Assembly (NCBI GenBank): GCA_020466095.1
Contig: CM035806.1
Coordinates: 113,541,080 to 113,605,079 of the forward strand
Direction of reading: 5' to 3'
Length of the DNA stretch: 64,000 nt
From: Chlorops oryzae
Lineage: Eukaryota > Arthropoda > Insecta > Diptera > Chloropidae
Part shown: positions 1 through 64,000 of the stretch, piece after piece
Layout of the letters: each line of letters begins with the position of its first letter
How positions within the stretch are numbered: the first letter of the stretch is position 1
Made by a program: the position numbers and the translations under genes
Notes under the pieces: generated by a model
Databases searched by the model: none
Seen by the model: only the letters and a program-made list of their open reading frames with translations
What the model was told of the DNA's origin: nothing

Positions 1-1179
1 ACGTTCAAATAATTTAAGGGATGCAAATTTTTCACATTCTGTCAATAGATGATAACCATTGCAAAGACCACATTTAGCCTTCTTTGCTGACTTTTCGCCT
101 TCATGTGTATGTAAATTTGCATTTACCTTGTTTGTTAACGACATATCACAAACTCGAGTTGCAGCTTCTGCTAGATTGAAGAGCCATTGAGAGAATGTGG
201 ATATGTCAGAATAACCTTCTCCAATAAATAACGACCAATTAAGCTTCAACTGAGCAGGGAGTTTGGAAACAAGTTCTTGCATTAAAATTGGGTTATTAAG
301 ACTTTTCATACCGGAGGCTTTCAATGTACAGCTTAAATTTTTTACAGATATTGCATATGCAATTAGTGTCTCCAATTTATCTGACTTCGGAAATTGTTCA
401 AGTCGAATCTTATTAATCAACGAATTAACGATAATTTCTGGCCGTCCAAACATCATTTTCAATGTTCTTATGACTTCTTCAACGTTCTTCGGCAGCAATA
501 ATTGACTTACCACTGATTCATATGGCTTTCCTTTTAAAGCCTTTTGCAGTCTCAACATATTTTCAGAATCAGAATAACCGCAGAGCTTTGTTCTCTCTTC
601 AAATGAGCTGATAAATATAGGCCAATCCTCTGGCTTTCCTGAGAATTGGGGCAAATCCTTCGAAAGCAGATTTCTTGCTGCAAGTCTAGACTGTATGGAT
701 GTAGCGTGTTGAATTTCCTGTTCATGATGATTAAAGGCGTGGTCTTCAGGATGTGTATCTGCGATCTGTTGAGGTAATGAAGAAACCCATAGCCGTGTCC
801 TTTCGCTTTGATGTGTTGCGCTTCGCACGCTTTGAATACCCTTGCGGGAGCCTTCATTCGATTTTGCTAAAATCTCGTACTTCTTCTGCAAGTACTTCTC
901 TTCAATTGCTTTCTCCTCTTCTAGCTGCATTAGTTCAAGTTCCACCTTTGATTTGTTTGTCGCATCCACAGATGCATCGTATTTCACTTCTGCAACTTGC
1001 ACCTGCTCGCCTTCCTTAGGATTGCCGATCTTATCCTTGCATTTGGAACATATCCAGGCCTGGTTTTCAATTGCTTGTGTTACTCTTGCGCAGCTAAAAT
1101 GATACCAAGTATCACAACTGTCACATTGAACCATGTGCAATGTATCCAGGCCATCGCATTGACCACAGCTTTTATTCAT
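1..1179 (-). CDS. BEL/Pao retrotransposon Gag with N-terminal PHD finger (3' end outside window)
   Basis: Reading the minus strand from an ATG at 1179, the frame is open for 393 codons to the left edge with no stop. Residues about 5-55 form a PHD-type zinc finger (CGQCDG, VQCDSCDTWYHFSC, WICSKC). A charged Glu/Lys stretch follows (about 70-115), and from about residue 176 comes the DUF1759-type capsid region of BEL/Pao Gag, beginning LPQFSGKPEDWP. Near the edge, at about residue 370, a zinc knuckle starts (CGLCNGYHLLTEC). The family packages retroelement RNA into cytoplasmic particles; the PHD finger is inferred to bind histone tails or RNA, which is not shown here. The protease-RT part would lie to the left. 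No LTR was recognised upstream. The lack of any stop suggests a fairly young copy. Confidence 0.85.
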   Translation of the reverse strand, partial: MNKSCGQCDGLDTLHMVQCDSCDTWYHFSCARVTQAIENQAWICSKCKDKIGNPKEGEQVQVAEVKYDASVDATNKSKVELELMQLEEEKAIEEKYLQKKYEILAKSNEGSRKGIQSVRSATHQSERTRLWVSSLPQQIADTHPEDHAFNHHEQEIQHATSIQSRLAARNLLSKDLPQFSGKPEDWPIFISSFEERTKLCGYSDSENMLRLQKALKGKPYESVVSQLLLPKNVEEVIRTLKMMFGRPEIIVNSLINKIRLEQFPKSDKLETLIAYAISVKNLSCTLKASGMKSLNNPILMQELVSKLPAQLKLNWSLFIGEGYSDISTFSQWLFNLAEAATRVCDMSLTNKVNANLHTHEGEKSAKKAKCGLCNGYHLLTECEKFASLKLFER

Positions 1180-1677
1180 CCTTTGGTTTGGTGGTGTTTT
1201 GAACATTTCGCCAGTAAAATGCAATAAATGAAGGATCGAAGACCCCTTTTTTTCAAAATACAACAAGGACTCTTCAGAAATTAAATTTTGAAGAATATTG
1301 AGAAGGAACAAATCCTTATTTTTGATAGTAGAATTTATTTTGAAAGTAAATTAACAACTTCAAAATTTAAGTCTTTTTTTTCTCCTTCTCACAATCTCAA
1401 AAAGGAAAAATTATAAGCCCTTTTTGATTAAGATTTTTGATTCAACAAAGTTCATAGATTTCTAGATATTTTCAAGCTAAATAATATGTAGCAAGTAGAA
1501 GTATTTATAACAGGTATATTGAGCAATTATAAGACATTAAGCGAAAAAAGTTTGGGGGGTGGGGGCAAGAAGAAGTTAAGAGAGCTTTGGACCAAAAACC
1601 CAAAAAACCCGAAAATTTCATGACGTTCGATTTCGATAAAAATTTATATATAGAATAAGTAAAAAATTCTAAGAATT
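1180..1677. other. non-coding AT-rich stretch, possible BEL leader
   Basis: No coding or RNA gene seen. It would contain the 5' leader and perhaps the LTR of the minus-strand BEL element, but no LTR pair or clear primer-binding site was recognised. A G-rich run lies near 1553-1566. Confidence 0.3.
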
Positions 1678-3200
1678 TTGACGCTGAAATTTTTTAAAAT
1701 ACTGATTACAACTCGTCATTTTTTGACTTTTCAAACATTGAAAAAAGTGAAATTTTCAATATTAATTGACGAGAGTACCGACATCAGCAACACCAAGAGC
1801 TTGTGTTGCCTAGCAAGGTGCGTTAACCAGACGGATGGAAACATGGTAACAAATTTATTGGATATAATATCGATTAATGCAGTTGACGCTAGTGCGGAGG
1901 CGTTATTTGAAGAATTCTCAAAAATGATGACATTTAAGGACATTCGTATGAAAAACAATAATGTGATAATGCATCGGTAATGTTAGGAAGTAAGAATTCA
2001 TTTTATTCCAAACTGAAAGTATTTTGTCCTTATTTACTTTTAATGACCTGCATATGCCATTCCTCAGCGCTAGTTGCATCTAAGGCATGCAAACAGTTAC
2101 CAAAAGAGTGCGAAGAACTTATGAGAGGCAATTCAACCTATATGTCTGAAAGTTCTAAAAGTTCTGCTGAGTTGAAAGAGTTTCAGGAATATTTTGGATT
2201 AGAGTTTAAGAAAATATTACAACCAGCAATTACTCGATGGCTCTCACTTCAACCATGCGTAGAACGCATTTTAAAAAACTGGGAAGTGCTACAAAGTTAT
2301 TTTCGACTAGCTTCTTTCGAGGATAAACGAAAAAAGGCCGATATGATTCATGAGGACCTACAAACCCCTTGCATGAAAGCGCACTTCTGTTTTCTTAAAT
2401 ACGTTCTGAGTTTTTTCAATGAATTTAATTCACTTTTTCAAAGTAGAAAGATTTTAATACACGTTCTTTATCAAGAAAGCAAAAACCTTATTCTTAAAGT
2501 TTTACGAAATTTCATTAAACTAGATTTTTTTTGTTTTCATGGACACTACAACTGGAAATATTACAAGATTCAAAAAACTACCTTCTAAATTTAAATGATA
2601 TATGTGTTGGATCAGAATGTGAAAGCATCATTTCTGAATTGGAAAATACTTGCAAGTTTGTGGTCAAAACAAATTGTCTAAAGTTTTACTCGGTAGCTAT
2701 AAATGAAATGGTTAAACGTCTACCTTTTCAGATGACACCATAAAAGAACTTGTATTTCTCGACCCTAACATCGCTTTAGATGTTTCAGAAAGTAGTAAAA
2801 TTGTATTTTCTTCTTTAGCACAGAAACTACACCTTCCAGTAGAAAAAATTGAAATAGATTATAAGAATATTTCAATTCTTTTGAGCAATGAACAAAAGCA
2901 GAGCCTTAAAAGTTTACCTGTTGACATTATGTGGAATGAAATATGTAATTTAAAAAGTTTCAACGATGACTTTGTTTTTAAAATCTTAAAAGTTTTTAGT
3001 TTTTAGTTTTAGTCGATATAATATTAACTCTGCCACATTCCAATGCTGAGTGGGAACGTATTTTATCAATTGTTTCTGATGTGAAAATCAAAAAAAGAAA
3101 TCGAATGGGCAGCGATTTTCTCAATAGCATTTGTAAAATACGCACATCTTTTACAAAAAAAAAAATATACATAACTAGTGCCACATTCAACGTCTGCAAC
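1678..3200 (+). pseudogene. decayed hAT-superfamily transposase
   Basis: Several plus-strand frames in the right order give a hAT transposase core. About 1750-1980 carries the first catalytic region (SILIDESTDIS). About 1980-2540 carries the middle, including a Trp-containing ITRWLSLQPCVERIL block. About 3020-3190 carries the C-terminal dimerisation motif (TLPHSNAEWERILSIV). Stops and frame changes near 1978, 2586, 2741 and 3000 break it, so no functional enzyme can be made. The N-terminal zinc-finger part is not visible. No terminal inverted repeats or 8-bp target duplication were found, so the element ends are undefined. Confidence 0.75.
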
Positions 3201-3868
3201 GAGCACATAAGCCTCCATAGTACAAAAACCTTGTATGAATAAATATATTTACATTTATTATATATATTAAATGAATCACAGTAATGTATATTACTTTTTA
3301 GAACGAAGTTCTTTATGAAACGATAGGGACAGGGGACCTAGTGGAGAAAAAGTTAATTTCCGTTATTATTGTGCGTTACCAAAAAGTGAACTTCGCAAAA
3401 ATGGGTATAATAACCTTTGCAGAGAGAAAGAAATATACATATATTTATGTAAAATGACTTCCTGATGCGGCCGAGATATTATACTTTTTTAGGCGACACT
3501 TATTTCCGACGGTATCACAAAAAAACAATTAATTATTAAATTCAAAAACTAAACAGACTCATACATGCATTCAAACAAAACAATACAAAACTTGGTGCTG
3601 CCAACCTGAAAGTTTTCAGAATAACTCGGATTAGTTGATTTTTGCAAATATATATGGGAATTTTCAGTTCCACTCTGAAACTCGTTCAGCGGAGACGTGT
3701 GAAAAAGCCGTGTAAATAAGCGCACCAAAACAGTCGTTGCAAAAATAAAAACAAAGCCTAATGTGCTAACAAAGTCCCTCTCTCAAATATTAAAAAAAAG
3801 AGCACATTAAAAAATAAATCAAGTGTAAAGAAAAACAGTAACAACGGGCTCAAGCCCAAAGCACAAAA
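3201..3868. other. non-coding; right part probably LINE 5' UTR
   Basis: No gene recognised. The part from about 3600 to 3868 (TTCAGCGGAGACGTG near 3684, then an A-rich leader) precedes the LINE ORF1 start directly and is probably its internal-promoter 5' UTR. The part before 3600 is AT-rich with no clear identity. Confidence 0.35.
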
Positions 3869-4937
3869 ATGCCGCTCCCACCAGACATTCAAAAACTATT
3901 CCAAAGCAAAAACAACTACAACAACAACGAACCTAAATTCATCATAATAAACAGAAATTACAACAATTCATTCAAAAACGTTTCACCGTTTATAATAAAA
4001 AAGGTCATTGATTATACCTGCGGAGACGAAGTCGAAGCATGCAAAAAACAAGAGCAGGTACGTTGCTAGTAAAAACAAAAAATACTACACAGGAAAACAA
4101 ATTACTTAAAATTAAACAAATAGGGGATATCGAAGTCAGTGCAACAGAACACAAAACACTCAACACGGCAAAGGGAGTAATTTACTCTAAAGATTTACGA
4201 CATATTGACGAAAAAACAATTCTAGATGAATTAAAAAATCAAATTATAATTGAAGTACGAAAAATTCTAAAAAATGAAAATAATATCCTTATTGAAACCG
4301 GTCTCATAATCATTACGTTCGGATCACACACGCTCCCTGAAAAAATCGCGATTGGCTACGAAACAGTAATCGTTCGCCCCTGCTTTCCCCTTCGATGCAA
4401 AAATTGTCTACGCCTTGGTCATCCAACGCCTTCATGCGAAAACAATCAAATATGCAGAAACTGCTCAGAAGAAGCACACACAAAAGAAAACGAACTTTGC
4501 GTAAAAGAAAAAAATTGCATAAACTGCAAATACGACATCGATATAAACAAGCATAACCCTTTTGATAAAACATGCCCCGCCTTTATTAAACAAAAAGAAA
4601 TTACGGCCATTAAAACCATCTAAAAAGTAGACCACAAAACAGCACTCTACATATACCACACCCAACACAACCCACAATTACCAACAACATTCGCAAAAAC
4701 ATTAGTCAACACTACACAACAACAAAAAACAAACACACAAACCAATCATTCAACCAGTCAAACTGCAATCAACATTTCGAATAAAAACAAAGCCGCAACA
4801 ACACAACAAAGAGCACACCCGTCAACTAACCAATTAAACAAAAAAACCAGCAACCTACCCAATCCCACGACCTGCCAACACAATGCAAGACAAATAGTAA
4901 CACATTAGTCTAGTCATTTCAGCTGTTTGAAACCCCA

Positions 4938-6374
4938 ATCTGCGAAATAATTCCTAGTGAGCTAAATTTTTGTACACGCACTTATTACGGCATTGTAATG
5001 AAGATGTGAAAAATCGACATTGATATCGTGCCGGCTAAAAAGTTATAGAGGTCAAAAGGTCACGAAAATCAGTTTTTCGCAAATATCTCGCGATCTATTG
5101 CTCAAAGGTCAATAAAGGTTATTATAAAAATTGTTTGTCGTAAAATTGTCTACAAAAAATGTCTTTGAATTTTTCTGTAGAATAAACCATTTTCGGAGTA
5201 GAGCGCGGAGAAAGCGACTATATTATAACTATGCACTCGTTTCCTCATCACCTTCGAGGTAGAATTCAGGGCGCATTTTTGTTTACATGGTTTCCCCCGT
5301 AGGCATAATACATAATATGTAATAAGATGTTTTTTTATTTACGAGTGAATAATTTTTTATTTGAATATAGAAAAATTCAGAAATATTAACTTCTTGGATC
5401 TATAGAAATATTAATTTCTTGGATCTTTAGGATATATAATGGAAGGAAGTGGACTCAAGGAAGCTCTCAGTGTTATTTATGCTCCAAATTCAGTAGACAA
5501 AATGTTAGATGGCCATGCTTTTGCAAGAAGTGTAAGAGGACATGGACTTGTTAGAGTTGCACTAATGAAGCTTATATATGATAAATTAACAATCGATCAA
5601 AATCTGCAGGAGTTTTTGGATGGTTACATCATGGATATCCTGAGAGGGACGATTTCTTATGATAACATTGAAGAATCTGAAGATGTTTTGAACAGATTAA
5701 TACAGTTATTTAGTGACGAAGTAGCTAAGTTGAACGATGGTCCTACTGCTCAGTTATGGCTACAATACATTGAAATGATATCAATAGCTAATGATTTCAT
5801 TCGCGCTGAGAGGCTAGGGTTATGGAATGATCATCTCACAAGTGTTCAGCGAATGCTTCCATATTTCCATGCATCTGGTCATTTCCTGTATGCTAAATCT
5901 GCACATTTATACTTGCAAGATATTTTAGCTTTGAAAGACAAAATGGCACACCGAGACTATATACACTTTACAAAAACATTTGCAGTGAGACGCACAGAAA
6001 AATTAAACTGTGGAACCTGGACCGACATGACTATAGAACAAAGTTTGATGAAGTGTATGAAGACTGAAGGAGGAGTTTCTCGAGGAAGGAGTACTCATGA
6101 AAGCGTCTTATCCAAGTGAATATAAGGCATGCATGCGACAGATACAATTTGTGAAGAAATTGAAAAATGTTGCGACCTTTCATTTGATACCACAGATCAA
6201 CATGTAGACTCAAGAGACTCACGTATTGAAAGAGGTATATAATTTTCGTGACCTTTTGACGTCTATAACTTTTTTAGCCGGCACAATATCAATGTCGATT
6301 TTTCACATCTTCATTACAATGCCGTAATGAAGGTGTGTACAAAAATTCAGCTCACTTGGAATTATTCCGCAGAT
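4938..6374 (+). mobile_element. 1.44-kb DNA element with about 130-bp terminal inverted repeats and one ORF
   Basis: Left arm 4938-5070 and right arm 6242-6374 are long, near-identical inverted repeats; both ends read ATCTGCG(A/G)AATAATTCC inwards. Between them lies a single ORF (5439-6119). The insertion interrupts LINE ORF1. Flanks show only a poor candidate duplication (AAACC-like), so the superfamily cannot be assigned from target-site length. I do not recognise the TIRs. Confidence 0.8.
5439..6119 (+). CDS. 226-aa ORF of unrecognised family inside TIR element
   Basis: An intact ORF starting with ATG at 5439 is the only gene in the TIR-bounded element. I cannot name its domain. Visible blocks look conserved and enzyme-like rather than low complexity: MLDGHAFARSVRGH near residues 23-36, AQLWLQYIEMI at about 102-112, RMLPYFHASGHFLYAK at about 137-152, and DMTIEQSLMKCMKTEGGVS at about 194-212. 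It is predicted soluble and largely helical, with no signal peptide or membrane segment. Blocks of this kind resemble long uncharacterised arthropod and cnidarian proteins; that is a recollection, not a search. It could be a truncated transposase of a DNA transposon or a cargo gene. The ORF is intact while the host LINE is decayed, so the insertion is younger than the LINE. Confidence 0.7.
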   Translation: MEGSGLKEALSVIYAPNSVDKMLDGHAFARSVRGHGLVRVALMKLIYDKLTIDQNLQEFLDGYIMDILRGTISYDNIEESEDVLNRLIQLFSDEVAKLNDGPTAQLWLQYIEMISIANDFIRAERLGLWNDHLTSVQRMLPYFHASGHFLYAKSAHLYLQDILALKDKMAHRDYIHFTKTFAVRRTEKLNCGTWTDMTIEQSLMKCMKTEGGVSRGRSTHESVLSK

Positions 6375-6668
6375 AAAACCTAAAATGACTGGAATACATA
6401 ATCACTACCTAACTGAGCCAATGGATACTTTAACAAACGAAGAAAACATCTCATACGAGTACTTAATAAAACTATCATCCGATCTGAAACTTCAAACATA
6501 CCCAAAAGGTAAATCAAACAAATTACCAACCGGTGCAAAACCAAAAATCAACAAAGACATTAGTGCCAAAAAAATTAAGCTTTCAAACAAGGGAATAAAA
6601 ACTCGACGGACAACAGTGATAGTGACAGCCTATAAAAAAAAACCCATCCCAATTTTTATTCACGCAAT

Positions 6669-9600
6669 ATGACATTAAAAATCATCCTGTGGAATATAAA
6701 AGGCTACAACAACAACTATAACGAGCTACTTACAATAATAAAAAAACACTTTCCACAAATAATTTCACTTCACACAACATCCACATACGCTATACCAACA
6801 CCCGTCAAATATAATCTTATCACCAATCAAACGTCTAACAGATTTGGAGGAGTTGCATTTCTAATACACAAATCAATTCAATACACACAAGAAAACATCA
6901 ACGATACACTTAAAAATCTTGCAATCAAAATCAAATCAAAACTCATCATAACTATTTTCTCGACATACATCTCACCAAACAAAGCATTCTCACACACAGA
7001 CCTTACCAACATATTCATACCGCAGAACACCCCAATAATCATAACCGGTGACTTTAACAGTTGGCATCCCAACTGGGGTTTGCCTGGTGCTAGCAAAAGA
7101 GGGAAAAAATTAACGACATTTATCGACCAATCGCACCTCATCATCTTAAACGACAAACCTCCAACACATTTTACAACGCATAAGACATTCACACACATTG
7201 ACTTCTCATTATGTTCGCCACAAATTACACCCTTCACAAATTGGAAAATCTTTGAAAACCTCCATGACAGCGACCACTATCCAATCCTAATATATCTCTT
7301 TCCAGAAATAACTGACAATTGCACCAGACCATCGTTCAAAACAAAAGAAGCAAATTGGGATAAAATCTATGAATATTCACATGCACTCAATTACATGAAA
7401 TCCACAAGCGTGTCCCGGCAAAAAAAAAACACACGTAGGACCATGGTGGAAAAAAAGTTGGAAAAACTTCAGAAAACCAAAAAACAGCAGTCCAAGCCCT
7501 TAAACGTAATATAACAACTGAAAATATAATAAATTTCAGACGGGAAAATGCAAGGTTCCGAAGAGAAATTAAAAATGCCAAAATAAAAGCCACAATAGAA
7601 TTCACCTCCGAAATTAGCCCACGCACACCATCAACGAAAATCTGGTCCAACATTAAACGATTCTGCGGTTTTAACCCTACTAAACACATTCACTGCATAA
7701 AAAATCCCTCAAAGCAACATATATCAACATCAAAATACGAAATAGCAAATATTTTTGCACAGCACTGGTCGAATTTATCCCGAGCCACCAACCTTAGCCA
7801 ACAATTTTGAACTACGAAATATCAACTTAACCAGCCTAACTACCCCAATAGCTCAACTTATAGAAAAAGACATCACCACAATAGAATTTTTATCAGCACT
7901 CCAAGCCTTAAAAGGGCACACCCCAGGCCTCAACCAAATATCCAATGATAAAAAACAGCTCGCAATCCCTTCAAAAAAGAATCGTACAACATTATAGCAA
8001 CATACTCAATAGCCATATACCACAATCATACAAAAAAAGTCTAGTCATTCCCATCTTAAAACCTAAAGCAGATAAAATACTTACAACATCACACAGACCC
8101 ATATCTCTGAACTGATGTATAGCAAAAACGTTAGACAAAGTAGTAGCTAAAAGAATTTGAGGGTTTGCTATACAAAACAAGCTACTTTACAAGCATCAAT
8201 TCGGATTCAAACTTGGCAGATCTACTTCAGATAGTCTGCTCTACACAGACTATATAATAACAAAGTTGCTCGCCTCCAATAAACATGCGTCACTCATCTC
8301 TCTTGATTTCGAAAACGTATTCAATCGATTGGGCATACACACGATACTGGAAAAATTATACAAATGGAAAATTGGGCCGAAAATCACGAGATATGTAAAG
8401 AATTTTGTGACAAAAAAGAAAATTTTAGTTAGAGCGGGACAACATCATTCAACAATCTACCCACTAAATAACGGAATACCACAAGGTTCTCCCGTATCAG
8501 TCATATTATTTCTCATAGCATACAACAAATTAACAACCATAATAACCTCACATAAAGAAATTAATCTCCGCCTACGCCGATGACTTCCTTCTCATCATAA
8601 ATCCGAAAAAAGGAACAAATGGACAACAAGATTTTGAAGCAGTCTTCCAGGATATTCACAACTGGTGTCTCTATTCAGGAGCTCTACTTTCGCCATTTAA
8701 ATGCCAGCATCTTCACATCTGCAGAAAACGCAATTGCAACTTTATTTTACACTGTAACAATACTCAAATCCCCGATGTAAGCTCACTGAAAATATTAGGT
8801 CTAACTTTAAACAACAAATCAAAATGGAACACACACATAAAAAACTTACTGCCATCACTTTCAAAGAAACTTGACATCATCAAATGTCTAGCCAGCCCAA
8901 AATTCTACTGCAGCACAAGCACACTCCTAACACTAACAAAAAGCATACTTATAGCAAAAATCGACTATGGGCTATTCCTATACGGATACACATCTAAAGG
9001 TGTACTAAATAAAATAAAATCGAAATTTAATGCAGCCATTCGCCTAACTCTAGGAGCTTACAGATCCACACCAATTACCAACATGCTATACGAATCAAAT
9101 ATCTCAAACATAGAACTTAAACGAGATTTCCTCACATCCAAACTTGTCAAAAATGTACTACACTGCCAAGACACGCCCATATATGTTACAAAATATGCAT
9201 GAAACAAAAGCTTAGAAAAAACCAATCTCAGCATACATCGCACCATTCTTTCCTGTAAAGAAAACAATCTTCCCTACCTTCCAATAAAGACTAAAAAAGT
9301 CAACCTCCATGGCTTCTTCCAAATGAACTTAGAAACACATCACTCGGGACATACAGCTAACAACACACAAGCACAGTGGTCTACAAAAAAACATTCGCAC
9401 ACAATAAAAATCAACTCAATAAAAATCAAATCAAACCACACATTCATATAAACTGACGGGTCCAAACAAAGGACATCACAACATTTGCCATAACCAAAGA
9501 AACCGAAGTTCTTCTTTTTGGAAGCCTACCACCATATTCATCGATCCTCTCAGCAGAAACCATCGCCATCTTAAAGGCCATCGAAATTGCTAGAAAAATA

Positions 9601-10100
9601 AGAGGCAAAATAATCATATGCTCCGACTCCTAAGGGGCATTAGACTCAAATTTAAACAAAAATAACAAAAACAGTTACCCCACAACCATAAGGTCATTAC
9701 TCACACGCCTATCACCTAAAATAAAGATCCTTTGGGTACCCCGACATTCGAACATTGCAATTTGACATCCATTTTGGCAGTTTGATCGGCTAGTTCGTTT
9801 CCTTCAATGCATTGAAGGAAACGAACTAGCCGATCAAACTGCCAAAATGGATGTCAAATATCCACTCATATACATCACCAACAACAACATAACAGATATA
9901 AATAAATATCTAAAAGGAAAACTAAACAATGCACAAATACACACCCTCACACTGAAAATACAAACACACTGCAACGAATGGTACAGAAATATGAATTCAA
10001 CACCCACTTATCTGATTATCTGCACAAACACCACCTGACGAGATCGGAAGAGAAAAAAATCATAAGACTACGCCCGCCAAAGGAAAACGAATTCGAAAAT
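6669..10100 (+). pseudogene. LINE ORF2: AP endonuclease - reverse transcriptase - RNase H
   Basis: Starts at ATG 6669. The endonuclease (6669 to about 7320) keeps GDFNSWHPNWG and HDSDHYPI. A frameshift follows in the A-run near 7420. RT comes next: SLISLDFENVFNRL at about 8295, NGIPQGSPVS near 8470, then, after another frame change, YADDFLLI near 8573. The C-terminal part has FIYTDGS-like RNase H sequence (stop at about 9450), SAETIAILKAIEIA, ICSDS and WVPRHSNI. Downstream GNELADQTAK is reached across the inverted duplication at 9760-9859. ORF2 proteins nick target DNA and reverse transcribe the element RNA on site. At least four stops or frameshifts make this copy dead. Confidence 0.8.
9760..9859. 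repeat. perfect 100-bp palindrome in LINE RNase H region
   Basis: Arms 9760-9808 and 9811-9859 are exact reverse complements around a GC centre, so the whole 100 nt is self-complementary. The right arm is the native coding sequence (GNELADQTAKMD) and the left arm is its inverted copy, inserted right after the codons for RHSNIA. The short ATT shared at the junction fits a fold-back template switch. Confidence 0.95.
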
Positions 10101-10329
10101 TTGTTTATACAAATATAAGAAAGATATGAATTTTTTGTTGAATTTGAATTTGTTTCTATGAAAAATATATTGAATTTTAAAAAAGCTTCAACTTGTTTTC
10201 CAGCACACCCTCCCTTTTTGATCCTCTATTTCCCTCTTTCACTTTCATTTCTCCATACTTGACCCCAAAAAGTTCTGGTCACCCTATACTAGGTTGGCCG
10301 AGTGAACATCGCTGAATCAAAGGTATAGA

Positions 10330-11130
10330 TGCTTAACTTCGATGTATCGATATTTTTGTATTCCATGCTTATAGGACCGACACACTACACTAGCAAGCTG
10401 GCACCATCAGAATGTCCAGGTTTAGATGTAAGAAACAGTTTTTCGGCAACAATTTGTTTGTTATAGAAAGACATGCGAGGAAAAGAGACGGTTTTTTGCC
10501 GTCGCGGGAATAAAAAAAAACTGTTGCCGAACAAATTGTTGCCGAAAACTAAACGCGGACAATGCTCGCAACATATGTCTGCTTAGAGTGAAAATGTGTC
10601 AAGTTCATTTTTCAAATTTTACAGAAAGCACAATTTTTTTTTTGATTTCGAACAATTTTGATGTACAAAACAAGCACGAGTGGACACATTTTGATCACAT
10701 TTGAAAATATCGCAGTGTTGCGACGATAATTTATAAAACGTGCAAAAGTGGATACATTACCATTTTTTTAAAATACTTCAAAACTTATACATGTTTCAAT
10801 AACGTTTTATTTCTATGAATAAAGGGGAAAGAATTTAGTTTAAAAAACCCCATATCGATGCTAATAATTTAAAGGCTCTACAAGCACTCAAGGTCAAATG
10901 TGAACAACACGTATCCACTCGTGCTTGCTTTTGTACATCAAAAATGTACATAATCAAAATTTTTTTTGTGCTTCCTGTAAAATTTGAAAAATGGACTTGA
11001 CACATTATCACACTAAGCAGACGATATGCTGCGAGCTTCGAATGGTCCAGGTTGCTGGTGTAGTTTATCGGCCCTATTGCATGATTGATGCATCGATGCA
11101 TCGATATATCGATGTATTTTTTCAACTGAC
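10330..11130. repeat. fold-back element with long imperfect inverted arms and a nested small inverted repeat
   Basis: The left arm (about 10330-10700) and right arm (about 10865-11130) share long imperfect inverted similarity, for example GTGTCAAG..TTTTTCAAATTTTACAG and CAAGCACGAGTGGA on opposite strands. The left arm contains an extra insert (about 10437-10550) with its own inverted ends, TTTTCGGCAACAATTTGTT. The outer ends are rich in ATCGATGCATCGAT-like motifs. No ORF of interest. Probably a non-autonomous DNA element with a smaller MITE inside. Confidence 0.65.
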
Positions 11131-11976
11131 ATGCCTACTCTATACATGCTGTATAAAATTGCTATATTAAATATACGTAACAAAATGTTTGTTTTTTCTT
11201 TTTAAATATAAAATTATTTAAAAAATTTTTTTAATTAAATAAGTTTTTTTTTTTATTTGTAGGTTTTTGTCGTTTTTATTTTTTCAAAATCAATTGCTTA
11301 TCTTCTAATAAAATATTTGTATAGTGCATCCTTTCTAAAATACGGATTGAACATTTTAATTTAAAAAAAAAATTATTTCCCCCTCCAACGGATGGCTCTG
11401 GATCCGCCCCTGTTACAACAGACATGGCCAAAGGCCCTGGAAGCCAGTGTTATAAGCAACATAAGTTACAAATAGTTTTGTAAACTGTCATAACTTCACA
11501 AAATAAATAAATACATATATGGGCATTTTAGGTAACTTATAATTTTTTTGCGCTTTCAAATTATCCGTCAATTCGTACATAATTAAAACTTATTTAAATC
11601 GTCTGCACTCCGGGGGCTGCGGATGTAATATCGGTGTGAAAAATATCGATACTTTAAAACATCTTTATGTATGAAAATTCGCATTTTCGAGACCATCTCA
11701 TTTGCGATGGAAAACCCTTTACACGTATGCTTTTTCAGTTCCAGTATATTCTGCTTAGCTGACTTCGCACTGTAGGGGCTCAACGCTGTTAACGTAAATT
11801 GAAAGGAAGTAACGAGCTCATTCTTTTGAATAAATGAAATCAGAGTTGAAATTTCTATGACAGGTCGATGAAATATAGGAAATGTATGCCTTTAATGCAA
11901 CCCTGTGAGTCCTTTTACTTGTAATAAGCGTATGCGTTCAAGTAGCGAAAGTAAGTCAAAGTACTTATTTGTTTTT
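11131..11976. other. AT-rich non-coding, with one hAT-like terminus
   Basis: No gene seen. At 11397-11411 the sequence CTGGATCCGCCCCTG is the reverse of a hAT-type terminus (CAGGGGCGGATCCAG); no matching left end was found. The rest is AT-rich. Confidence 0.35.
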
Positions 11977-12440
11977 ATACCCAGCGTAAACAGGGTATAT
12001 TAGTTTTAAGCGAATCTTTTAACAGCCAGAACTAAGCTCCGTTGATATAGACATATAATATATATAGATATATTCTTGATAACGATCAAAAACTGAATCG
12101 ATTTAGACATGTACGTCTGTCTGTCCGTCCCTCTGTGGTCGGATCTCCTCCGAAACGGCTGGACCAACAAAGTCGAAATTTGTCACACAGATATATCGGG
12201 ATCCGAGTATGATTTAAGGAAAAATGGGAGACATCCGCCCACTGCCACGCCCACAAATGAATTAAATGTGTTTTCAGTAAAATGCTTGTAACTTGCCAAC
12301 CACTCAACACATTTCATTGATATTTGATATACTGGTAAACTACGAAAAGGGGCAAAGCCGGAAAAACAAGAACGCCGTCCTCCTCGAGCCACGCCCACAA
12401 ATAACCTTACAAACAAAGGATTATCGTAACTTGTGAAGTG
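11977..12440 (+). mobile_element. mini-me-like repeat with (GTCY)n microsatellite, truncated
   Basis: Begins TATACCCAGCGTAAACAGGG, carries a short GTCTGTCTGTCCGTCC tract at about 12114 and the stereotyped GATCTCCTCCGAAACGGCTGG and CCCACTGCCACGCCCACAAA blocks. The same order occurs at 47266-48080 (inverted), 59299-60235 and 60236-61171. Mini-me elements of Diptera are known to carry such microsatellites. It has no coding capacity, and ORFs read through it are artefacts of GC-rich repeats. Confidence 0.75.
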
Positions 12441-12959
12441 AGCGAGCTAGTAATGCCTTGCGGGGCAGGAGAGGCGGAATTTTTTTTTACATTTGCATGA
12501 GCTCTTACTGACTCATACACTATTTATTAAAAAGAAATCGATGAATTTAGGGCTATTGGACTAACAACAACCGAATTCCTAAAACACAAAAACGAGACAT
12601 TGGTGAACATACATTTTTTTGTATTCTTAGGAATTTCGTGAAATAAATAGGAAATTTTGTAGCCGCGAATCGTTGAGCATCGTGCAGTGGAATTTCTTTA
12701 TTGAAGTGATTTTTGAAGTGGAAAGGTAATGCTATGTTCTCACTTTACCAATATTATCAATTTTTCAATGTTGATTTTATTTTAAAATGTTGTGAAGGCT
12801 TCTTTTGTTTTTTATTTTATTTTTCTTCATTTGATTTTATATATTTCGTTGAATTTTGAAGCTTTTGTTTAATTATAATAAAAAACTCTCATTAATGTCC
12901 TAAACCGGTTCTTTAATGCATATGAATCGGTAAGAGCTGAACAACTCATTTCTATGTTC
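12441..12959. other. no gene recognised
   Basis: Mixed AT-rich sequence between the mini-me copy and the Gypsy 5' region. A GGTAATG donor-like site occurs near 12724, but nothing supports an exon. Confidence 0.3.
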
Positions 12960-14536
12960 TGTTGTGAGTCAAAAGCGTCACGTCACACTCTAACGTCACG
13001 TTACCAGCTCTAAGCGGGAAAAGTGCCAAAACATATAAAAACAATCAAAACGCAGCAGAGGAGTTCGATGACACAGCACCAAGCTCGAAATCCGACAACC
13101 TTCAGCAAGAACAACAACAACATTAGAACTCGACTACTGAGCACAATTACGTAAACAAGCATACCGATCGCCGGTACCAAAACTTGGCACAACGCCGAAC
13201 AGAGGAAAAGGCAAGCGGGGGAAAAGACGAAAGAGCACGAGCAAGCAAGTCAGCAATAAGCAACGGCATAAGCGGTTCAACGCCTTCAAAGGCAGACCTA
13301 CGTCAACAATAGAAACACAGCAATAAAGCTATTGGCAACAACAACAACAGGCGATCGAGAAGGGCAATCAACGCAACGTACGCAAGAAGTTACAAGCCGG
13401 TCAACAGAACAACAAGAGCCAGGTGCAACAACAACAAGTGCAACGTATGCACACCGGCAGGGGAAGTTCGAAGTCATACTTATGAAATCAATCAATATCC
13501 AATATTGCTAGATCGGCAATATTAATCTATTTAAGCGGAACTTCGATCTACGGAGGGGGACTTGCTGTTTGGAATCGAAAGTCTAATCAGATCTCAACTT
13601 TGTCGCACCTACTTACGAGCCAGGACGACAAAGTGCGGATCTCAGTGTAGCTAGGGATTAGGGCAGTTAAGTTAAGCCAAAATAGGATTGTCATATATAA
13701 GAAGAAAAAGGACTTCAATAAACAATAATTGTAACTGAATTTCAATGGCGTTCTTATTTGTGGTATTCGCTTAGACGTCCATCCCCAGCACGCAACATTT
13801 TAAGCCGCAGCCGGTAGGATGACACAACATTTATGGCGCAGCCGGTTTTCGACTAAGGATAGTCCGGTACGAATCACGATCCTTTTACAACAGTACGGCG
13901 TTGAAATAAACACATCACAACAAATAAACAAAAAAAAAAAATTTTTTTTGGCCACAGTGGGGTAAGATTGATATCTATTGGGTATATTTGAGTTACTTAT
14001 TGGAACCTACTGAACAGTGGTGAAACCTAATTTAGTGGGGCCTGGGCGTGAGTGAAACTTCCGAAAAGCACTTTAATGAGAAACGATATAAGTATACCGA
14101 ATTGTATCAATTACTTTGTTTTAACCCTTTTTGTACTGCACTGCTATAACCTGTCGAACAGTGGTGAAACCTAATTCGTCAGGGTCCGGGTGTGAGTGAA
14201 ACTTCCGAAGGACACTTTAGCAGCACAAACGCAATAAGGGCATAGCAGAGTACCTTAAATAATAAAAAATTTTTCATTAAAAAAATAAATAATATAAAAA
14301 TTAAACAAGCGACGCAAGTAAAAGCCGACAGCATCAAGGGACAAGAAATAAAAATCAGTTCAAAATACGCATATAGTATGGTGAGTACACAAATATGTAT
14401 ATTAATATTTTAAAATTTGTACCCCTTGCAACAGTAAATACACGACGCCACTGAACATTTTCATTTTTGACCTTGTTTTATACGGAAGATTTTTTTTTAT
14501 TTTTAAAACGGAGTCATCCGTCAAATAAAGTAATTT
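12960..14536 (+). other. 5' region of errantivirus-like Gypsy element: presumed LTR end, PBS and leader
   Basis: The stretch to about 13800 is presumed LTR, because a tRNA-Ser-type primer-binding sequence follows it: GCCGCAGCCGGTAGGATG at 13806, and TGGCGCAGCCGG again at 13832. I could not define the LTR start and found no matching 3' LTR after the env region. The leader 13990-14230 contains two diverged copies, about 145 bp apart, of a block around GAACAGTGGTGAAACCTAAT and GAGTGAAACTTCCGAA. Leaders of this retroelement group can hold regulatory or insulator repeats; whether this one does is inference. Confidence 0.5.
14378..14386 (+). promoter_or_regulatory. putative splice donor next to a leader ATG (env mRNA)
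   Basis: ATG at 14378-14380 is followed immediately by GTGAGT at 14381, a near-consensus 5' splice site. Errantivirus env is made from a spliced subgenomic RNA. The matching acceptor appears at 39696-39697, and the codon phase after it is that of the env frame. Confidence 0.5.
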
Positions 14537-15733
14537 ATGGAAAAAGAGTGCGAAGCTTTGCGACAACAACTAAAAGAATCTGAACAACACGCTAGCATCC
14601 TTCAAGCAGAAGCGTGGGAATTGATAAGAGAAGTCAACCCAAACAAAGAATCTTTATTATTAATTTCAAATCAAGTTGCACTAGCTCGGTTTAATCAACT
14701 GGAAGAAGCAGTTTTTCTCATAGAAAAAGCGAAAAATTGGGTAACCGTATCAAACGAAGTCGCCAAGGAGAAAATACAACAATTGGAAGAGACAATTGGC
14801 CATTTAAAAAAGAACTGTAAAGATTTGAGGGATCGAATCGATAAAGAGACCTTGCTGATAGAAGAATCAGAAGAGCAAAACGAATCTCTAAGAGAAGCTC
14901 TGCGGACAGCAGTAGGAAAGGACATATCGGAGTCCATAGAAAAGGACAAAGCTACTCTCAAAGAAAAGGAGAAAGAAATTCAATTTCTGAAAGTAGAAAT
15001 TGGAAACCTGAAGAGAGAATTAAGAATAGTTTGCAGTACATCTCCACTTCCCGCAAGACGTACATCAGAAAATTCCAGGACAAAGCCAATCAACGAATCA
15101 ACTTTAAAAACACCAACACAAGTACAAATACCCAAAATTCAAGTAACAATGGCAAATTCACAGAATGTTGCAGAAATTGTCAAAAATGTTCAACGTTTCG
15201 TACTATCTTTTTCCGGAGCAAGAGGACCTGAGTTTAAGGCGGACGTAATAAAATTTGTCGAGGGCATAGAATTGCTCAATTATATGATTTCCCCGGAGGA
15301 CATGAAGAAAGCCATTAAATGTATAAGGCAGCGACTGTCGGGGGCTGCGTTCAACACAATTGGCACCAAAAAATTCGAGACTCTAAATGAACTCCGCGAC
15401 TTTGTGCAACGAACATACGCAACAGTAAGAACGTTGGAAGATATTAGAGTGGATATTATAAACGGACATCAACAAACAGGTGAGTCCGCGTTGCTGTTCG
15501 GAGGTCGAATGGAAACTAACCTACAAGAGGCTGAAGAAATGATCACAAAAAAGTGGACTACGGAAGAATCAAGAGCGGCGCTATGGGAATACCAAGATCT
15601 GGCAAAAAGGCATTTCATTACGGGATTAAAGGATCATTCCCTAAAACAATCACTGATAAACATGACAGACCCAAGTTTGCGGGATCTCATAAATGCGGCA
15701 GAAAATTCCGAAAACATTTTGAAAAGAATTTGA
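14537..15733 (+). CDS. Gypsy/errantivirus-like Gag, N-terminal and capsid part
   Basis: ATG at 14537; 398 codons open. Residues 1-165 are strongly heptad-like and charged (long coiled coil, for example IQQLEETIGHLKKNCKDLRD and KEKEIQFLKVEIGNLKREL). After a Thr/Ser/Pro linker comes a capsid-like domain (about 215-395: FVLSFSGARGPEFKADVIKF, then AIKCIRQRLSGAAFNTIG). Gag assembles the particle. No zinc knuckle lies in this ORF. Its last residues (AENSENILK) meet the likely continuation at 31785 (ILKSDKLN, then zinc knuckles), so I infer that this gag was cut by the 16-kb BEL insertion and that the last codons before the stop at 15731-15733 come from the insertion. Confidence 0.75.
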   Translation: MEKECEALRQQLKESEQHASILQAEAWELIREVNPNKESLLLISNQVALARFNQLEEAVFLIEKAKNWVTVSNEVAKEKIQQLEETIGHLKKNCKDLRDRIDKETLLIEESEEQNESLREALRTAVGKDISESIEKDKATLKEKEKEIQFLKVEIGNLKRELRIVCSTSPLPARRTSENSRTKPINESTLKTPTQVQIPKIQVTMANSQNVAEIVKNVQRFVLSFSGARGPEFKADVIKFVEGIELLNYMISPEDMKKAIKCIRQRLSGAAFNTIGTKKFETLNELRDFVQRTYATVRTLEDIRVDIINGHQQTGESALLFGGRMETNLQEAEEMITKKWTTEESRAALWEYQDLAKRHFITGLKDHSLKQSLINMTDPSLRDLINAAENSENILKRI

Positions 15734-16237
15734 ACCTTTTAAAGCGCGGTGAAATCAAACACAAAGTGAATTCGGGTTAAGAAGTTGGCGACTGCGTTTT
15801 ATTCTCTTTCGTTTAGGTTTTTAGTCCACTTTAGTAGTTGTAGGTTGTGTGACTTAATGAAATGTTAATTGATATGATATGTTTTCAACAGTTTATTGGG
15901 TTAGGATGTCTGTCGAGGAATCTTGTTTTTGTAGATTTGGATTGGGTGAATACTTAGGCGTATCACTAACGTACGAATGATTAGTTTTAGAGAAGATTAG
16001 CATGCGGCCCTATGCGAGCGAAACACGCAAAATCGTGCATTGCTTCAGATATTTAAAGCTGCCATCGCATACCAATTACACAAATACGTGCAAATAGGAC
16101 CATTGCGTGAGATTACTGTGGGTCGGTATAGGTGTTGCATTCGTAGTCACTAGTTGGTGTCATACGGACGTTTCTGAGTTAAGTTTCAGCACGAATTTGT
16201 TGCTCTTCGGATCGAAAACCTCCTCGGCAATATTGAA
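15734..16237. other. unidentified segment beyond the tRNA relic
   Basis: About 500 bp of base composition unlike the AT-rich surroundings lies between the Gypsy gag and the tRNA-Tyr relic. On the minus strand the ATG at 16256 gives only a 32-codon ORF. It could be sequence picked up by template switching from the tRNA primer, or the leader of a second BEL copy. I cannot decide. Confidence 0.3.
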
Positions 16238-16276
16238 ATCCATAGGTCGCTGGTTCATATCCGGCTCGAAGGACCA
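16238..16276 (+). other. 39-nt relic of the 3' half of mature tRNA-Tyr, with CCA, joined to a BEL LTR
   Basis: The 39 nt read ATCCATAGGTCGCTGG, then TTCATATCCGG, then CTCGAAGGACCA, matching positions 38-76 of a dipteran tRNA-Tyr (T-arm, acceptor strand and post-transcriptional CCA). The only difference from the expected tRNA is at position 58 (T instead of the universal A), the m1A site where reverse transcriptases stop or misincorporate. The LTR begins right after CCA. An ordinary PBS copies only 18 nt, as at 24790-24807. This is not a tRNA gene. Confidence 0.8.
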
Positions 16277-16533
16277 TGAAAAAGACTCTGGCCTTTTAAC
16301 TAAATTAAATAAAACAGATCGTTTCGGGTGCGGCAATGCGCTTAGGGTCTCGGCCAACAACTGAGCCCTTTCGATATTTCTTCTAAGTTTCTCTTTTCTT
16401 CTTACAATGTGTTCGAGTACATTTCACGACTTATGAGTGTAACAACAATTTGAGTGGAAAATTACATTTAATTTTGAGTTACATTTCACGTTCTTAATTT
16501 ACTCTTAAATAGAAAGGGTTGCCATCGTAGACA
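16277..16533 (-). repeat. LTR (left copy) of outer BEL-type element
   Basis: 257 bp; on the minus strand it begins TGTCTACGATGG and ends CTTTTTCA. About four mismatches to 31528-31784. It is flanked inside by the PPT-like tract and outside by the tRNA relic. Confidence 0.85.
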
Positions 16534-18186
16534 TCCCGCCGGCCTTGCAGGTACTGCAATGGGTTTCACGGTCCACGAGTCCTCATAGATTCAACCGGTC
16601 CGGTGATGAGTTTTCCACGTCGGCAAAATAGGGATCTGTAAAGAAACCATCGAAAAACGAGAATTAGTGTAACACCGAGGTGTGGGTTAAGAGTAAATTG
16701 GGTGCATCAGATGCAATTAACTTTTTAAATTTTACAGTTAAAGAGTGGTGCGTGAAAGGCAATTGTAAGAGAGAAATTAGAGAGTTGGGTATGTGTTTGA
16801 AATATCAAATAGGGCATAAGTTGTCCAAATTTTGGTGCATAAAATGCGTGCTCATTGGGTTCAGAGCATTGGGGCTATAAGGGTTAAAGTGTGAAAAGTT
16901 CCCTTATTATTTATCAAAAATCTAAGTTGTGGGTTTTGGTTCAAATAATGAAGTTTCCACACAGTGAGCGCAGGGGTGTCGCTCGAAGTAAAATCTACTC
17001 AGTGACTCCATTTTGAGCCAATAATGTGCAACTCATATGTATCTTACTCCTTTCAGTCAAATAATGGGTGTCACGCCACTTCCTATATATTATCCATGGG
17101 TGCAGATCTGTTGAAATTAGGATCGGCAAGGGTTAGCCGAAATAAAATGAGCAGTCAAACACCGCTATAGACGAAAATAACAGAAAAGTAAGTGTAGGGG
17201 CACAAGTGCATTAACTGAAAGTCGAAGACAAGCTGGTGACTAAGGGGTTAATTCATCGGCTTGGCGTAATTCCAAACCCAAGATTTTCGATTTAATGTAT
17301 TCCCGTAGCAGCATAAGGTTTCTGAATGGGTTCAGAGACGAATGTGGTTTGGGAATCTTAATTGATCGAGGGATGCACTGTGAAGAGTTCTGCTGAATCA
17401 AGAATTGCTTCCAATGTTGGAGGGAGTACGAGTTAGTCGTGTGGTGTGAATCACGGTTGTCACAATTGTGAGTCACGTTATGAGCAATATTGAGATTTTA
17501 CTTGAGATATGTTTTTGTGACACAAAACAGACTTTTCAGTGTAGAAATTATTATTTGACCTAGATAAGGGCTGTTATTATATCCGATTTTTGCAAATGAA
17601 TTATAAGGGATTGTGCATTACAGCAAAGCAAGCGTAAACAACCTTTTCAGCCATCATTTTAAACAAAGTTGGTGGGCTGTTACAACCTTTCTCTAGTTTG
17701 TAACAGCCTAAGAGTTGAATATAGGGCACCAACATAAGGCTGTTGGGAGAGGCCTTGCCGGCAAACCGATAGATTGAGAACTTCAGGGTTGAGTCCTAAA
17801 ACAGAGAAAAATGATTCCCACAAGTGATTTATGAGATACGAAGTATTCTCATAATAGGGATTTCAGGACATTTTGAGTCCTAAGAAAGCGAAAAATTTTC
17901 CCACAAGTTATTTATAAGATACGATGTATCTTATAATTGGGGTTCTAGGAAGTTTACTCAGAGACAAGTAAACTAAAATTGGTGTCCCAAACACAATGAT
18001 TATCATTTAATGCCTGTGCAGTGGCTCCCGCCTTTTTTATGGCTTTACCATAAAAGACCTGTTTCCTTGTAATAATTGATAGAAATATATTGAGTTCGCA
18101 ATGAAACACCGAAAAAAACTTACGTGTATCAAGCGAAAGGTCTTGTACCGACCGTAGGGTACCATTGAAATGCAATAGAGTTCATA
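16534..18186. other. internal non-coding part of outer BEL-type element
   Basis: No coding domain was recognised on either strand. Two diverged tandem copies of a roughly 85-bp block (GAGTCCTAA...CCCACAAGT..TTTAT(G/A)AGATACGA) lie at about 17790-17870 and 17876-17945. Confidence 0.45.
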
Positions 18187-18191
18187 TGGTA

Positions 18192-18491
18192 TCATGACGA
18201 ATGAAGCGATTCTTGGTTTTTTAATAAATTCAATTTATTTTAAACTCGTGAGAGAATTTCTGCCCGCGTGTTTCGTTTTTTGCTTCTTATTCCAATGCGT
18301 GGCAGAAGACCAACCTCCTTCCGGTAGTTAACAAAAAAACAGCTGATTCGCAAATTATATCTAAGCCTTATCAAAGGGCAGATCAAATTATAACTAAGCC
18401 TTATCGACAAGAAGATCGACTTATAACTAAATTTCAAAAAACAAGAAATTTCTTAGTATACTTCAAAGAGGGTGTAATTCGTTCAAGAACA
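18192..18491 (-). repeat. 3' LTR of BEL element
   Basis: 300 bp, minus strand TGTTCTTGAACGAATTACACC to TTCGTCATGA. The 5' LTR ends TTCGTCATCA, so the terminal CA has mutated here. Confidence 0.9.
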
Positions 18492-19341
18492 TCCCGGGCG
18501 ACCCTGAAACGCCGTTTCAGAATATAGGCAGCACTGCTAGCTTTGTAATTGGTCTTTGTAGCTCGCCCTGAGATGTGCGTAATCGTACCCTTCGGACACA
18601 TCCGTCACTGCTAGGATAGACTTCGATTACCTTCGCTAATGTCCAAGAAGCTGGAGGCAGGTTCGGTTTCTTGATTACCACAATGTTGTTAACCTCAATG
18701 TTCGGTTTACGAGTAGCCCATTTTGGCCTTTGCTGCAGAGATGTGAGGTACTCAAACTGCCAACGCTTCCAAAATCCCTTCAGCATCAATTGTATGTGTT
18801 GCCAATACTTGCCCAATTTCCATTGATACCCTTCAGGATCCGGTTCAAGCGCCATTGTGTAGGGTCGTCCTATTAGGAAATGCGCAGGCGAAAGATAATT
18901 TTTATCAATGTCTGATGTAATCCCCAACGGTCTTGAGTTAACGACCGCTTCGATTTGTGCCAACAATGTATGCATTTGGTCATAAGTCAGAATCGTATTC
19001 CCAATAACTCGCCGCAAGTGAAGTTTGACCGAGCGTACAGCTGACTCCCAAATTCCACCCCAGTGCGGAGGTGCGGAGGTATGAATATCTATTTAATTCC
19101 GTCTTTTTCCAAAGATGCGGAAACAATGTTGTTGTGCTCCTCCTCTGTTATTATTTTATGCATTTCGTCCAGATAACGAGAAGCACCAATAAAATTTCGC
19201 CCATTATCGCTGTAGATTTGGGAAGGTTTTCCACGCCTGGAAATGAACCTCCGCAGAGCTGCTAAAAAGGCTTCCGTAGTTAACTCAGTTGCCAACTCAA
19301 TGTGTATTGCTGAAGTTACAAGGCAAACAAACAAGCAAATA

Positions 19342-20626
19342 TTAGGTGTAGTAAAAAGAAATCCATTATTTTTGCATTAAATTGAGGGCTTTATTTAAGA
19401 TAGTTAGAATGACCCGATTTAGGTCAAATATGCGCCGTTTTGTTCGATAACTTGTTGCCATTTTAAAGGTAATTTCATTATGCCTCTCTCATAGAAGCCC
19501 TCGTTCCTATTAGCAAAAAATTGAGACAGTCGAATTTCAGAAGCCTCTCTTGAAGCGAATGTTTCACCAGCAAAATTGTTCGCCATGGACAGGAACAGAT
19601 GGTAATCACTTGGTGCCAGGTCCGGACTATAAGGTGGATGCAGAAGAACCTCCCAACCAAACTCCCGGAGCTTCTGGCGAGTCACTATCGATGTGTGTGG
19701 CCTGGCATTGTCCTGATGGAACACAATTCCTCTCCTATTGGCCAAAGCTGGCCGCTTATGGGCGATTGCTTCCTTCAGACGGTCCAATTGTTGACAGTAG
19801 AGTTCCGAGTTAAGAGTTTTGCCGTATGGGAGCAGTTCATAGTAGATAATTCCCTGCCAATCCCACCAAACACACAGCAAAACCTTCCTGGCCGTCAATC
19901 CTGGCTTGGCCACCGTTTCCGCCGGTTCACCGTGTTTCGACCACGACCGTTTTCGCTTGACGTTGTCGTAAGTGACCCACTTTTCATCACCAGTCACCAA
20001 CCGCTTCAGAAATGGGTCGATTTTGTTGCGGTTCAGCAGCGATTCGCAGATGGAATTTCGGTCTATGAGGTGTTTTTTGCGTTAACTCGTGTGGCATCCA
20101 TACATCGAGCTTCTTTGTGTATCCAGCCTTATTCAAATGGTTCCAAATGGTTTTTTGTGCAATCTTTAGCTCTTTTGCAATCGAAACAGTGCTAACATGA
20201 CGGTCGGACTCGATAATTTCCATGATTTTATCGACATTTTCGACAATTGGCCTTCCAGTGCGTGGTGCATCCTTTACATCGAGTTACCGAACGGAATCGA
20301 CGAAACCAAAATTGCGCATGATTGGCTGTTACAGTATCAGGTCCATAAACGCTATTCACATTTTCAGCCGCCTGGCTTGCGTTTTCTCCCTTATCGAAGA
20401 AAAACTGTAAAATGTAGCGAATTTTCTCTTTGCTGATGTCCATCTTTGACAAGCTCTCAAACAAAACTGAATCAATCAATCAAAAACGTGTCAAAAAAGC
20501 TTTTTTAGTAGGAACTGTCATCTTTCTAATGCCCTAGCGGAACACGATCGGACTTATACAACGCGAGATGCAGATAAATAACGCCATCTATTGGAAAAAT
20601 AATGGATTTCTTTTTACTACACCTAA
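19342..20626 (-). mobile_element. mariner element inserted in BEL integrase (TA duplication)
   Basis: 1,285 bp with inverted ends TTAGGTGTAGTAAAAAGAAA, flanked by TA at 19340-19341 and 20627-20628. Same family as the intact copy 57016-58303 and the fragment 52143-52739. Confidence 0.92.
19419..20443 (-). pseudogene. mariner transposase, frameshifted copy
   Basis: ATG at 20443 (MDISKEKIRYILQFF). The frame is lost near 20285 and changes again near 20070, after which it is open to 19419. Catalytic motifs VTGDEKW, VFHQDNARPHTS and PPYSPDLAPSDYHLF are all present, so only the small indels in the DNA-binding half inactivate it. It is close in sequence to the intact copy at 57201-58226, so recent activity of this family is likely. 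Confidence 0.9.
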
Positions 20627-23600
20627 TATATCCCTTGGTTGTGCGAGGATTGCGACCAGAATTAATCTTCAGCATCAGTGGCCCAGCATAATCACAACCA
20701 GCATTTTGAAACGGAAAAGCCTGGCGAACGCGAATTGCAGGTAGATCTGCCATGAGTTGCTCCGTCAAAACCTGTCGCTGCCGAAAACATCGAAGGTATT
20801 TATGCGTGACGCGTCGAATAAGGTTGCAGGCCACCAATTATCCAATATTTTTGTCGTATTAAAAAGAATAAAGCGGTAATTCCTGGATGCATATTCCTTA
20901 CATGTGCATCTTCCAGAATCAGAAGTGTAATTCGTGATTCCTTGGGTAAAAGAATGGGATGTTGCACCGATTCACTGAGTGTTGAGTTCTTCAAACGTCC
21001 ACCAACTCGAAGTATTCCGCTCTGATCGATATACGGGTGGAGCTTTAGAATATTCGATCGTTTGCTAATTGCGCGTCCCTGGCGCAAACATATGCTCTCC
21101 TGGGCAAAGTGAATTTGAGCTAACTTTAACAAAAAAGTTCGAGCTGTTCCAATTTCATGGAATGAGAGCGCAGTCGATGTGACCGCGATATCTCTGCCCT
21201 TCCGTATAGCCTCCACGAATCGCAAAATGTATGCCATTATTCTCGTCAGTCTTTGCCAGCTTGAGCATCGTTCCGTGAGCTCTAGTAAGGGGTTATCTGT
21301 CTCAGCCCGGGTACTCAGAGATGCCTGCTCCTTGTTGCGGAGCTCCAAATTACATACGGGCTCTGTAAGTAAGGATCTTTGTTTAGATTTATTCAATACA
21401 TGTTTAAGCTCAGATTCATCTTGAAGCCATCCAGGTCCATTCCACCAAAGTTTGAAGTTTATTAATTCCGAAGCTCGCATTCCTCGCGATGCACAGTCCG
21501 CCGCATTATCCTTTGATGAGACGTGATTCCAAGCTGCTCGTGGGAGTGTCTCCAATATTTCCGATGTTCGGTTTCCAATGAATGCCTTCCATTTAACTGG
21601 AGGCTGAGACAACCAGGCAAGTACTACCAACGAGTCCGTCCAAGCGTATGTGCATGTTACGTTCTTCGAAATGGACCCTCGCACAGTACGCATTAATCTG
21701 GTCAACAATAAGGCTCCACATAGCTCCAGCCTCGGAAGTGAAATCAGCTTCAATGGTGAAACTCGACTTTTAGCAGTGATCAGATTAACATGAATTTTCC
21801 CATCGCCATTCGTGACGCGAGCCTGTCTGCGCCGACGTTTTTGTCAATGCACGCAATCTCCGACGCAGCTGTAACTGTCGCAATTCGCTGACTGTTTGAA
21901 ACCCACTTGCTTAATTCGAGTCCATAAGATTTTAATACCTTTATGAGGTTTTGCTGAATGTTAAGAAGCTCCTCTTCGGTGTCTGCTCCGGTGAGCACAT
22001 CATCGACATAAAAATCATCTTGAATTATTTTCGAAACCTTTGGGAATCGCTCACGGTTATCCTCAGCGATTTTCTGCAAAACTCGAATAGACAAATAGGG
22101 AGCACATGTAGTCCCATATGTTACCGTGCATAATTGATAGTGTTTCAACGGCTTGGTCGAATCCTCCCTCCATACGATTCGCTGAAAATTAAGATGTGCT
22201 TCAGTTACCCAGATCTGCCGAAAAATTTTTACGATATCCGCGGAAAATACATATAAGTGCATACGAAATCGCAAACATACTTCAAAAAGTTTTCATTGAA
22301 TGCTTGGCCCAGCATAGAGTAGACTGTTCAGCGAGGATCCATTCGAATCCTTGTATGAGCCGTCAAACACGACTCTAATCTTTGTTGTGACCACAGCATG
22401 ATGTGGAAGGTAAAAGCACTGCCCGTCCTGTGCCTCCATCTGCTTTATTGGAATTTCCTCCAAATGTCCTAGTTGGAGGTATTCCTTCATGCATTGGTTG
22501 TACAGCCTGCGCATATGAACATCATTACTCAAGCGCCGCTCCAACGATTGGAAGCGAGATATTGCGCCCCTGAGCGTGTTCCCACAACTTACATTTTCTT
22601 CCTTAAATAGAAGGTGTACAACATATTTACCATCAGAGTGTCTCTTAACTGTGTCTTGAAAATATTTTTCTACAATTTCGTCTTCTGGTGACATTGTTAA
22701 AATCGGTGAAGTTTCCTCTATTTCCCAAAACAAACGTAGTGATCGATCGATATCGATTAGACTTAGCAAAGAGGACGATTCATTCGTAAGTGTGGGCATA
22801 ACCGCCGTGATTATCCATCCAAGGATAGAAAAAATAGCTATGGCGTTTCCCTGCGAGTCGTATTTTTTCCTTAGCGTAAATACCTTCCAAATGTATTCCG
22901 CTCCCAATAAGATGTCGATTGACGAAGGCACATTGTAATTCGGGTCTGCCAAGGACACACCTTGCAGACAATCATGAACATTACGTGGTATATTTGAACT
23001 CGGTAGTAGAGATGTGATTCGCTTCAATATGTGAACACGAACAGTTAATTGATGCGGTGAAATTCTTGATTTCATGTTAATGTTGACACATCCTCGAGTG
23101 GTTTCCGCTTCAACAGAGGATATACCCGACACTCGTATTCGAGAGTGCGTACGCGGAAGGCCCAAGCGTTGGGCGAATGCTTCTGAGATATATGAAAGTT
23201 CTGACGCTGAGTCTAGTAATACGCGGCATTGTACAAACATTCCCAGATGACCCAAACCGTCTCCTTTAATACCTGGAGGACGATCGAGGTAGCTGGCACT
23301 CTCATGTGCACTTTTCAACGATATGGAAGTTGGCGATTGAGTAGGCTGCGACGGTAGTGATGGCAGAGTCGCTGCAACGCTTCCCTTAGTATTGCAGCAT
23401 TCGCGAGTAATATTTGCAATTGTTGACCATGGTGGATGGAGCGCTGTCGGAAGCTCGGTTGGGGTTGAAACACTTTCACTGGTAACGTGAGTGGAAGTAT
23501 TCGATGGCGTATCAGTTGATGGATTCGATGTGATTGGATGTACAAGTGTATGGTGCTTGCGGTTGCAAGTACGGCAGCAAAACTTCGACGAACAGTTATA

Positions 23601-24789
23601 TGCAGAGTGCCCTGATTTAAGACAATTGAAGCAGAGCCCCTTTTCTTTAATCCATCCTGGGCGATCTACTGCAGATAACGCTCCAAATTGTGGACATTTG
23701 TTGAGTGAGTGGTCGTTTGTATTGCAGCGTCCACACGCTTGACCGCCTTTGGGACTGGACTGCAAGGTACTCGCCTGTTTATTCTTCGAACCCTCCGACT
23801 GGCAGAGCTCCAACTCTTGGCATCTATCATCTAGAAAATCAAGAAACTCATCAATAGTTGGACTAGCCATATCCTTACTCGCTGATATCTATCTTCTCCG
23901 AGATTCTGCATCAAGCTTCGCTACTAATAGATGAATCAGCCAACAGTCGCTCGTATATTCCTTGAGAAGCTCCAGCCCTCTTATTGCTTCAGTAGCTCCA
24001 TCGGCAATAGTTCGCAGCGTAACAGCATTCTCCCCAGTTAGGCGTGGCAGCTTGAGGAAGGCTTCAATGTACGAAGTAACAATATGACGCGGCTTATCGT
24101 AGCGATCGAGTATCCTCCTCCATGCAACGGCGTAAGATTCTTCTGTGATAGGCAAATGTCGAATAATATCTGCCGCCTCCTTAGATAACAACGATTTCAG
24201 AAAATGGAATTTCTGCGTGTCTGACAGATTCGCCCTTTTCCCGATCGCGCTTACAAAGAGATCCTTAAAGGATGGCCAATCCTTATATTTTCCCGTAAAC
24301 GAAGGTATATTCCACCGTGGAAGCTCCGCTTGCATGCCGAACTCCTTACTCATCAACTCATGCTGTTTTTCACATAACCTCACAACGGCGTCCGTAGACA
24401 TCACACGTGGCTCCGACTCCCGTAATTTATTCTGTAGTACGGAAAGCAACCCCCGCGCTTGCAGGTATCGTTCTTCATAGATATGGAAATCAGCGTCTGG
24501 ATCCACAAACTCATCTTCTCCACCAAATGCATACAGTGCTTGGGTATTGTCCTGGAATTGCTTCCATACTTCTTCCAGCCTTTCTAAGCGTGCAGCTAAG
24601 AGCTCAACAGAAGTCTCTGAAGAAACTACATTTTCAGCACGCGTGAGCGTTCTTTTCAAATGGCTCCGGAATTGATTCAGTGCAGCTAACGTCTCAGCCA
24701 TGGTGCGTAGCCTGTTTGTTCGGTAAAGTCCACGAGGAAGCAATTTACAAATTTCTCTTCACTTCAGCAGAAAACTATAACCAAGTCGC

Positions 24790-24807
24790 ATCCGGCTCGA
24801 AGGACCA
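24790..24807 (-). promoter_or_regulatory. tRNA-Tyr primer-binding site of BEL element
   Basis: Minus strand TGGTCCTTCGAGCCGGAT, 18 nt complementary to the 3' end of tRNA-Tyr including CCA and stopping right before position 58. Six bases separate it from the 5' LTR. Confidence 0.85.
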
Positions 24808-24987
24808 AATTTATGATGACGAATGAAGCGATTCTTGGTTTTTTAATAAATTCAATTTATCTTAAGCTCGTGAGAGAAATTCTGCCCGCGTGTTTCGTTT
24901 TTTGCTTCTTATTCCAATGCGTGGCAGAAGACCAACCTCCTTCAGGTAGTTAACAAAAAAACAGCTGATTCGCAAATTATATCTAAG

Positions 24988-27446
24988 TAGAGTCCGACCG
25001 AAGTCAAAATTTTCAACCGAAACCGAACCGAAACCGAATATTCGGCTTTTTTTCAAGACCGAAACCGAAAACGAAACCGAAACTTTCCAAGTCTGAGAAA
25101 CAAAACTAATTTTATTGTATGGTCATATATGTATTTAAAATATATATATTACTAGTGTAAATAAACATAACAAAAACATAACGGTAACATTTATAAAAAA
25201 ATAAAATCTCCGAATTCACATCGTTAGAAATAAAGCTTTGTCACTTAATGTATTGTAATGTAGTTGTACATAAATTTTTTAAAGTCTTTTCTTTTCAAGT
25301 TTTTCCTAATATTCAAAACTTAAAAGTTTTATATTGTAATGTAAAAATAATATTTTACTCGCATTTTCAGCTTGAAGGTTGCACCTTCTATCGCTATATA
25401 ATTGACCAGCAGCACTAAAAAATTGCTCACTAGCAATACTGGACGGTGGCGCGGAAAGAAATTTCTTTGCCAGTGGCTTTAAAAAACTAAAGGAACTTTG
25501 ATGCCAATATTCATATATATTAGAGTTCCTTGGGATAAGCGGTTGAGTGAGATATTCCTCTATCTGTTTTTTGTGTGACAGCCCAGTAACGGTATTTTTT
25601 TTTTGAGACACGAAAACGTCGGCATCATGAATATCCGAAAGGTTATTATTCTCAATAGGTATATTTGAACTTTCATGAGAAAATGGTTCAATAGATTCAA
25701 CATCTGACTCACAATCAGACGATGAACTTGCTTTTATTAAATCTTTACACATTTTACTTTCCATTTCATTGAAATATTTTTGTTTAAATCTTGGATCTAA
25801 AAAACAAGAAACTAAAAGCTCTGGAGAAGAAGTAACATATGAAAAACGTCGATTAAATGATATATTTAAGCGAGATTTTAGCGTGATAATTTCTTTCGAA
25901 CCATCACTATTTGATGACAGCTTTGAGCGTAATGCAAATATTAGTGGTATAATCATTTATACGCATGAAGAATCTGAGGAAAGATCGAGTGTTGCTTGGT
26001 AAAATGACTTAAGAACTAACACAATATTTTTAATGGTAGTCCAATCATCTGCAGTTAGAATTTCTATAGAACTACGTTCTGCAGCAAACAGATTTATTGC
26101 AGATTTTTGCTCCAAAAGTCTATCTAACATTAAATATGTGCTATTCCACCTGCATGGCATATCTTGCAAAAGGACGTGCTTAGGCAAGCCTAACTTGTCT
26201 TGATACTGTTACAAATGTCTAAATGCATTTTCACTCCTTTTGAAGTATCCAACAATTTTGCTACATTTCTTTTTTAAATTGTAAATATCTTCATTTTCGA
26301 AAATTGAGTCATTAACAACAAGTTGAAGTGTTTGTATTGCACATCCTAAAAATTTAAATCCTCCCAAATTTAAAGCTGCTTTCATATTAGCAGCATTATC
26401 TGCAATAGCTAGATGAATCTTATCTCCAATATTATACTCTTCGATTAAAGAAATTAACTTATTTGCGATGTATTTTCCAGTGTGGTCGTTTTCAAGAGGC
26501 ATACCACTTAAGACAACTTTATACCTTCGTGGGCCTTCAATGAAATGTGCAGTAAAACTAAGCAAAGAGCAAGTTTTTGCAGATTTGCTTCAGATATCAG
26601 TTGTAAAACTTATCCAATTAGCTGAAGATAGCATATCAATTACTTTTTGTTTTACTTTGTTGAATGTGACTGGCATCAAGGTACTTCTAAAATACTTTTC
26701 GGTTTTTTTTCGATACCTACTGGGACCTTCTGGATCGCTGATATTCAATCTCTTGAAAGCGTCACCTTCCACAATGTTAAAGGGCAGCATGTCAACAATT
26801 ATAAGATCCATAATCGTATTCTCAATGCGAAGGGTAGCCGGATGATCGTCTTGTAACAAGACCTTTCGTTCACATAGTTCAGGTAATGTTTGCTGAAGTT
26901 GATTTTGTTTTGATTGTGCCGCTGAGTCCAACTTTTGGCGCTTAGCTTTATTATCAGAGGTTGAAAAAAGTTTCCATTCAGATGGATGCACTTTCTCCAA
27001 ATGCTTTTTTATACCGACGAAAGATTGACGCCTCGGAAGTGAGTTGCCTAGAGATATTTCTTTGGCACACAATTTACAAGAGGCCGTACTCTTATTTCGT
27101 GTATAAAACTCCCAAATGCCGTTTATTGGAGCCATCGGGTCTAAAAAGACAGTGCTCTAATTAATTAATGAAATAATTTCAAAGTTTTTCTTACCAATGC
27201 TTTATTCCACGCTCAAAGTTAACAGCTGTTTGTCAATGAACGCGACAGCAGATAGAGTTGCCGTTGGTTACAAAAAATCATATTAATTAAATGGTAGTAA
27301 AATGAAAATATTTCTTTTTCAAAATATGTTTGAAAGTTTCGGTTTCGGTTTCAGCCTTTTCGGAGCTAAAACCGAACCGAAACCGAAACCAAAAATTTAG
27401 GATGATTCGGTGGCCGAACCGAAACCAAAGGTTCGGTCGGACTCTA
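24988..27446 (-). mobile_element. hAT element, 2,459 bp, TSD TATCTAAG
   Basis: Termini TAGAGTCCGACCGAA and TTCGGTCGGACTCTA are perfect inverted repeats, flanked by TATCTAAG at 24980-24987 and 27447-27454 (8 bp, as expected for hAT). Both subterminal regions (25000-25085 and 27330-27445) carry clusters of ACCGAAA motifs, likely transposase-binding sites. Confidence 0.95.
25306..27135 (-). pseudogene. hAT transposase with three in-frame stops
   Basis: From ATG 27135 (MAPINGIWEFYTRN) the same frame runs 610 codons to 25306 with no frameshift, only three nonsense codons at 26590-26592 (replacing the Trp expected after FTTDI), 26209-26211 and 25957-25959. The N-terminus is a BED zinc finger (SCKLCAKEISLG...HLEKVH). 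The catalytic region includes ISFTTDI and LAIADNAANM. CRWNSTYLMLDRLLE marks the insertion domain. The C-terminus has the dimerisation motif APPSSIASEQFFSAAG. The family cuts and pastes DNA in the nucleus. Stops without indels suggest a moderately young copy. Confidence 0.93.
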
Positions 27447-27585
27447 TATCTAAGCCTTATCAAAGGGCAGATCAAATTATAACTAGGCCTTATCGACAAG
27501 AAGATCGACTTATAACTAAATTTCAAACAACAAGAAATTTCTTCGTATACTTCAAAGAAGGTGTAATTCGTTCATGAACATGGTA

Positions 27586-28138
27586 AATGCACAAATTGAG
27601 TGTTTTGCTTGTTAGTTTTTTTTTTTTTTTACAAACCAACCGGGGACGATTGACAATTATGAAAAAATAAGAAATTAAGAAAATAAATGTAGCAAATTAA
27701 AATAATAATTTGTGGGTCTTATTTTTTCGTACTTTCCTTCTAATATTAGAAGTAAAAAAAGGTGGATAATTATACCTTAATATAAAAATCGAATCGTCAT
27801 GTGAAAATTGTCTTTTTAGTGTTTTTATTTAAAAAAATTTTATTTGATTTGAAGCGCATTAGTGTTGTTGTCAGAGGATAGAGAAGAGAAGAAATATAAG
27901 AACTGCTGTACAATTTTTGTACGCAGTAGAAAATACATACATATGTTTGTATGTATGTAAGTCTGTTTGGGTTTGCGCAATTAACAGTGTGGGTGAAAAC
28001 TATATGAACAATGTGTGAGTCAAGAACCGCTTATAGGCTTTTGACTTTCCCGCACTTTTTGGCTTGGGTCTTATAACTTTTCTCTATAAATATACCAATA
28101 TAGATATGCAAACTCAAATCAAATTTTTTAAAGCTTTA
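27586..28138. other. internal non-coding part of outer BEL-type element
   Basis: AT-rich, with a T-run at 27618-27632 and a short ATGTATGTATGTAAG repeat near 27950. No gene seen. Confidence 0.4.
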
Positions 28139-28377
28139 CAGTCTTATTCATAAAAAATTCGTAAAATACTGTATAAGCCCACTATAGTTAAAAAGCATTA
28201 TAAAGTTATAAAGGGTTTATAAAAGCTATCATTCATAAACGTTCTATATCTACATTTTAGCTATAAAGGGGAAAGGCCGGTTTTTATCCGAAATTTCGGC
28301 AACACTGATATGGAAATGTCAAATAGTACAAAAACAAATCGTTATTTTTGTTTTGTTTCAAAAAATTTTTACATGAA

Positions 28378-29514
28378 ATGGAGCAAATTCAAATTAAAAG
28401 AAATCGCGGGGGAAACTGGACACAACAGGACAAAGTAAGGTCTTCAAAGCAGTATTTATTTTATTTATTTCATTTATTTATTGCTTTAGGTATTGCTTCA
28501 AGAATTGGTGAAAGCAAGAGTGGCAGTAATTGAAAATAAAAACACGAATGTGAATGCGGCAAAATTAAAGGCATGGAAGGAAATACACGAAAGGTACGAG
28601 TATATTTTTCCTGTTACTACCGTTAAAAAATTTTAAATTGTGTTAAATTTCTGGGTGACAGTTTTAACGAAATGGGAAACACTCAACGCTCAATTTCGCA
28701 ACTAAAAAGTCAGTGGACAGTAATAAAAATGAATGCTTAGAAAGAGAAGGCGCATCAAAGGATTGAAATTCGCAAGACAGGTGGAGGCCCCTAACCTTCT
28801 GAGAAACCTGTTTCTTGTGACGACATTGAGTCGTGGTTGACGAACGAATTTGCAACGGTTGACAACATTTTCGACTCAGACTCTCAACCAAAGGTACATT
28901 TCTTTTTTAACAATAACTTTTATTTAAATTTATTTTTAGAAATCAAACTAAAAGAAGACATTTTTATTTTTAAGACTAGTGTACAAACAGATTTTGGGTT
29001 GGAAATATTGCAGTGTATTGAAGAAGAAGATATGGAAATCGAACAACTAGAAAGCTCCGAGTTAGAAAATACTCACCAAATAAAAGAAACAAATGAAGTC
29101 AGATTTCTATATACATTTTTTATATAATAAATTAATTTTAAGTTTTGTATAATAAATAAATTGTATATATAAATAATAAATTAATTGTTGTTTTGGAAGA
29201 AAATGATTCGGCAAAATGTTCCGCAAACTCTTCTTATAAGCGAAATAAAACTCGAGAGAACAAATTTCAACGAAAGAAAAAGCGGTTGGATATGGAAATA
29301 TGTTTTGCTTTCGTTATTATAATTTTACAATTACTTATGAATACTATATTGTAGCCTTGTGAACTCATTGCAAATGTGGAAGTTCAGTGCCGTAAGGAGT
29401 TACATGCCGTCCAGATGGAAAATGAACTCAAAAAGGGACGAAACCTAGACAACGAAAATAAAGTTATATCAGAACAACTTAAATATTACCAAAACAAAAA
29501 TAAAAATATGTGAC
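28378..29514 (+). pseudogene. Harbinger Myb/SANT-like DNA-binding protein gene, multi-exon, with nonsense codons
   Basis: Exon 1 is 28378-28434 (MEQIQIKRNRGGNWTQQDK, then GTAAGG). Exon 2 is 28500-28593 (VLLQELVKARVAVIENKNTN...KAWKEIHE). Exon 3 starts at 28662 (FNEMGNTQRSISQLKSQW), giving the three-helix Myb/SANT-like (MADF/MSANTD-type) fold with its spaced Trp residues. A TAG at about 28738 and a TAA near 28792 interrupt exon 3. Later exons are acidic and then basic, with a coiled coil (ENELKKGRNLDNENKVISEQL) ending at TGA 29512-29514. In the family this protein helps bring transposase to the nucleus and the TIRs. Later splice sites are less certain. Confidence 0.72.
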
Positions 29515-29522
29515 AAAATTTA

Positions 29523-30705
29523 TTAAAAATGTCTATCAATGAATGTTTTCAAAATTATATTTTCTCTTTGTCGCGATGATAAGCTCGGTTCAAATTCAAA
29601 TGTTGTTTCAGGGAAATCGTTATGTGGAGCTATATTTTCATCTGAAACATGAGAGAAAAGGAACATCACTCACTGACAATAACAACAAAGCCAAAACTAC
29701 GACTTACCAATAATGGAGTCCTTATCGTCTAATGTTAAGTTGTGCAAAACAGCTAATGCTACAATTGTAGCTTTAGCGTTTGAAAGTGACACTGTTAAAC
29801 CATCCAGTAAACATCAGAATCGCTGCTTCCATACTCCGAAACACCTTTCCACTGTATTTCGCGTGGCTATATGCGCAATATTGTACCTTTCTTCTTTTTC
29901 TGTGCTAGGTCTTAACAAAGGAGTAAAAAGATATCGTGTAAGCTTGTAGCCGGAATCTCCTAAGAGACGACTTTTAAAGCGTCCATTTTCAAACTGTTGT
30001 TTTACAGAGCTCTCATTAAATATTCTTGAGTCATGAGTACTACCTCTCCACCTTGCAACAATGTTTCTTATTTTTAGGCTATGATCAGAAATAACCTGCA
30101 AATATGTTTTCTGAAATAAAAAACATTTGCACCATAAACCTAATCGCACCTGAACATTTAAAGAGTAATAGCCCTTTCTATTTATATAATATTGGGCCAT
30201 ATCAACACCAACTTTTTTAATCTTGATATGAGTGCAATCAATGGTGCCTATGACACCCGGAAAATTTCTAATTGTTTTGAAACCTCTCATTAAATCTTCT
30301 TCCTCCATCAGAGAGCTTGGCATTTTAATAAAGTTTGGCGAAAGTTTCGCAAGTGTACGCGCAACTCTAGCACAGATGCGACTAACAGTGGGTTGGCTTA
30401 ATCCATGCAAGTCTCCTGAGTCTTCTTGAACCTAAAAACTATTTTTTTTAGAGGCTAGAGGATATTGAAAAATTTATTACCTCTCTTCGTCCCCAACAGC
30501 GTAATGCAACTAAGACTTGCAGCTTCGGAGAAATTCCCTTTCCCCTTTTATCGGTTTTCAATTCATCAGCCACCAATGTCACAATATGGTTTACCATTTG
30601 CTTTGAGAAACGATATCTTCCTATGAACTCCTTTCCAGATAATAAAAATGGGTCGGCACGCTCGTTGTACTTTTTAACAGGTCTGTTCGCCATAGCTCTA
30701 ACCAT
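29523..30705 (-). pseudogene. HARBI1-like Harbinger transposase gene with tiny introns, one premature stop
   Basis: Exons on the minus strand: 30705-30481, 30431-30150, 30095-29708 and 29641-29523. Introns of 49, 54 and 66 nt all have GT..AG ends. DDE motifs: VIGTIDCTHIKI, GSTHDSRIF and NTVERCFGVWKQRF. Exon 1 has DPFLLSGKEFIGRYRFSKQMV and exon 2 the HGLSQPTVSRI helix-turn-helix. A TGA at 29814-29816 stops the frame after WKQRF, but the same frame continues (NAKATIVALAVLHNLTL) into the last exon, ending TAA at 29523-29525. It is therefore one nonsense codon away from an intact frame. The start was chosen at the first ATG of the frame. Confidence 0.85.
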
Positions 30706-31011
30706 TTCTTTAAAGGAACATTTCAATTACTGAAAAAATAAAAAAATGTGCTTGCCTATATTCCCAATCGTGTTAATGGTCTGGAGAGAATCCATTTTCA
30801 GATTTCACAATGCAAGAAAATTTTGTTTTTACGGATTAAGATTTTTATAAAAGGCTTATAGAAGCCTAAACAGCATTATAACTTTCAATATTTTATTAAG
30901 TCTTTATAAACCTGTTATATCTCTATAGTGCGTTTATGAATAAAATTTTAGGCAAACAGCTTTATAAACCCTTTATAAGCCTGCTATAATTTTTTATGAA
31001 TAAGACTGTTA

Positions 31012-31527
31012 AAGTTTAAGGGTTTTTTATATATTACAATATAAAAATAAAATTATAAGATTTCTTCAATATTTATGTAGTGGACTGTATTTTTATTTGA
31101 AAGAGGCTTGGGTTTTGCGAAAAGGCAAAAAAAAGAAACAAAAAAACAGCAAACCAAAACTAGTGGCATCAATAGTTCTGATGCAGTTTGTGTGCTACTT
31201 TTTTTTTGTCGGGAATATAAATATATAAAATAATTTATATTACATACAGTACCTGGAGCTTAGGGGCTTTAAACGGTGTTACCGACAACTTCAAAAAGGA
31301 GCCGAGGCATCCATACGTCCTGGCCTTGAAGCGAGAACCATTGTTGCTTGGGTTGCTCCAGATTTTGTTCTTCTTGTTGTTGTTTTTCCTCGAATATTTG
31401 TTTTGTTAATTTTTATTTTTTTTATTTTTTGTTTTTTTTGTTGCGCCGCGTTTACAGTTTTAAATTAAGGGTTTTTTGTATTTTTTTTTTAAATAAATTA
31501 AGGGTTCAAAGTAGGCTCGAAGGACCA
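31012..31527. other. internal non-coding part and truncated PBS of outer BEL-type element
   Basis: Minus strand from 31527 reads TGGTCCTTCGAGCC (14 nt of a tRNA-Tyr PBS), then an A-rich leader. No ORF of recognisable family. Confidence 0.45.
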
Positions 31528-31784
31528 TGAAAAAGACTCTGGCCTTTTAACTAAATTAAATAAAACAGATCGTTTCGGGTGCGGCAATGCGCTTAGGGTC
31601 TCGGACAACAACTGAGCCCTTTCGCTCTTTCTTCTAAGTTTCTCTTTTCTTCTTACAATGTGTTCGAGTACATTTCACGACTTATGAGTGTAACAACAAT
31701 TTGAGTGGAAAATTACATTTCATTTTGAGTTACATTTCACGTTCTTAATTTACTCTTAAATAGAAAGGGTTGCCATCGTAGACA
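31528..31784 (-). repeat. LTR (right copy, 5') of outer BEL-type element
   Basis: 257 bp, same ends as 16277-16533. Immediately right of it Gypsy gag sequence resumes (CATTTTGAAATCTGAC). Confidence 0.85.
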
Positions 31785-32440
31785 CATTTTGAAATCTGAC
31801 AAATTAAACATAAGTACTATTAATTCGGCACTACCAACAGAACTGATATGCTCATTCTGTCAACAGCAAGGACACACACGAGATGTATGTATGTGTAAGG
31901 AGAAGGAATACACCCTATTGCAAGCTGTGTGGAACGTATGGACAAGAAGAAAGTCCTAGCTGCATGAAAAACAAACAGCCAATAATGGAGGCCAGTAAGG
32001 CATCAAGGCCAACTTGCGGGAAAATACGACATATAGCTGATGATTGTTGGAGCAAGTTAAGCAGCCTATTCTGCGATAAATGTCACATTAAAGGTCATCG
32101 CACCAATAAATGTTGCGGAAAAGGGGCTACACAGTAAAACACACAACAAAGGCCAGCACAAAATAACCGTCGAGGGTCGAATAACAACAACCAAGTACAG
32201 TGTTTCCTTTGCAAAGGATTCGGGCATATAGCCAGAAACTGCCCTCAACAAGATCAGCAGAACGCGGGAAACTCCCAGCGGCCCAGTCTTGGCCAATAGA
32301 ATGGGATGCCAAAACAAAAGTAAAAGAGCGGCCAAAACCTGATCCGGGTCAAAATCAAGAACAAGGAGCAGGTCATCATAACAATAAGGAAACCACGAGT
32401 TCGGAATAAAATAAAAATACGCCAAAAGAGGTTCCCTTGG
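31785..32440 (+). pseudogene. Gypsy Gag C-terminal part with zinc knuckles, decayed
   Basis: Starts in gag frame (ILKSDKLNISTINSALPTE) and passes CSFCQQQGHTRDVC, a frameshift near 31890, a degenerate CKLCGTYGQEESPSC, a knuckle that lost its first Cys (CGKIRHIADDC), CDKCHIKGHRTNKC, and after a TAA near 32136 CFLCKGFGHIARNC. Three knuckles keep the full C-x2-C-x4-H-x4-C pattern. They would package element RNA. It probably belongs to the same gag as 14537-15733. Multiple stops make it non-functional. Confidence 0.75.
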
Positions 32441-32445
32441 ACAGC

Positions 32446-34725
32446 CTAGGAAATGGAACTTTAACCACTAAGAGATGGGGAAAGTCCAAAAGAGAAATAC
32501 CACGGAATGAGATAAAAAACGAAATCAGAGAGCGAAACATACCAACGAATAACGTCAAAAACGAAATAAGCGGAAAGATGGAAATACACTTTAATGGTGA
32601 GACCGACGAAAAGAAAATTATAAAAGAAAATAAAAAAAAGAGAGTATCTTTTAAAAATACTGTAACAGTATTCACCTACCCCGTATGCGAGATAGAAGCG
32701 GCCAGAATAAAGAATATGTTTGAAATAGGGCAAGAAAACAAAAGACTCATAAAAAGTTTGTATACAATGTTCTCCAAAGTGCGAAAAAACTGTTAACGTT
32801 TGCACATAACGGCCCACAAAGAGATGAAGACGATGAATTATCCTGTGAACAGGCTATCAACGACAGTATCAGAACGGTGGACTCACAATGCGATAGAAAC
32901 ACGCCACGATTTTCAAATTGCACTGCCATAACGGAGACTCAAGAGGATGATTCCTACATCGATATACCCTGCAATCAGGCTATCAATGGCAGCATCACCC
33001 TATTGGTCGACTCAGGATCAGATGCAAGTTTAGTGAAAAGAGAAGTCTTAAAAGAAGACGTACCAATAAATAAGGAGGACACGAAATGCTTAAGAGGAGC
33101 TTTTGGAGGAGATTCCAGTACTATTGGATCAGTGATGATTAAACATAATGCGATCCCAGCATTAAATATGGAAATGCACGTAGTGCCACGTAATAGCAGT
33201 TTGCCAGTAGAAGGTCTCCTGGGAAGAGACATGCTCTGGAACAGAACTATCTTGGACACTATTGAGAGACAGTCGACCTCCAAGGAAGGAGGCAACCTAG
33301 TGGCCAGAGTGCCATTAAAATGTGCGAGGAAAAGGATTTTTATAGCAGAAACCATAACAATCCCCCCCAGAGCGGCGGGAATAGCACGAGTAAACACAGG
33401 ACTACTCACGGAAGAAGTAGTCGTGCATAAGACAACAATTGCTACACAGGTATACCTAGGAGAGAGTCTATCTAGACCAAAGAATGGGATTGGATTCGTG
33501 ACAGTACTAAACGCCTCCGAAAAAGTTGCGGAAATAAAAGGAGGCATGGAATTAAAATACTCGCTATTGAAGGAGTATAGAATAGTTAACACGTTAGAAG
33601 TCAACGTAGTTGAGAGCGATGAGACAAATGAGAGGACAAATTTGCTAATAAATTCCTTGAAGTTGGAAGAAAATTTGAACGACGAAGAAAGACAGTCCAT
33701 GGCGAATATATGCAAGGACTATGCGGATGTTTTCCACCTAAAGGGTGACGAATTGAGTTACACCACTGTGTTCAACCACGAAATACCTACAGAGGTCAGG
33801 AAAGCACCCATAAATTCTCGGCAATATCGCCTTCCGGAGGCCCACAAGGCGGAGATAAATAAAGAGGTGGGAGAGATGTTGGACCAAGGCATAATTGCTC
33901 CAAGCAAATCACCTTGGAACGCACCAATCATTCTAGTGCCGAAAAAGGCAGGTGCAGACGGGAAAAAAAAATGGCGATTGGTGGTCGATTTTCGGCAGCT
34001 GAATGACGTAACCGTCAAGCAGGTATTTCCTATACCCCGCATTGATGAGATTCTCGACCAACTCGGTTGCAGCCGGTATTTCACAACGCTAGACCTGGCA
34101 AGCGGATACCATCAAGTGCTTGTAAACGAGAAACGCAGAGAAAAAACAGCATTCAGTACTGAAATAGGACATTACGAATTCGTAAGAATGCCATTCGGAC
34201 TCTCCGGAGCTCCGGCAACCTTTCAAAGGATTATGAATAATGTTCTGATTGGCTTGCAAGGCGTCGATTGTTTTGCTTATTTGGACGACATAGTAATTTA
34301 CGGAAGTAACCTTAAGTAGCACGAAATAAGGCTACGTAAAGTACTACAAGCCCTAAGAAGCAGCCAATTGAAAATACAAACGTAAAAATGTCAATTCTTA
34401 AGAAAGGAAGTTGTCTATTTGGGTCACAAGTGTTCCGACCAAGGCGTACGGCCGGACCCAAGTAAGGTCGAATGTGTAAAAACTTTCCCGATACCAAAAA
34501 ATAAGAAAGAATTACAAGCATTTCTTGGACTGGCAAACTACTACCGAAAATTTATTCCGAATGCAGCAGCGCTTCTTCTACCTTTGACATCACTGCTAAG
34601 AAAAGATGCCGAGTTCGTTTGGACGGAGGCATGCCAAATGGCAGTAAAAGCCATTAAAGCTGCAATAACTAGTCCACCACTGTTAAAGTATGCAGATTTC
34701 ACAAAGCCATTCATGCTAACAACGG
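32446..34725 (+). repeat. first unit of a 2,280-bp direct tandem duplication in Gypsy pol
   Basis: Every base pairs with the base 2,280 further right (34726-37005), with about four differences (near 32663, 33440, 34132 and 34413). The unit ends inside RT/RNase H coding sequence at AACGG and restarts at CTAGGAAATGG. No clear microhomology at the junction. Confidence 0.95.
32446..34725 (+). pseudogene. Gypsy pol, truncated upstream copy (protease-RT)
   Basis: An open part at 32877-34319 has the aspartic protease (ITLLVDSGSDASLV) and RT (IIAPSKSPWNAPIILVPKK, DLASGYHQV, CFAYLDDIVIYGS). TAG at 34317-34319 and TAA near 34384 break the frame, yet reading resumes in the same frame (LGHKCSDQGVRPDPSKVEC). 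Coding stops abruptly at the duplication junction before the RNase H catalytic Asp. The stops are also present in the second unit, so they predate the duplication. Confidence 0.88.
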
Positions 34726-37005
34726 CTAGGAAATGGAACTTTAACCACTAAGAGATGGGGAAAGTCCAAAAGAGAAATACCACGGAATGAGATAAAAAAC
34801 GAAATCAGAGAGCGAAACATACCAACGAATAACGTCAAAAACGAAATAAGCGGAAAGATGGAAATACACTTTAATGGTGAGACCGACGAAAAGAAAATTA
34901 TAAAAGAAAATAAAAAAAAGAGAGTATCTTTTAAAAATACTTTAACAGTATTCACCTACCCCGTATGCGAGATAGAAGCGGCCAGAATAAAGAATATGTT
35001 TGAAATAGGGCAAGAAAACAAAAGACTCATAAAAAGTTTGTATACAATGTTCTCCAAAGTGCGAAAAAACTGTTAACGTTTGCACATAACGGCCCACAAA
35101 GAGATGAAGACGATGAATTATCCTGTGAACAGGCTATCAACGACAGTATCAGAACGGTGGACTCACAATGCGATAGAAACACGCCACGATTTTCAAATTG
35201 CACTGCCATAACGGAGACTCAAGAGGATGATTCCTACATCGATATACCCTGCAATCAGGCTATCAATGGCAGCATCACCCTATTGGTCGACTCAGGATCA
35301 GATGCAAGTTTAGTGAAAAGAGAAGTCTTAAAAGAAGACGTACCAATAAATAAGGAGGACACGAAATGCTTAAGAGGAGCTTTTGGAGGAGATTCCAGTA
35401 CTATTGGATCAGTGATGATTAAACATAATGCGATCCCAGCATTAAATATGGAAATGCACGTAGTGCCACGTAATAGCAGTTTGCCAGTAGAAGGTCTCCT
35501 GGGAAGAGACATGCTCTGGAACAGAACTATCTTGGACACTATTGAGAGACAGTCGACCTCCAAGGAAGGAGGCAACCTAGTGGCCAGAGTGCCATTAAAA
35601 TGTGCGAGGAAAAGGATTTTTATAGCAGAAACCATAACAATCCCCCCCAGAGCGGCGGGAATAGCACGAGTAAACACAGGACTACTCACGGAAGAAGTAG
35701 TCGTGCATAAGACAACAACTGCTACACAGGTATACCTAGGAGAGAGTCTATCTAGACCAAAGAATGGGATTGGATTCGTGACAGTACTAAACGCCTCCGA
35801 AAAAGTTGCGGAAATAAAAGGAGGCATGGAATTAAAATACTCGCTATTGAAGGAGTATAGAATAGTTAACACGTTAGAAGTCAACGTAGTTGAGAGCGAT
35901 GAGACAAATGAGAGGACAAATTTGCTAATAAATTCCTTGAAGTTGGAAGAAAATTTGAACGACGAAGAAAGACAGTCCATGGCGAATATATGCAAGGACT
36001 ATGCGGATGTTTTCCACCTAAAGGGTGACGAATTGAGTTACACCACTGTGTTCAACCACGAAATACCTACAGAGGTCAGGAAAGCACCCATAAATTCTCG
36101 GCAATATCGCCTTCCGGAGGCCCACAAGGCGGAGATAAATAAAGAGGTGGGAGAGATGTTGGACCAAGGCATAATTGCTCCAAGCAAATCACCTTGGAAC
36201 GCACCAATCATTCTAGTGCCGAAAAAGGCAGGTGCAGACGGGAAAAAAAAATGGCGATTGGTGGTCGATTTTCGGCAGCTGAATGACGTAACCGTCAAGC
36301 AGGTATTTCCTATACCCCGCATTGATGAGATTCTCGACCAACTCGGTTGCAGCCGGTATTTCACAACGCTAGACCTGGCAAGCGGATACCATCAAGTGCT
36401 TGTAAACGAGAAAGGCAGAGAAAAAACAGCATTCAGTACTGAAATAGGACATTACGAATTCGTAAGAATGCCATTCGGACTCTCCGGAGCTCCGGCAACC
36501 TTTCAAAGGATTATGAATAATGTTCTGATTGGCTTGCAAGGCGTCGATTGTTTTGCTTATTTGGACGACATAGTAATTTACGGAAGTAACCTTAAGTAGC
36601 ACGAAATAAGGCTACGTAAAGTACTACAAGCCCTAAGAAGCAGCCAATTGAAAATACAAACGTAAAAATGTCAATTCTTAAGAAAGGAAGTTGTCTTTTT
36701 GGGTCACAAGTGTTCCGACCAAGGCGTACGGCCGGACCCAAGTAAGGTCGAATGTGTAAAAACTTTCCCGATACCAAAAAATAAGAAAGAATTACAAGCA
36801 TTTCTTGGACTGGCAAACTACTACCGAAAATTTATTCCGAATGCAGCAGCGCTTCTTCTACCTTTGACATCACTGCTAAGAAAAGATGCCGAGTTCGTTT
36901 GGACGGAGGCATGCCAAATGGCAGTAAAAGCCATTAAAGCTGCAATAACTAGTCCACCACTGTTAAAGTATGCAGATTTCACAAAGCCATTCATGCTAAC
37001 AACGG
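34726..37005 (+). repeat. second unit of the 2,280-bp tandem duplication
   Basis: Same as 32446-34725 but continuing rightwards into the complete RNase H and integrase. Confidence 0.95.
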
Positions 37006-38557
37006 ACGCGAGCAACGAAGCACTCGGTGCAGTCCTTTCGCAAGGAGAACCAGGAGAAGATCAACCGATCGCGTTCGCAAGCCGAGCATTTAGCTCAACA
37101 ATCGAAAAGGAATTCCTTGCCATTGTGTGGGCGACAAAAAATTTCCGTTGCTACCTCTTAGGCCGCCCCTTTACGGTTTACACAGACCACAAACCTCTAA
37201 AAGGCATAGCAAATCTAAAGGATCAAACATCCCGATTGGCGTGGTTCCGCCATAAGCTCTCGGAATTTGATTTCGAAATCTGTTACAAGGCTGGAAAATA
37301 TAATTTAAACGCAGACGCATTGAGCCGATTACCATATGAAAATAATCTTGTGTCAGTGGTAACAAGAGCACAAACACAGTCAAAAATAGAGCAGAGCGAT
37401 GAAAATACGGAGACAAAGAAAACCAGAGATGATTCGGAATATACAAACACCACAGATCACCCAGAGACAGAGGATTTAGCAGAATTTTTAACACAGAGAA
37501 AGGACATCGAAGAGGTGCTTAAAAATTTTCACGATGGGCCATTAGGAGGACATATGGGAGCTATAAAAACATATTTCCGCATTCGACGGCAGTACAAGTG
37601 GAACGGCATGCATAGAGAGATTCGAGACTATATAAAAAACTGCAAGAAATGCCAGCGGAATAAATGCTCAAAAGTAGAAAGAATGCCCATGGTACTCACA
37701 GAAATAGCTCATGGCCCCTTCTACAAAGTTTATATGGATATGGTAGGCCCCCTACCGGAAACGTCGAGAGGAAACAAATACATTTTAACATTTATAGACG
37801 ATTTTTCAAAATTTTTCATCTGCACAGCTATTCCGGATGCAGAGGCGGCAACAGTTGCAAAAGCTTTTTTCAACGAGATAATATCAAAATTTCAGATACC
37901 AAAGGTTTTAATAACGTATAACGGCACAAATTTTACGTCGAAATTATTTAAGGAAGTTTGCAAAATTCTTGGAATCAAGAAATCCCAAACTTCACCATAC
38001 CACCCCCAAGCCAATGGTGCTCTTGAAAGGAGTCACCGACCTCTTGCGGAATTTCTCCGAAATTTCGTCAATGAGGATGGCACAAATTGGGATGAATGGC
38101 TGCACCACGCTATGCACGTGCATAACAACACAGTGCATTCTTCCACAAAACAAACACCCTGCAAAATACTTTTTGGATTTAAAGCCGATATTCCACTTAA
38201 CCTAAAAAGAAGACCGGAGAGCCACTGTATAATGCCGACGATTTCTAAAAAATATTAAAATATCAAATCCAGCGCACCCATCAACTAGTCCGAGAGAATC
38301 AAAAAATAGCCAAAGAAAAATCCAAGAGATACTACGATAAGGGCTCAAAAGTTAGAGAATTTAAAACAGGAGACAAAGTTTGGCTAAAGAATCAAAACCG
38401 AAAAAATAAATTCTCACCTATCTGGGAAGGCCCTTATTCGATTGTATCAATTCCAACGCCGGTGAATGTAAAATTGAAAATCAAAGGAAAACAAAAAACA
38501 TTCCACAAAAACTTAATAAAACTGCACCATCAACAAATAAAGAACAGAAAAGAATAA
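34726..38557 (+). pseudogene. Gypsy pol, second copy: protease, RT, RNase H, integrase
   Basis: Protease and RT as in the first unit (stops at 36597-36599 and near 36664). The 36699-38258 frame then covers the RT thumb, RNase H (TTDASNEALGAVLSQ, TDHKPL), the integrase HHCC-like zinc region (CKKCQRNKC) and the catalytic core. The core keeps the first Asp (YMDMVGPLP) and the Glu (HPQANGALERSHRPL), but where TDxGTNF is expected the sequence is TYNGTNF, so the second catalytic Asp is lost. A frameshift near 38215 and a TAA precede the C-terminal GPY/F module (PIWEGPYSIV), which ends at 38557. The pol enzyme set of an errantivirus-like Gypsy; inactive. Confidence 0.88.
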
Positions 38558-38711
38558 GAATTCTTCCAAAGCTCGAAAATCAATAACTAAGCAGAAATCG
38601 AAAAAAAACCATAAATTTGGAATTAAAACAAAATATTTTTTTTGGCAGTATCAATTCACTGCGACCGATCAATAATTGCAGTCAAAATTTTCTAACGCAA
38701 TCAACATAAAG

Positions 38712-39524
38712 ATGACCGGATTACGAAAAATAAATTGGAAATTTGAGGGCATTAACGCCAATAACTGGTTGAATGACGATCATATCAACTCATTACTAGC
38801 ATGGATAATGAGAAAGGTCGTCGGAAAGAAAATACATGTGTTCGACACACACTTTTATGCATGCGCAACGACACAAAACAATAAATCGCAACATGAGCAA
38901 ATAACGTTGAAAGGATTCCTAAGAAGAATAAATATCTTCGACTACGAAAATCTAATAATTCCCATACACAAACACAACCACTGGATGCTTGCGATTGTGG
39001 CCTGGCCTTCAATCTACGTGCTGGACTCCCTACAGCCACATGACGCAACAAAAATAGCAGAAACACTTCGATCAATTGTACAGTGGGAAGCCGGGAAAAA
39101 ATTTCCTAAGGAAAGAACGACGTATACTGAAGCCACGATGCCACTAGTGTACCCGGAATGCAGTCAGCAACAAAACCTGAATGACTGTGGAATATACCTG
39201 TTGCGTTTTGCAGAAAAATATCGAGATGTGGTGAACACGGGAAGAGCATTCTTGCCACGAGACCCTTTCGTGGAAGACAGTAAAATCAGCAGGGACTTCA
39301 ACAATCTAATAATCGAAAATAATATGTCTCTGGCCAATTGGAGAGAAACAGAAGAAGAAAGGGAATATCAGCAGCACGAAATCCAAAAAATAAAAGCAAG
39401 CAAGGTAGCGGGAAAACGAAACTCATTCAAATTAAAATTTAAAACAAAAATATACCTTTTATCCATTTCTCGTATAGGGGATGTTAAATATAAACAATGG
39501 AAATGTATCAAATCACATGAATAA
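38712..39524 (+). CDS. ULP1/SENP-like (C48-type) cysteine protease ORF inside Gypsy element
   Basis: Intact 270-aa ORF; the first ATG of the frame is at 38712. It has all ULP1-family landmarks: WLNDDHINSLLAW (residues 19-31), the catalytic His in HKHNHWML (His90-Trp91), Asp in IYVLDSL (Asp105), the oxyanion Gln (Gln153) six residues before the nucleophile, and NDCGIYLLRF (Cys159). The length is about that of a ULP catalytic domain plus a basic tail; no signal or membrane segment. The family cleaves SUMO or related Ub-like modifiers in nucleus or cytoplasm. It lies 155 bp after pol and 69 bp before the next frame (env), with no TIRs or target duplication around it, so it appears to be an integral retroelement gene. 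Substrate and role are unknown; acting on host SUMO is inference. A captured host gene is the likeliest origin. Confidence 0.88.
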   Translation: MTGLRKINWKFEGINANNWLNDDHINSLLAWIMRKVVGKKIHVFDTHFYACATTQNNKSQHEQITLKGFLRRINIFDYENLIIPIHKHNHWMLAIVAWPSIYVLDSLQPHDATKIAETLRSIVQWEAGKKFPKERTTYTEATMPLVYPECSQQQNLNDCGIYLLRFAEKYRDVVNTGRAFLPRDPFVEDSKISRDFNNLIIENNMSLANWRETEEEREYQQHEIQKIKASKVAGKRNSFKLKFKTKIYLLSISRIGDVKYKQWKCIKSHE

Positions 39525-39678
39525 AGCATTTATAAAGCAATTTTTACGACAAATTTAGAATTCGATGACTGAATTGGGTAATAGACTTCACAATGAATAA
39601 AATTAGTTCCAAAATTGCAAAAAATTTACAATTTCATTATGCCGAAACCAATATCAATTTATGTGGATGCAAAGAGAA

Positions 39679-39697
39679 TGTTTTTTTTTCCTTACAG
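39679..39697 (+). promoter_or_regulatory. putative env splice acceptor
   Basis: A pyrimidine run (T-rich from 39681, then CCTTACAG) ends in AG at 39696-39697. The following codon is in frame with env. Errantivirus env mRNAs use a leader donor, here likely 14381. Confidence 0.6.
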
Positions 39698-41194
39698 GAG
39701 CGTGTAATAATATTGGAACTGATGGCGGCGATGGCGAGTGGCCGACTACAGATAACACCAATTACCGGACAGGTAGGTTACGTACAAGTCCACTTGAAGG
39801 AAACGGAAATCATAGAAGAATTTTATACCGTTCTACACATAATCCACCCCGAAGAAATAGTACGTGTAAAAAACATCATCAATGAATACGTCGACACAGT
39901 ACAAATAAAAAACAGGGAGTTGTTGTTGGCCGAAATTAGGTCAATTCGAACAAAACTAAGCTCAATAACACCAATGGAGCATAACCGAAATAGGCGAGGC
40001 GTAATCAACGCAGTGGGAAAAGCTTCCAACTGGCTTTTCGGCGTCATGGATGACGACGATCGGAAAGAAATTTTAGAACACTTGACATTGGCAGACAAAA
40101 ACAGTCACAACGCAATTAACGGATTAAACGAACAAATTTCGATCAACGACTATTTCAATGAAACAATAGCAACGATCAAACGATCACTAGAACAAGAAAG
40201 AAACACCTTCAATGCAGTCTTCACCACGGTCAAAAAGAATAACCACGAGGTCGCAGAACACCTGCGGTATCACGACCAGATGCTGAAACTAAAAAGTATA
40301 GAAGAAAAGGTAAGCCTGATTCAAGATAGCATCTCATCGGCGAAATATGGATTTGTACACCCAAATATCTTAACTACAGCAGAAATAGAAAAATTTAAAG
40401 TCGATTTCTACAAAATTAAATTAATCCGAGTGGGAGTGCTATCATACATAAACAATGCTTTAATTATCGTAATAAAGATTCCGAAGACATTCATGAAAAT
40501 AGAAATAAAATTACTAATCCCTCTCCCGAACGACAGCCACAGAGAATAAATAGAAAAGGAAGAAATGATAACAACAATAGACAACGTAACCTACAGTTTC
40601 ACAGAAAATGCCATACGAAAGGAATTAAAAAGGAGCAGAAATTGTGTTCTTCAGAGCACATGCAGACTTGGCTTCAACAACCAAAGATCGTTTCACTACA
40701 TAGACCAATCCACTTTATTGATAAAAAACGCGTTAAGAGAACGAATCATACAGAACTGCGACAAAAGAAATATAACAATTGAGAAAAATGTACTGATCTC
40801 ATTTGCCAATTGCTCAATCAATGATTAAAGATCAAAACTTCACCAATACACAAATCATGGTACAGGAGAAACATTTTTATCAAGAAGAACATCTTGAAGA
40901 AATCGAATTCAACAATAAAATAAGCTTCGAGGAAATCCATACAAAAACTTTCAAAAATAGGAAACTCATCAAAGAATTAACTCTGCAAAAAATATATCAT
41001 ACGGAATAAGTATCACTATAGCCATAATAACAATGGTCGGAATAATTATTCTGTATGCTTGTTTCCGGAAGCAAAGCGTAAACGTCAAAAGTAACATTAC
41101 AATGTGCGAAAGGCCCGCCATCAACAAGAGACCAAGCATCAGAACCATAAACAAACAATATAGAGAAAACGAACAAGAATCAACAAAAGTATAA
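39698..41194 (+). pseudogene. errantivirus-type envelope (Env) gene remnant
   Basis: After the acceptor the frame runs to 40549, with a furin-like cleavage site (RNRRG near 39990) followed by a fusion-peptide-like region (VINAVGKASNWLFGV). An in-frame TAA (40547-40549) is followed, same frame, by a Cys-containing part up to 40828. A frame change near 40810 leads to a Glu-rich region, and another near 40990 leads to a single hydrophobic membrane span (SITIAIITMVGIIILYAC) with a short basic tail ending at 41194. In related insect retroelements Env is a surface glycoprotein. With a stop and at least two frame changes this copy cannot make it. Confidence 0.75.
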
Positions 41195-41417
41195 AAAAAA
41201 AAGAAAACCACCCCACCAAATTCATAAAATCCCGAAAAACATAATACACACGAACGCACAAACGCATTTTTCCATTTCATTCAAAGCATACATACACATA
41301 AACACACACAAACTTCCCTGCAGTAATTCCAACTACTCTCCAACTACTCCCCAACTAGTCACAAAAATACCAGGACTACTCCCTCTTAATTTGCCAACCA
41401 ATGCTTTGAACTGTCTT
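41195..41417. other. no gene; 3' flank of Env, 3' LTR not recognised
   Basis: A/C-rich sequence. No match to the presumed 5' LTR region (12960-13800) was seen, so the Gypsy 3' end may be deleted. Confidence 0.4.
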
Positions 41418-41653
41418 TTTTAACATTGAACTGTCATTGGCAAATAACTAGTCAAGGTTTTGCTCATATGAACTAGACCTGTAGTATATACAAATGGGTC
41501 GATTTTAGGTCAATTTGTATTTTTGCATATTTTATAAAAAAAAAATATTTTTTCCTCTACGTTTTAAATTTTGTATTCTTTTTTGTTTATTTGAGTAACT
41601 TTGTTTTATAAATCTTTTTTTTAATTCTTTTTTTTTTAATTTTTTGCTTTTCT

Positions 41654-41718
41654 CCGAGCCTTGAACCTGGACCTCTGGGCTGGTAATACGGCGCTTTAAC
41701 CATCACGCTAGGCAAGCA
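41654..41718 (-). other. tRNA-like module (A/B-box-like)
   Basis: Minus strand: GCCTAGCGTGATGGTTAAAG (A-box-like), then GTCCAGGTTCAAGGCTCGG (B-box/T-arm-like) at tRNA-like spacing. The T-stem has mismatches, so it is not a functional tRNA gene. Repeated at 43164-43226. Confidence 0.5.
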
Positions 41719-41900
41719 AATTGAACTTGCTGATCAAAATGTTAACTTGAGTTTTATTTTAGATTGCTTATTTTTCCCGTTTTCGGGAAACGCCCGCATA
41801 AGGAAAAATTTTTTGTTTATTTTAAAATTAACAATTAAAAAAATTAATTTAAATTTCAAACAAAAAAACCTTAATAATTGAAAAAAAAAACAAATATTCC

Positions 41901-41973
41901 CGAACTGAGCCAGGCTCGATCCCCGTCCTTCTAGGCTGCAAGACCAAGTTCTTAACCACTCAGCCAAACCTCC
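41901..41973 (-). other. second tRNA-like module
   Basis: Minus strand: GGAGGTTTGGCTGAGTGGTT, AAGAACTTGG, then GGGGATCGAGCCTGGCTC. D-arm and T-arm consensus bases are well kept (GGCTGAGTGGTTAAG; GGATCGAGCC). Repeated at 43410-43481. Looks like a tRNA-derived promoter relic. Confidence 0.5.
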
Positions 41974-42110
41974 TTCGACAGCGCGGCGATCAAAATGCAA
42001 ACATAAAGCAGACAAGAAAATTTTTTTTTCTGCTTCGCCATCGATCTCTTTCGGAGTAACCGGCGGTGACACCGATTGAGATGCACCCAAGTCTAGACGC
42101 TCTCCAATAA

Positions 42111-42914
42111 TGAAGTTTTTTCGTAACTTCCGAAGGTAAAAGGCGTAAATGCATCGAATTCGCAACATAGGTTCACCAAGGCGAATAAAGGTGTAGGAAA
42201 ATATTTTTTTGTGGCCCGCCCACTGCCACGCCCACAAATATAAGATTTTTCGTAACTTCCGAAGTAAAAGGCGTAGAAGCTTCGAATTCGCAACATAGGT
42301 TCACCAAGGCGAATGAAAGGTGTAGGAAAAAATTTTTTTTGGCCCGCCCACTGCCACGCCCACAAAAAAGATTTTTCGTAACTTCCGAAGTAAAAGGCGT
42401 AGAAGCTTCAAATTCGCAACATAGGTTCACCAAGGCGAATGTAAAAATTGGTGTCCAGCGCAAATAAAATTTTTTACTCAGTAAAGGCACCGATCCACAT
42501 GGTCCAGCTAAGCCCACAAATATTTGCCATACAAGATTTTTCGTAACTTCCGAAGTAAAAGGCGTAGAAGCTTCGAATTCGCAACATAGGTTCACCAAGG
42601 CGAATGAAAGGTGTAGGAAAAAATTTTTTTGGCCCTGCCACTGCCATTCAGCCACAAAAAAGATTTTTCGTAACTTCGCGCAAGTATTTAAAGTGCGTAC
42701 GATTAGCTTCTAAATTTACTGCAATTCATAGGAATTCACCAAGTTGTCGAATGAACTAGCTGTAGGGAAATAATGGTCATGTTAGCCCTCCCACTGCCAT
42801 TTCGCCCACAAATAGAGAAAGCAAAAACATTATTGTGCGCTCTATTTAATTTGTCTTTTGTATTGGACGCTGGGTATTTCAAAGTCGGGCTTGACCGATC
42901 TTTAGCTTTCTTAA
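42111..42914 (-). mobile_element. mini-me-like tail: tandem about 120-bp units, with an indel-rich end
   Basis: Units with TTTTTCGTAACTTCCGAAG, GGCGTAGAAGCTTCGAATTC and CCCGCCCACTGCCACGCCC recur at about 42112, 42246, 42370, 42536 and 42663. The final GGGCTTGACCGATCTTTAGC matches the end of other mini-me copies. From about 42665 the unit is full of small insertions relative to all other copies. Confidence 0.75.
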
Positions 42915-43615
42915 TCTTTGTTTCAACATTGAACCTGTCATTGGCAAAGTTAACTAGTCACAGGTTTGCTCATATGAACTATGACCTGTAAGTATATACA
43001 AATGGGTCGATTTTAGGTCAATTTGTATTTTTGCATATTTTATGAAAAAAAAAATTATTTTTTCCTCTACGTTTTAAATTTTGTATTCTTTTTTGTTTAA
43101 TTTGAGTAACTTTGTTTTATAAATCTTTTTTTTAATTCTTTTTTTTTAATTTTTTCGCTTTTCCCGAGCCTTGAACCTGGACCTCTGGGCTGGTAATACG
43201 GCGCTTTAACCATCACGCTAGGCAAGCAAATTGAACTTGCTGATCAAAATGTTAACTTGAGTTTTATTTTAGATTGCTTATTTTTCCCGTTTTCGGGAAA
43301 CGCCCGCATAAGGAAAAATTTTTTGTTTATTTTAAAATTAACAATTAAAAAAATTAATTTAAATTTAAACAAAAAAACCTTAATAATTGAAAAAAAAAAC
43401 AAATATTCCCGACTGAGCCAGGGCTCGATCCCCGTCCTTCTAGGCTGCAAGACCAAGTTCTTAACCACTCAGCCAACCTCCTTCGACAGCGCGGCGATCA
43501 AAATGCAAACATAAAGCAGACAAGAAAATTTTTTTTTCTGCTTCGCCATCGATCTCTTTCGGAGTAACCGGCGGTGACACCGATTGAGATGCACCCAAGT
43601 CTAGACGCTCTCCAT
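42915..43615. repeat. about 0.7-kb direct repeat, right copy
   Basis: Second copy of 41418-42110 with the same two tRNA-like modules (43164-43226 and 43410-43481). Indels relative to the left copy cluster in the first about 80 bp. Confidence 0.85.
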
Positions 43616-44202
43616 ATATTTTATGGTCTAGTTGCTTATGGTCTCACCTAAGGTCGGTCGTAATTTGCAAATTGACCGCCCTATTACTACAGGGTTAATA
43701 CACACAAACACTAACAAGCTTTCTCAGGGGCACATTAACTTATACGATTTTTTTTTACTATCTTTCAAGAGCAGATTTTAAACAAACAACTTGACATTAA
43801 GCTAGAAATTATCTTGTTCAAACTTGTTCCAAAAATGAAGGAAGGGGAATAGCGTTGCAAGGGTAATATAAAAGGTAAGATTCAAAAGAAAAATTCAATA
43901 ATCAAAACTAAATTTTTCAAGCAAATGTGCACATACTTTTTGAAGAAGCATAAAGATAAAGTAATTTGAAAAGTATATGCACATATTCACACATCGAAAA
44001 AGTATTTGCATGAATATCCATTACATGCATGCACATGCTTACATATTACGACATAAGTAAATCATAAGTTTCTGAACTTATGTCGCGCGATTTACAAACC
44101 AAAGCAATTGCGCACAGAACTGTGCATACCGTTCGTGAAATTTGAGTAATCTTGCAAGTGTCGAAATAGCACTCAAAAATAAACATCATACATACATACA
44201 TA
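43616..44202. other. no gene recognised
   Basis: AT-rich sequence. A small inverted repeat (CGACATAAGT...ACTTATGTCG at about 44048-44083) is the only structure seen. Confidence 0.35.
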
Positions 44203-45460
44203 ACAGGTTGGCTGATAAGTCCCCGGTCTAACAAAGAAAAACACATTTTTTTGTCAAAATTCGTTTTTATTATTCAACATAGTTCCCTTCAAGAGCGATA
44301 CAACGATTATAACGACCTTCCAATTTTTTGATACCATTTTGGTAGTACTCCTTCGGTTTTGTCTCAAAATAGGCCTCAGTTTCGGCGATCACCTCTTCAT
44401 TGCAGCCAAATTTTTTCCCTGCGAGCATCCTTTTGAGGTCTGAGAACAAGAAAAAGTCGCTGGGGGCCAGATCTGGAGAATACGGTGGGTGGGGAAGCAA
44501 TTCGAAGCCTAATTCATGAATTTTTGCCATCGTTCTCAATGACTTGTGGCACGGTGCGTTGTCTTGGTGGAACAACACTTTTTTCTTCTTCATATGGGGC
44601 CGTTTTGCCGCGATTTCGACCTTCAAACGCTCCAATAACGACATATAATAGTCACTGTTGATGGTTTTTCCCTTCTCAAGATAATCGATAAAAATTATTC
44701 CATGCCCATCCCAAAAAACAGAGGCCATTACTTTGCCAGCGCACTTTTGAGTCTTTCCACGCTTCGGAGACGGTTCACCGATCGCTGTCCACTCAGCCGA
44801 CTGTCGATTGGACTCAGGAGTGTAGTGATAGAGCCATGTTTCATCCATTTTCACATATCGACGCAAAAACTCGGGTGTATTGCGAGTTAACAGCTGCAAA
44901 CACCGCTCAGAATCATCAACACGTTGTTGTTTTTGGTCAAATGTGAGCTCGCGCGGCACCCATTTTGCACAGAGCTTTTTCATATCCAAATATTGATGAA
45001 TGATATGACCAACACGTTCCTTTGATATCTTTAAGGCCTCTGCTATCTCGATCAACTTCATTTTACGGTCATTCAAAATCATTTTGTGAATTTTTTTGAT
45101 GTTTTCGTCGGTAACCACCTCTTTCGGGCGTCCACTGCGTTCACCGTCCTCCGTGCTCATTTCACCACGCTTGAATTTTGCATACCAATCAATTATTGTT
45201 GATTTTCCTGGGGCAGAATCCGAAAACTCATTCTCAAGCCAAGTTTTTGCTTCCACTGTATTTTTTCCCTTCAGAAAACAGTATTTTATCAAAACACGAA
45301 ATTCCTTTTTTTCCATTTTTTTCACAATAACAAAAGTTGCTTCACAAAAGACGCTCTATCTCACAAACTAATTGACTTACAGACGTCAAATTTTGACACG
45401 AATCATTTGAAGGTTGCCACTATATAAAAATAATATGCATTTAATACTAGCGACGCCATC
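44203..45460 (-). mobile_element. Himar1-like mariner, one terminal repeat missing
   Basis: The left end ACAGGTTGGCTGATAAGTCC follows TA at 44201-44202. The other terminal repeat is absent: sequence matches the second copy (52967 onwards) up to GACGCCATCTA and then switches at 45461 to a Tc1-type end. Confidence 0.9.
44270..45316 (-). CDS. Himar1-like mariner transposase, intact ORF
   Basis: 348 aa from ATG 45316 (MEKKEFRVLIKYCFLKGKN) to a stop at 44270. Length and sequence agree closely with the irritans-subfamily Himar1 transposase known from horn fly. N-terminal paired helix-turn-helix DNA-binding half; linker WVPREL; DD34D catalytic residues in MDETWLYHY, VLFHQDNAPCH and HPPYSPDLAPSDFF. 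The family performs TA-targeted cut-and-paste transposition in the nucleus. The ORF is intact, but the element lacks its 5' terminal repeat, so it could only act in trans. No promoter was identified. Near identity to a family known for horizontal transfer suggests recent arrival. Confidence 0.93.
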   Translation of the reverse strand: MEKKEFRVLIKYCFLKGKNTVEAKTWLENEFSDSAPGKSTIIDWYAKFKRGEMSTEDGERSGRPKEVVTDENIKKIHKMILNDRKMKLIEIAEALKISKERVGHIIHQYLDMKKLCAKWVPRELTFDQKQQRVDDSERCLQLLTRNTPEFLRRYVKMDETWLYHYTPESNRQSAEWTAIGEPSPKRGKTQKCAGKVMASVFWDGHGIIFIDYLEKGKTINSDYYMSLLERLKVEIAAKRPHMKKKKVLFHQDNAPCHKSLRTMAKIHELGFELLPHPPYSPDLAPSDFFLFSDLKRMLAGKKFGCNEEVIAETEAYFETKPKEYYQNGIKKLEGRYNRCIALEGNYVE

Positions 45461-46117
45461 TACAGTGTCGGACAAAACAATAGCACGAACTACACATTGT
45501 TTACAAAAATTTGAATTACGTGTACAATTATTGATGAAACTGTCATTCTTTTTTATTTCTATTAATTCATAGTATTGGTTTTGATAACCAACAGAAAAAT
45601 AAGTGCAATTTGTAAAAATAGAAGTACAGTTAAAAAAAACTGTGCCACCAGGTATAAATTGGACTCTACAAAACAAAAGCACATGAATTTAAATGCTCAT
45701 AATTTCAACAAAAAACATATAACAATAACAAATATGTAAAAAAAAAACCACTATGATGCAAAACAATTGCAGGCTGAGAATTTGAAAACCAAAACAAATA
45801 ATTTCACTGTCAATATTAGTCGTTGGTGATCTTTGATTGAACCTACAAGACTATCAAGCCATAAGTTTCTTAAAATGTGGCAAAATAAATATTCGGCTGT
45901 GTTTAGAGAAAAAATTGTAGTGGAATACAACAAGGGCGAGCCAATTACTAGTATTGCTAAAAAATTTAGTGTTCATCACAGCGTAGTTTCGCGAACAATA
46001 TCACGTTTTCGTTCCACTGGCTCCCTTGAAACTTTCCATAGAGGTGGCAGACCTCGGAAAACAACGTAACGCCAAGATAAGGCAATCATAAGGGCTATAA
46101 AAAAAGATCCCTTTATA

Positions 46118-46745
46118 CACTGAAAGAAATATCGGCAGTAATATTGAATAAAAATTTTCGTAAATATTTGAGTACGAATTTTAGTCAATATAACGAATTT
46201 TCTTCATGCTGATGAAAATATTTGTATAAATTTTATAATTTTATAAATTTAATATAATTTTATAAATGCTTAAAAATACACGCTCTAGTTATATTACAGA
46301 AATATTGTGAATCGAACGAAAAAAAATTCTTCAATATGAGTTAAATAGTTTAATCAATATAATAAAATTTCTTCATAGGTACGAAAACATTTCTTCATAC
46401 TGAAGAAATTTTCTTACATATGACAAAAGCTTTCGTAGGACATTTTAAAATTTAGAATATTCGTATAAATGAAGAAATTTCTTCAATATGACGTAATTTG
46501 TTTGTTGATATGAAGAAATTTCGTTAATATAACAAAACGTATTCGTGAATATAAAGAAATTAATTTCGTAAATATGAAGAAATTTTTTCAATATGACGAA
46601 GAAATTGTCTTAAAATGAATTTATATCTTAAATATAACGAATTTATTTCGTATAAATAAAGAAATTTCTTCAATATGACTAATGTAATTCTTGAGATATG
46701 AAGAATTTCTTCAATATTACGAAAAAGTGAATATTTTTAAGAAGT
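46118..46745. repeat. degenerate array of GAAGAAATTTCTTCAATATGA motifs
   Basis: About 20 loosely spaced copies of an AT-rich, largely palindromic motif, mirrored at 50700-51080. Probably the subterminal region of the 5-kb element. Confidence 0.7.
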
Positions 46746-47265
46746 TCTTGGAGTTGATGAGTCTTAAGGCAGAAGATTCAGCGTCATAAGCAAAGTTCGT
46801 CCATGAAGTGAAAACGCGTTTTTTAATGGAAGCAGAGAAATTGTGTTTAATTTGAAAATTGAAAGAAAATATTGCTCGTTTTCAAAATCGCAGAAAATCT
46901 GATAGGTGTGTATTAAGTCATATATATTTTGCGAAGTGTTCCGTTTTTAATAAACTCAAATTTTTTAAAGTGCCACATTGACGGGGAGACGCTTCTGCAT
47001 ATGAGTGAGGTTCATATTTCGTACTGCATCCGGTGACACTGGAAGTTGATACGCTGAAAACACTAAAGAAAATACAAGTAAGTATAACAATTGATGCTAT
47101 ATTGCTAAATTTGTTTAATGAAGTGGATGAAATTGAACTACAATTATTTATTTATTTCAGGGAATTTGCTTGTAGATGCAGTGCAAGATAATTTAATCAG
47201 TAAGGGGTGCATGTCACGTCTCAAGCGCTTCTTTACCTTAGTTATTTGAATCGTCTTAATATAAA
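46746..47265. other. mostly unidentified interior sequence of the 5-kb element
   Basis: A GTAAGTAT...TTATTTCAG intron-like stretch (about 47080-47160) suggests remnants of an exon-intron structure leading into the ORF at 48084. Confidence 0.35.
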
Positions 47266-48080
47266 CAAGTAAGAAAGCTAAAGTCGGTCAAGCCCGACTT
47301 TGAAATACCCAGCGTCCCAACATTATGAGTGCACTATGTTTTGCTTCTCTATTTGTGGGCGTGGCAGTGGGAGGGCAACATAAATTATTTCCGTACACCT
47401 TTCATTCGCCTTGGTGAACCTATGTTGCGAATTTGAAGCTTCTACGCCTTTTACTTCGGAAGTTACGAAAAATCTTCATTTTTGGGCGTGGCAGTGGGCG
47501 GGCAATAAAATAATTTTTCCTACACCTTTCATTCGCCTTGGTGAACCTATGTTGCAAATTTGAAGGTTCTACGCCTTTTACTTCACAAGTTACGATAAGC
47601 CCTTAATTTTGGGCTTATTTGTGGGCGTGGCTCGAGGTGGGCGGCGTCCATTTTTTGCCAGGATATGTCCCTTTTTGTAGTTTACCAGTACACCAAATAT
47701 CAATGGAATGTGTTGAGTGGTTCGCAAGTTACAAGCATTTTACTGAAAACACATTATATTCATTTGTGGGCGTGGCAGTGGGCGGATGTCTCCCATTTTT
47801 ACTTAGGATCATACTCGGATCCCGATATACCTGTGTGCCAAATTTCGACTTGATTGGTTCAGCCGTTTCGGAGGAGATCCGACCACGGGCGGACGGACAG
47901 ACGGACAGACGGACAGACGGACGGACGGACGGACGGACAGACGGACAGACGGACATGTCTAAATCGATTCAGTTTTTGATCCTGATCATTTCTATATACA
48001 TTTTTCTATATCTCCGGAGCTAAATTCTCCCTGTTACAAGATTTGCACAAAACTAATATACCCCGCTTACGCTGGGTATA
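47266..48080 (-). mobile_element. mini-me-like element, full length, with (GACG/GACA)n microsatellite
   Basis: Starts ACAAGTAAGAAAGCTAAAGT and ends GCTTACGCTGGGTATA, the two termini seen abutting each other at 60235/60236. It holds two about 120-bp units and a GACGGACAGACGGACAGACG tract at 47889-47955. It splits the remnant gene of the 5-kb element. Confidence 0.8.
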
Positions 48081-48083
48081 AAA

Positions 48084-48359
48084 ATGGTTGTTGGAAATAC
48101 CGTTGCTGAGTGCGAGCAGCACATTTTGGAGTTGAAAAGCTCCAACCAGCGCATCCAGCCATTGATTATTGTAACAGGCTCCGTGCTCGAACCAGAGCAA
48201 ATTATATTGGTTTTGGATGGTATTAAGTATCAAATTGACTCAATGCTGAAGGCCATTGACCTAGCCTTTAAAACATTTCAGTTATTTAACTTGGAGTACC
48301 CAAAGCAAAGCGTTTGCGTATGGACATTTGTACAAACATTTTTTTTAATATTTACTTAA
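48084..48359 (+). pseudogene. C-terminal exon remnant of unrecognised conserved protein
   Basis: 91 codons from ATG 48084 with VVGNTVAECEQHILELKSS, IQPLIIVTGSVLEPEQIIL, KYQIDSMLKAIDLAFKTF and FNLEYPKQSVCVWTFVQ. The composition is protein-like with a conserved feel (I recall similar C-terminal blocks in uncharacterised insect proteins, unsearched). It follows the mini-me insertion directly, so its upstream part has been cut off or lies in 46746-47265. Function unknown. Confidence 0.5.
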
Positions 48360-48432
48360 GCTCAGACGTTAAAAGCCAAAAATTAAAGGCTTTCGTGTCT
48401 CAACTAAAAAAAAAATAACAAAACTGTACCAC

Positions 48433-48996
48433 TAGGGCGTTTCAGACGTGAAAAAAAGTGTTGAAATTCGAAAACGGCGGGGTCTAAAAAGAAAGTTTAG
48501 GCAAAAAGAAAAATTTGGGCACGATTTTCAATATTTTTCATTGAGGTTTAGAAGTAGCTAAAATGGGTTTAATTTGAAATGTAAAATTTTTGGTATATAG
48601 CCTAAATGCAAGTCTGTTACATAAACAAATTTATATGCAAATAAATGTTTTCGAATCGCTTAAACATATTATGAATCAATTGATCGGTAAAACATCGAAC
48701 TGTTCCTGTAAAAACCATTAATTGAAATCAAGTTTTGTGTTTTCTGCCCCTAAAAGTATACAGAAAAAGTTGAAAATCTGTCAAATTGAAAATTCTAAAT
48801 TTACAAAAACTAAATAAAAAAAATTTAACTCTCTTTAAGGCGTTATTTGACGAAAATTCAAGTCCTCTGAGCGACCTCTAAACCTCAATTTAAGAAATTT
48901 TAAATGATGCCCAAATTTTTCGATTTACATTATCTTTCGTTTGAGACCCCGCCGTATTCGAAATTGAAGACTTTTTTTCACGTCTGAAACGCCCTA
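48433..48996. mobile_element. MULE-type non-autonomous element, 564 bp, 9-bp TSD
   Basis: Long inverted ends (about 90 bp, starting TAGGGCGTTTCAGACGTGAA), flanked by CTGTACCAC at 48424-48432 and 48997-49005. A 9-bp duplication with long TIRs is the Mutator-like signature. No ORF. Confidence 0.9.
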
Positions 48997-49055
48997 CTGT
49001 ACCACCCAACAATAGTACCTATATAGCTTAGCTTAAAAAATCCAAAAATACAATA

Positions 49056-49172
49056 GTGGTATTCAAGCAACAGTGCAAATCGCAGTGTGCAATATTTGCA
49101 CTGCTTTTTTTGTACGCAATTTGACAAGTGCAAATATTGCACACTGCGTTTGCACTGTTGCTTGAATACCAC
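49056..49172. mobile_element. 117-bp hairpin MITE, copy 1
   Basis: Arms of about 48 bp (GTGGTATTCAAGCAACAGTG...) fold on each other; TA on both sides. Apparently identical to 50485-50601. Confidence 0.92.
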
Positions 49173-49225
49173 TAATGTGTAATTTTTCCATGCATAGTTA
49201 TGAATACATGAAGGTAGTATACAAC

Positions 49226-50105
49226 TAGTGATGTCAGAATTAACCGAAAATTTCGGTTAATCGGTTATTTTCGTTCGATTAACGATTAATTTTAACCGGT
49301 TTTTTTGCTATCAATTAATCGTTGATTAACCGATTAATTACTAAAATAATCGAAAATTCGAACATCACTGTTAAAAGTCATGTTCTGAAATGGCGCCAAG
49401 AAGCGAAGCGTGGAAATTTTTCCTTAAGGAAAACCAATCTATGGTGCGATGTAGATTGTGCCACAAGTTGTTGAAGTGTGCTAACAACACCACAAATATG
49501 ATGCAGCACTTGAAATTGAAGCATGGGAAGGATTCGGGAACTCTTAATGTAAGTACAAGCAATCGAAACAATAGTTGATTGCAAATCATTCATATTTAAT
49601 TATAATTTCTCCTTAGATGACATCAAAGGGCAACGAAAGAGAAATATCTGTTGAAGAAAGCGATGAAACCAACAACAATAACTGAAAAGCGCAATCGCCT
49701 CACAACCAAAAGGCTGTCAAAGCTTTTATTTTTGAATACAGTGCTTAAATAATCTGTACGTAATCTGTCTTTTAACGAATTGTTTTAAAGGAATATCCTT
49801 AATAAAAATCATTTGTTGTTTTTCATAAAAAAGTAAAATTATCTTTAATTCTTTACAAAAATACTTAAATTTTTTCATTTTTAGCAACAAGGTAGAGGTA
49901 CACGGTTCAAGGTATTTAGTAGACAAGGAAGGCTATAGCCGAGTCTTCTTTATAGGAAAATATCCACTTGCAAACGTCTTTTATTTTTAATCGAAAACAC
50001 CGGTTAATCGGTTAATAGACTGCAATTAATTTCAATTATTAATTGCTCGATTCGATTAATCGTTTTTTCGATTAATCGGTTAATAGATAATTTTTGACAT
50101 CACTA
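49226..50105 (+). mobile_element. short hAT element, 880 bp, TSD TATACAAC
   Basis: Termini TAGTGATGTCAG / TGACATCACTA, flanked by TATACAAC at 49218-49225 and 50106-50113. Subterminal clusters of ATTAACCGATTAATCG. It carries only a BED-finger ORF, so it is an internally deleted derivative. Confidence 0.92.
49390..49685 (+). CDS. BED zinc-finger-only hAT protein, two exons
   Basis: Exon 1 is 49390-49548 and exon 2 is 49617-49685; the 68-nt intron has GTAAGT and CTCCTTAG ends and both exons are in phase 0, giving 75 aa. Residues 1-46 are a BED finger (WKFFLKENQ, VRCRLCHKLL, MMQHLKLKHG). The catalytic transposase part is absent. Such a product could bind hAT ends without cutting, acting as a repressor; that is inference. 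The unspliced frame ends at 49578. Confidence 0.65.
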
Positions 50106-50484
50106 TATACAACACACAAAAACTCAGCACAATATCTAACTTTTTAATGCTTAATTTTGGAATATAATTGTAAAATATAGTACAGAAAATATATATCTAT
50201 ACATAATATTGATCTTTGGAGGCATTATAAGAAACGCAATACTAAATAAAAATAATATTAAAATTAATTTCGATGTAATTTACTTTGACTTGACATTTTG
50301 GTTTAAAGTATATTTTTAGGGAAAATGCTGCATTATTTTGAAAAATTTCTTTAAGTCCTTTCATAATATTTTAGAATTTTCGTCCTTTTAACGACAAAAT
50401 CATATATACATAAAACTGTTTTTTAATTCTTATCGCGAGTCTTTATTTAGTCAATCATTATTGTTTGCAATGAGAAAGTTAATA

Positions 50485-50601
50485 GTGGTATTCAAGCAAC
50501 AGTGCAAATCGCAGTGTGCAATATTTGCACTGCTTTTTTTGTACGCAATTTGACAAGTGCAAATATTGCACACTGCGTTTGCACTGTTGCTTGAATACCA
50601 C
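50485..50601. mobile_element. 117-bp hairpin MITE, copy 2
   Basis: Same sequence as 49056-49172, TA on both sides. Confidence 0.92.
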
Positions 50602-50699
50602 TAATATATTGTTTTGTGTGTATGATATTTGGAGGATTTTCTTGTCTATAAAAAATAGCAGATGTGAGACAGACGGGACTCACAACAGTTAATACATAT

Positions 50700-51092
50700 G
50701 ATGAAATTTTGAAATATATAAATATGAAGAAATTTCTTCAATATATCTAAGCAGGGTTGAATATTTCAATAAATTTCTTCATATTGAAGAAAATCGTTCG
50801 TAATATTGAAGAAATTTATTCAATATCAATAATTATTTTCGTAGATATGAAGAAATTTCTTCAATATAACGAAGCAGGATAATATACTTGAAGAAATTTG
50901 ACTAAAAATAATTTCGTAGATATGAAGACATTTCTTCAATATAACGAAATTTTTTTCCTGATTTGAATTTCTTCATATTGAATATCGTCTTTATTCATAT
51001 TGATTGCTTTTTTTAGTTAGCTCTATTTTTACTGCCGTTTCTTCAATAACGCAGCCCATTTCGTCAATATTACTTACGGATTTTTTTCGGTG
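50700..51092. repeat. right-end array of GAAGAAATTTCTTCAATAT motifs
   Basis: Mirror of the left array of the 5-kb element. Confidence 0.65.
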
Positions 51093-51942
51093 TATCAGCA
51101 AGTTCACTGGAAATGGAACTGTGCTTGAATATATCGCGCAGATCTATCCAGAGACGAGCGGTCGAAGGGGGCTTATCAGCTTATAGAAGTGTAAAAAAGC
51201 CATTTATTTCTGAAAAGAATCGGAAGGCGCGACTACAATTTGCGAAATCCCACGCTAACTGGACTGCTCAGAAATGGCGAACCGTTCTCTTTTCTGATGA
51301 ATCCAAATTTAACATCAAGGGATCCGACGGATTAAGGCTTGTACGAAGACCTCGTTATATGACAGGCACAGTAAAACACGGAGGGGGTGGCGTTATGGTC
51401 TGGGGATGTTTTTCTGGTCATGGAATTGGAACGATTCACAAAATTGATGGCATTATGGATCGCTATGTTTACAAAAACATTATTGAATCCGTTATGCTGC
51501 CGCACGCGGAAGAGAACATGCCGTTAAGGTGGATCTATCAGCAAGACAACGATCCAAAACATACGAGTGTCTTTCTAAAGGAGTGGTTTAGTGGTAACCG
51601 GGTTAACGTTATGAAATGGCCTTCGCAATCACCTGATCTTAACCCAATAGAAAATTTGTGGGAAATTGTAGATCAGAGAATTGACCGCAAAATGTGCAAG
51701 AATCGCGACTCCCTCTTCACCCAAATACAAAATGCCTGGATGAGCATTTCCTCTGCCGATATCCAAACATTAATTGAATCCATGCCACGCAGATGTGAAG
51801 CTGTGCTCAAAAATAAAGGATATGCCACGAAATATTAAGAAAAAAATACAAAATTGGCTCGATATATATAATGTGCTATTGTTTTGTCGCACCAATTCTT
51901 TGAATAGTGTTTGTTTTATATTACGTTTTTACTTAAAATGAA

Positions 51943-52142
51943 GCTAACGCTCGCGTATTCAAAGTAGGCGATTTTGTCGTAATAAAGAATGTAGACACAA
52001 CAATAGGTACAAATAAAAAGTTAATACCCAAATATCGTGGCCCATATGTCATTAAAGATATACTAGACAATGACAGATATGTGGTAGAAGACATTGATAA
52101 TTTCCAAGTTACACAAATTCCCTATAATGGAATACTAGATGG
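51943..52142 (+). pseudogene. Gypsy-type integrase C-terminal (GPY) fragment
   Basis: Open fragment with VFKVGDFVVIKN, KKLIPKYRGPYVIKDIL and NDRYVVEDI: the end of a Ty3/Gypsy integrase, of another lineage than the element at 31.8-41 kb. No upstream or downstream retroelement part was recognised, and the mariner fragment follows immediately. Confidence 0.7.
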
Positions 52143-52739
52143 TTCAGCAGCGATTCGCAGATGGAATTTCGGTCTATGAGGTGTTTTGCGTTAACTCGTG
52201 TGGCACCCATACATCGAGCTTCTTTGTGTATCCAGCCTTATTCAAATGGTTCCAAACGGTTTTTTGTGCAATCTTTAGCTCTTTTGCAATCGAAACAGTG
52301 CTAACATGACGGTCGGACTCGATAATTTCCATGATTTTATCGACATTTTCGACAATTGGCCTTCCAGTGCGTGGTGCATCCTTGACATCGAAGTTACCGG
52401 AACGGAATCGACGAAACCAAAATTGCGCATGATTGGCTGTTACAGTATCAGGTCCATAAACGCTATTCACATTTTCAGCCGCCTGGCTTGCGTTTTCTCC
52501 CTTATCGAAGAAAAACTGTAAAATGTAGCGAATTTTCTCTTTGCTGATGTCCATCTTTGACAAGCTCTCAAACAAAACTGAATCAATCAATCAAAAAAGT
52601 GTCAAAAAAGCTTTTTTAGTAGGAACTGTCATCTTTCTAATGCCCCCCAGCGGAACACAATCGGACTTATACAACGCGAGATGCAGATAAATAACGCCAT
52701 CTATTGGAAAAATAATGAATTTCTTTTTACTACACCTAA
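52143..52739 (-). mobile_element. truncated mariner, transposase N-terminal half
   Basis: Has the TTAGGTGTAGTAAAAAGAAA end (TA at 52740-52741) and the transposase start (ATG 52554, MDISKEKIRYILQFF) through WVPHELTQ, with a small deletion there. The catalytic part is missing; the break lies against the integrase fragment. Confidence 0.88.
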
Positions 52740-52741
52740 TA

Positions 52742-52966
52742 TATCCTGTATTAGCATTACATACTCTTTGGATATGTGAACAAAGAAATTTGAAAAACAA
52801 AGACAAATTCCCGAATCCTGTTTTTTTAAAGAAAATAACAGCGCTATTGTTTATAGGCTATTGTTTAAATATGTCCAAATCACGAGATTTAAGAACAAAA
52901 TTAAAATCGTCTTGATTAAAAATGTCAAACGTGAAATTTTCTTAAATCCCATGATTTAGCCTATTA
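52742..52966. other. no gene recognised
   Basis: Short AT-rich stretch between two mariner fragments. Confidence 0.3.
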
Positions 52967-53934
52967 ACAACTTGGCTGATAAGTCCCCGGTCTGACACAT
53001 AGATGGCGTCGCTAGTATTAAATGCATATTATTTTTATATAGTGGCAACCTTCAAATGATTCGTGTCAAAATTTGACGTCTGTAAGTCAATTAGTTTGTG
53101 AGATAGAGCGTCTTTTGTGAAGCAACTTTTGTTATTGTGAAAAAAATGGAAAAAAAGGAATTTCGTGTTTTGATAAAATACTGTTTTCTGAAGGGAAAAA
53201 ATACAGTGGAAGCAAAAACTTGGCTTGATAATGAGTTTCTGGACTCTGCCCCAGGAAAATCAACAATAATTGATTGGTATGCAAAATTCAAGCGTGGTGA
53301 AATGAGCACGGAGGACGGTGAACGCAGTGGACGCCCGAAAGAGGTGGTTACCGACGAAAACATCAAAAAAATTCACAAAATGATTTTGAATGACCGTAAA
53401 ATGAAGTTGATCGAGATAGCAGAGGCCTTAAAGATATCAAAGGAACGTGTTGGTCATATCATTCATCAATATTTGGATATGAAAAAGCTCTGTGCAAAAT
53501 GGGTGCCGCGCGAGCTCACATTTGACCAAAAACGACAACGTGTTGATGATTCTGAGCGGTGTTTGCAGCTGTTAACTCGCAATACACCCGAGTTTTTGCG
53601 TCGATATGTGACAATGGATGAAACATGGCTCTATCACTACACTCCTGAGAACAATCGATAGTCGGCTGAGTGGACAGCGATCGGTGAACCGTCTCCGAAG
53701 CGTGGAAAGACTCAAAAGTCCGCTGGCAAAGTAATGGCCTCTGTTTTTTGGGATGGGCATGGAATAATTTTTATCGATTATCTTGAGAAGGGAAAAACCA
53801 TCAACAGTGACTATTATATGTCGTTATTGGAGCGTTTGAAGGTCGAAATCGCGGCAAAACGGCCCCATATGAAGAAGAAAAAAGTGTTGTTCCACCAAGA
53901 CAACGCACCGTGCCACAAGTCATTGAGAACGATG
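52967..53934 (+). mobile_element. Himar1-like mariner, 3'-truncated
   Basis: Starts ACAACTTGGCTGATAAGTCC after TA. Sequence agrees with the copy at 44203-45460 until 53934, where it switches to Merlin sequence. Confidence 0.9.
53146..53934 (+). pseudogene. Himar1-like transposase, stop and truncation
   Basis: ATG 53146 (MEKKEFRVLIKYCFLKGKN). TAG at 53659-53661 replaces the Gln before SAEWTAIGEPSPKR. The frame is otherwise open to SLRTM, where similarity ends. The last catalytic Asp region (YSPDLAPSD) is lost. Confidence 0.9.
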
Positions 53935-54320
53935 GTAGGAAAAAGCTACTATCTGGCCCAGAGAAAGATGCGAGCCATCGAAAAATGTATTCCGACGAAT
54001 CGATCTTTTCTCCGTGCATTGCGTCTTCTTTTTCTCTGAGTGCTTTTTATTGCATCGCCAGACATATCCATCAGCAGTATCTTGGCGGGGCGAAAGCACC
54101 ATCACTCCATCCTTGCTGCATCTTATATCTCCATCCTGGGCAATGAGGACAATGAGGAACTCTTGGAGCTTTAAAATCGCTCCAAATGGTACTGGACCCA
54201 TCAAATTGCTTTCGAACAGGGTAAAAATATCCAACAGCGAGCTCATTGCGAAGCTTACTTTCCACGAATAACGGATTTCCCGGAAATTCAATTGGAAGTG
54301 CTGCCATAATTTTACCAAAA
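53935..54320 (-). pseudogene. Merlin (IS1595/ISXO2-like) transposase N-terminal fragment
   Basis: Minus strand, about 130 codons open: AMSSLLDIFTLFESN, then the zinc-ribbon/DNA-binding area (DIRCSKDGVMVLSPR, DGYVWRCNKKH) and SIRRNTFFDGSHLSLGQIV, the motif preceding the catalytic domain in IS1595/Merlin enzymes. The catalytic part is missing because the fragment abuts the broken mariner at 53934. Family assignment is from motif memory. Confidence 0.65.
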
Positions 54321-55017
54321 ACCTAAAATATCTAACTTATCGCCTAATATCTATCAATTTTTTAACTGTATTTTTAAGAAATAAAACCCTTAAAACAAAT
54401 TATTTTCAATAATCTTTAATATATCTACGCAAATGTCAAGATAGTGTAAAAATTAGTACGTTTTTTGGCAATTTTCGTGATATCTCCTAAACTAGAGGCG
54501 ACCGACAAAAAAGGATTGCAGATTTGGAATCAGAGTCATTTTCTATAGATTGGGACCAAAAAAAAAATATCCCAGAAACGGCCAGCAACTAGAATTGTTC
54601 CGAATTTTGTACATTTATAACATAAGTTTTCTCGGATTTTTCGAAAATTCGTCCAAAATGATCTCTTCCAACTCTTCTTTTTTTTGCTACTTGCTGGCAC
54701 GACTGAATGTTAGAAATGGAAAAAATGTATGGCACTATCGATACTATAGCTGGCAAACTAAAGATGGCACTATCGATAGTATCAATAGTTGTAACTTTTT
54801 CCACTAATTCAGTGCTTGCCAGCGTAATACTCTTTCACACAAAGCTGAGTATTGCGGCTTTGTTGTTTCTTTGTTGTTGTTTCTCGCACACAGCGTCTGT
54901 GTTAGCGAGAGAATTCAATCAGTTTGGCAGCGGCAATGAACGAAGCCTCTTAAGCACACATACATGTGAAGAATGAGAGAAATTGTGCTAGTAGTCGTGC
55001 TGGCAAGCACTGCACTA
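54321..55017. other. no gene recognised
   Basis: AT-rich. A short repeated GGCACTATCGATA(C/G)TAT motif lies near 54731-54781. Confidence 0.35.
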
Positions 55018-55458
55018 CCCTGCAAGCATTTCCAGTTGCGGAAGATCCGAATGCGATTCGCGGCCGCGAACGTTTTGTTCGCCGCAACAGTTGCTTAAGA
55101 ATCGCTTTCGGATCACTGCTGTGAGAATTTGTCCGGTCGAAAGCGATTCGCGGAGAGGATTCGCTTCTTCATCGTGGAGAAGATTCCCTTTTTTAATCGC
55201 GGAGAAGATTCGCTTTTTTTTTCCACTGCAAACGTTCGTATTACGGTCGTCTAGAAGATGTTTAGGCGATTCTTCCACAAGATGATTCGGCGATGCACGT
55301 GTTTGCTATTGAATTGGTGGTATGAAATGAAAAACATCGTCTAACCTTCTTCCAGAAGAATCGCCTAAACATCTTCTGGACAAACCTTCTTCCAGAAGAA
55401 TCGCCTAAACATCTTCTGGACGAACGTTCTTCCAAACATCTTCCAAATGCTTGCAGGG
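55018..55458. mobile_element. 441-bp inverted-end element with internal repeats, TA flanks
   Basis: Ends CCCTGCAAGCATTT / AAATGCTTGCAGGG, TA on both sides (55016-55017 and 55459-55460). Inside, GAAGAATCGCCTAAACATCT is repeated in tandem (period about 41 bp, from about 55343 to 55427), with further inverted versions near 55255. Confidence 0.8.
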
Positions 55459-57015
55459 TAATTATTGATATTCGAAACTGTCGACTAATGGTTGTCTGCA
55501 ACGCAATGCTGATAAAATTTCAATAAATTCTTTCACTTGGAATATAAAATGACGCATTCAACACTAACTTGTCTATCGAAACTAACAATGATGCCTACTA
55601 TTGGTAATTGATAGTTGTGAACATCTATTGTTTTCCAGCTGTACTCAAGGGGCATTTTTACACCAGCACAATATGGTTGGCATAATTATGCCCCTCGTCC
55701 ACTACGCTATCAACGCACGTATACGTTCCTCAACTTGTTCAACGCTAGTGTACGAGGCATTCAATTTTAATCAACCAACGAAAAAAGCGCGTTGCGCAAC
55801 CGTTCTTAAACGAGTGCCCCATCAAGTGTACGAGGCTCAAGTTGCGATGCGAACAACGTTGAAGCACAAGTTGAACAGTAATGTGCTGCACATTATCTCA
55901 TCAACGCGTTCCTCAATTTCGTTTGACAAATTTTGCGTGATAGTGAATTGCGTTGAGCGATTTCAAGTGTGTGTGCGGTTAGTTCCGCGAATTTATTCAT
56001 GCGTTGAGAAATTTATGACAGCATGACCAGCGTTGCCGTGGCCAATTTTTATTTGTAGCCATAATCGAGAAATGTAAAAAAATACCCAAAACCTTTTTTT
56101 TTATATAATTAACAAAATATTATAATTAACAAAATATTGGTGCCTAAGTTTGTTACACTTTTTGTAGTTTATTCTTTAAGCGCCAATATTACCAAACATA
56201 TATAAATAAGTTTCAATTTATAAATAACTTGAATAGTGAAACTACAAGTAGATTTTTATTTAAAAAAATTTTTAAATATGCTTGGTTATTAGGGACATTT
56301 TCGCCAATTCAAAAAAAAAAAGTTTCCATATGAGAAAACAAATTTTGGATTTTTTGTAAACTAGAATTATTAAAGCGGCAGCTACTTTTCTCTTCCGTTC
56401 GGTCGAAATCATTTTTAACAGACACTCACTCTAATATCTCAAGTAAAACTGATTTAATTTTTTGACGTTTCACTATTTACAGCTGTTAGCTGCACAGTAT
56501 GTTTATTGAGTTTTTAAACGCTTAATGCTTCGTCTTGTGTACGAGGCTATCAACGCGTGCGTCAACACAGTGCTTGAAATGCGTGCAACTCAAGTTTACA
56601 CACTATTTTTGGCCGAATTTGTTAAACGTGATCAACTAGGTGTACGAGATCTTTCAACAATTTATGAAGTTCATCAACTAGGTGTACGAGGTCTTTCAAC
56701 AATTGAAGGGCAGCCGCGAATAACGTTGCAAGCGCCAATTTTTGAAAAACCGTTTTTTTTGCATATTCTCTTTGACATGCTTCTTTTACATTGCTCCAAC
56801 AACAAATCATCCAAAATTTTGTACCTTAGATCGATCAAATCGCAATTAGAAAGAGTCAGTCAGTCGAAGAACGTTGTAAGTGCATAACAAAATGATGCGA
56901 TCTGAATTATCAAATTTAATTGGCAAGTGCCACCGAGGTACAAAACGAAAAGCTAATGTCGAAAATTGGAAAGATAATAGAAGTAAAAGGTTAAGAAATA
57001 GTGGAAAAGCTTATA

Positions 57016-58303
57016 TTAGGTGTAGTAAAAAGAAATCCATTATTTTTCCAATAGATGGCGTTATTTATCTGCATCTCGCGTTGTATAAGTCCGATCGTGT
57101 TCCGCTAGGGGGCATTAGAAAGATGACAGTTCCTACTAAAAAAGCTTTTTTGACACTTTTTTGATTGATTGATTCAGCTTTGTTTGAGAGCTTGTCAAAG
57201 ATGGACATCAGCAAAGAGAAAATTCGCTACATTTTACAGTTTTTCTTCGATAAGGGAGAAAACGCAAGCCAGGCGGCTGAAAATGTGAATAGCGTTTACG
57301 GACCTGATACTGTAACAGCCAATCATGCGCAATTTTGGTTTCGTCGATTCCGTTCCGGTAACTTCGATGTCAAGGATGCACCACGCACTGGAAGGCCAAT
57401 TGTCGAAAATGTCGATAAAATCATGGAAATTATCGAGTCCAAACGTCATGTTAGCACTGTTTCGATTGCAAAAGAGCTAAAGACTGCACAAAAAACCGTT
57501 TGGAACCATTTGAATAAGGCTGCATACACAAAGAAGCTCGATGTATGGGTGCCACACGAGTTAACGCAAAAAAACCTCATAGACCGAATTTCCATCTGCG
57601 AATCGCTGCTGAACCGCAACAAAATCGACCCATTTCTGAAGCGGTTGGTGACTGGTGATGAAAAGTGGGTCACTTACGACAACGTCAAGCGAAAACGGTC
57701 GTGGTCGAAACACGGTGAACCGGCGGAAACGGTGGCCAAGCCAGGATTGACGGCCAGGAAGGTTTTGCTGTGTGTTTGGTGGGATTGGCAGGGAATTATC
57801 TACTATGAGCTGCTCCCATACGGCAAAACTCTTAACTCGGAACTCTACTGTCAACAATTGGACCGTCTGAAGGAAGCAATCGCCCATAAGCGGCCAGCTT
57901 TGGCCAATAGGAGAGGAATTGTGTTCCATCAGGACAACGCCAGGCCACACACATCTATAGTGACTCGCCAGAAGCTCCGGGAGTTTGGTTGGGAGGTTCT
58001 TCTGCATCCACCTTATAGTCCGGACCTGGCACCAAGTGATTACCATCTGTTCCTGTCCATAGCGAACAATTTTGCTGGTGAAACATTCGCTTCAAGAGAG
58101 GCTTCTGAAATTCGACTGTCTCAATTTTTTGCTAATAGGAACGAGGGCTTCTATGAGAGAGGCATAATGAAATTACCTTTAAAATGGCAACAAGTTATCG
58201 AACAAAACGGCGCATATTTGACCTAAATCGGGTCATTCTAACTATCTTAAATAAAGCCCTCAATTTAATGCAAAAATAATGGATTTCTTTTTACTACACC
58301 TAA
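57016..58303 (+). mobile_element. complete mariner element, 1,288 bp
   Basis: Both ends TTAGGTGTAGTAAAAAGAAA (inverted), TA at 57014-57015 and 58304-58305, one uninterrupted transposase gene. Confidence 0.95.
57201..58226 (+). CDS. mariner transposase, intact
   Basis: 341 aa from the first ATG (57201, MDISKEKIRYILQFFFDK) to TAA at 58224-58226. N-terminal paired HTH (ASQAAENVNSVYG; STVSIAKELKTAQKTVWNHL), then linker WVPHELTQK. Catalytic Asp153 (VTGDEKWVTYDN), Asp245 (VFHQDNARPHTS) and Asp280 (YSPDLAPSDYHLF); the last two are 35 apart, so DD34D. All expected motifs and both TIRs are intact, so this copy may be active. An upstream TTG at 57165 is in frame, but ATG is preferred. Two broken relatives lie at 19342 and 52143. 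Confidence 0.95.
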   Translation: MDISKEKIRYILQFFFDKGENASQAAENVNSVYGPDTVTANHAQFWFRRFRSGNFDVKDAPRTGRPIVENVDKIMEIIESKRHVSTVSIAKELKTAQKTVWNHLNKAAYTKKLDVWVPHELTQKNLIDRISICESLLNRNKIDPFLKRLVTGDEKWVTYDNVKRKRSWSKHGEPAETVAKPGLTARKVLLCVWWDWQGIIYYELLPYGKTLNSELYCQQLDRLKEAIAHKRPALANRRGIVFHQDNARPHTSIVTRQKLREFGWEVLLHPPYSPDLAPSDYHLFLSIANNFAGETFASREASEIRLSQFFANRNEGFYERGIMKLPLKWQQVIEQNGAYLT

Positions 58304-58305
58304 TA

Positions 58306-59081
58306 TTTCAAGAAAAAATAAGAGTTTACCTGTAAAAAACCCTCCTGACCAGGTAACATGGAATAACGTTTCAAGTGCACATAAAACTATGTTTCATTGA
58401 AATTATAATTTTATAGGTTTGTGATTGTCGATGCTGCTTTTATTGTAAAAGATTTAGCATACAGCAACTTAGGGACCATTTTCATAAGTTCTACGAAAAA
58501 ACTTACAATGAACAAATGGATTTTTTAAAAAGGATCTACTGGCAATGGCATCATACTTGCCTGAGAGCTACGCCGAGTTCTATAAATCGGTCTGCGTTTA
58601 AATTTAGCAATATCTTTGAAGTTTAGTTTTTAGTTCTTGAAAAGAATTTTCGTTTCATACTGGATTTATGTTTTTGTTATATAGTTTTTTGTAATAAATT
58701 ATTTTTAAATCTCTATGATGTATCCTTTATTTTAGACACAGAAGCTAATGGAAGAAAATTTCTTTGGAAGAAGTATTTTTTATCGAATAACGTTTCAAAT
58801 GACATCGTACTCTCTGTTGCGAAACGTGGAATAACGTTTTAACAAGCAACGAGTTTTGGATATGAAACGTTCTTCCATTTTAAAATGATACAATATATCA
58901 TTTACTAAACAAATATTATAATTACACAATTTTTTTTTTACTAAAATGGTTTTTTAAACTAAATACTTTGATAATAAATTAAAAAAAAAAATACAGAAAT
59001 TGTCTTCTTATTTTAAAACGTTTTTTGCGAATTGTGAACAATTTGAATTCTGTCACTTACAACGTTATTCGCGGCTGCCCT
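58306..59081. other. unidentified interior of the 2.4-kb element
   Basis: Repeated GGAATAACGTTTCAA-like motifs (58360, 58780 and 58829); otherwise AT-rich. No gene recognised. Confidence 0.3.
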
Positions 59082-59298
59082 TCAATTGATGAAGTTCATC
59101 AACTAGGTGTACGAGGATCGCAACGCGTTCAACGCATCGCAGTTCAATCTTGTATAAGAACGCGTTGAAACGTTGAACGTCTGAAACGCCACCAGATGCG
59201 CACATGTGTACGAGGGCATAAATTAAGCGATTTAATTTAGGAACTCGTTGAAAAGTTGCGTGCGTGCGTTGATGTCATAGTGTACGAGAGGCATTATA

Positions 59299-60235
59299 TT
59301 AGTTATATTAGTTTTGTGCAAATCTTGTAACAGGGAGAATTAAGCTCCGGAGATATAGAAAAATATATATAGAAATGATCAGAATCAAAACCTTAATCGA
59401 TTTAGACATGTACGTCTGTCCGTCTGTCTGTCCGTCTGTCTGTCCGTCTGTCTGTCCGTCTGTCTGTCCGTCTGTCCGTCCGTCCGTGGTCGGATCTCCT
59501 CCGAAACGGCTAAACCAATGAAGTCGAAATTTGGCACACATGTATATCGAGGTCCGAGTATGATCGTAAGTAAAAATAGCAGACATCCGCCCACTGCCAC
59601 GCCCACAAATGAATTTATTATGTTTTCAGTAAAACGCTTGTAACTTGCGAATTACTCAACACATTCCATTGATATTTGGTGTACTGGTAAACTACGAAAA
59701 GGGCCATATCCTGGAAAAAAATGGACGCCGCCCTCCGTGAGCCACGCCCACAAATAAGCCCACAAATAAGCCCACTAATAAGGGCTTATCGTAACTTCTG
59801 AAGTAAAAGGCGTAGAAGCTTCAAAATCGCAACATAGGTTGACAAAGGCGAATAAAAGGTTAAGGAACAAAAATTTATGTAGCCCGCCCACTTCCACGCC
59901 CACAAATGGAGAATTTTCGTAACTTCCGAAGTAAAAGGCGTAGAAGCTTCAAATTCGCAACATAGGTTGACCAACCCAAATGAAAGGTGTAGGGAAAAAA
60001 TTTATGTGGCCCGCCCACAAATGAAGATTTTTTGTAACTTCCGTGGTTAAAGGCGTAGAAGCTTAAAATTCGCTATATAGGTTCACCAAGGCGAATGAAA
60101 AGTGTAAGGAATTAATTTATGTGGCCCGCCCACTGCCACGCCCACAACAAGAGAAGCAAAACATAGTGCGCTCATAATGTCGAGACGCTGGGTATTTCAA
60201 AGCCGGGCTTGACCGACTTTAGCTTTCTTACTTGT
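59299..60235 (+). mobile_element. mini-me-like element, head truncated
   Basis: (GTCT GTCC)n tract at 59411-59485, then the GATCTCCTCCGAAACGGCTA block, several about 120-bp GTAACTTCCGAAG units and the terminal CGACTTTAGCTTTCTTACTT. Confidence 0.82.
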
Positions 60236-61171
60236 TATACCCAGCGTAAGCGGGGTATATTAGTTTTGTGCGAATCTTGTAACAGGGAGAACTAAGCTCC
60301 GGAGATATAGACATATATATATAGAAATGATCAGGATCAAAAACTGAATCGATTTAGATATGTCCGTCTGTCCGTCCGTCCGTCCGTCCGTCTGTCCGTC
60401 TGTCCGTTCGTCCGTGGTCGGATCTCCTCCGAAACGGGTGGACCAATCAAGTTTGGCACACAGGTATATCGGGATCCGAGTATGATCCTAAGTAAAAATG
60501 GGAGACATCCGCCCACTGCCACGCCCACAAATGAATATAATGTGTTTTCAGTAAAATGCTTGTAACTTGCGAACCACTCAACACATTCCATTGATATTTG
60601 GTGTACTGGTAAACTACGAAAAGGGACATATCCTGGCAAAAAATGGACGCCGCCCTCCGTGAGCCACGCCCACAAATAAGCCCACAAATAAGCCCACAAA
60701 TAAGGGCTTATCGTAACTTGTGAAGTAAAAGGCGTAGAAGGTTCAAATTCGCAACATAGGTTGACCAAGGCGAATGAAAGGTATAGGAAAAAAATTTATA
60801 TGGCCCGCCCACTTCCACGCCCACAAATGGAGATTTTTCGTAACTTTCGAATTAAAAGGCGTAGACGCTTCAAATTCGCAACATAGGTTGACCAAGGCAA
60901 ACGAAAGGTGTAGGGAAAAAATTTAACTGGCCCGCGCGCTGCCACGTCCACAAATGAAGATTTTTCGTAACTTCCGAAGTAAAAGGCGTAGAAGCTTCGA
61001 ATTCGCAACATAGGTTCACCAAGGCGAATGAAAGGTGTAGGTAAAAATTTTATGTGGCCCGCCCACTGCCACGCCCACAAATGAAGATTTTTCGTAACTT
61101 CCGAAGTAAAAGGCGTAGAAGCTTCGAATTCGCAACATAGGTTCACCAAGGCGAATGAAGGGTGTACCCAA
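60236..61171 (+). mobile_element. mini-me-like element, tail truncated
   Basis: Begins TATACCCAGCGTAAGCGGGG directly after the previous copy. (GTCC)n tract at 60362-60415. About four repeat units to 61171, lacking the usual terminal segment. Confidence 0.82.
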
Positions 61172-61785
61172 GTAGCAAAATAGGTCGAAAATTGGTAAAT
61201 TCTTACCTATATTAGGTCAGAATATTTACTTGACCTAACCTAAATAGGTCGAAATTACGTCGATTCGACGTCGAGTCGACGTAAGTGGGGAATAGATTGG
61301 AAGTCGATTGGCGGTAATAATAGGTCATAATAGGGCATTTCGACTTCAAAGTCAGGGCGAAAAGAAGTCCGTTTACCTAATATTAGTCGAAAAGAAGTCG
61401 CAATCAGGCACGGCAGAACGGCGTTTACATGGGGTAGTTGTACCCACTCGAGATTTTCCGAGTGGGTATTTTACCCACTCGAAATTTTCCAAGTGGCTAT
61501 TTTACTCAGTAAAAATTTCACGAAATTTTTGGAATGCCAGTTTTGACAAAAAATTTTTTTCCAATTTTTTCATTTTGAGTTAATATGCAATGTTTCCGTA
61601 GAGCCTGTATCTTTGCGTTAATAAAGAATGAAAAGCATTAAACGACATAAGCCAAAACTACCAAACGGAAGTATTTGGAAAATACTTGGCCGCGAAAATT
61701 TAATACGTAAAAATTTTACCCTAATAATTGTCTTTTTAAATAAAATGTTATTCTATTATTTCGGAGGCATTTACTGCATGTATGA
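61172..61785. other. no gene; small palindromic repeats
   Basis: AATAGGTCGAAA motifs and a GTCGATTCGACGTCGAGTCG palindrome near 61259, and the inverted pair ACCCACTCGAGATTTTCCGAGTGGGT near 61443-61468 (26 bp in all, with one mismatch-free stem). Confidence 0.4.
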
Positions 61786-62540
61786 TATGTTGTACATTCC
61801 AAGTCGGAAGTTAATACGTTTGGCGGTTCAAAAGTTATAAGTATTTTTTTCATTTTTGGAGGTAGGAGTGGGCGGATCACGCCCATATTTTGCAGTAATA
61901 TCCCAATGAGTGAAAGGTATGTACGTTCCAAGTCCGAAGTGAATATGTTCAGTAGTTCAGGAGTTATTAGCATATTTCATTTGTGGGGGAAGCAGTGGGC
62001 GGATCACGCCCATATTTTTCAATAACATCCCAATGGGTCCAAGGTATATATGTTCCAAGTTTGAAGTGAATATGTTAAGTGGTTCAGAAGTTATGAGCAT
62101 TTTTCTATATGCGACGGCGCGCCTTTCCAAGAATGCGGAATGTATTCTATGTACATATGTACGCATGTACAATATTGCATCAGCTTTTCTTTCTAAATGC
62201 TTTGCGGTAGCATTTGTTTACATACATATATAAAAATGCTCGTAACTTCTGAACCACTGAACACATTCACTTCAAACTTGGATCATATATACCTTGGACC
62301 CATTGGGATGTTATTGAAAAATATGGGCGTGATCCGCCCACTGCTTCCCCCACAAATGAAATATGCTAATAACTCCTGAACTACTGAACATATTCACTTC
62401 GGACTTGGAACGTACATACCTTTCAATCATTGGGATATTACTGCAAAATATGGGCGTGATCCGCCCACTCCTACCTCCACAAATGGAAAAATACTTATAA
62501 CTTCTGAACCACAAAACTTCGGACTTGGAATGTTGTATGT
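61786..62540. repeat. long inverted repeat (arms about 310-330 bp)
   Basis: Arm 61786-62112 and arm 62232-62540 are inverted copies (GGGCGGATCACGCCCATATT versus AATATGGGCGTGATCCGCCC), each with two subunits, and a spacer of about 120 bp. The CCGCCCACT(G/C)CT...CACAAATG style resembles mini-me units. Confidence 0.8.
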
Positions 62541-62960
62541 GTGTACATATAGATGTAGGTACATATGTACATATCGTTAGCTTCGGATAGAAAGGGCGTA
62601 CCATTTGTTATTTTTCCATATTTAGCTTTAAAATGAAGAGTATACTCAGGAATTATTTTAGAAATAACTATTTATAAAAAGCATATAAACATATTGCATG
62701 TTATTTTTAGGGATGTGCCGGATAGGAAATTTGCCGGATAACCGGATATCCGGTAAAAAATATGTAGCCGGATACATAATATCCGGCCGGATATCTGAAA
62801 ATTTTTTTTCTGTATGAAATTGTACTTTCGCTGGCCACAATTGAACAGATTGTCCGAAATAAATGATTTTCTGGCAACGCCGTTCATTGGTATAATATAG
62901 AGCTGGAAAACATTCGATTCCACCATTGATATTATCGATGCTTTGAAATTTCCTTAAACT
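62541..62960. other. no gene; hAT-like terminal fragment
   Basis: GATGTGCCGGATAGG and CCGGATATCCGGT clusters at 62713-62795 look like subterminal repeats of another hAT element, the rest of which is not visible. Confidence 0.35.
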
Positions 62961-63178
62961 CAGTGGCGGATTTAAGGAAAAAGGCCCAGTGGGCAAAATG
63001 TCTTCAGGCCAAACACACCCCCCCCCCCTTCCCCCACCCCCCTATACACACACACAAAATTATGTTGTGTCAGGTGTTCCATGGAAAGTAAAAGCTATAT
63101 GTTTTGAGAATTTAATGAATATAAAAATGTTTTCATTTATTAATCGAGCATTATAAAAATTGTATTCTTTTTTACATA

Positions 63179-63379
63179 CAGCCCGATTCTAAATATTCTC
63201 GGGGAATTGACTTGTTTTGAGAGCAAAACTCTCATTTTTGAATACACGATGGCAGGAAAATAATAGGAATGGGTGTTGGATTCATTTCAATGAATTTACT
63301 ATCCTTATCTATTCAAAAATGGAGAATTTAAACCTCGTGAAAAGGAATTTGTTCCCCAGGAATATTTAGAATCGGGCTG
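63179..63379. mobile_element. Harbinger-like MITE, 201 bp
   Basis: Ends CAGCCCGATTCTAAATATTC (inverted at both sides), flanked by ATA at 63176-63178 and 63380-63382. The CAG start and 3-bp duplication resemble the Harbinger element at 28139. Confidence 0.8.
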
Positions 63380-63390
63380 ATAGAGAAAAT

Positions 63391-64000
63391 TTACATGTTT
63401 TTGAAACCTCTTCTCGCTTTCTTCTCCGCAAAAACTTCGATGGTTGCACCCAGATCAATTTGATTGGCGACTTGCTGTTCGATGAAAAGTATGCTGAAAT
63501 CGTCCAATGCTTCTGCACTCATTGTAGAACGTTGACGATCTTTGACTCTCTTCAATGAACTCATTGTTCGTTCGGCGCTGGCAGTGCTGACGGGAAGGGT
63601 CAAGAATAAACGCAATAAACTGCAGCACTCCGGGAAACTGCTGATCAAATTTTTTTCAACGACGAAGTTCAAATCCTGCAATGGACTATGCTTGGAAGAA
63701 TCTTGTTCTTGAGAGAAATATATATCCGCAAAACTGATTAGCTCGTACTTCAGGGCAGTTGTAAAAAAAGTTGGATATTTCTCCATCAAATTGCACACAT
63801 TTTTTTCAAATTCTTTCTCTTCCATGTTTCTGAAGGATTCAGGTTTGAGAAATCCGAAAAGTGCGTTTATCTCATCAAAACCTTTGGCCCTTTCTTGTAA
63901 TTCACTGCACATTCTGTCCAGAACTTCAAAGTACCCAATGCGATGTTTCGTTGCTATATCCAGAGAACTGTCCTCTGCTTTCTCGCCTGGCATTTTTTTC
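63391..64000 (-). CDS. hAT transposase C-terminal part (5' end outside window)
   Basis: Frame open from the right edge to a stop at 63391. The first ATG (63993) may not be the true start, since the frame has no stop between it and the edge. About 200 residues with the hAT dimerisation region near residues 130-160 (LFLTLPVSTASAERTMSSLK, then VKDRQRSTMSAEALDD). This part mediates transposase oligomerisation. The catalytic Asp residues and zinc finger would lie to the right. No break was seen in the visible part. Confidence 0.82.
   Translation of the reverse strand, partial: KKMPGEKAEDSSLDIATKHRIGYFEVLDRMCSELQERAKGFDEINALFGFLKPESFRNMEEKEFEKNVCNLMEKYPTFFTTALKYELISFADIYFSQEQDSSKHSPLQDLNFVVEKNLISSFPECCSLLRLFLTLPVSTASAERTMSSLKRVKDRQRSTMSAEALDDFSILFIEQQVANQIDLGATIEVFAEKKARRGFKNM

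What the first reader, a model, noticed from the sequence alone, without database searches (positions are those of the whole stretch)
38712..39524. ULP1/SENP-like SUMO-protease ORF embedded between pol and env of an errantivirus-like Gypsy element
Seen: a 270-aa intact frame with WLNDDHIN, His90-Trp91, Asp105, Gln153 and Cys159 (NDCG) in ULP1 order and spacing, closely packed between integrase and env with no TIR or TSD around it. Known: ULP-like genes ride in some DNA transposons (for example MULE relatives). I know of no standard errantivirus map with one. Inferred: a captured deSUMOylase could counter SUMO-dependent piRNA silencing or process element proteins. Its frame is intact while pol and env are broken.
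Basis: partly seen in the sequence, partly recalled or inferred. Interest (0 to 1): 0.92.

Follow-up and report, generated by a model that had tools for sequence, protein, structure and literature searches.

The report
SUMO protease in retrovirus-like elements
A group of retrovirus-like jumping elements in an animal genome carries its own gene for a SUMO-protease-like enzyme, kept intact by selection and placed in three different positions, which may let the elements loosen the host's SUMO-dependent silencing.

Summary
Window 38712-39524 is an intact 270-aa Ulp1/SENP-type protease (Peptidase_C48, E 1.6e-13) between integrase and Baculo_F-type env of a broken errantivirus-like Gypsy provirus. 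It is no one-off: the genome holds 143 matches. Of 58 loci fetched, 50 are 'family A', and 47 of these have integrase upstream and env downstream. Between subfamilies dN/dS is 0.09-0.18; 43 of 47 long frames keep all four catalytic residues. Two more families carry homologous ULPs elsewhere: B after env, C after env in antisense with an apparent intron. In one provirus each of A, B and C the ULP lies between LTRs with 4-bp target duplications; identical or near-identical LTRs in A and B mean recent insertion. The ULP is swapped between elements like a cassette. B also has a tyrosine phosphatase behind integrase. Most likely this is an accessory SUMO protease acting on host silencing factors; activity and target are inferred. 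Host ULP genes and ULP-less relatives could not be searched (server failure), so the origin is open.

The parts
12960..13829 (+). probable 5' LTR of the window's element
   Evidence: TGTTGTGAGT at 12960 is the LTR start of the A2 and C proviruses (the 10-mer also occurs once elsewhere in the window, 50687 on the minus strand); 13533-13685 is 86% identical to the A2 LTR; ACAACA end and primer-site-like GGCGCAGCCGG at 13835. Start and end placed by motif only.
13834..13845 (+). primer-binding-site-like sequence TGGCGCAGCCGG
   Evidence: GGCGCAGCCGG also lies directly after the 5' LTR in the A2, B and C proviruses
14378..14387 (+). leader ATG followed at once by a splice donor (ATG|GTGAGTA)
   Evidence: the A2 relative has ATG|GTAAGTA at the like place in its leader; spliced use is inferred
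14537..15733 (+). gag, 5' part
   Evidence: 54% identical over 396 aa to the gag frame of the A2 element L012
15725..31783 (.). nest of other transposons inserted in gag (not part of the element)
   Evidence: flanked by an 11-bp direct repeat ACATTTTGAAA at 15714-15724 and 31784-31794; contains BEL/Pao-like and other frames (kinds recognised by eye)
31795..32445 (+). gag, 3' part with zinc-knuckle-like repeats
   Evidence: read by eye from the sequence; no frame of 150 aa or more is listed there
32446..37005 (+). tandem duplication of 2280 bp of pol (32446-34725 and 34726-37005), 99.8% identical
   Evidence: self-comparison
35157..36599 (+). pol: aspartyl protease and reverse transcriptase frame (first copy at 32877-34319)
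   Evidence: RVP 8.9e-5, RVT_1 1.9e-22
36699..38258 (+). pol: RNase H and integrase frame
   Evidence: RT_RNaseH_2 1e-29, Integrase_H2C2 8.7e-20, rve 1.3e-15
38258..38557 (+). integrase C-terminal tail in a shifted frame
   Evidence: translation
38631..38681 (+). two candidate splice acceptors before the ULP (AG ending at 38648 and at 38681)
   Evidence: the second is in frame with the leader ATG in the 3 loci of the window's subfamily that were scanned, but not in all subfamilies: weak
38712..39524 (+). ULP: Ulp1/SENP-type cysteine protease, 270 aa, catalytic H90 D105 Q153 C159, plus a C-terminal extension (about 180-270)
39681..39697 (+). env splice acceptor (T-rich tract then CAG)
   Evidence: a like tract and CAG is seen in 12 of the 14 family A loci printed; the rows of L034 and L052 begin at an internal stop of the ULP and do not reach the place
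39698..40549 (+). env, Baculo_F type, N-terminal half
   Evidence: PF12259 6.3e-10 for the frame 39593-40549
40550..41194 (+). env remainder in broken frames (by eye); no 3' LTR recognised in the window

Best explanation
The ULP is an accessory gene of a lineage of env-bearing Gypsy elements. It was captured from a cellular or transposon SENP/Ulp1-type gene, is maintained by purifying selection during the elements' own replication, and is passed between element subfamilies by recombination. Its product most likely removes SUMO from host nuclear proteins, and by doing so weakens SUMO-dependent transcriptional silencing (piRNA/SetDB1 type) of the element in the germline. Shown here: the domain, the conserved position, the inclusion between LTRs, the selection, the catalytic residues, the cassette exchange. 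Inferred: the capture event, the enzymatic activity, the SUMO preference, the target and the benefit.
For: 143 matches in the genome; integrase upstream and env downstream in 47 of 50 fetched family A loci. dN/dS 0.09-0.18 between subfamilies, Fisher p from 2e-14 to 8e-34 for five pairs at dS 0.4-2. 43 of 47 long frames keep H, D, Q and C; the 4 others are single copies. ULP inside LTRs with 4-bp target duplications in one provirus each of A2 (632 of 632 LTR bases identical), B (498 aligned bases identical, one terminal difference) and C (98.1%). Six A2 copies are 99.5-99.9% identical over 4.8 kb, all six with a full 271-aa ULP frame. Homologous ULPs in three positions. Fold nearest to SENP1/SENP7/SENP5. 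Pathway precedent: Su(var)2-10, a SUMO ligase, has been proposed to link Piwi to SetDB1 (PMC7272611, passages); in yeast the Nup84 complex restrains Ty1 transcription through tethering of Ulp1, and its loss leads to massive Ty1 retrotransposition (PMC8585004, abstract).
Against: No activity, expression or localisation data. The model is of middling confidence (best pLDDT 74.5, the five models 46.6 to 74.5; TM-scores about 0.5). Around the window's copy dN/dS is 0.6-1.2. Whether the family A ULP mRNA is spliced is unclear. ULP amino-acid identity falls faster than integrase and env in the widest family A pair (51% against 74% and 64% for L001-L049), which fits an arms race but also looser constraint. 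The host's own ULP genes and ULP-less relatives could not be searched.
Confidence: 0.5

Rival explanations
1. The ULP is a processing protease for the element's own proteins, as adenain-type and poxvirus core proteases of the same clan are for virions.
For: Same protease clan (recalled). Of the five viral-library matches at E <= 0.001 two are named and both are poxviral, one called virion core cysteine protease; mpox core protease also appears among the solved structures (2.1e-5). The gene sits beside env in A and B.
Against: These elements keep an aspartyl protease in pol (window; family B frame L063 by eye). Structure and sequence matches are far stronger to SENPs (6.6e-11; 3e-28 for SENP7 with the alignment) than to viral proteins (best 4.8e-6, unnamed). 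The position moves around env and even to the other strand, which suits a free-standing regulator better.
Confidence: 0.12
2. The ULP acts on SUMO (or ubiquitin) but at another step: stabilising the element's own modified proteins, easing nuclear entry or integration site access, or damping the host's DNA-damage response at integration.
For: Ulp1 and OTU domains recur in DNA transposons, and a role in DNA repair after transposition has been proposed for them (PMC2836005, passages). Bacterial effectors of the clan that act on host ubiquitin or SUMO, such as XopD, also match the fold (8e-7).
Against: Nothing in the data separates this from the anti-silencing reading.
Confidence: 0.25
3. The window ULP is an independent later insertion or a host pseudogene, unrelated to the provirus.
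For: None left after the genome search, except that families B and C place the gene elsewhere.
Against: Conserved pol-ULP-env order, LTR enclosure, amplification with the element.
Confidence: 0.01
4. Selection on the ULP is a by-product of host use: some copies were domesticated as host genes and the rest are passengers.
For: In the segments compared, the ULP is intact in 34 of 49 loci, integrase in 23 of 43 and env in 30 of 44; 9 of 50 loci have integrase broken with ULP and env intact, and 4 have both neighbours broken.
Against: The loci were picked by ULP match and the ULP segment is the shortest, both of which bias those counts. Integrase and env show the same low dN/dS in the same pairs. 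Five of the six young A2 copies have all three segments intact (L010, L012-L015; L011 has integrase broken).
Confidence: 0.07

Closest known systems
Ginger1 DNA transposons (PMC2836005; passages read)
   Same: A Gypsy-type integrase-like enzyme and a Ulp1 (or OTU) protease domain in one mobile element.
   Different: Ginger1 is a cut-and-paste DNA transposon with terminal inverted repeats; its Ulp1 is the C-terminal domain of the transposase. Here the element has LTRs, RT, gag and env, and the ULP is a separate gene.
Mutator-type elements with ULP genes (named in passages of PMC2836005; the name KAONASHI is recalled)
   Same: ULP-type protease carried and amplified by a transposon.
   Different: DNA transposons (hydra, lancelet and several plants are named there); no RT, no env (recalled).
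Bdelloid rotifer LTR retrotransposons with captured ORF3 (PMC5408684; passages)
   Same: Enzyme genes (GDSL esterase, DEDDy exonuclease) captured as an ORF3 and shared between unrelated retroelements.
   Different: No 'sumo' or 'ulp1' in the text (0 hits); a passage says their intragenomic evolution shows no significant departure from neutrality.
Orchid Ty3/Gypsy elements with an AlkB-type RNA demethylase (PMC9289625; abstract and outline)
   Same: Gypsy elements with an extra enzyme proposed to bear on host control.
   Different: Plant, other enzyme, no env mentioned in the abstract.
Errantiviruses of flies such as gypsy, ZAM and 17.6 (recalled)
   Same: gag-pol-env with an F-type env, spliced env, tRNA-primed LTRs.
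   Different: No ULP or tyrosine phosphatase in the standard maps that I recall.
SENP7-type and SENP1/2-type SUMO proteases
   Same: Catalytic domain, fold and residues.
   Different: Lacks the long insertion of SENP7 between the two matched stretches. Carries a C-terminal extension shared by families A, B and C that the sequence matches to SENPs do not reach (they end at residue 164-178).

Membership tests
Ulp1/SENP cysteine protease (Peptidase_C48) | Profile match above the curated cut-off | tested here: met
   51.5 bits against 20.7; four further ULPs (L010, L049 of A; L051 of B; L053 of C) 57.5-65.3 bits
Ulp1/SENP cysteine protease (Peptidase_C48) | His-Asp-Gln-Cys catalytic set | tested here: met
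   present in the window, invariant in 8 of 8 aligned representatives, complete in 43 of 47 long frames
Ulp1/SENP cysteine protease (Peptidase_C48) | SENP-like fold | tested here: met
   Foldseek best hits SENP1, SENP7, SENP5; model pLDDT 74.5
Ulp1/SENP cysteine protease (Peptidase_C48) | Cleaves SUMO | not testable with these tools
   needs an enzyme assay
Errantivirus-like Gypsy (Ty3) element | Gag, aspartyl protease, RT, RNase H, integrase in that order | tested here: met
   window: pol domains, gag by similarity to the A2 gag; integrase upstream in one provirus each of B and C
Errantivirus-like Gypsy (Ty3) element | F-type env downstream | tested here: met
   Baculo_F 6.3e-10; family B env matches Pfam Gypsy 6.9e-20 and Baculo_F 3.4e-7
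Errantivirus-like Gypsy (Ty3) element | LTR pair, 4-bp target duplication, primer site and purine tract | tested here: met
   met for one provirus each of A2, B, C; the window's own copy shows only a probable 5' LTR
Errantivirus-like Gypsy (Ty3) element | RT phylogeny within the errantivirus clade | not tested
   no tree with named errantiviruses was built
Ginger1 DNA transposon | Terminal inverted repeats, no RT, Ulp1 fused to the transposase | tested here: not met
   LTRs and RT present, ULP a separate frame; no inverted repeat of 60 nt or more in 28000-46000
Mutator-like element with ULP | MULE transposase beside the ULP | tested here: not met
   neighbours are integrase and env in 47 of 50 family A loci; no transposase profile other than a weak DDE_Tnp_1 match (0.011, below cut-off) in the window's neighbouring frames

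The most novel reading that the evidence does not exclude
A lineage of animal retrovirus-like elements has evolved a tool-kit of enzymes against host signalling and silencing: a SUMO protease that is swapped as a cassette and expressed in three ways (between pol and env, after env, or as a spliced antisense gene with its own intron), and, in one family, a tyrosine phosphatase fused to the integrase. The SUMO protease lifts SUMO-dependent piRNA/heterochromatin silencing.
Probability: 0.3. Interest if true: 0.95.

Novelty: new variant of a known kind. Interest (0 to 1): 0.82.

Why it matters
SUMO-dependent heterochromatin formation is a step of transposon silencing in flies (PMC7272611), yet I recall hardly any element-encoded antagonist of it. 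A SUMO protease carried by env-bearing LTR elements, under selection and in three arrangements, would make the arms race between piRNA silencing and endogenous retroviruses directly testable with a single purified protein. The antisense, intron-bearing version also shows how a retroelement can keep an intron through reverse transcription, since its splice sites are not on the genomic RNA strand.

Tried and rejected
Chance ORF or mis-reading: rejected. Late independent insertion: rejected. Ginger or MULE fragment: rejected by LTR, RT and env context.

No relative of the ULP was found outside the genome: protein database with one sequence (352 candidates, none at E <= 0.001) and with eight (2674 candidates, none), viral contigs twice (2 stretches: 47 stretches, none confirmed), prokaryote genome contigs (35 stretches, none confirmed). 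The contig collections are viral or prokaryotic, and the protein search needs shared exact words and like length, so this is weak evidence of rarity.

Host ULP genes (family PF02902), copies without a ULP (env query) and the genome-wide phosphatase count could not be obtained: the genome search answered once and then reported 'busy or cannot be reached' at every later try (before the answer also 9, 12, 17). The origin of the ULP is therefore open.

LTRs of element L012 could not be paired, because a mariner-like frame lies where the 5' LTR was expected (kind recognised by eye); another A2 copy (L014) was used. A conserved splice acceptor for the ULP of family A was looked for in 15 loci and is not convincing. 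Tree disagreement was judged by eye, without a test.

Full report
WHAT IS IN THE WINDOW. The frame at 38712-39524(+) encodes 270 aa with a Peptidase_C48 domain at E 1.6e-13. Sequence comparison with solved structures gives 17 matches at E <= 0.01, all SENP/Ulp1-type, best SENP7; with an eight-member alignment SENP7 rises to 3e-28. His90, Trp91, Asp105, Gln153 and Cys159 are present. The AlphaFold2 model (best pLDDT 74.5, other models down to 46.6) is nearest to SENP1, SENP7 and SENP5; bacterial effectors such as XopD (8e-7) and the mpox core protease (2.1e-5) follow at lower rank. The best viral-library match is weaker (4.8e-6, unnamed); two of the five at E <= 0.001 are named, both poxviral.

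Around it lies one broken Gypsy provirus. RNase H and integrase are at 36699-38258, with the integrase tail frame-shifted to about 38557, and a Baculo_F-type env begins at the splice acceptor ending at 39697. pol holds a 2280-bp tandem duplication at 99.8% identity. A gag frame at 14537-15733 is 54% identical to the gag of an A2 relative, a primer-site motif lies at 13835 and an LTR-like stretch at 12960-13829. A 16-kb nest of other transposons splits gag, flanked by an 11-bp direct repeat. No 3' LTR was recognised.

IT IS NOT A ONE-OFF. The genome (442 Mb, unnamed; three large contigs among 1044; the transposon content and env type suggest an insect, which is inference) gave 143 ULP matches, from 100% to 33% identity, only 142 of 751 candidates having been scored. 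I fetched 58 loci (L001-L058), chosen by rank and to sample the subfamilies. Fifty belong to family A (43-100% identity by tblastn), three to family B (L051, L057, L058) and five to family C (L050, L053-L056). In family A, integrase lies upstream on the same strand in 49 of 50 and env downstream in 47 of 50 (matches of 40 bits or more; the window's own copy counted as L001); L017 lacks both, L019 and L047 lack env within the fetched 2 kb, and some matches are partial, such as L018, L022 and L034. A few loci are on small contigs and may be duplicates of one insertion.

THREE ARRANGEMENTS. Family A: pol, ULP, env. Family B: env, then ULP about 300 nt downstream on the same strand in L051, which has a 458-aa env frame; the ULP is 267 aa in two of three loci and frame-shifted in L057. 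Family C: the ULP lies downstream of env on the opposite strand (L053-L056; L050 is rearranged, with env pieces on both sides). In family C the ATG is followed at once by GTAAGC, and a 60-nt intron ending in CTAG brings the ATG into frame with the protease, giving 280 aa; the pattern fits 4 of 5 loci, and the fifth (L056) reads TTTTAG there and was missed by the pattern. Splicing itself is inferred. A spliced antisense gene is a setting in which an intron survives reverse transcription of the sense RNA. One provirus each of B and C was checked upstream, and both have integrase. ULPs of A, B and C share 31-40% identity, and the B-C alignment runs through the C-terminal extension to the last residues, whereas SENP sequence matches end at residue 164-178. 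I infer common descent of the element ULPs; host ULPs were not available to test it.

INSIDE THE PROVIRUS. For one provirus per family I compared end stretches. A2 (L014): LTRs of 632 bp, identical, target duplication CCAC. B (L058): LTRs of about 500 bp, 498 aligned bases identical and one terminal difference, GCCC. C (L053): 585 and 576 bp, 98.1% (2 mismatches and a 9-bp gap), AACC. All three have a GGGGAGGGA-type purine tract and a GGCGCAGCCGG primer motif. The ULP lies between the LTRs in each. Six A2 loci are 99.5-99.9% identical over 4.8 kb and all six have the full 271-aa ULP frame, so ULP-bearing elements moved recently.

SELECTION. Pairwise NG86 on long ULP frames gives dN/dS 0.098 (L035-L033, dS 0.67), 0.18 (L020-L035), 0.12 (L035-L045), 0.14 (L035-L037) and 0.11 (L001-L010, dS 1.95, near saturation), with Fisher p from 2e-14 to 8e-34 (codon sites taken as independent). 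Within subfamilies the ratio is mostly higher, 0.6-1.2 around the window's copy and 0.3-0.5 in the L020 group, though 0.10 for L035-L039 and 0.21 for L037-L046; many copies being dead would explain the high values. Integrase and env show similar constraint in the same pairs. Of 47 long frames 43 keep all four catalytic residues; L019, L023, L032 and L033 have lost one or more. In the segments compared, the ULP is intact in 34 of 49 loci, integrase in 23 of 43 and env in 30 of 44, a count biased by picking loci through the ULP.

A CASSETTE. Divergence differs along the element. Between L001 and L020, L035 or L033, integrase dS is 0.14-0.17 while ULP dS is 2.5 or saturated and env is saturated. 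Between L035 and L033, integrase and env dS are 0.13 and 0.15 but ULP 0.70. Between L035 and L045, ULP dS is 0.62 but integrase 1.4 and env 3.2. Trees of the three segments for the 43 loci that hold at least half of each disagree accordingly, by eye. I conclude that the ULP is exchanged between elements, alone or with env.

EXPRESSION. The leader has ATG|GTGAGTA in the window and ATG|GTAAGTA in A2, and a T-rich CAG precedes env in 12 of 14 loci printed, after which env opens in frame with such an ATG in the rows I read by eye, so a spliced env message is likely. For the family A ULP the candidate acceptors in 15 loci are weak and not all in frame; it has its own ATG.

A SECOND CAPTURED ENZYME. 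In the family B provirus of L058 the integrase frame runs on into a tyrosine phosphatase domain (PF00102, 2.2e-71) with an HCAAGIGRT active-site loop (motif recalled), nearest to LAR-type receptor phosphatases among solved structures. It was found at the expected distance in 3 of 5 family B loci (L059, L073, L076); the 1-kb stretches L074 and L075, placed by arithmetic, gave no match. The protein database holds another protein with integrase and phosphatase domains (P0004) and proteins with integrase and a Macro domain (P0008 and others, by their Pfam columns), so capture of such enzymes is wider than this genome.

HOW IT MOST LIKELY WORKS. [quoted passage not shown] In yeast the Nup84 complex restrains Ty1 transcription through tethering of Ulp1, and its loss leads to massive Ty1 retrotransposition (PMC8585004, abstract). 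An element-borne SUMO protease would fit as an anti-silencing factor. Activity, substrate and benefit are inference. Rivals are processing of element proteins, another SUMO-dependent step, or host use.

WHAT IS KNOWN. Ulp1 domains occur in Ginger1 and Mutator-type DNA transposons (PMC2836005, passages). LTR elements with other captured enzymes are known from rotifers (PMC5408684, passages) and orchids (PMC9289625, abstract and outline). I found no report of a Ulp1/SENP gene in an env-bearing Gypsy element in the searches, nor of a phosphatase; I judged from listings (some cut to the best 10-30), except for the papers named, and one survey of insect endogenous retroviruses (PMC12992720) has no 'sumo' and no 'accessory' in its text. 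The library lacks most subscription journals.

Noticed in passing
L059 1141-1938; also L073, L076: Protein tyrosine phosphatase domain fused behind the integrase of the family B element; a public protein (P0004) also has both domains.
   Followed up: partly
P0008, P0010, P0014, P0049: Public proteins combining a Gypsy-type integrase with a Macro domain (PF01661, by their Pfam columns), another possible captured signalling enzyme.
   Followed up: no
L050, L053-L056: Antisense ULP with an apparent 60-nt intron directly after the ATG, convergent to env.
   Followed up: partly
window 32446-37005: 2280-bp tandem duplication inside pol at 99.8% identity; a young duplication or an assembly artefact.
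   Followed up: no
window 16263-16533 and 31514-31784: 271-bp direct repeat, 98.5% identical, inside the nest that splits gag; the right copy ends at the nest's border.
   Followed up: no
window 41414-42109 and 42915-43618: 710-bp direct repeats around a satellite-like array that also occurs near 47.3-48.1 and 59.3-61.2 kb.
   Followed up: no
G000:C1:95480525-95486371: Two ULP matches of 40% identity 5.3 kb apart on the same strand with equal scores and one stop each; tandem duplication or other arrangement, not read.
   Followed up: no
L012 and L061, between env and 3' LTR: Roughly 2.4 kb between the estimated env end and the 3' LTR of the A2 element; the longest frame listed in L061 is 97 aa.
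   Followed up: no
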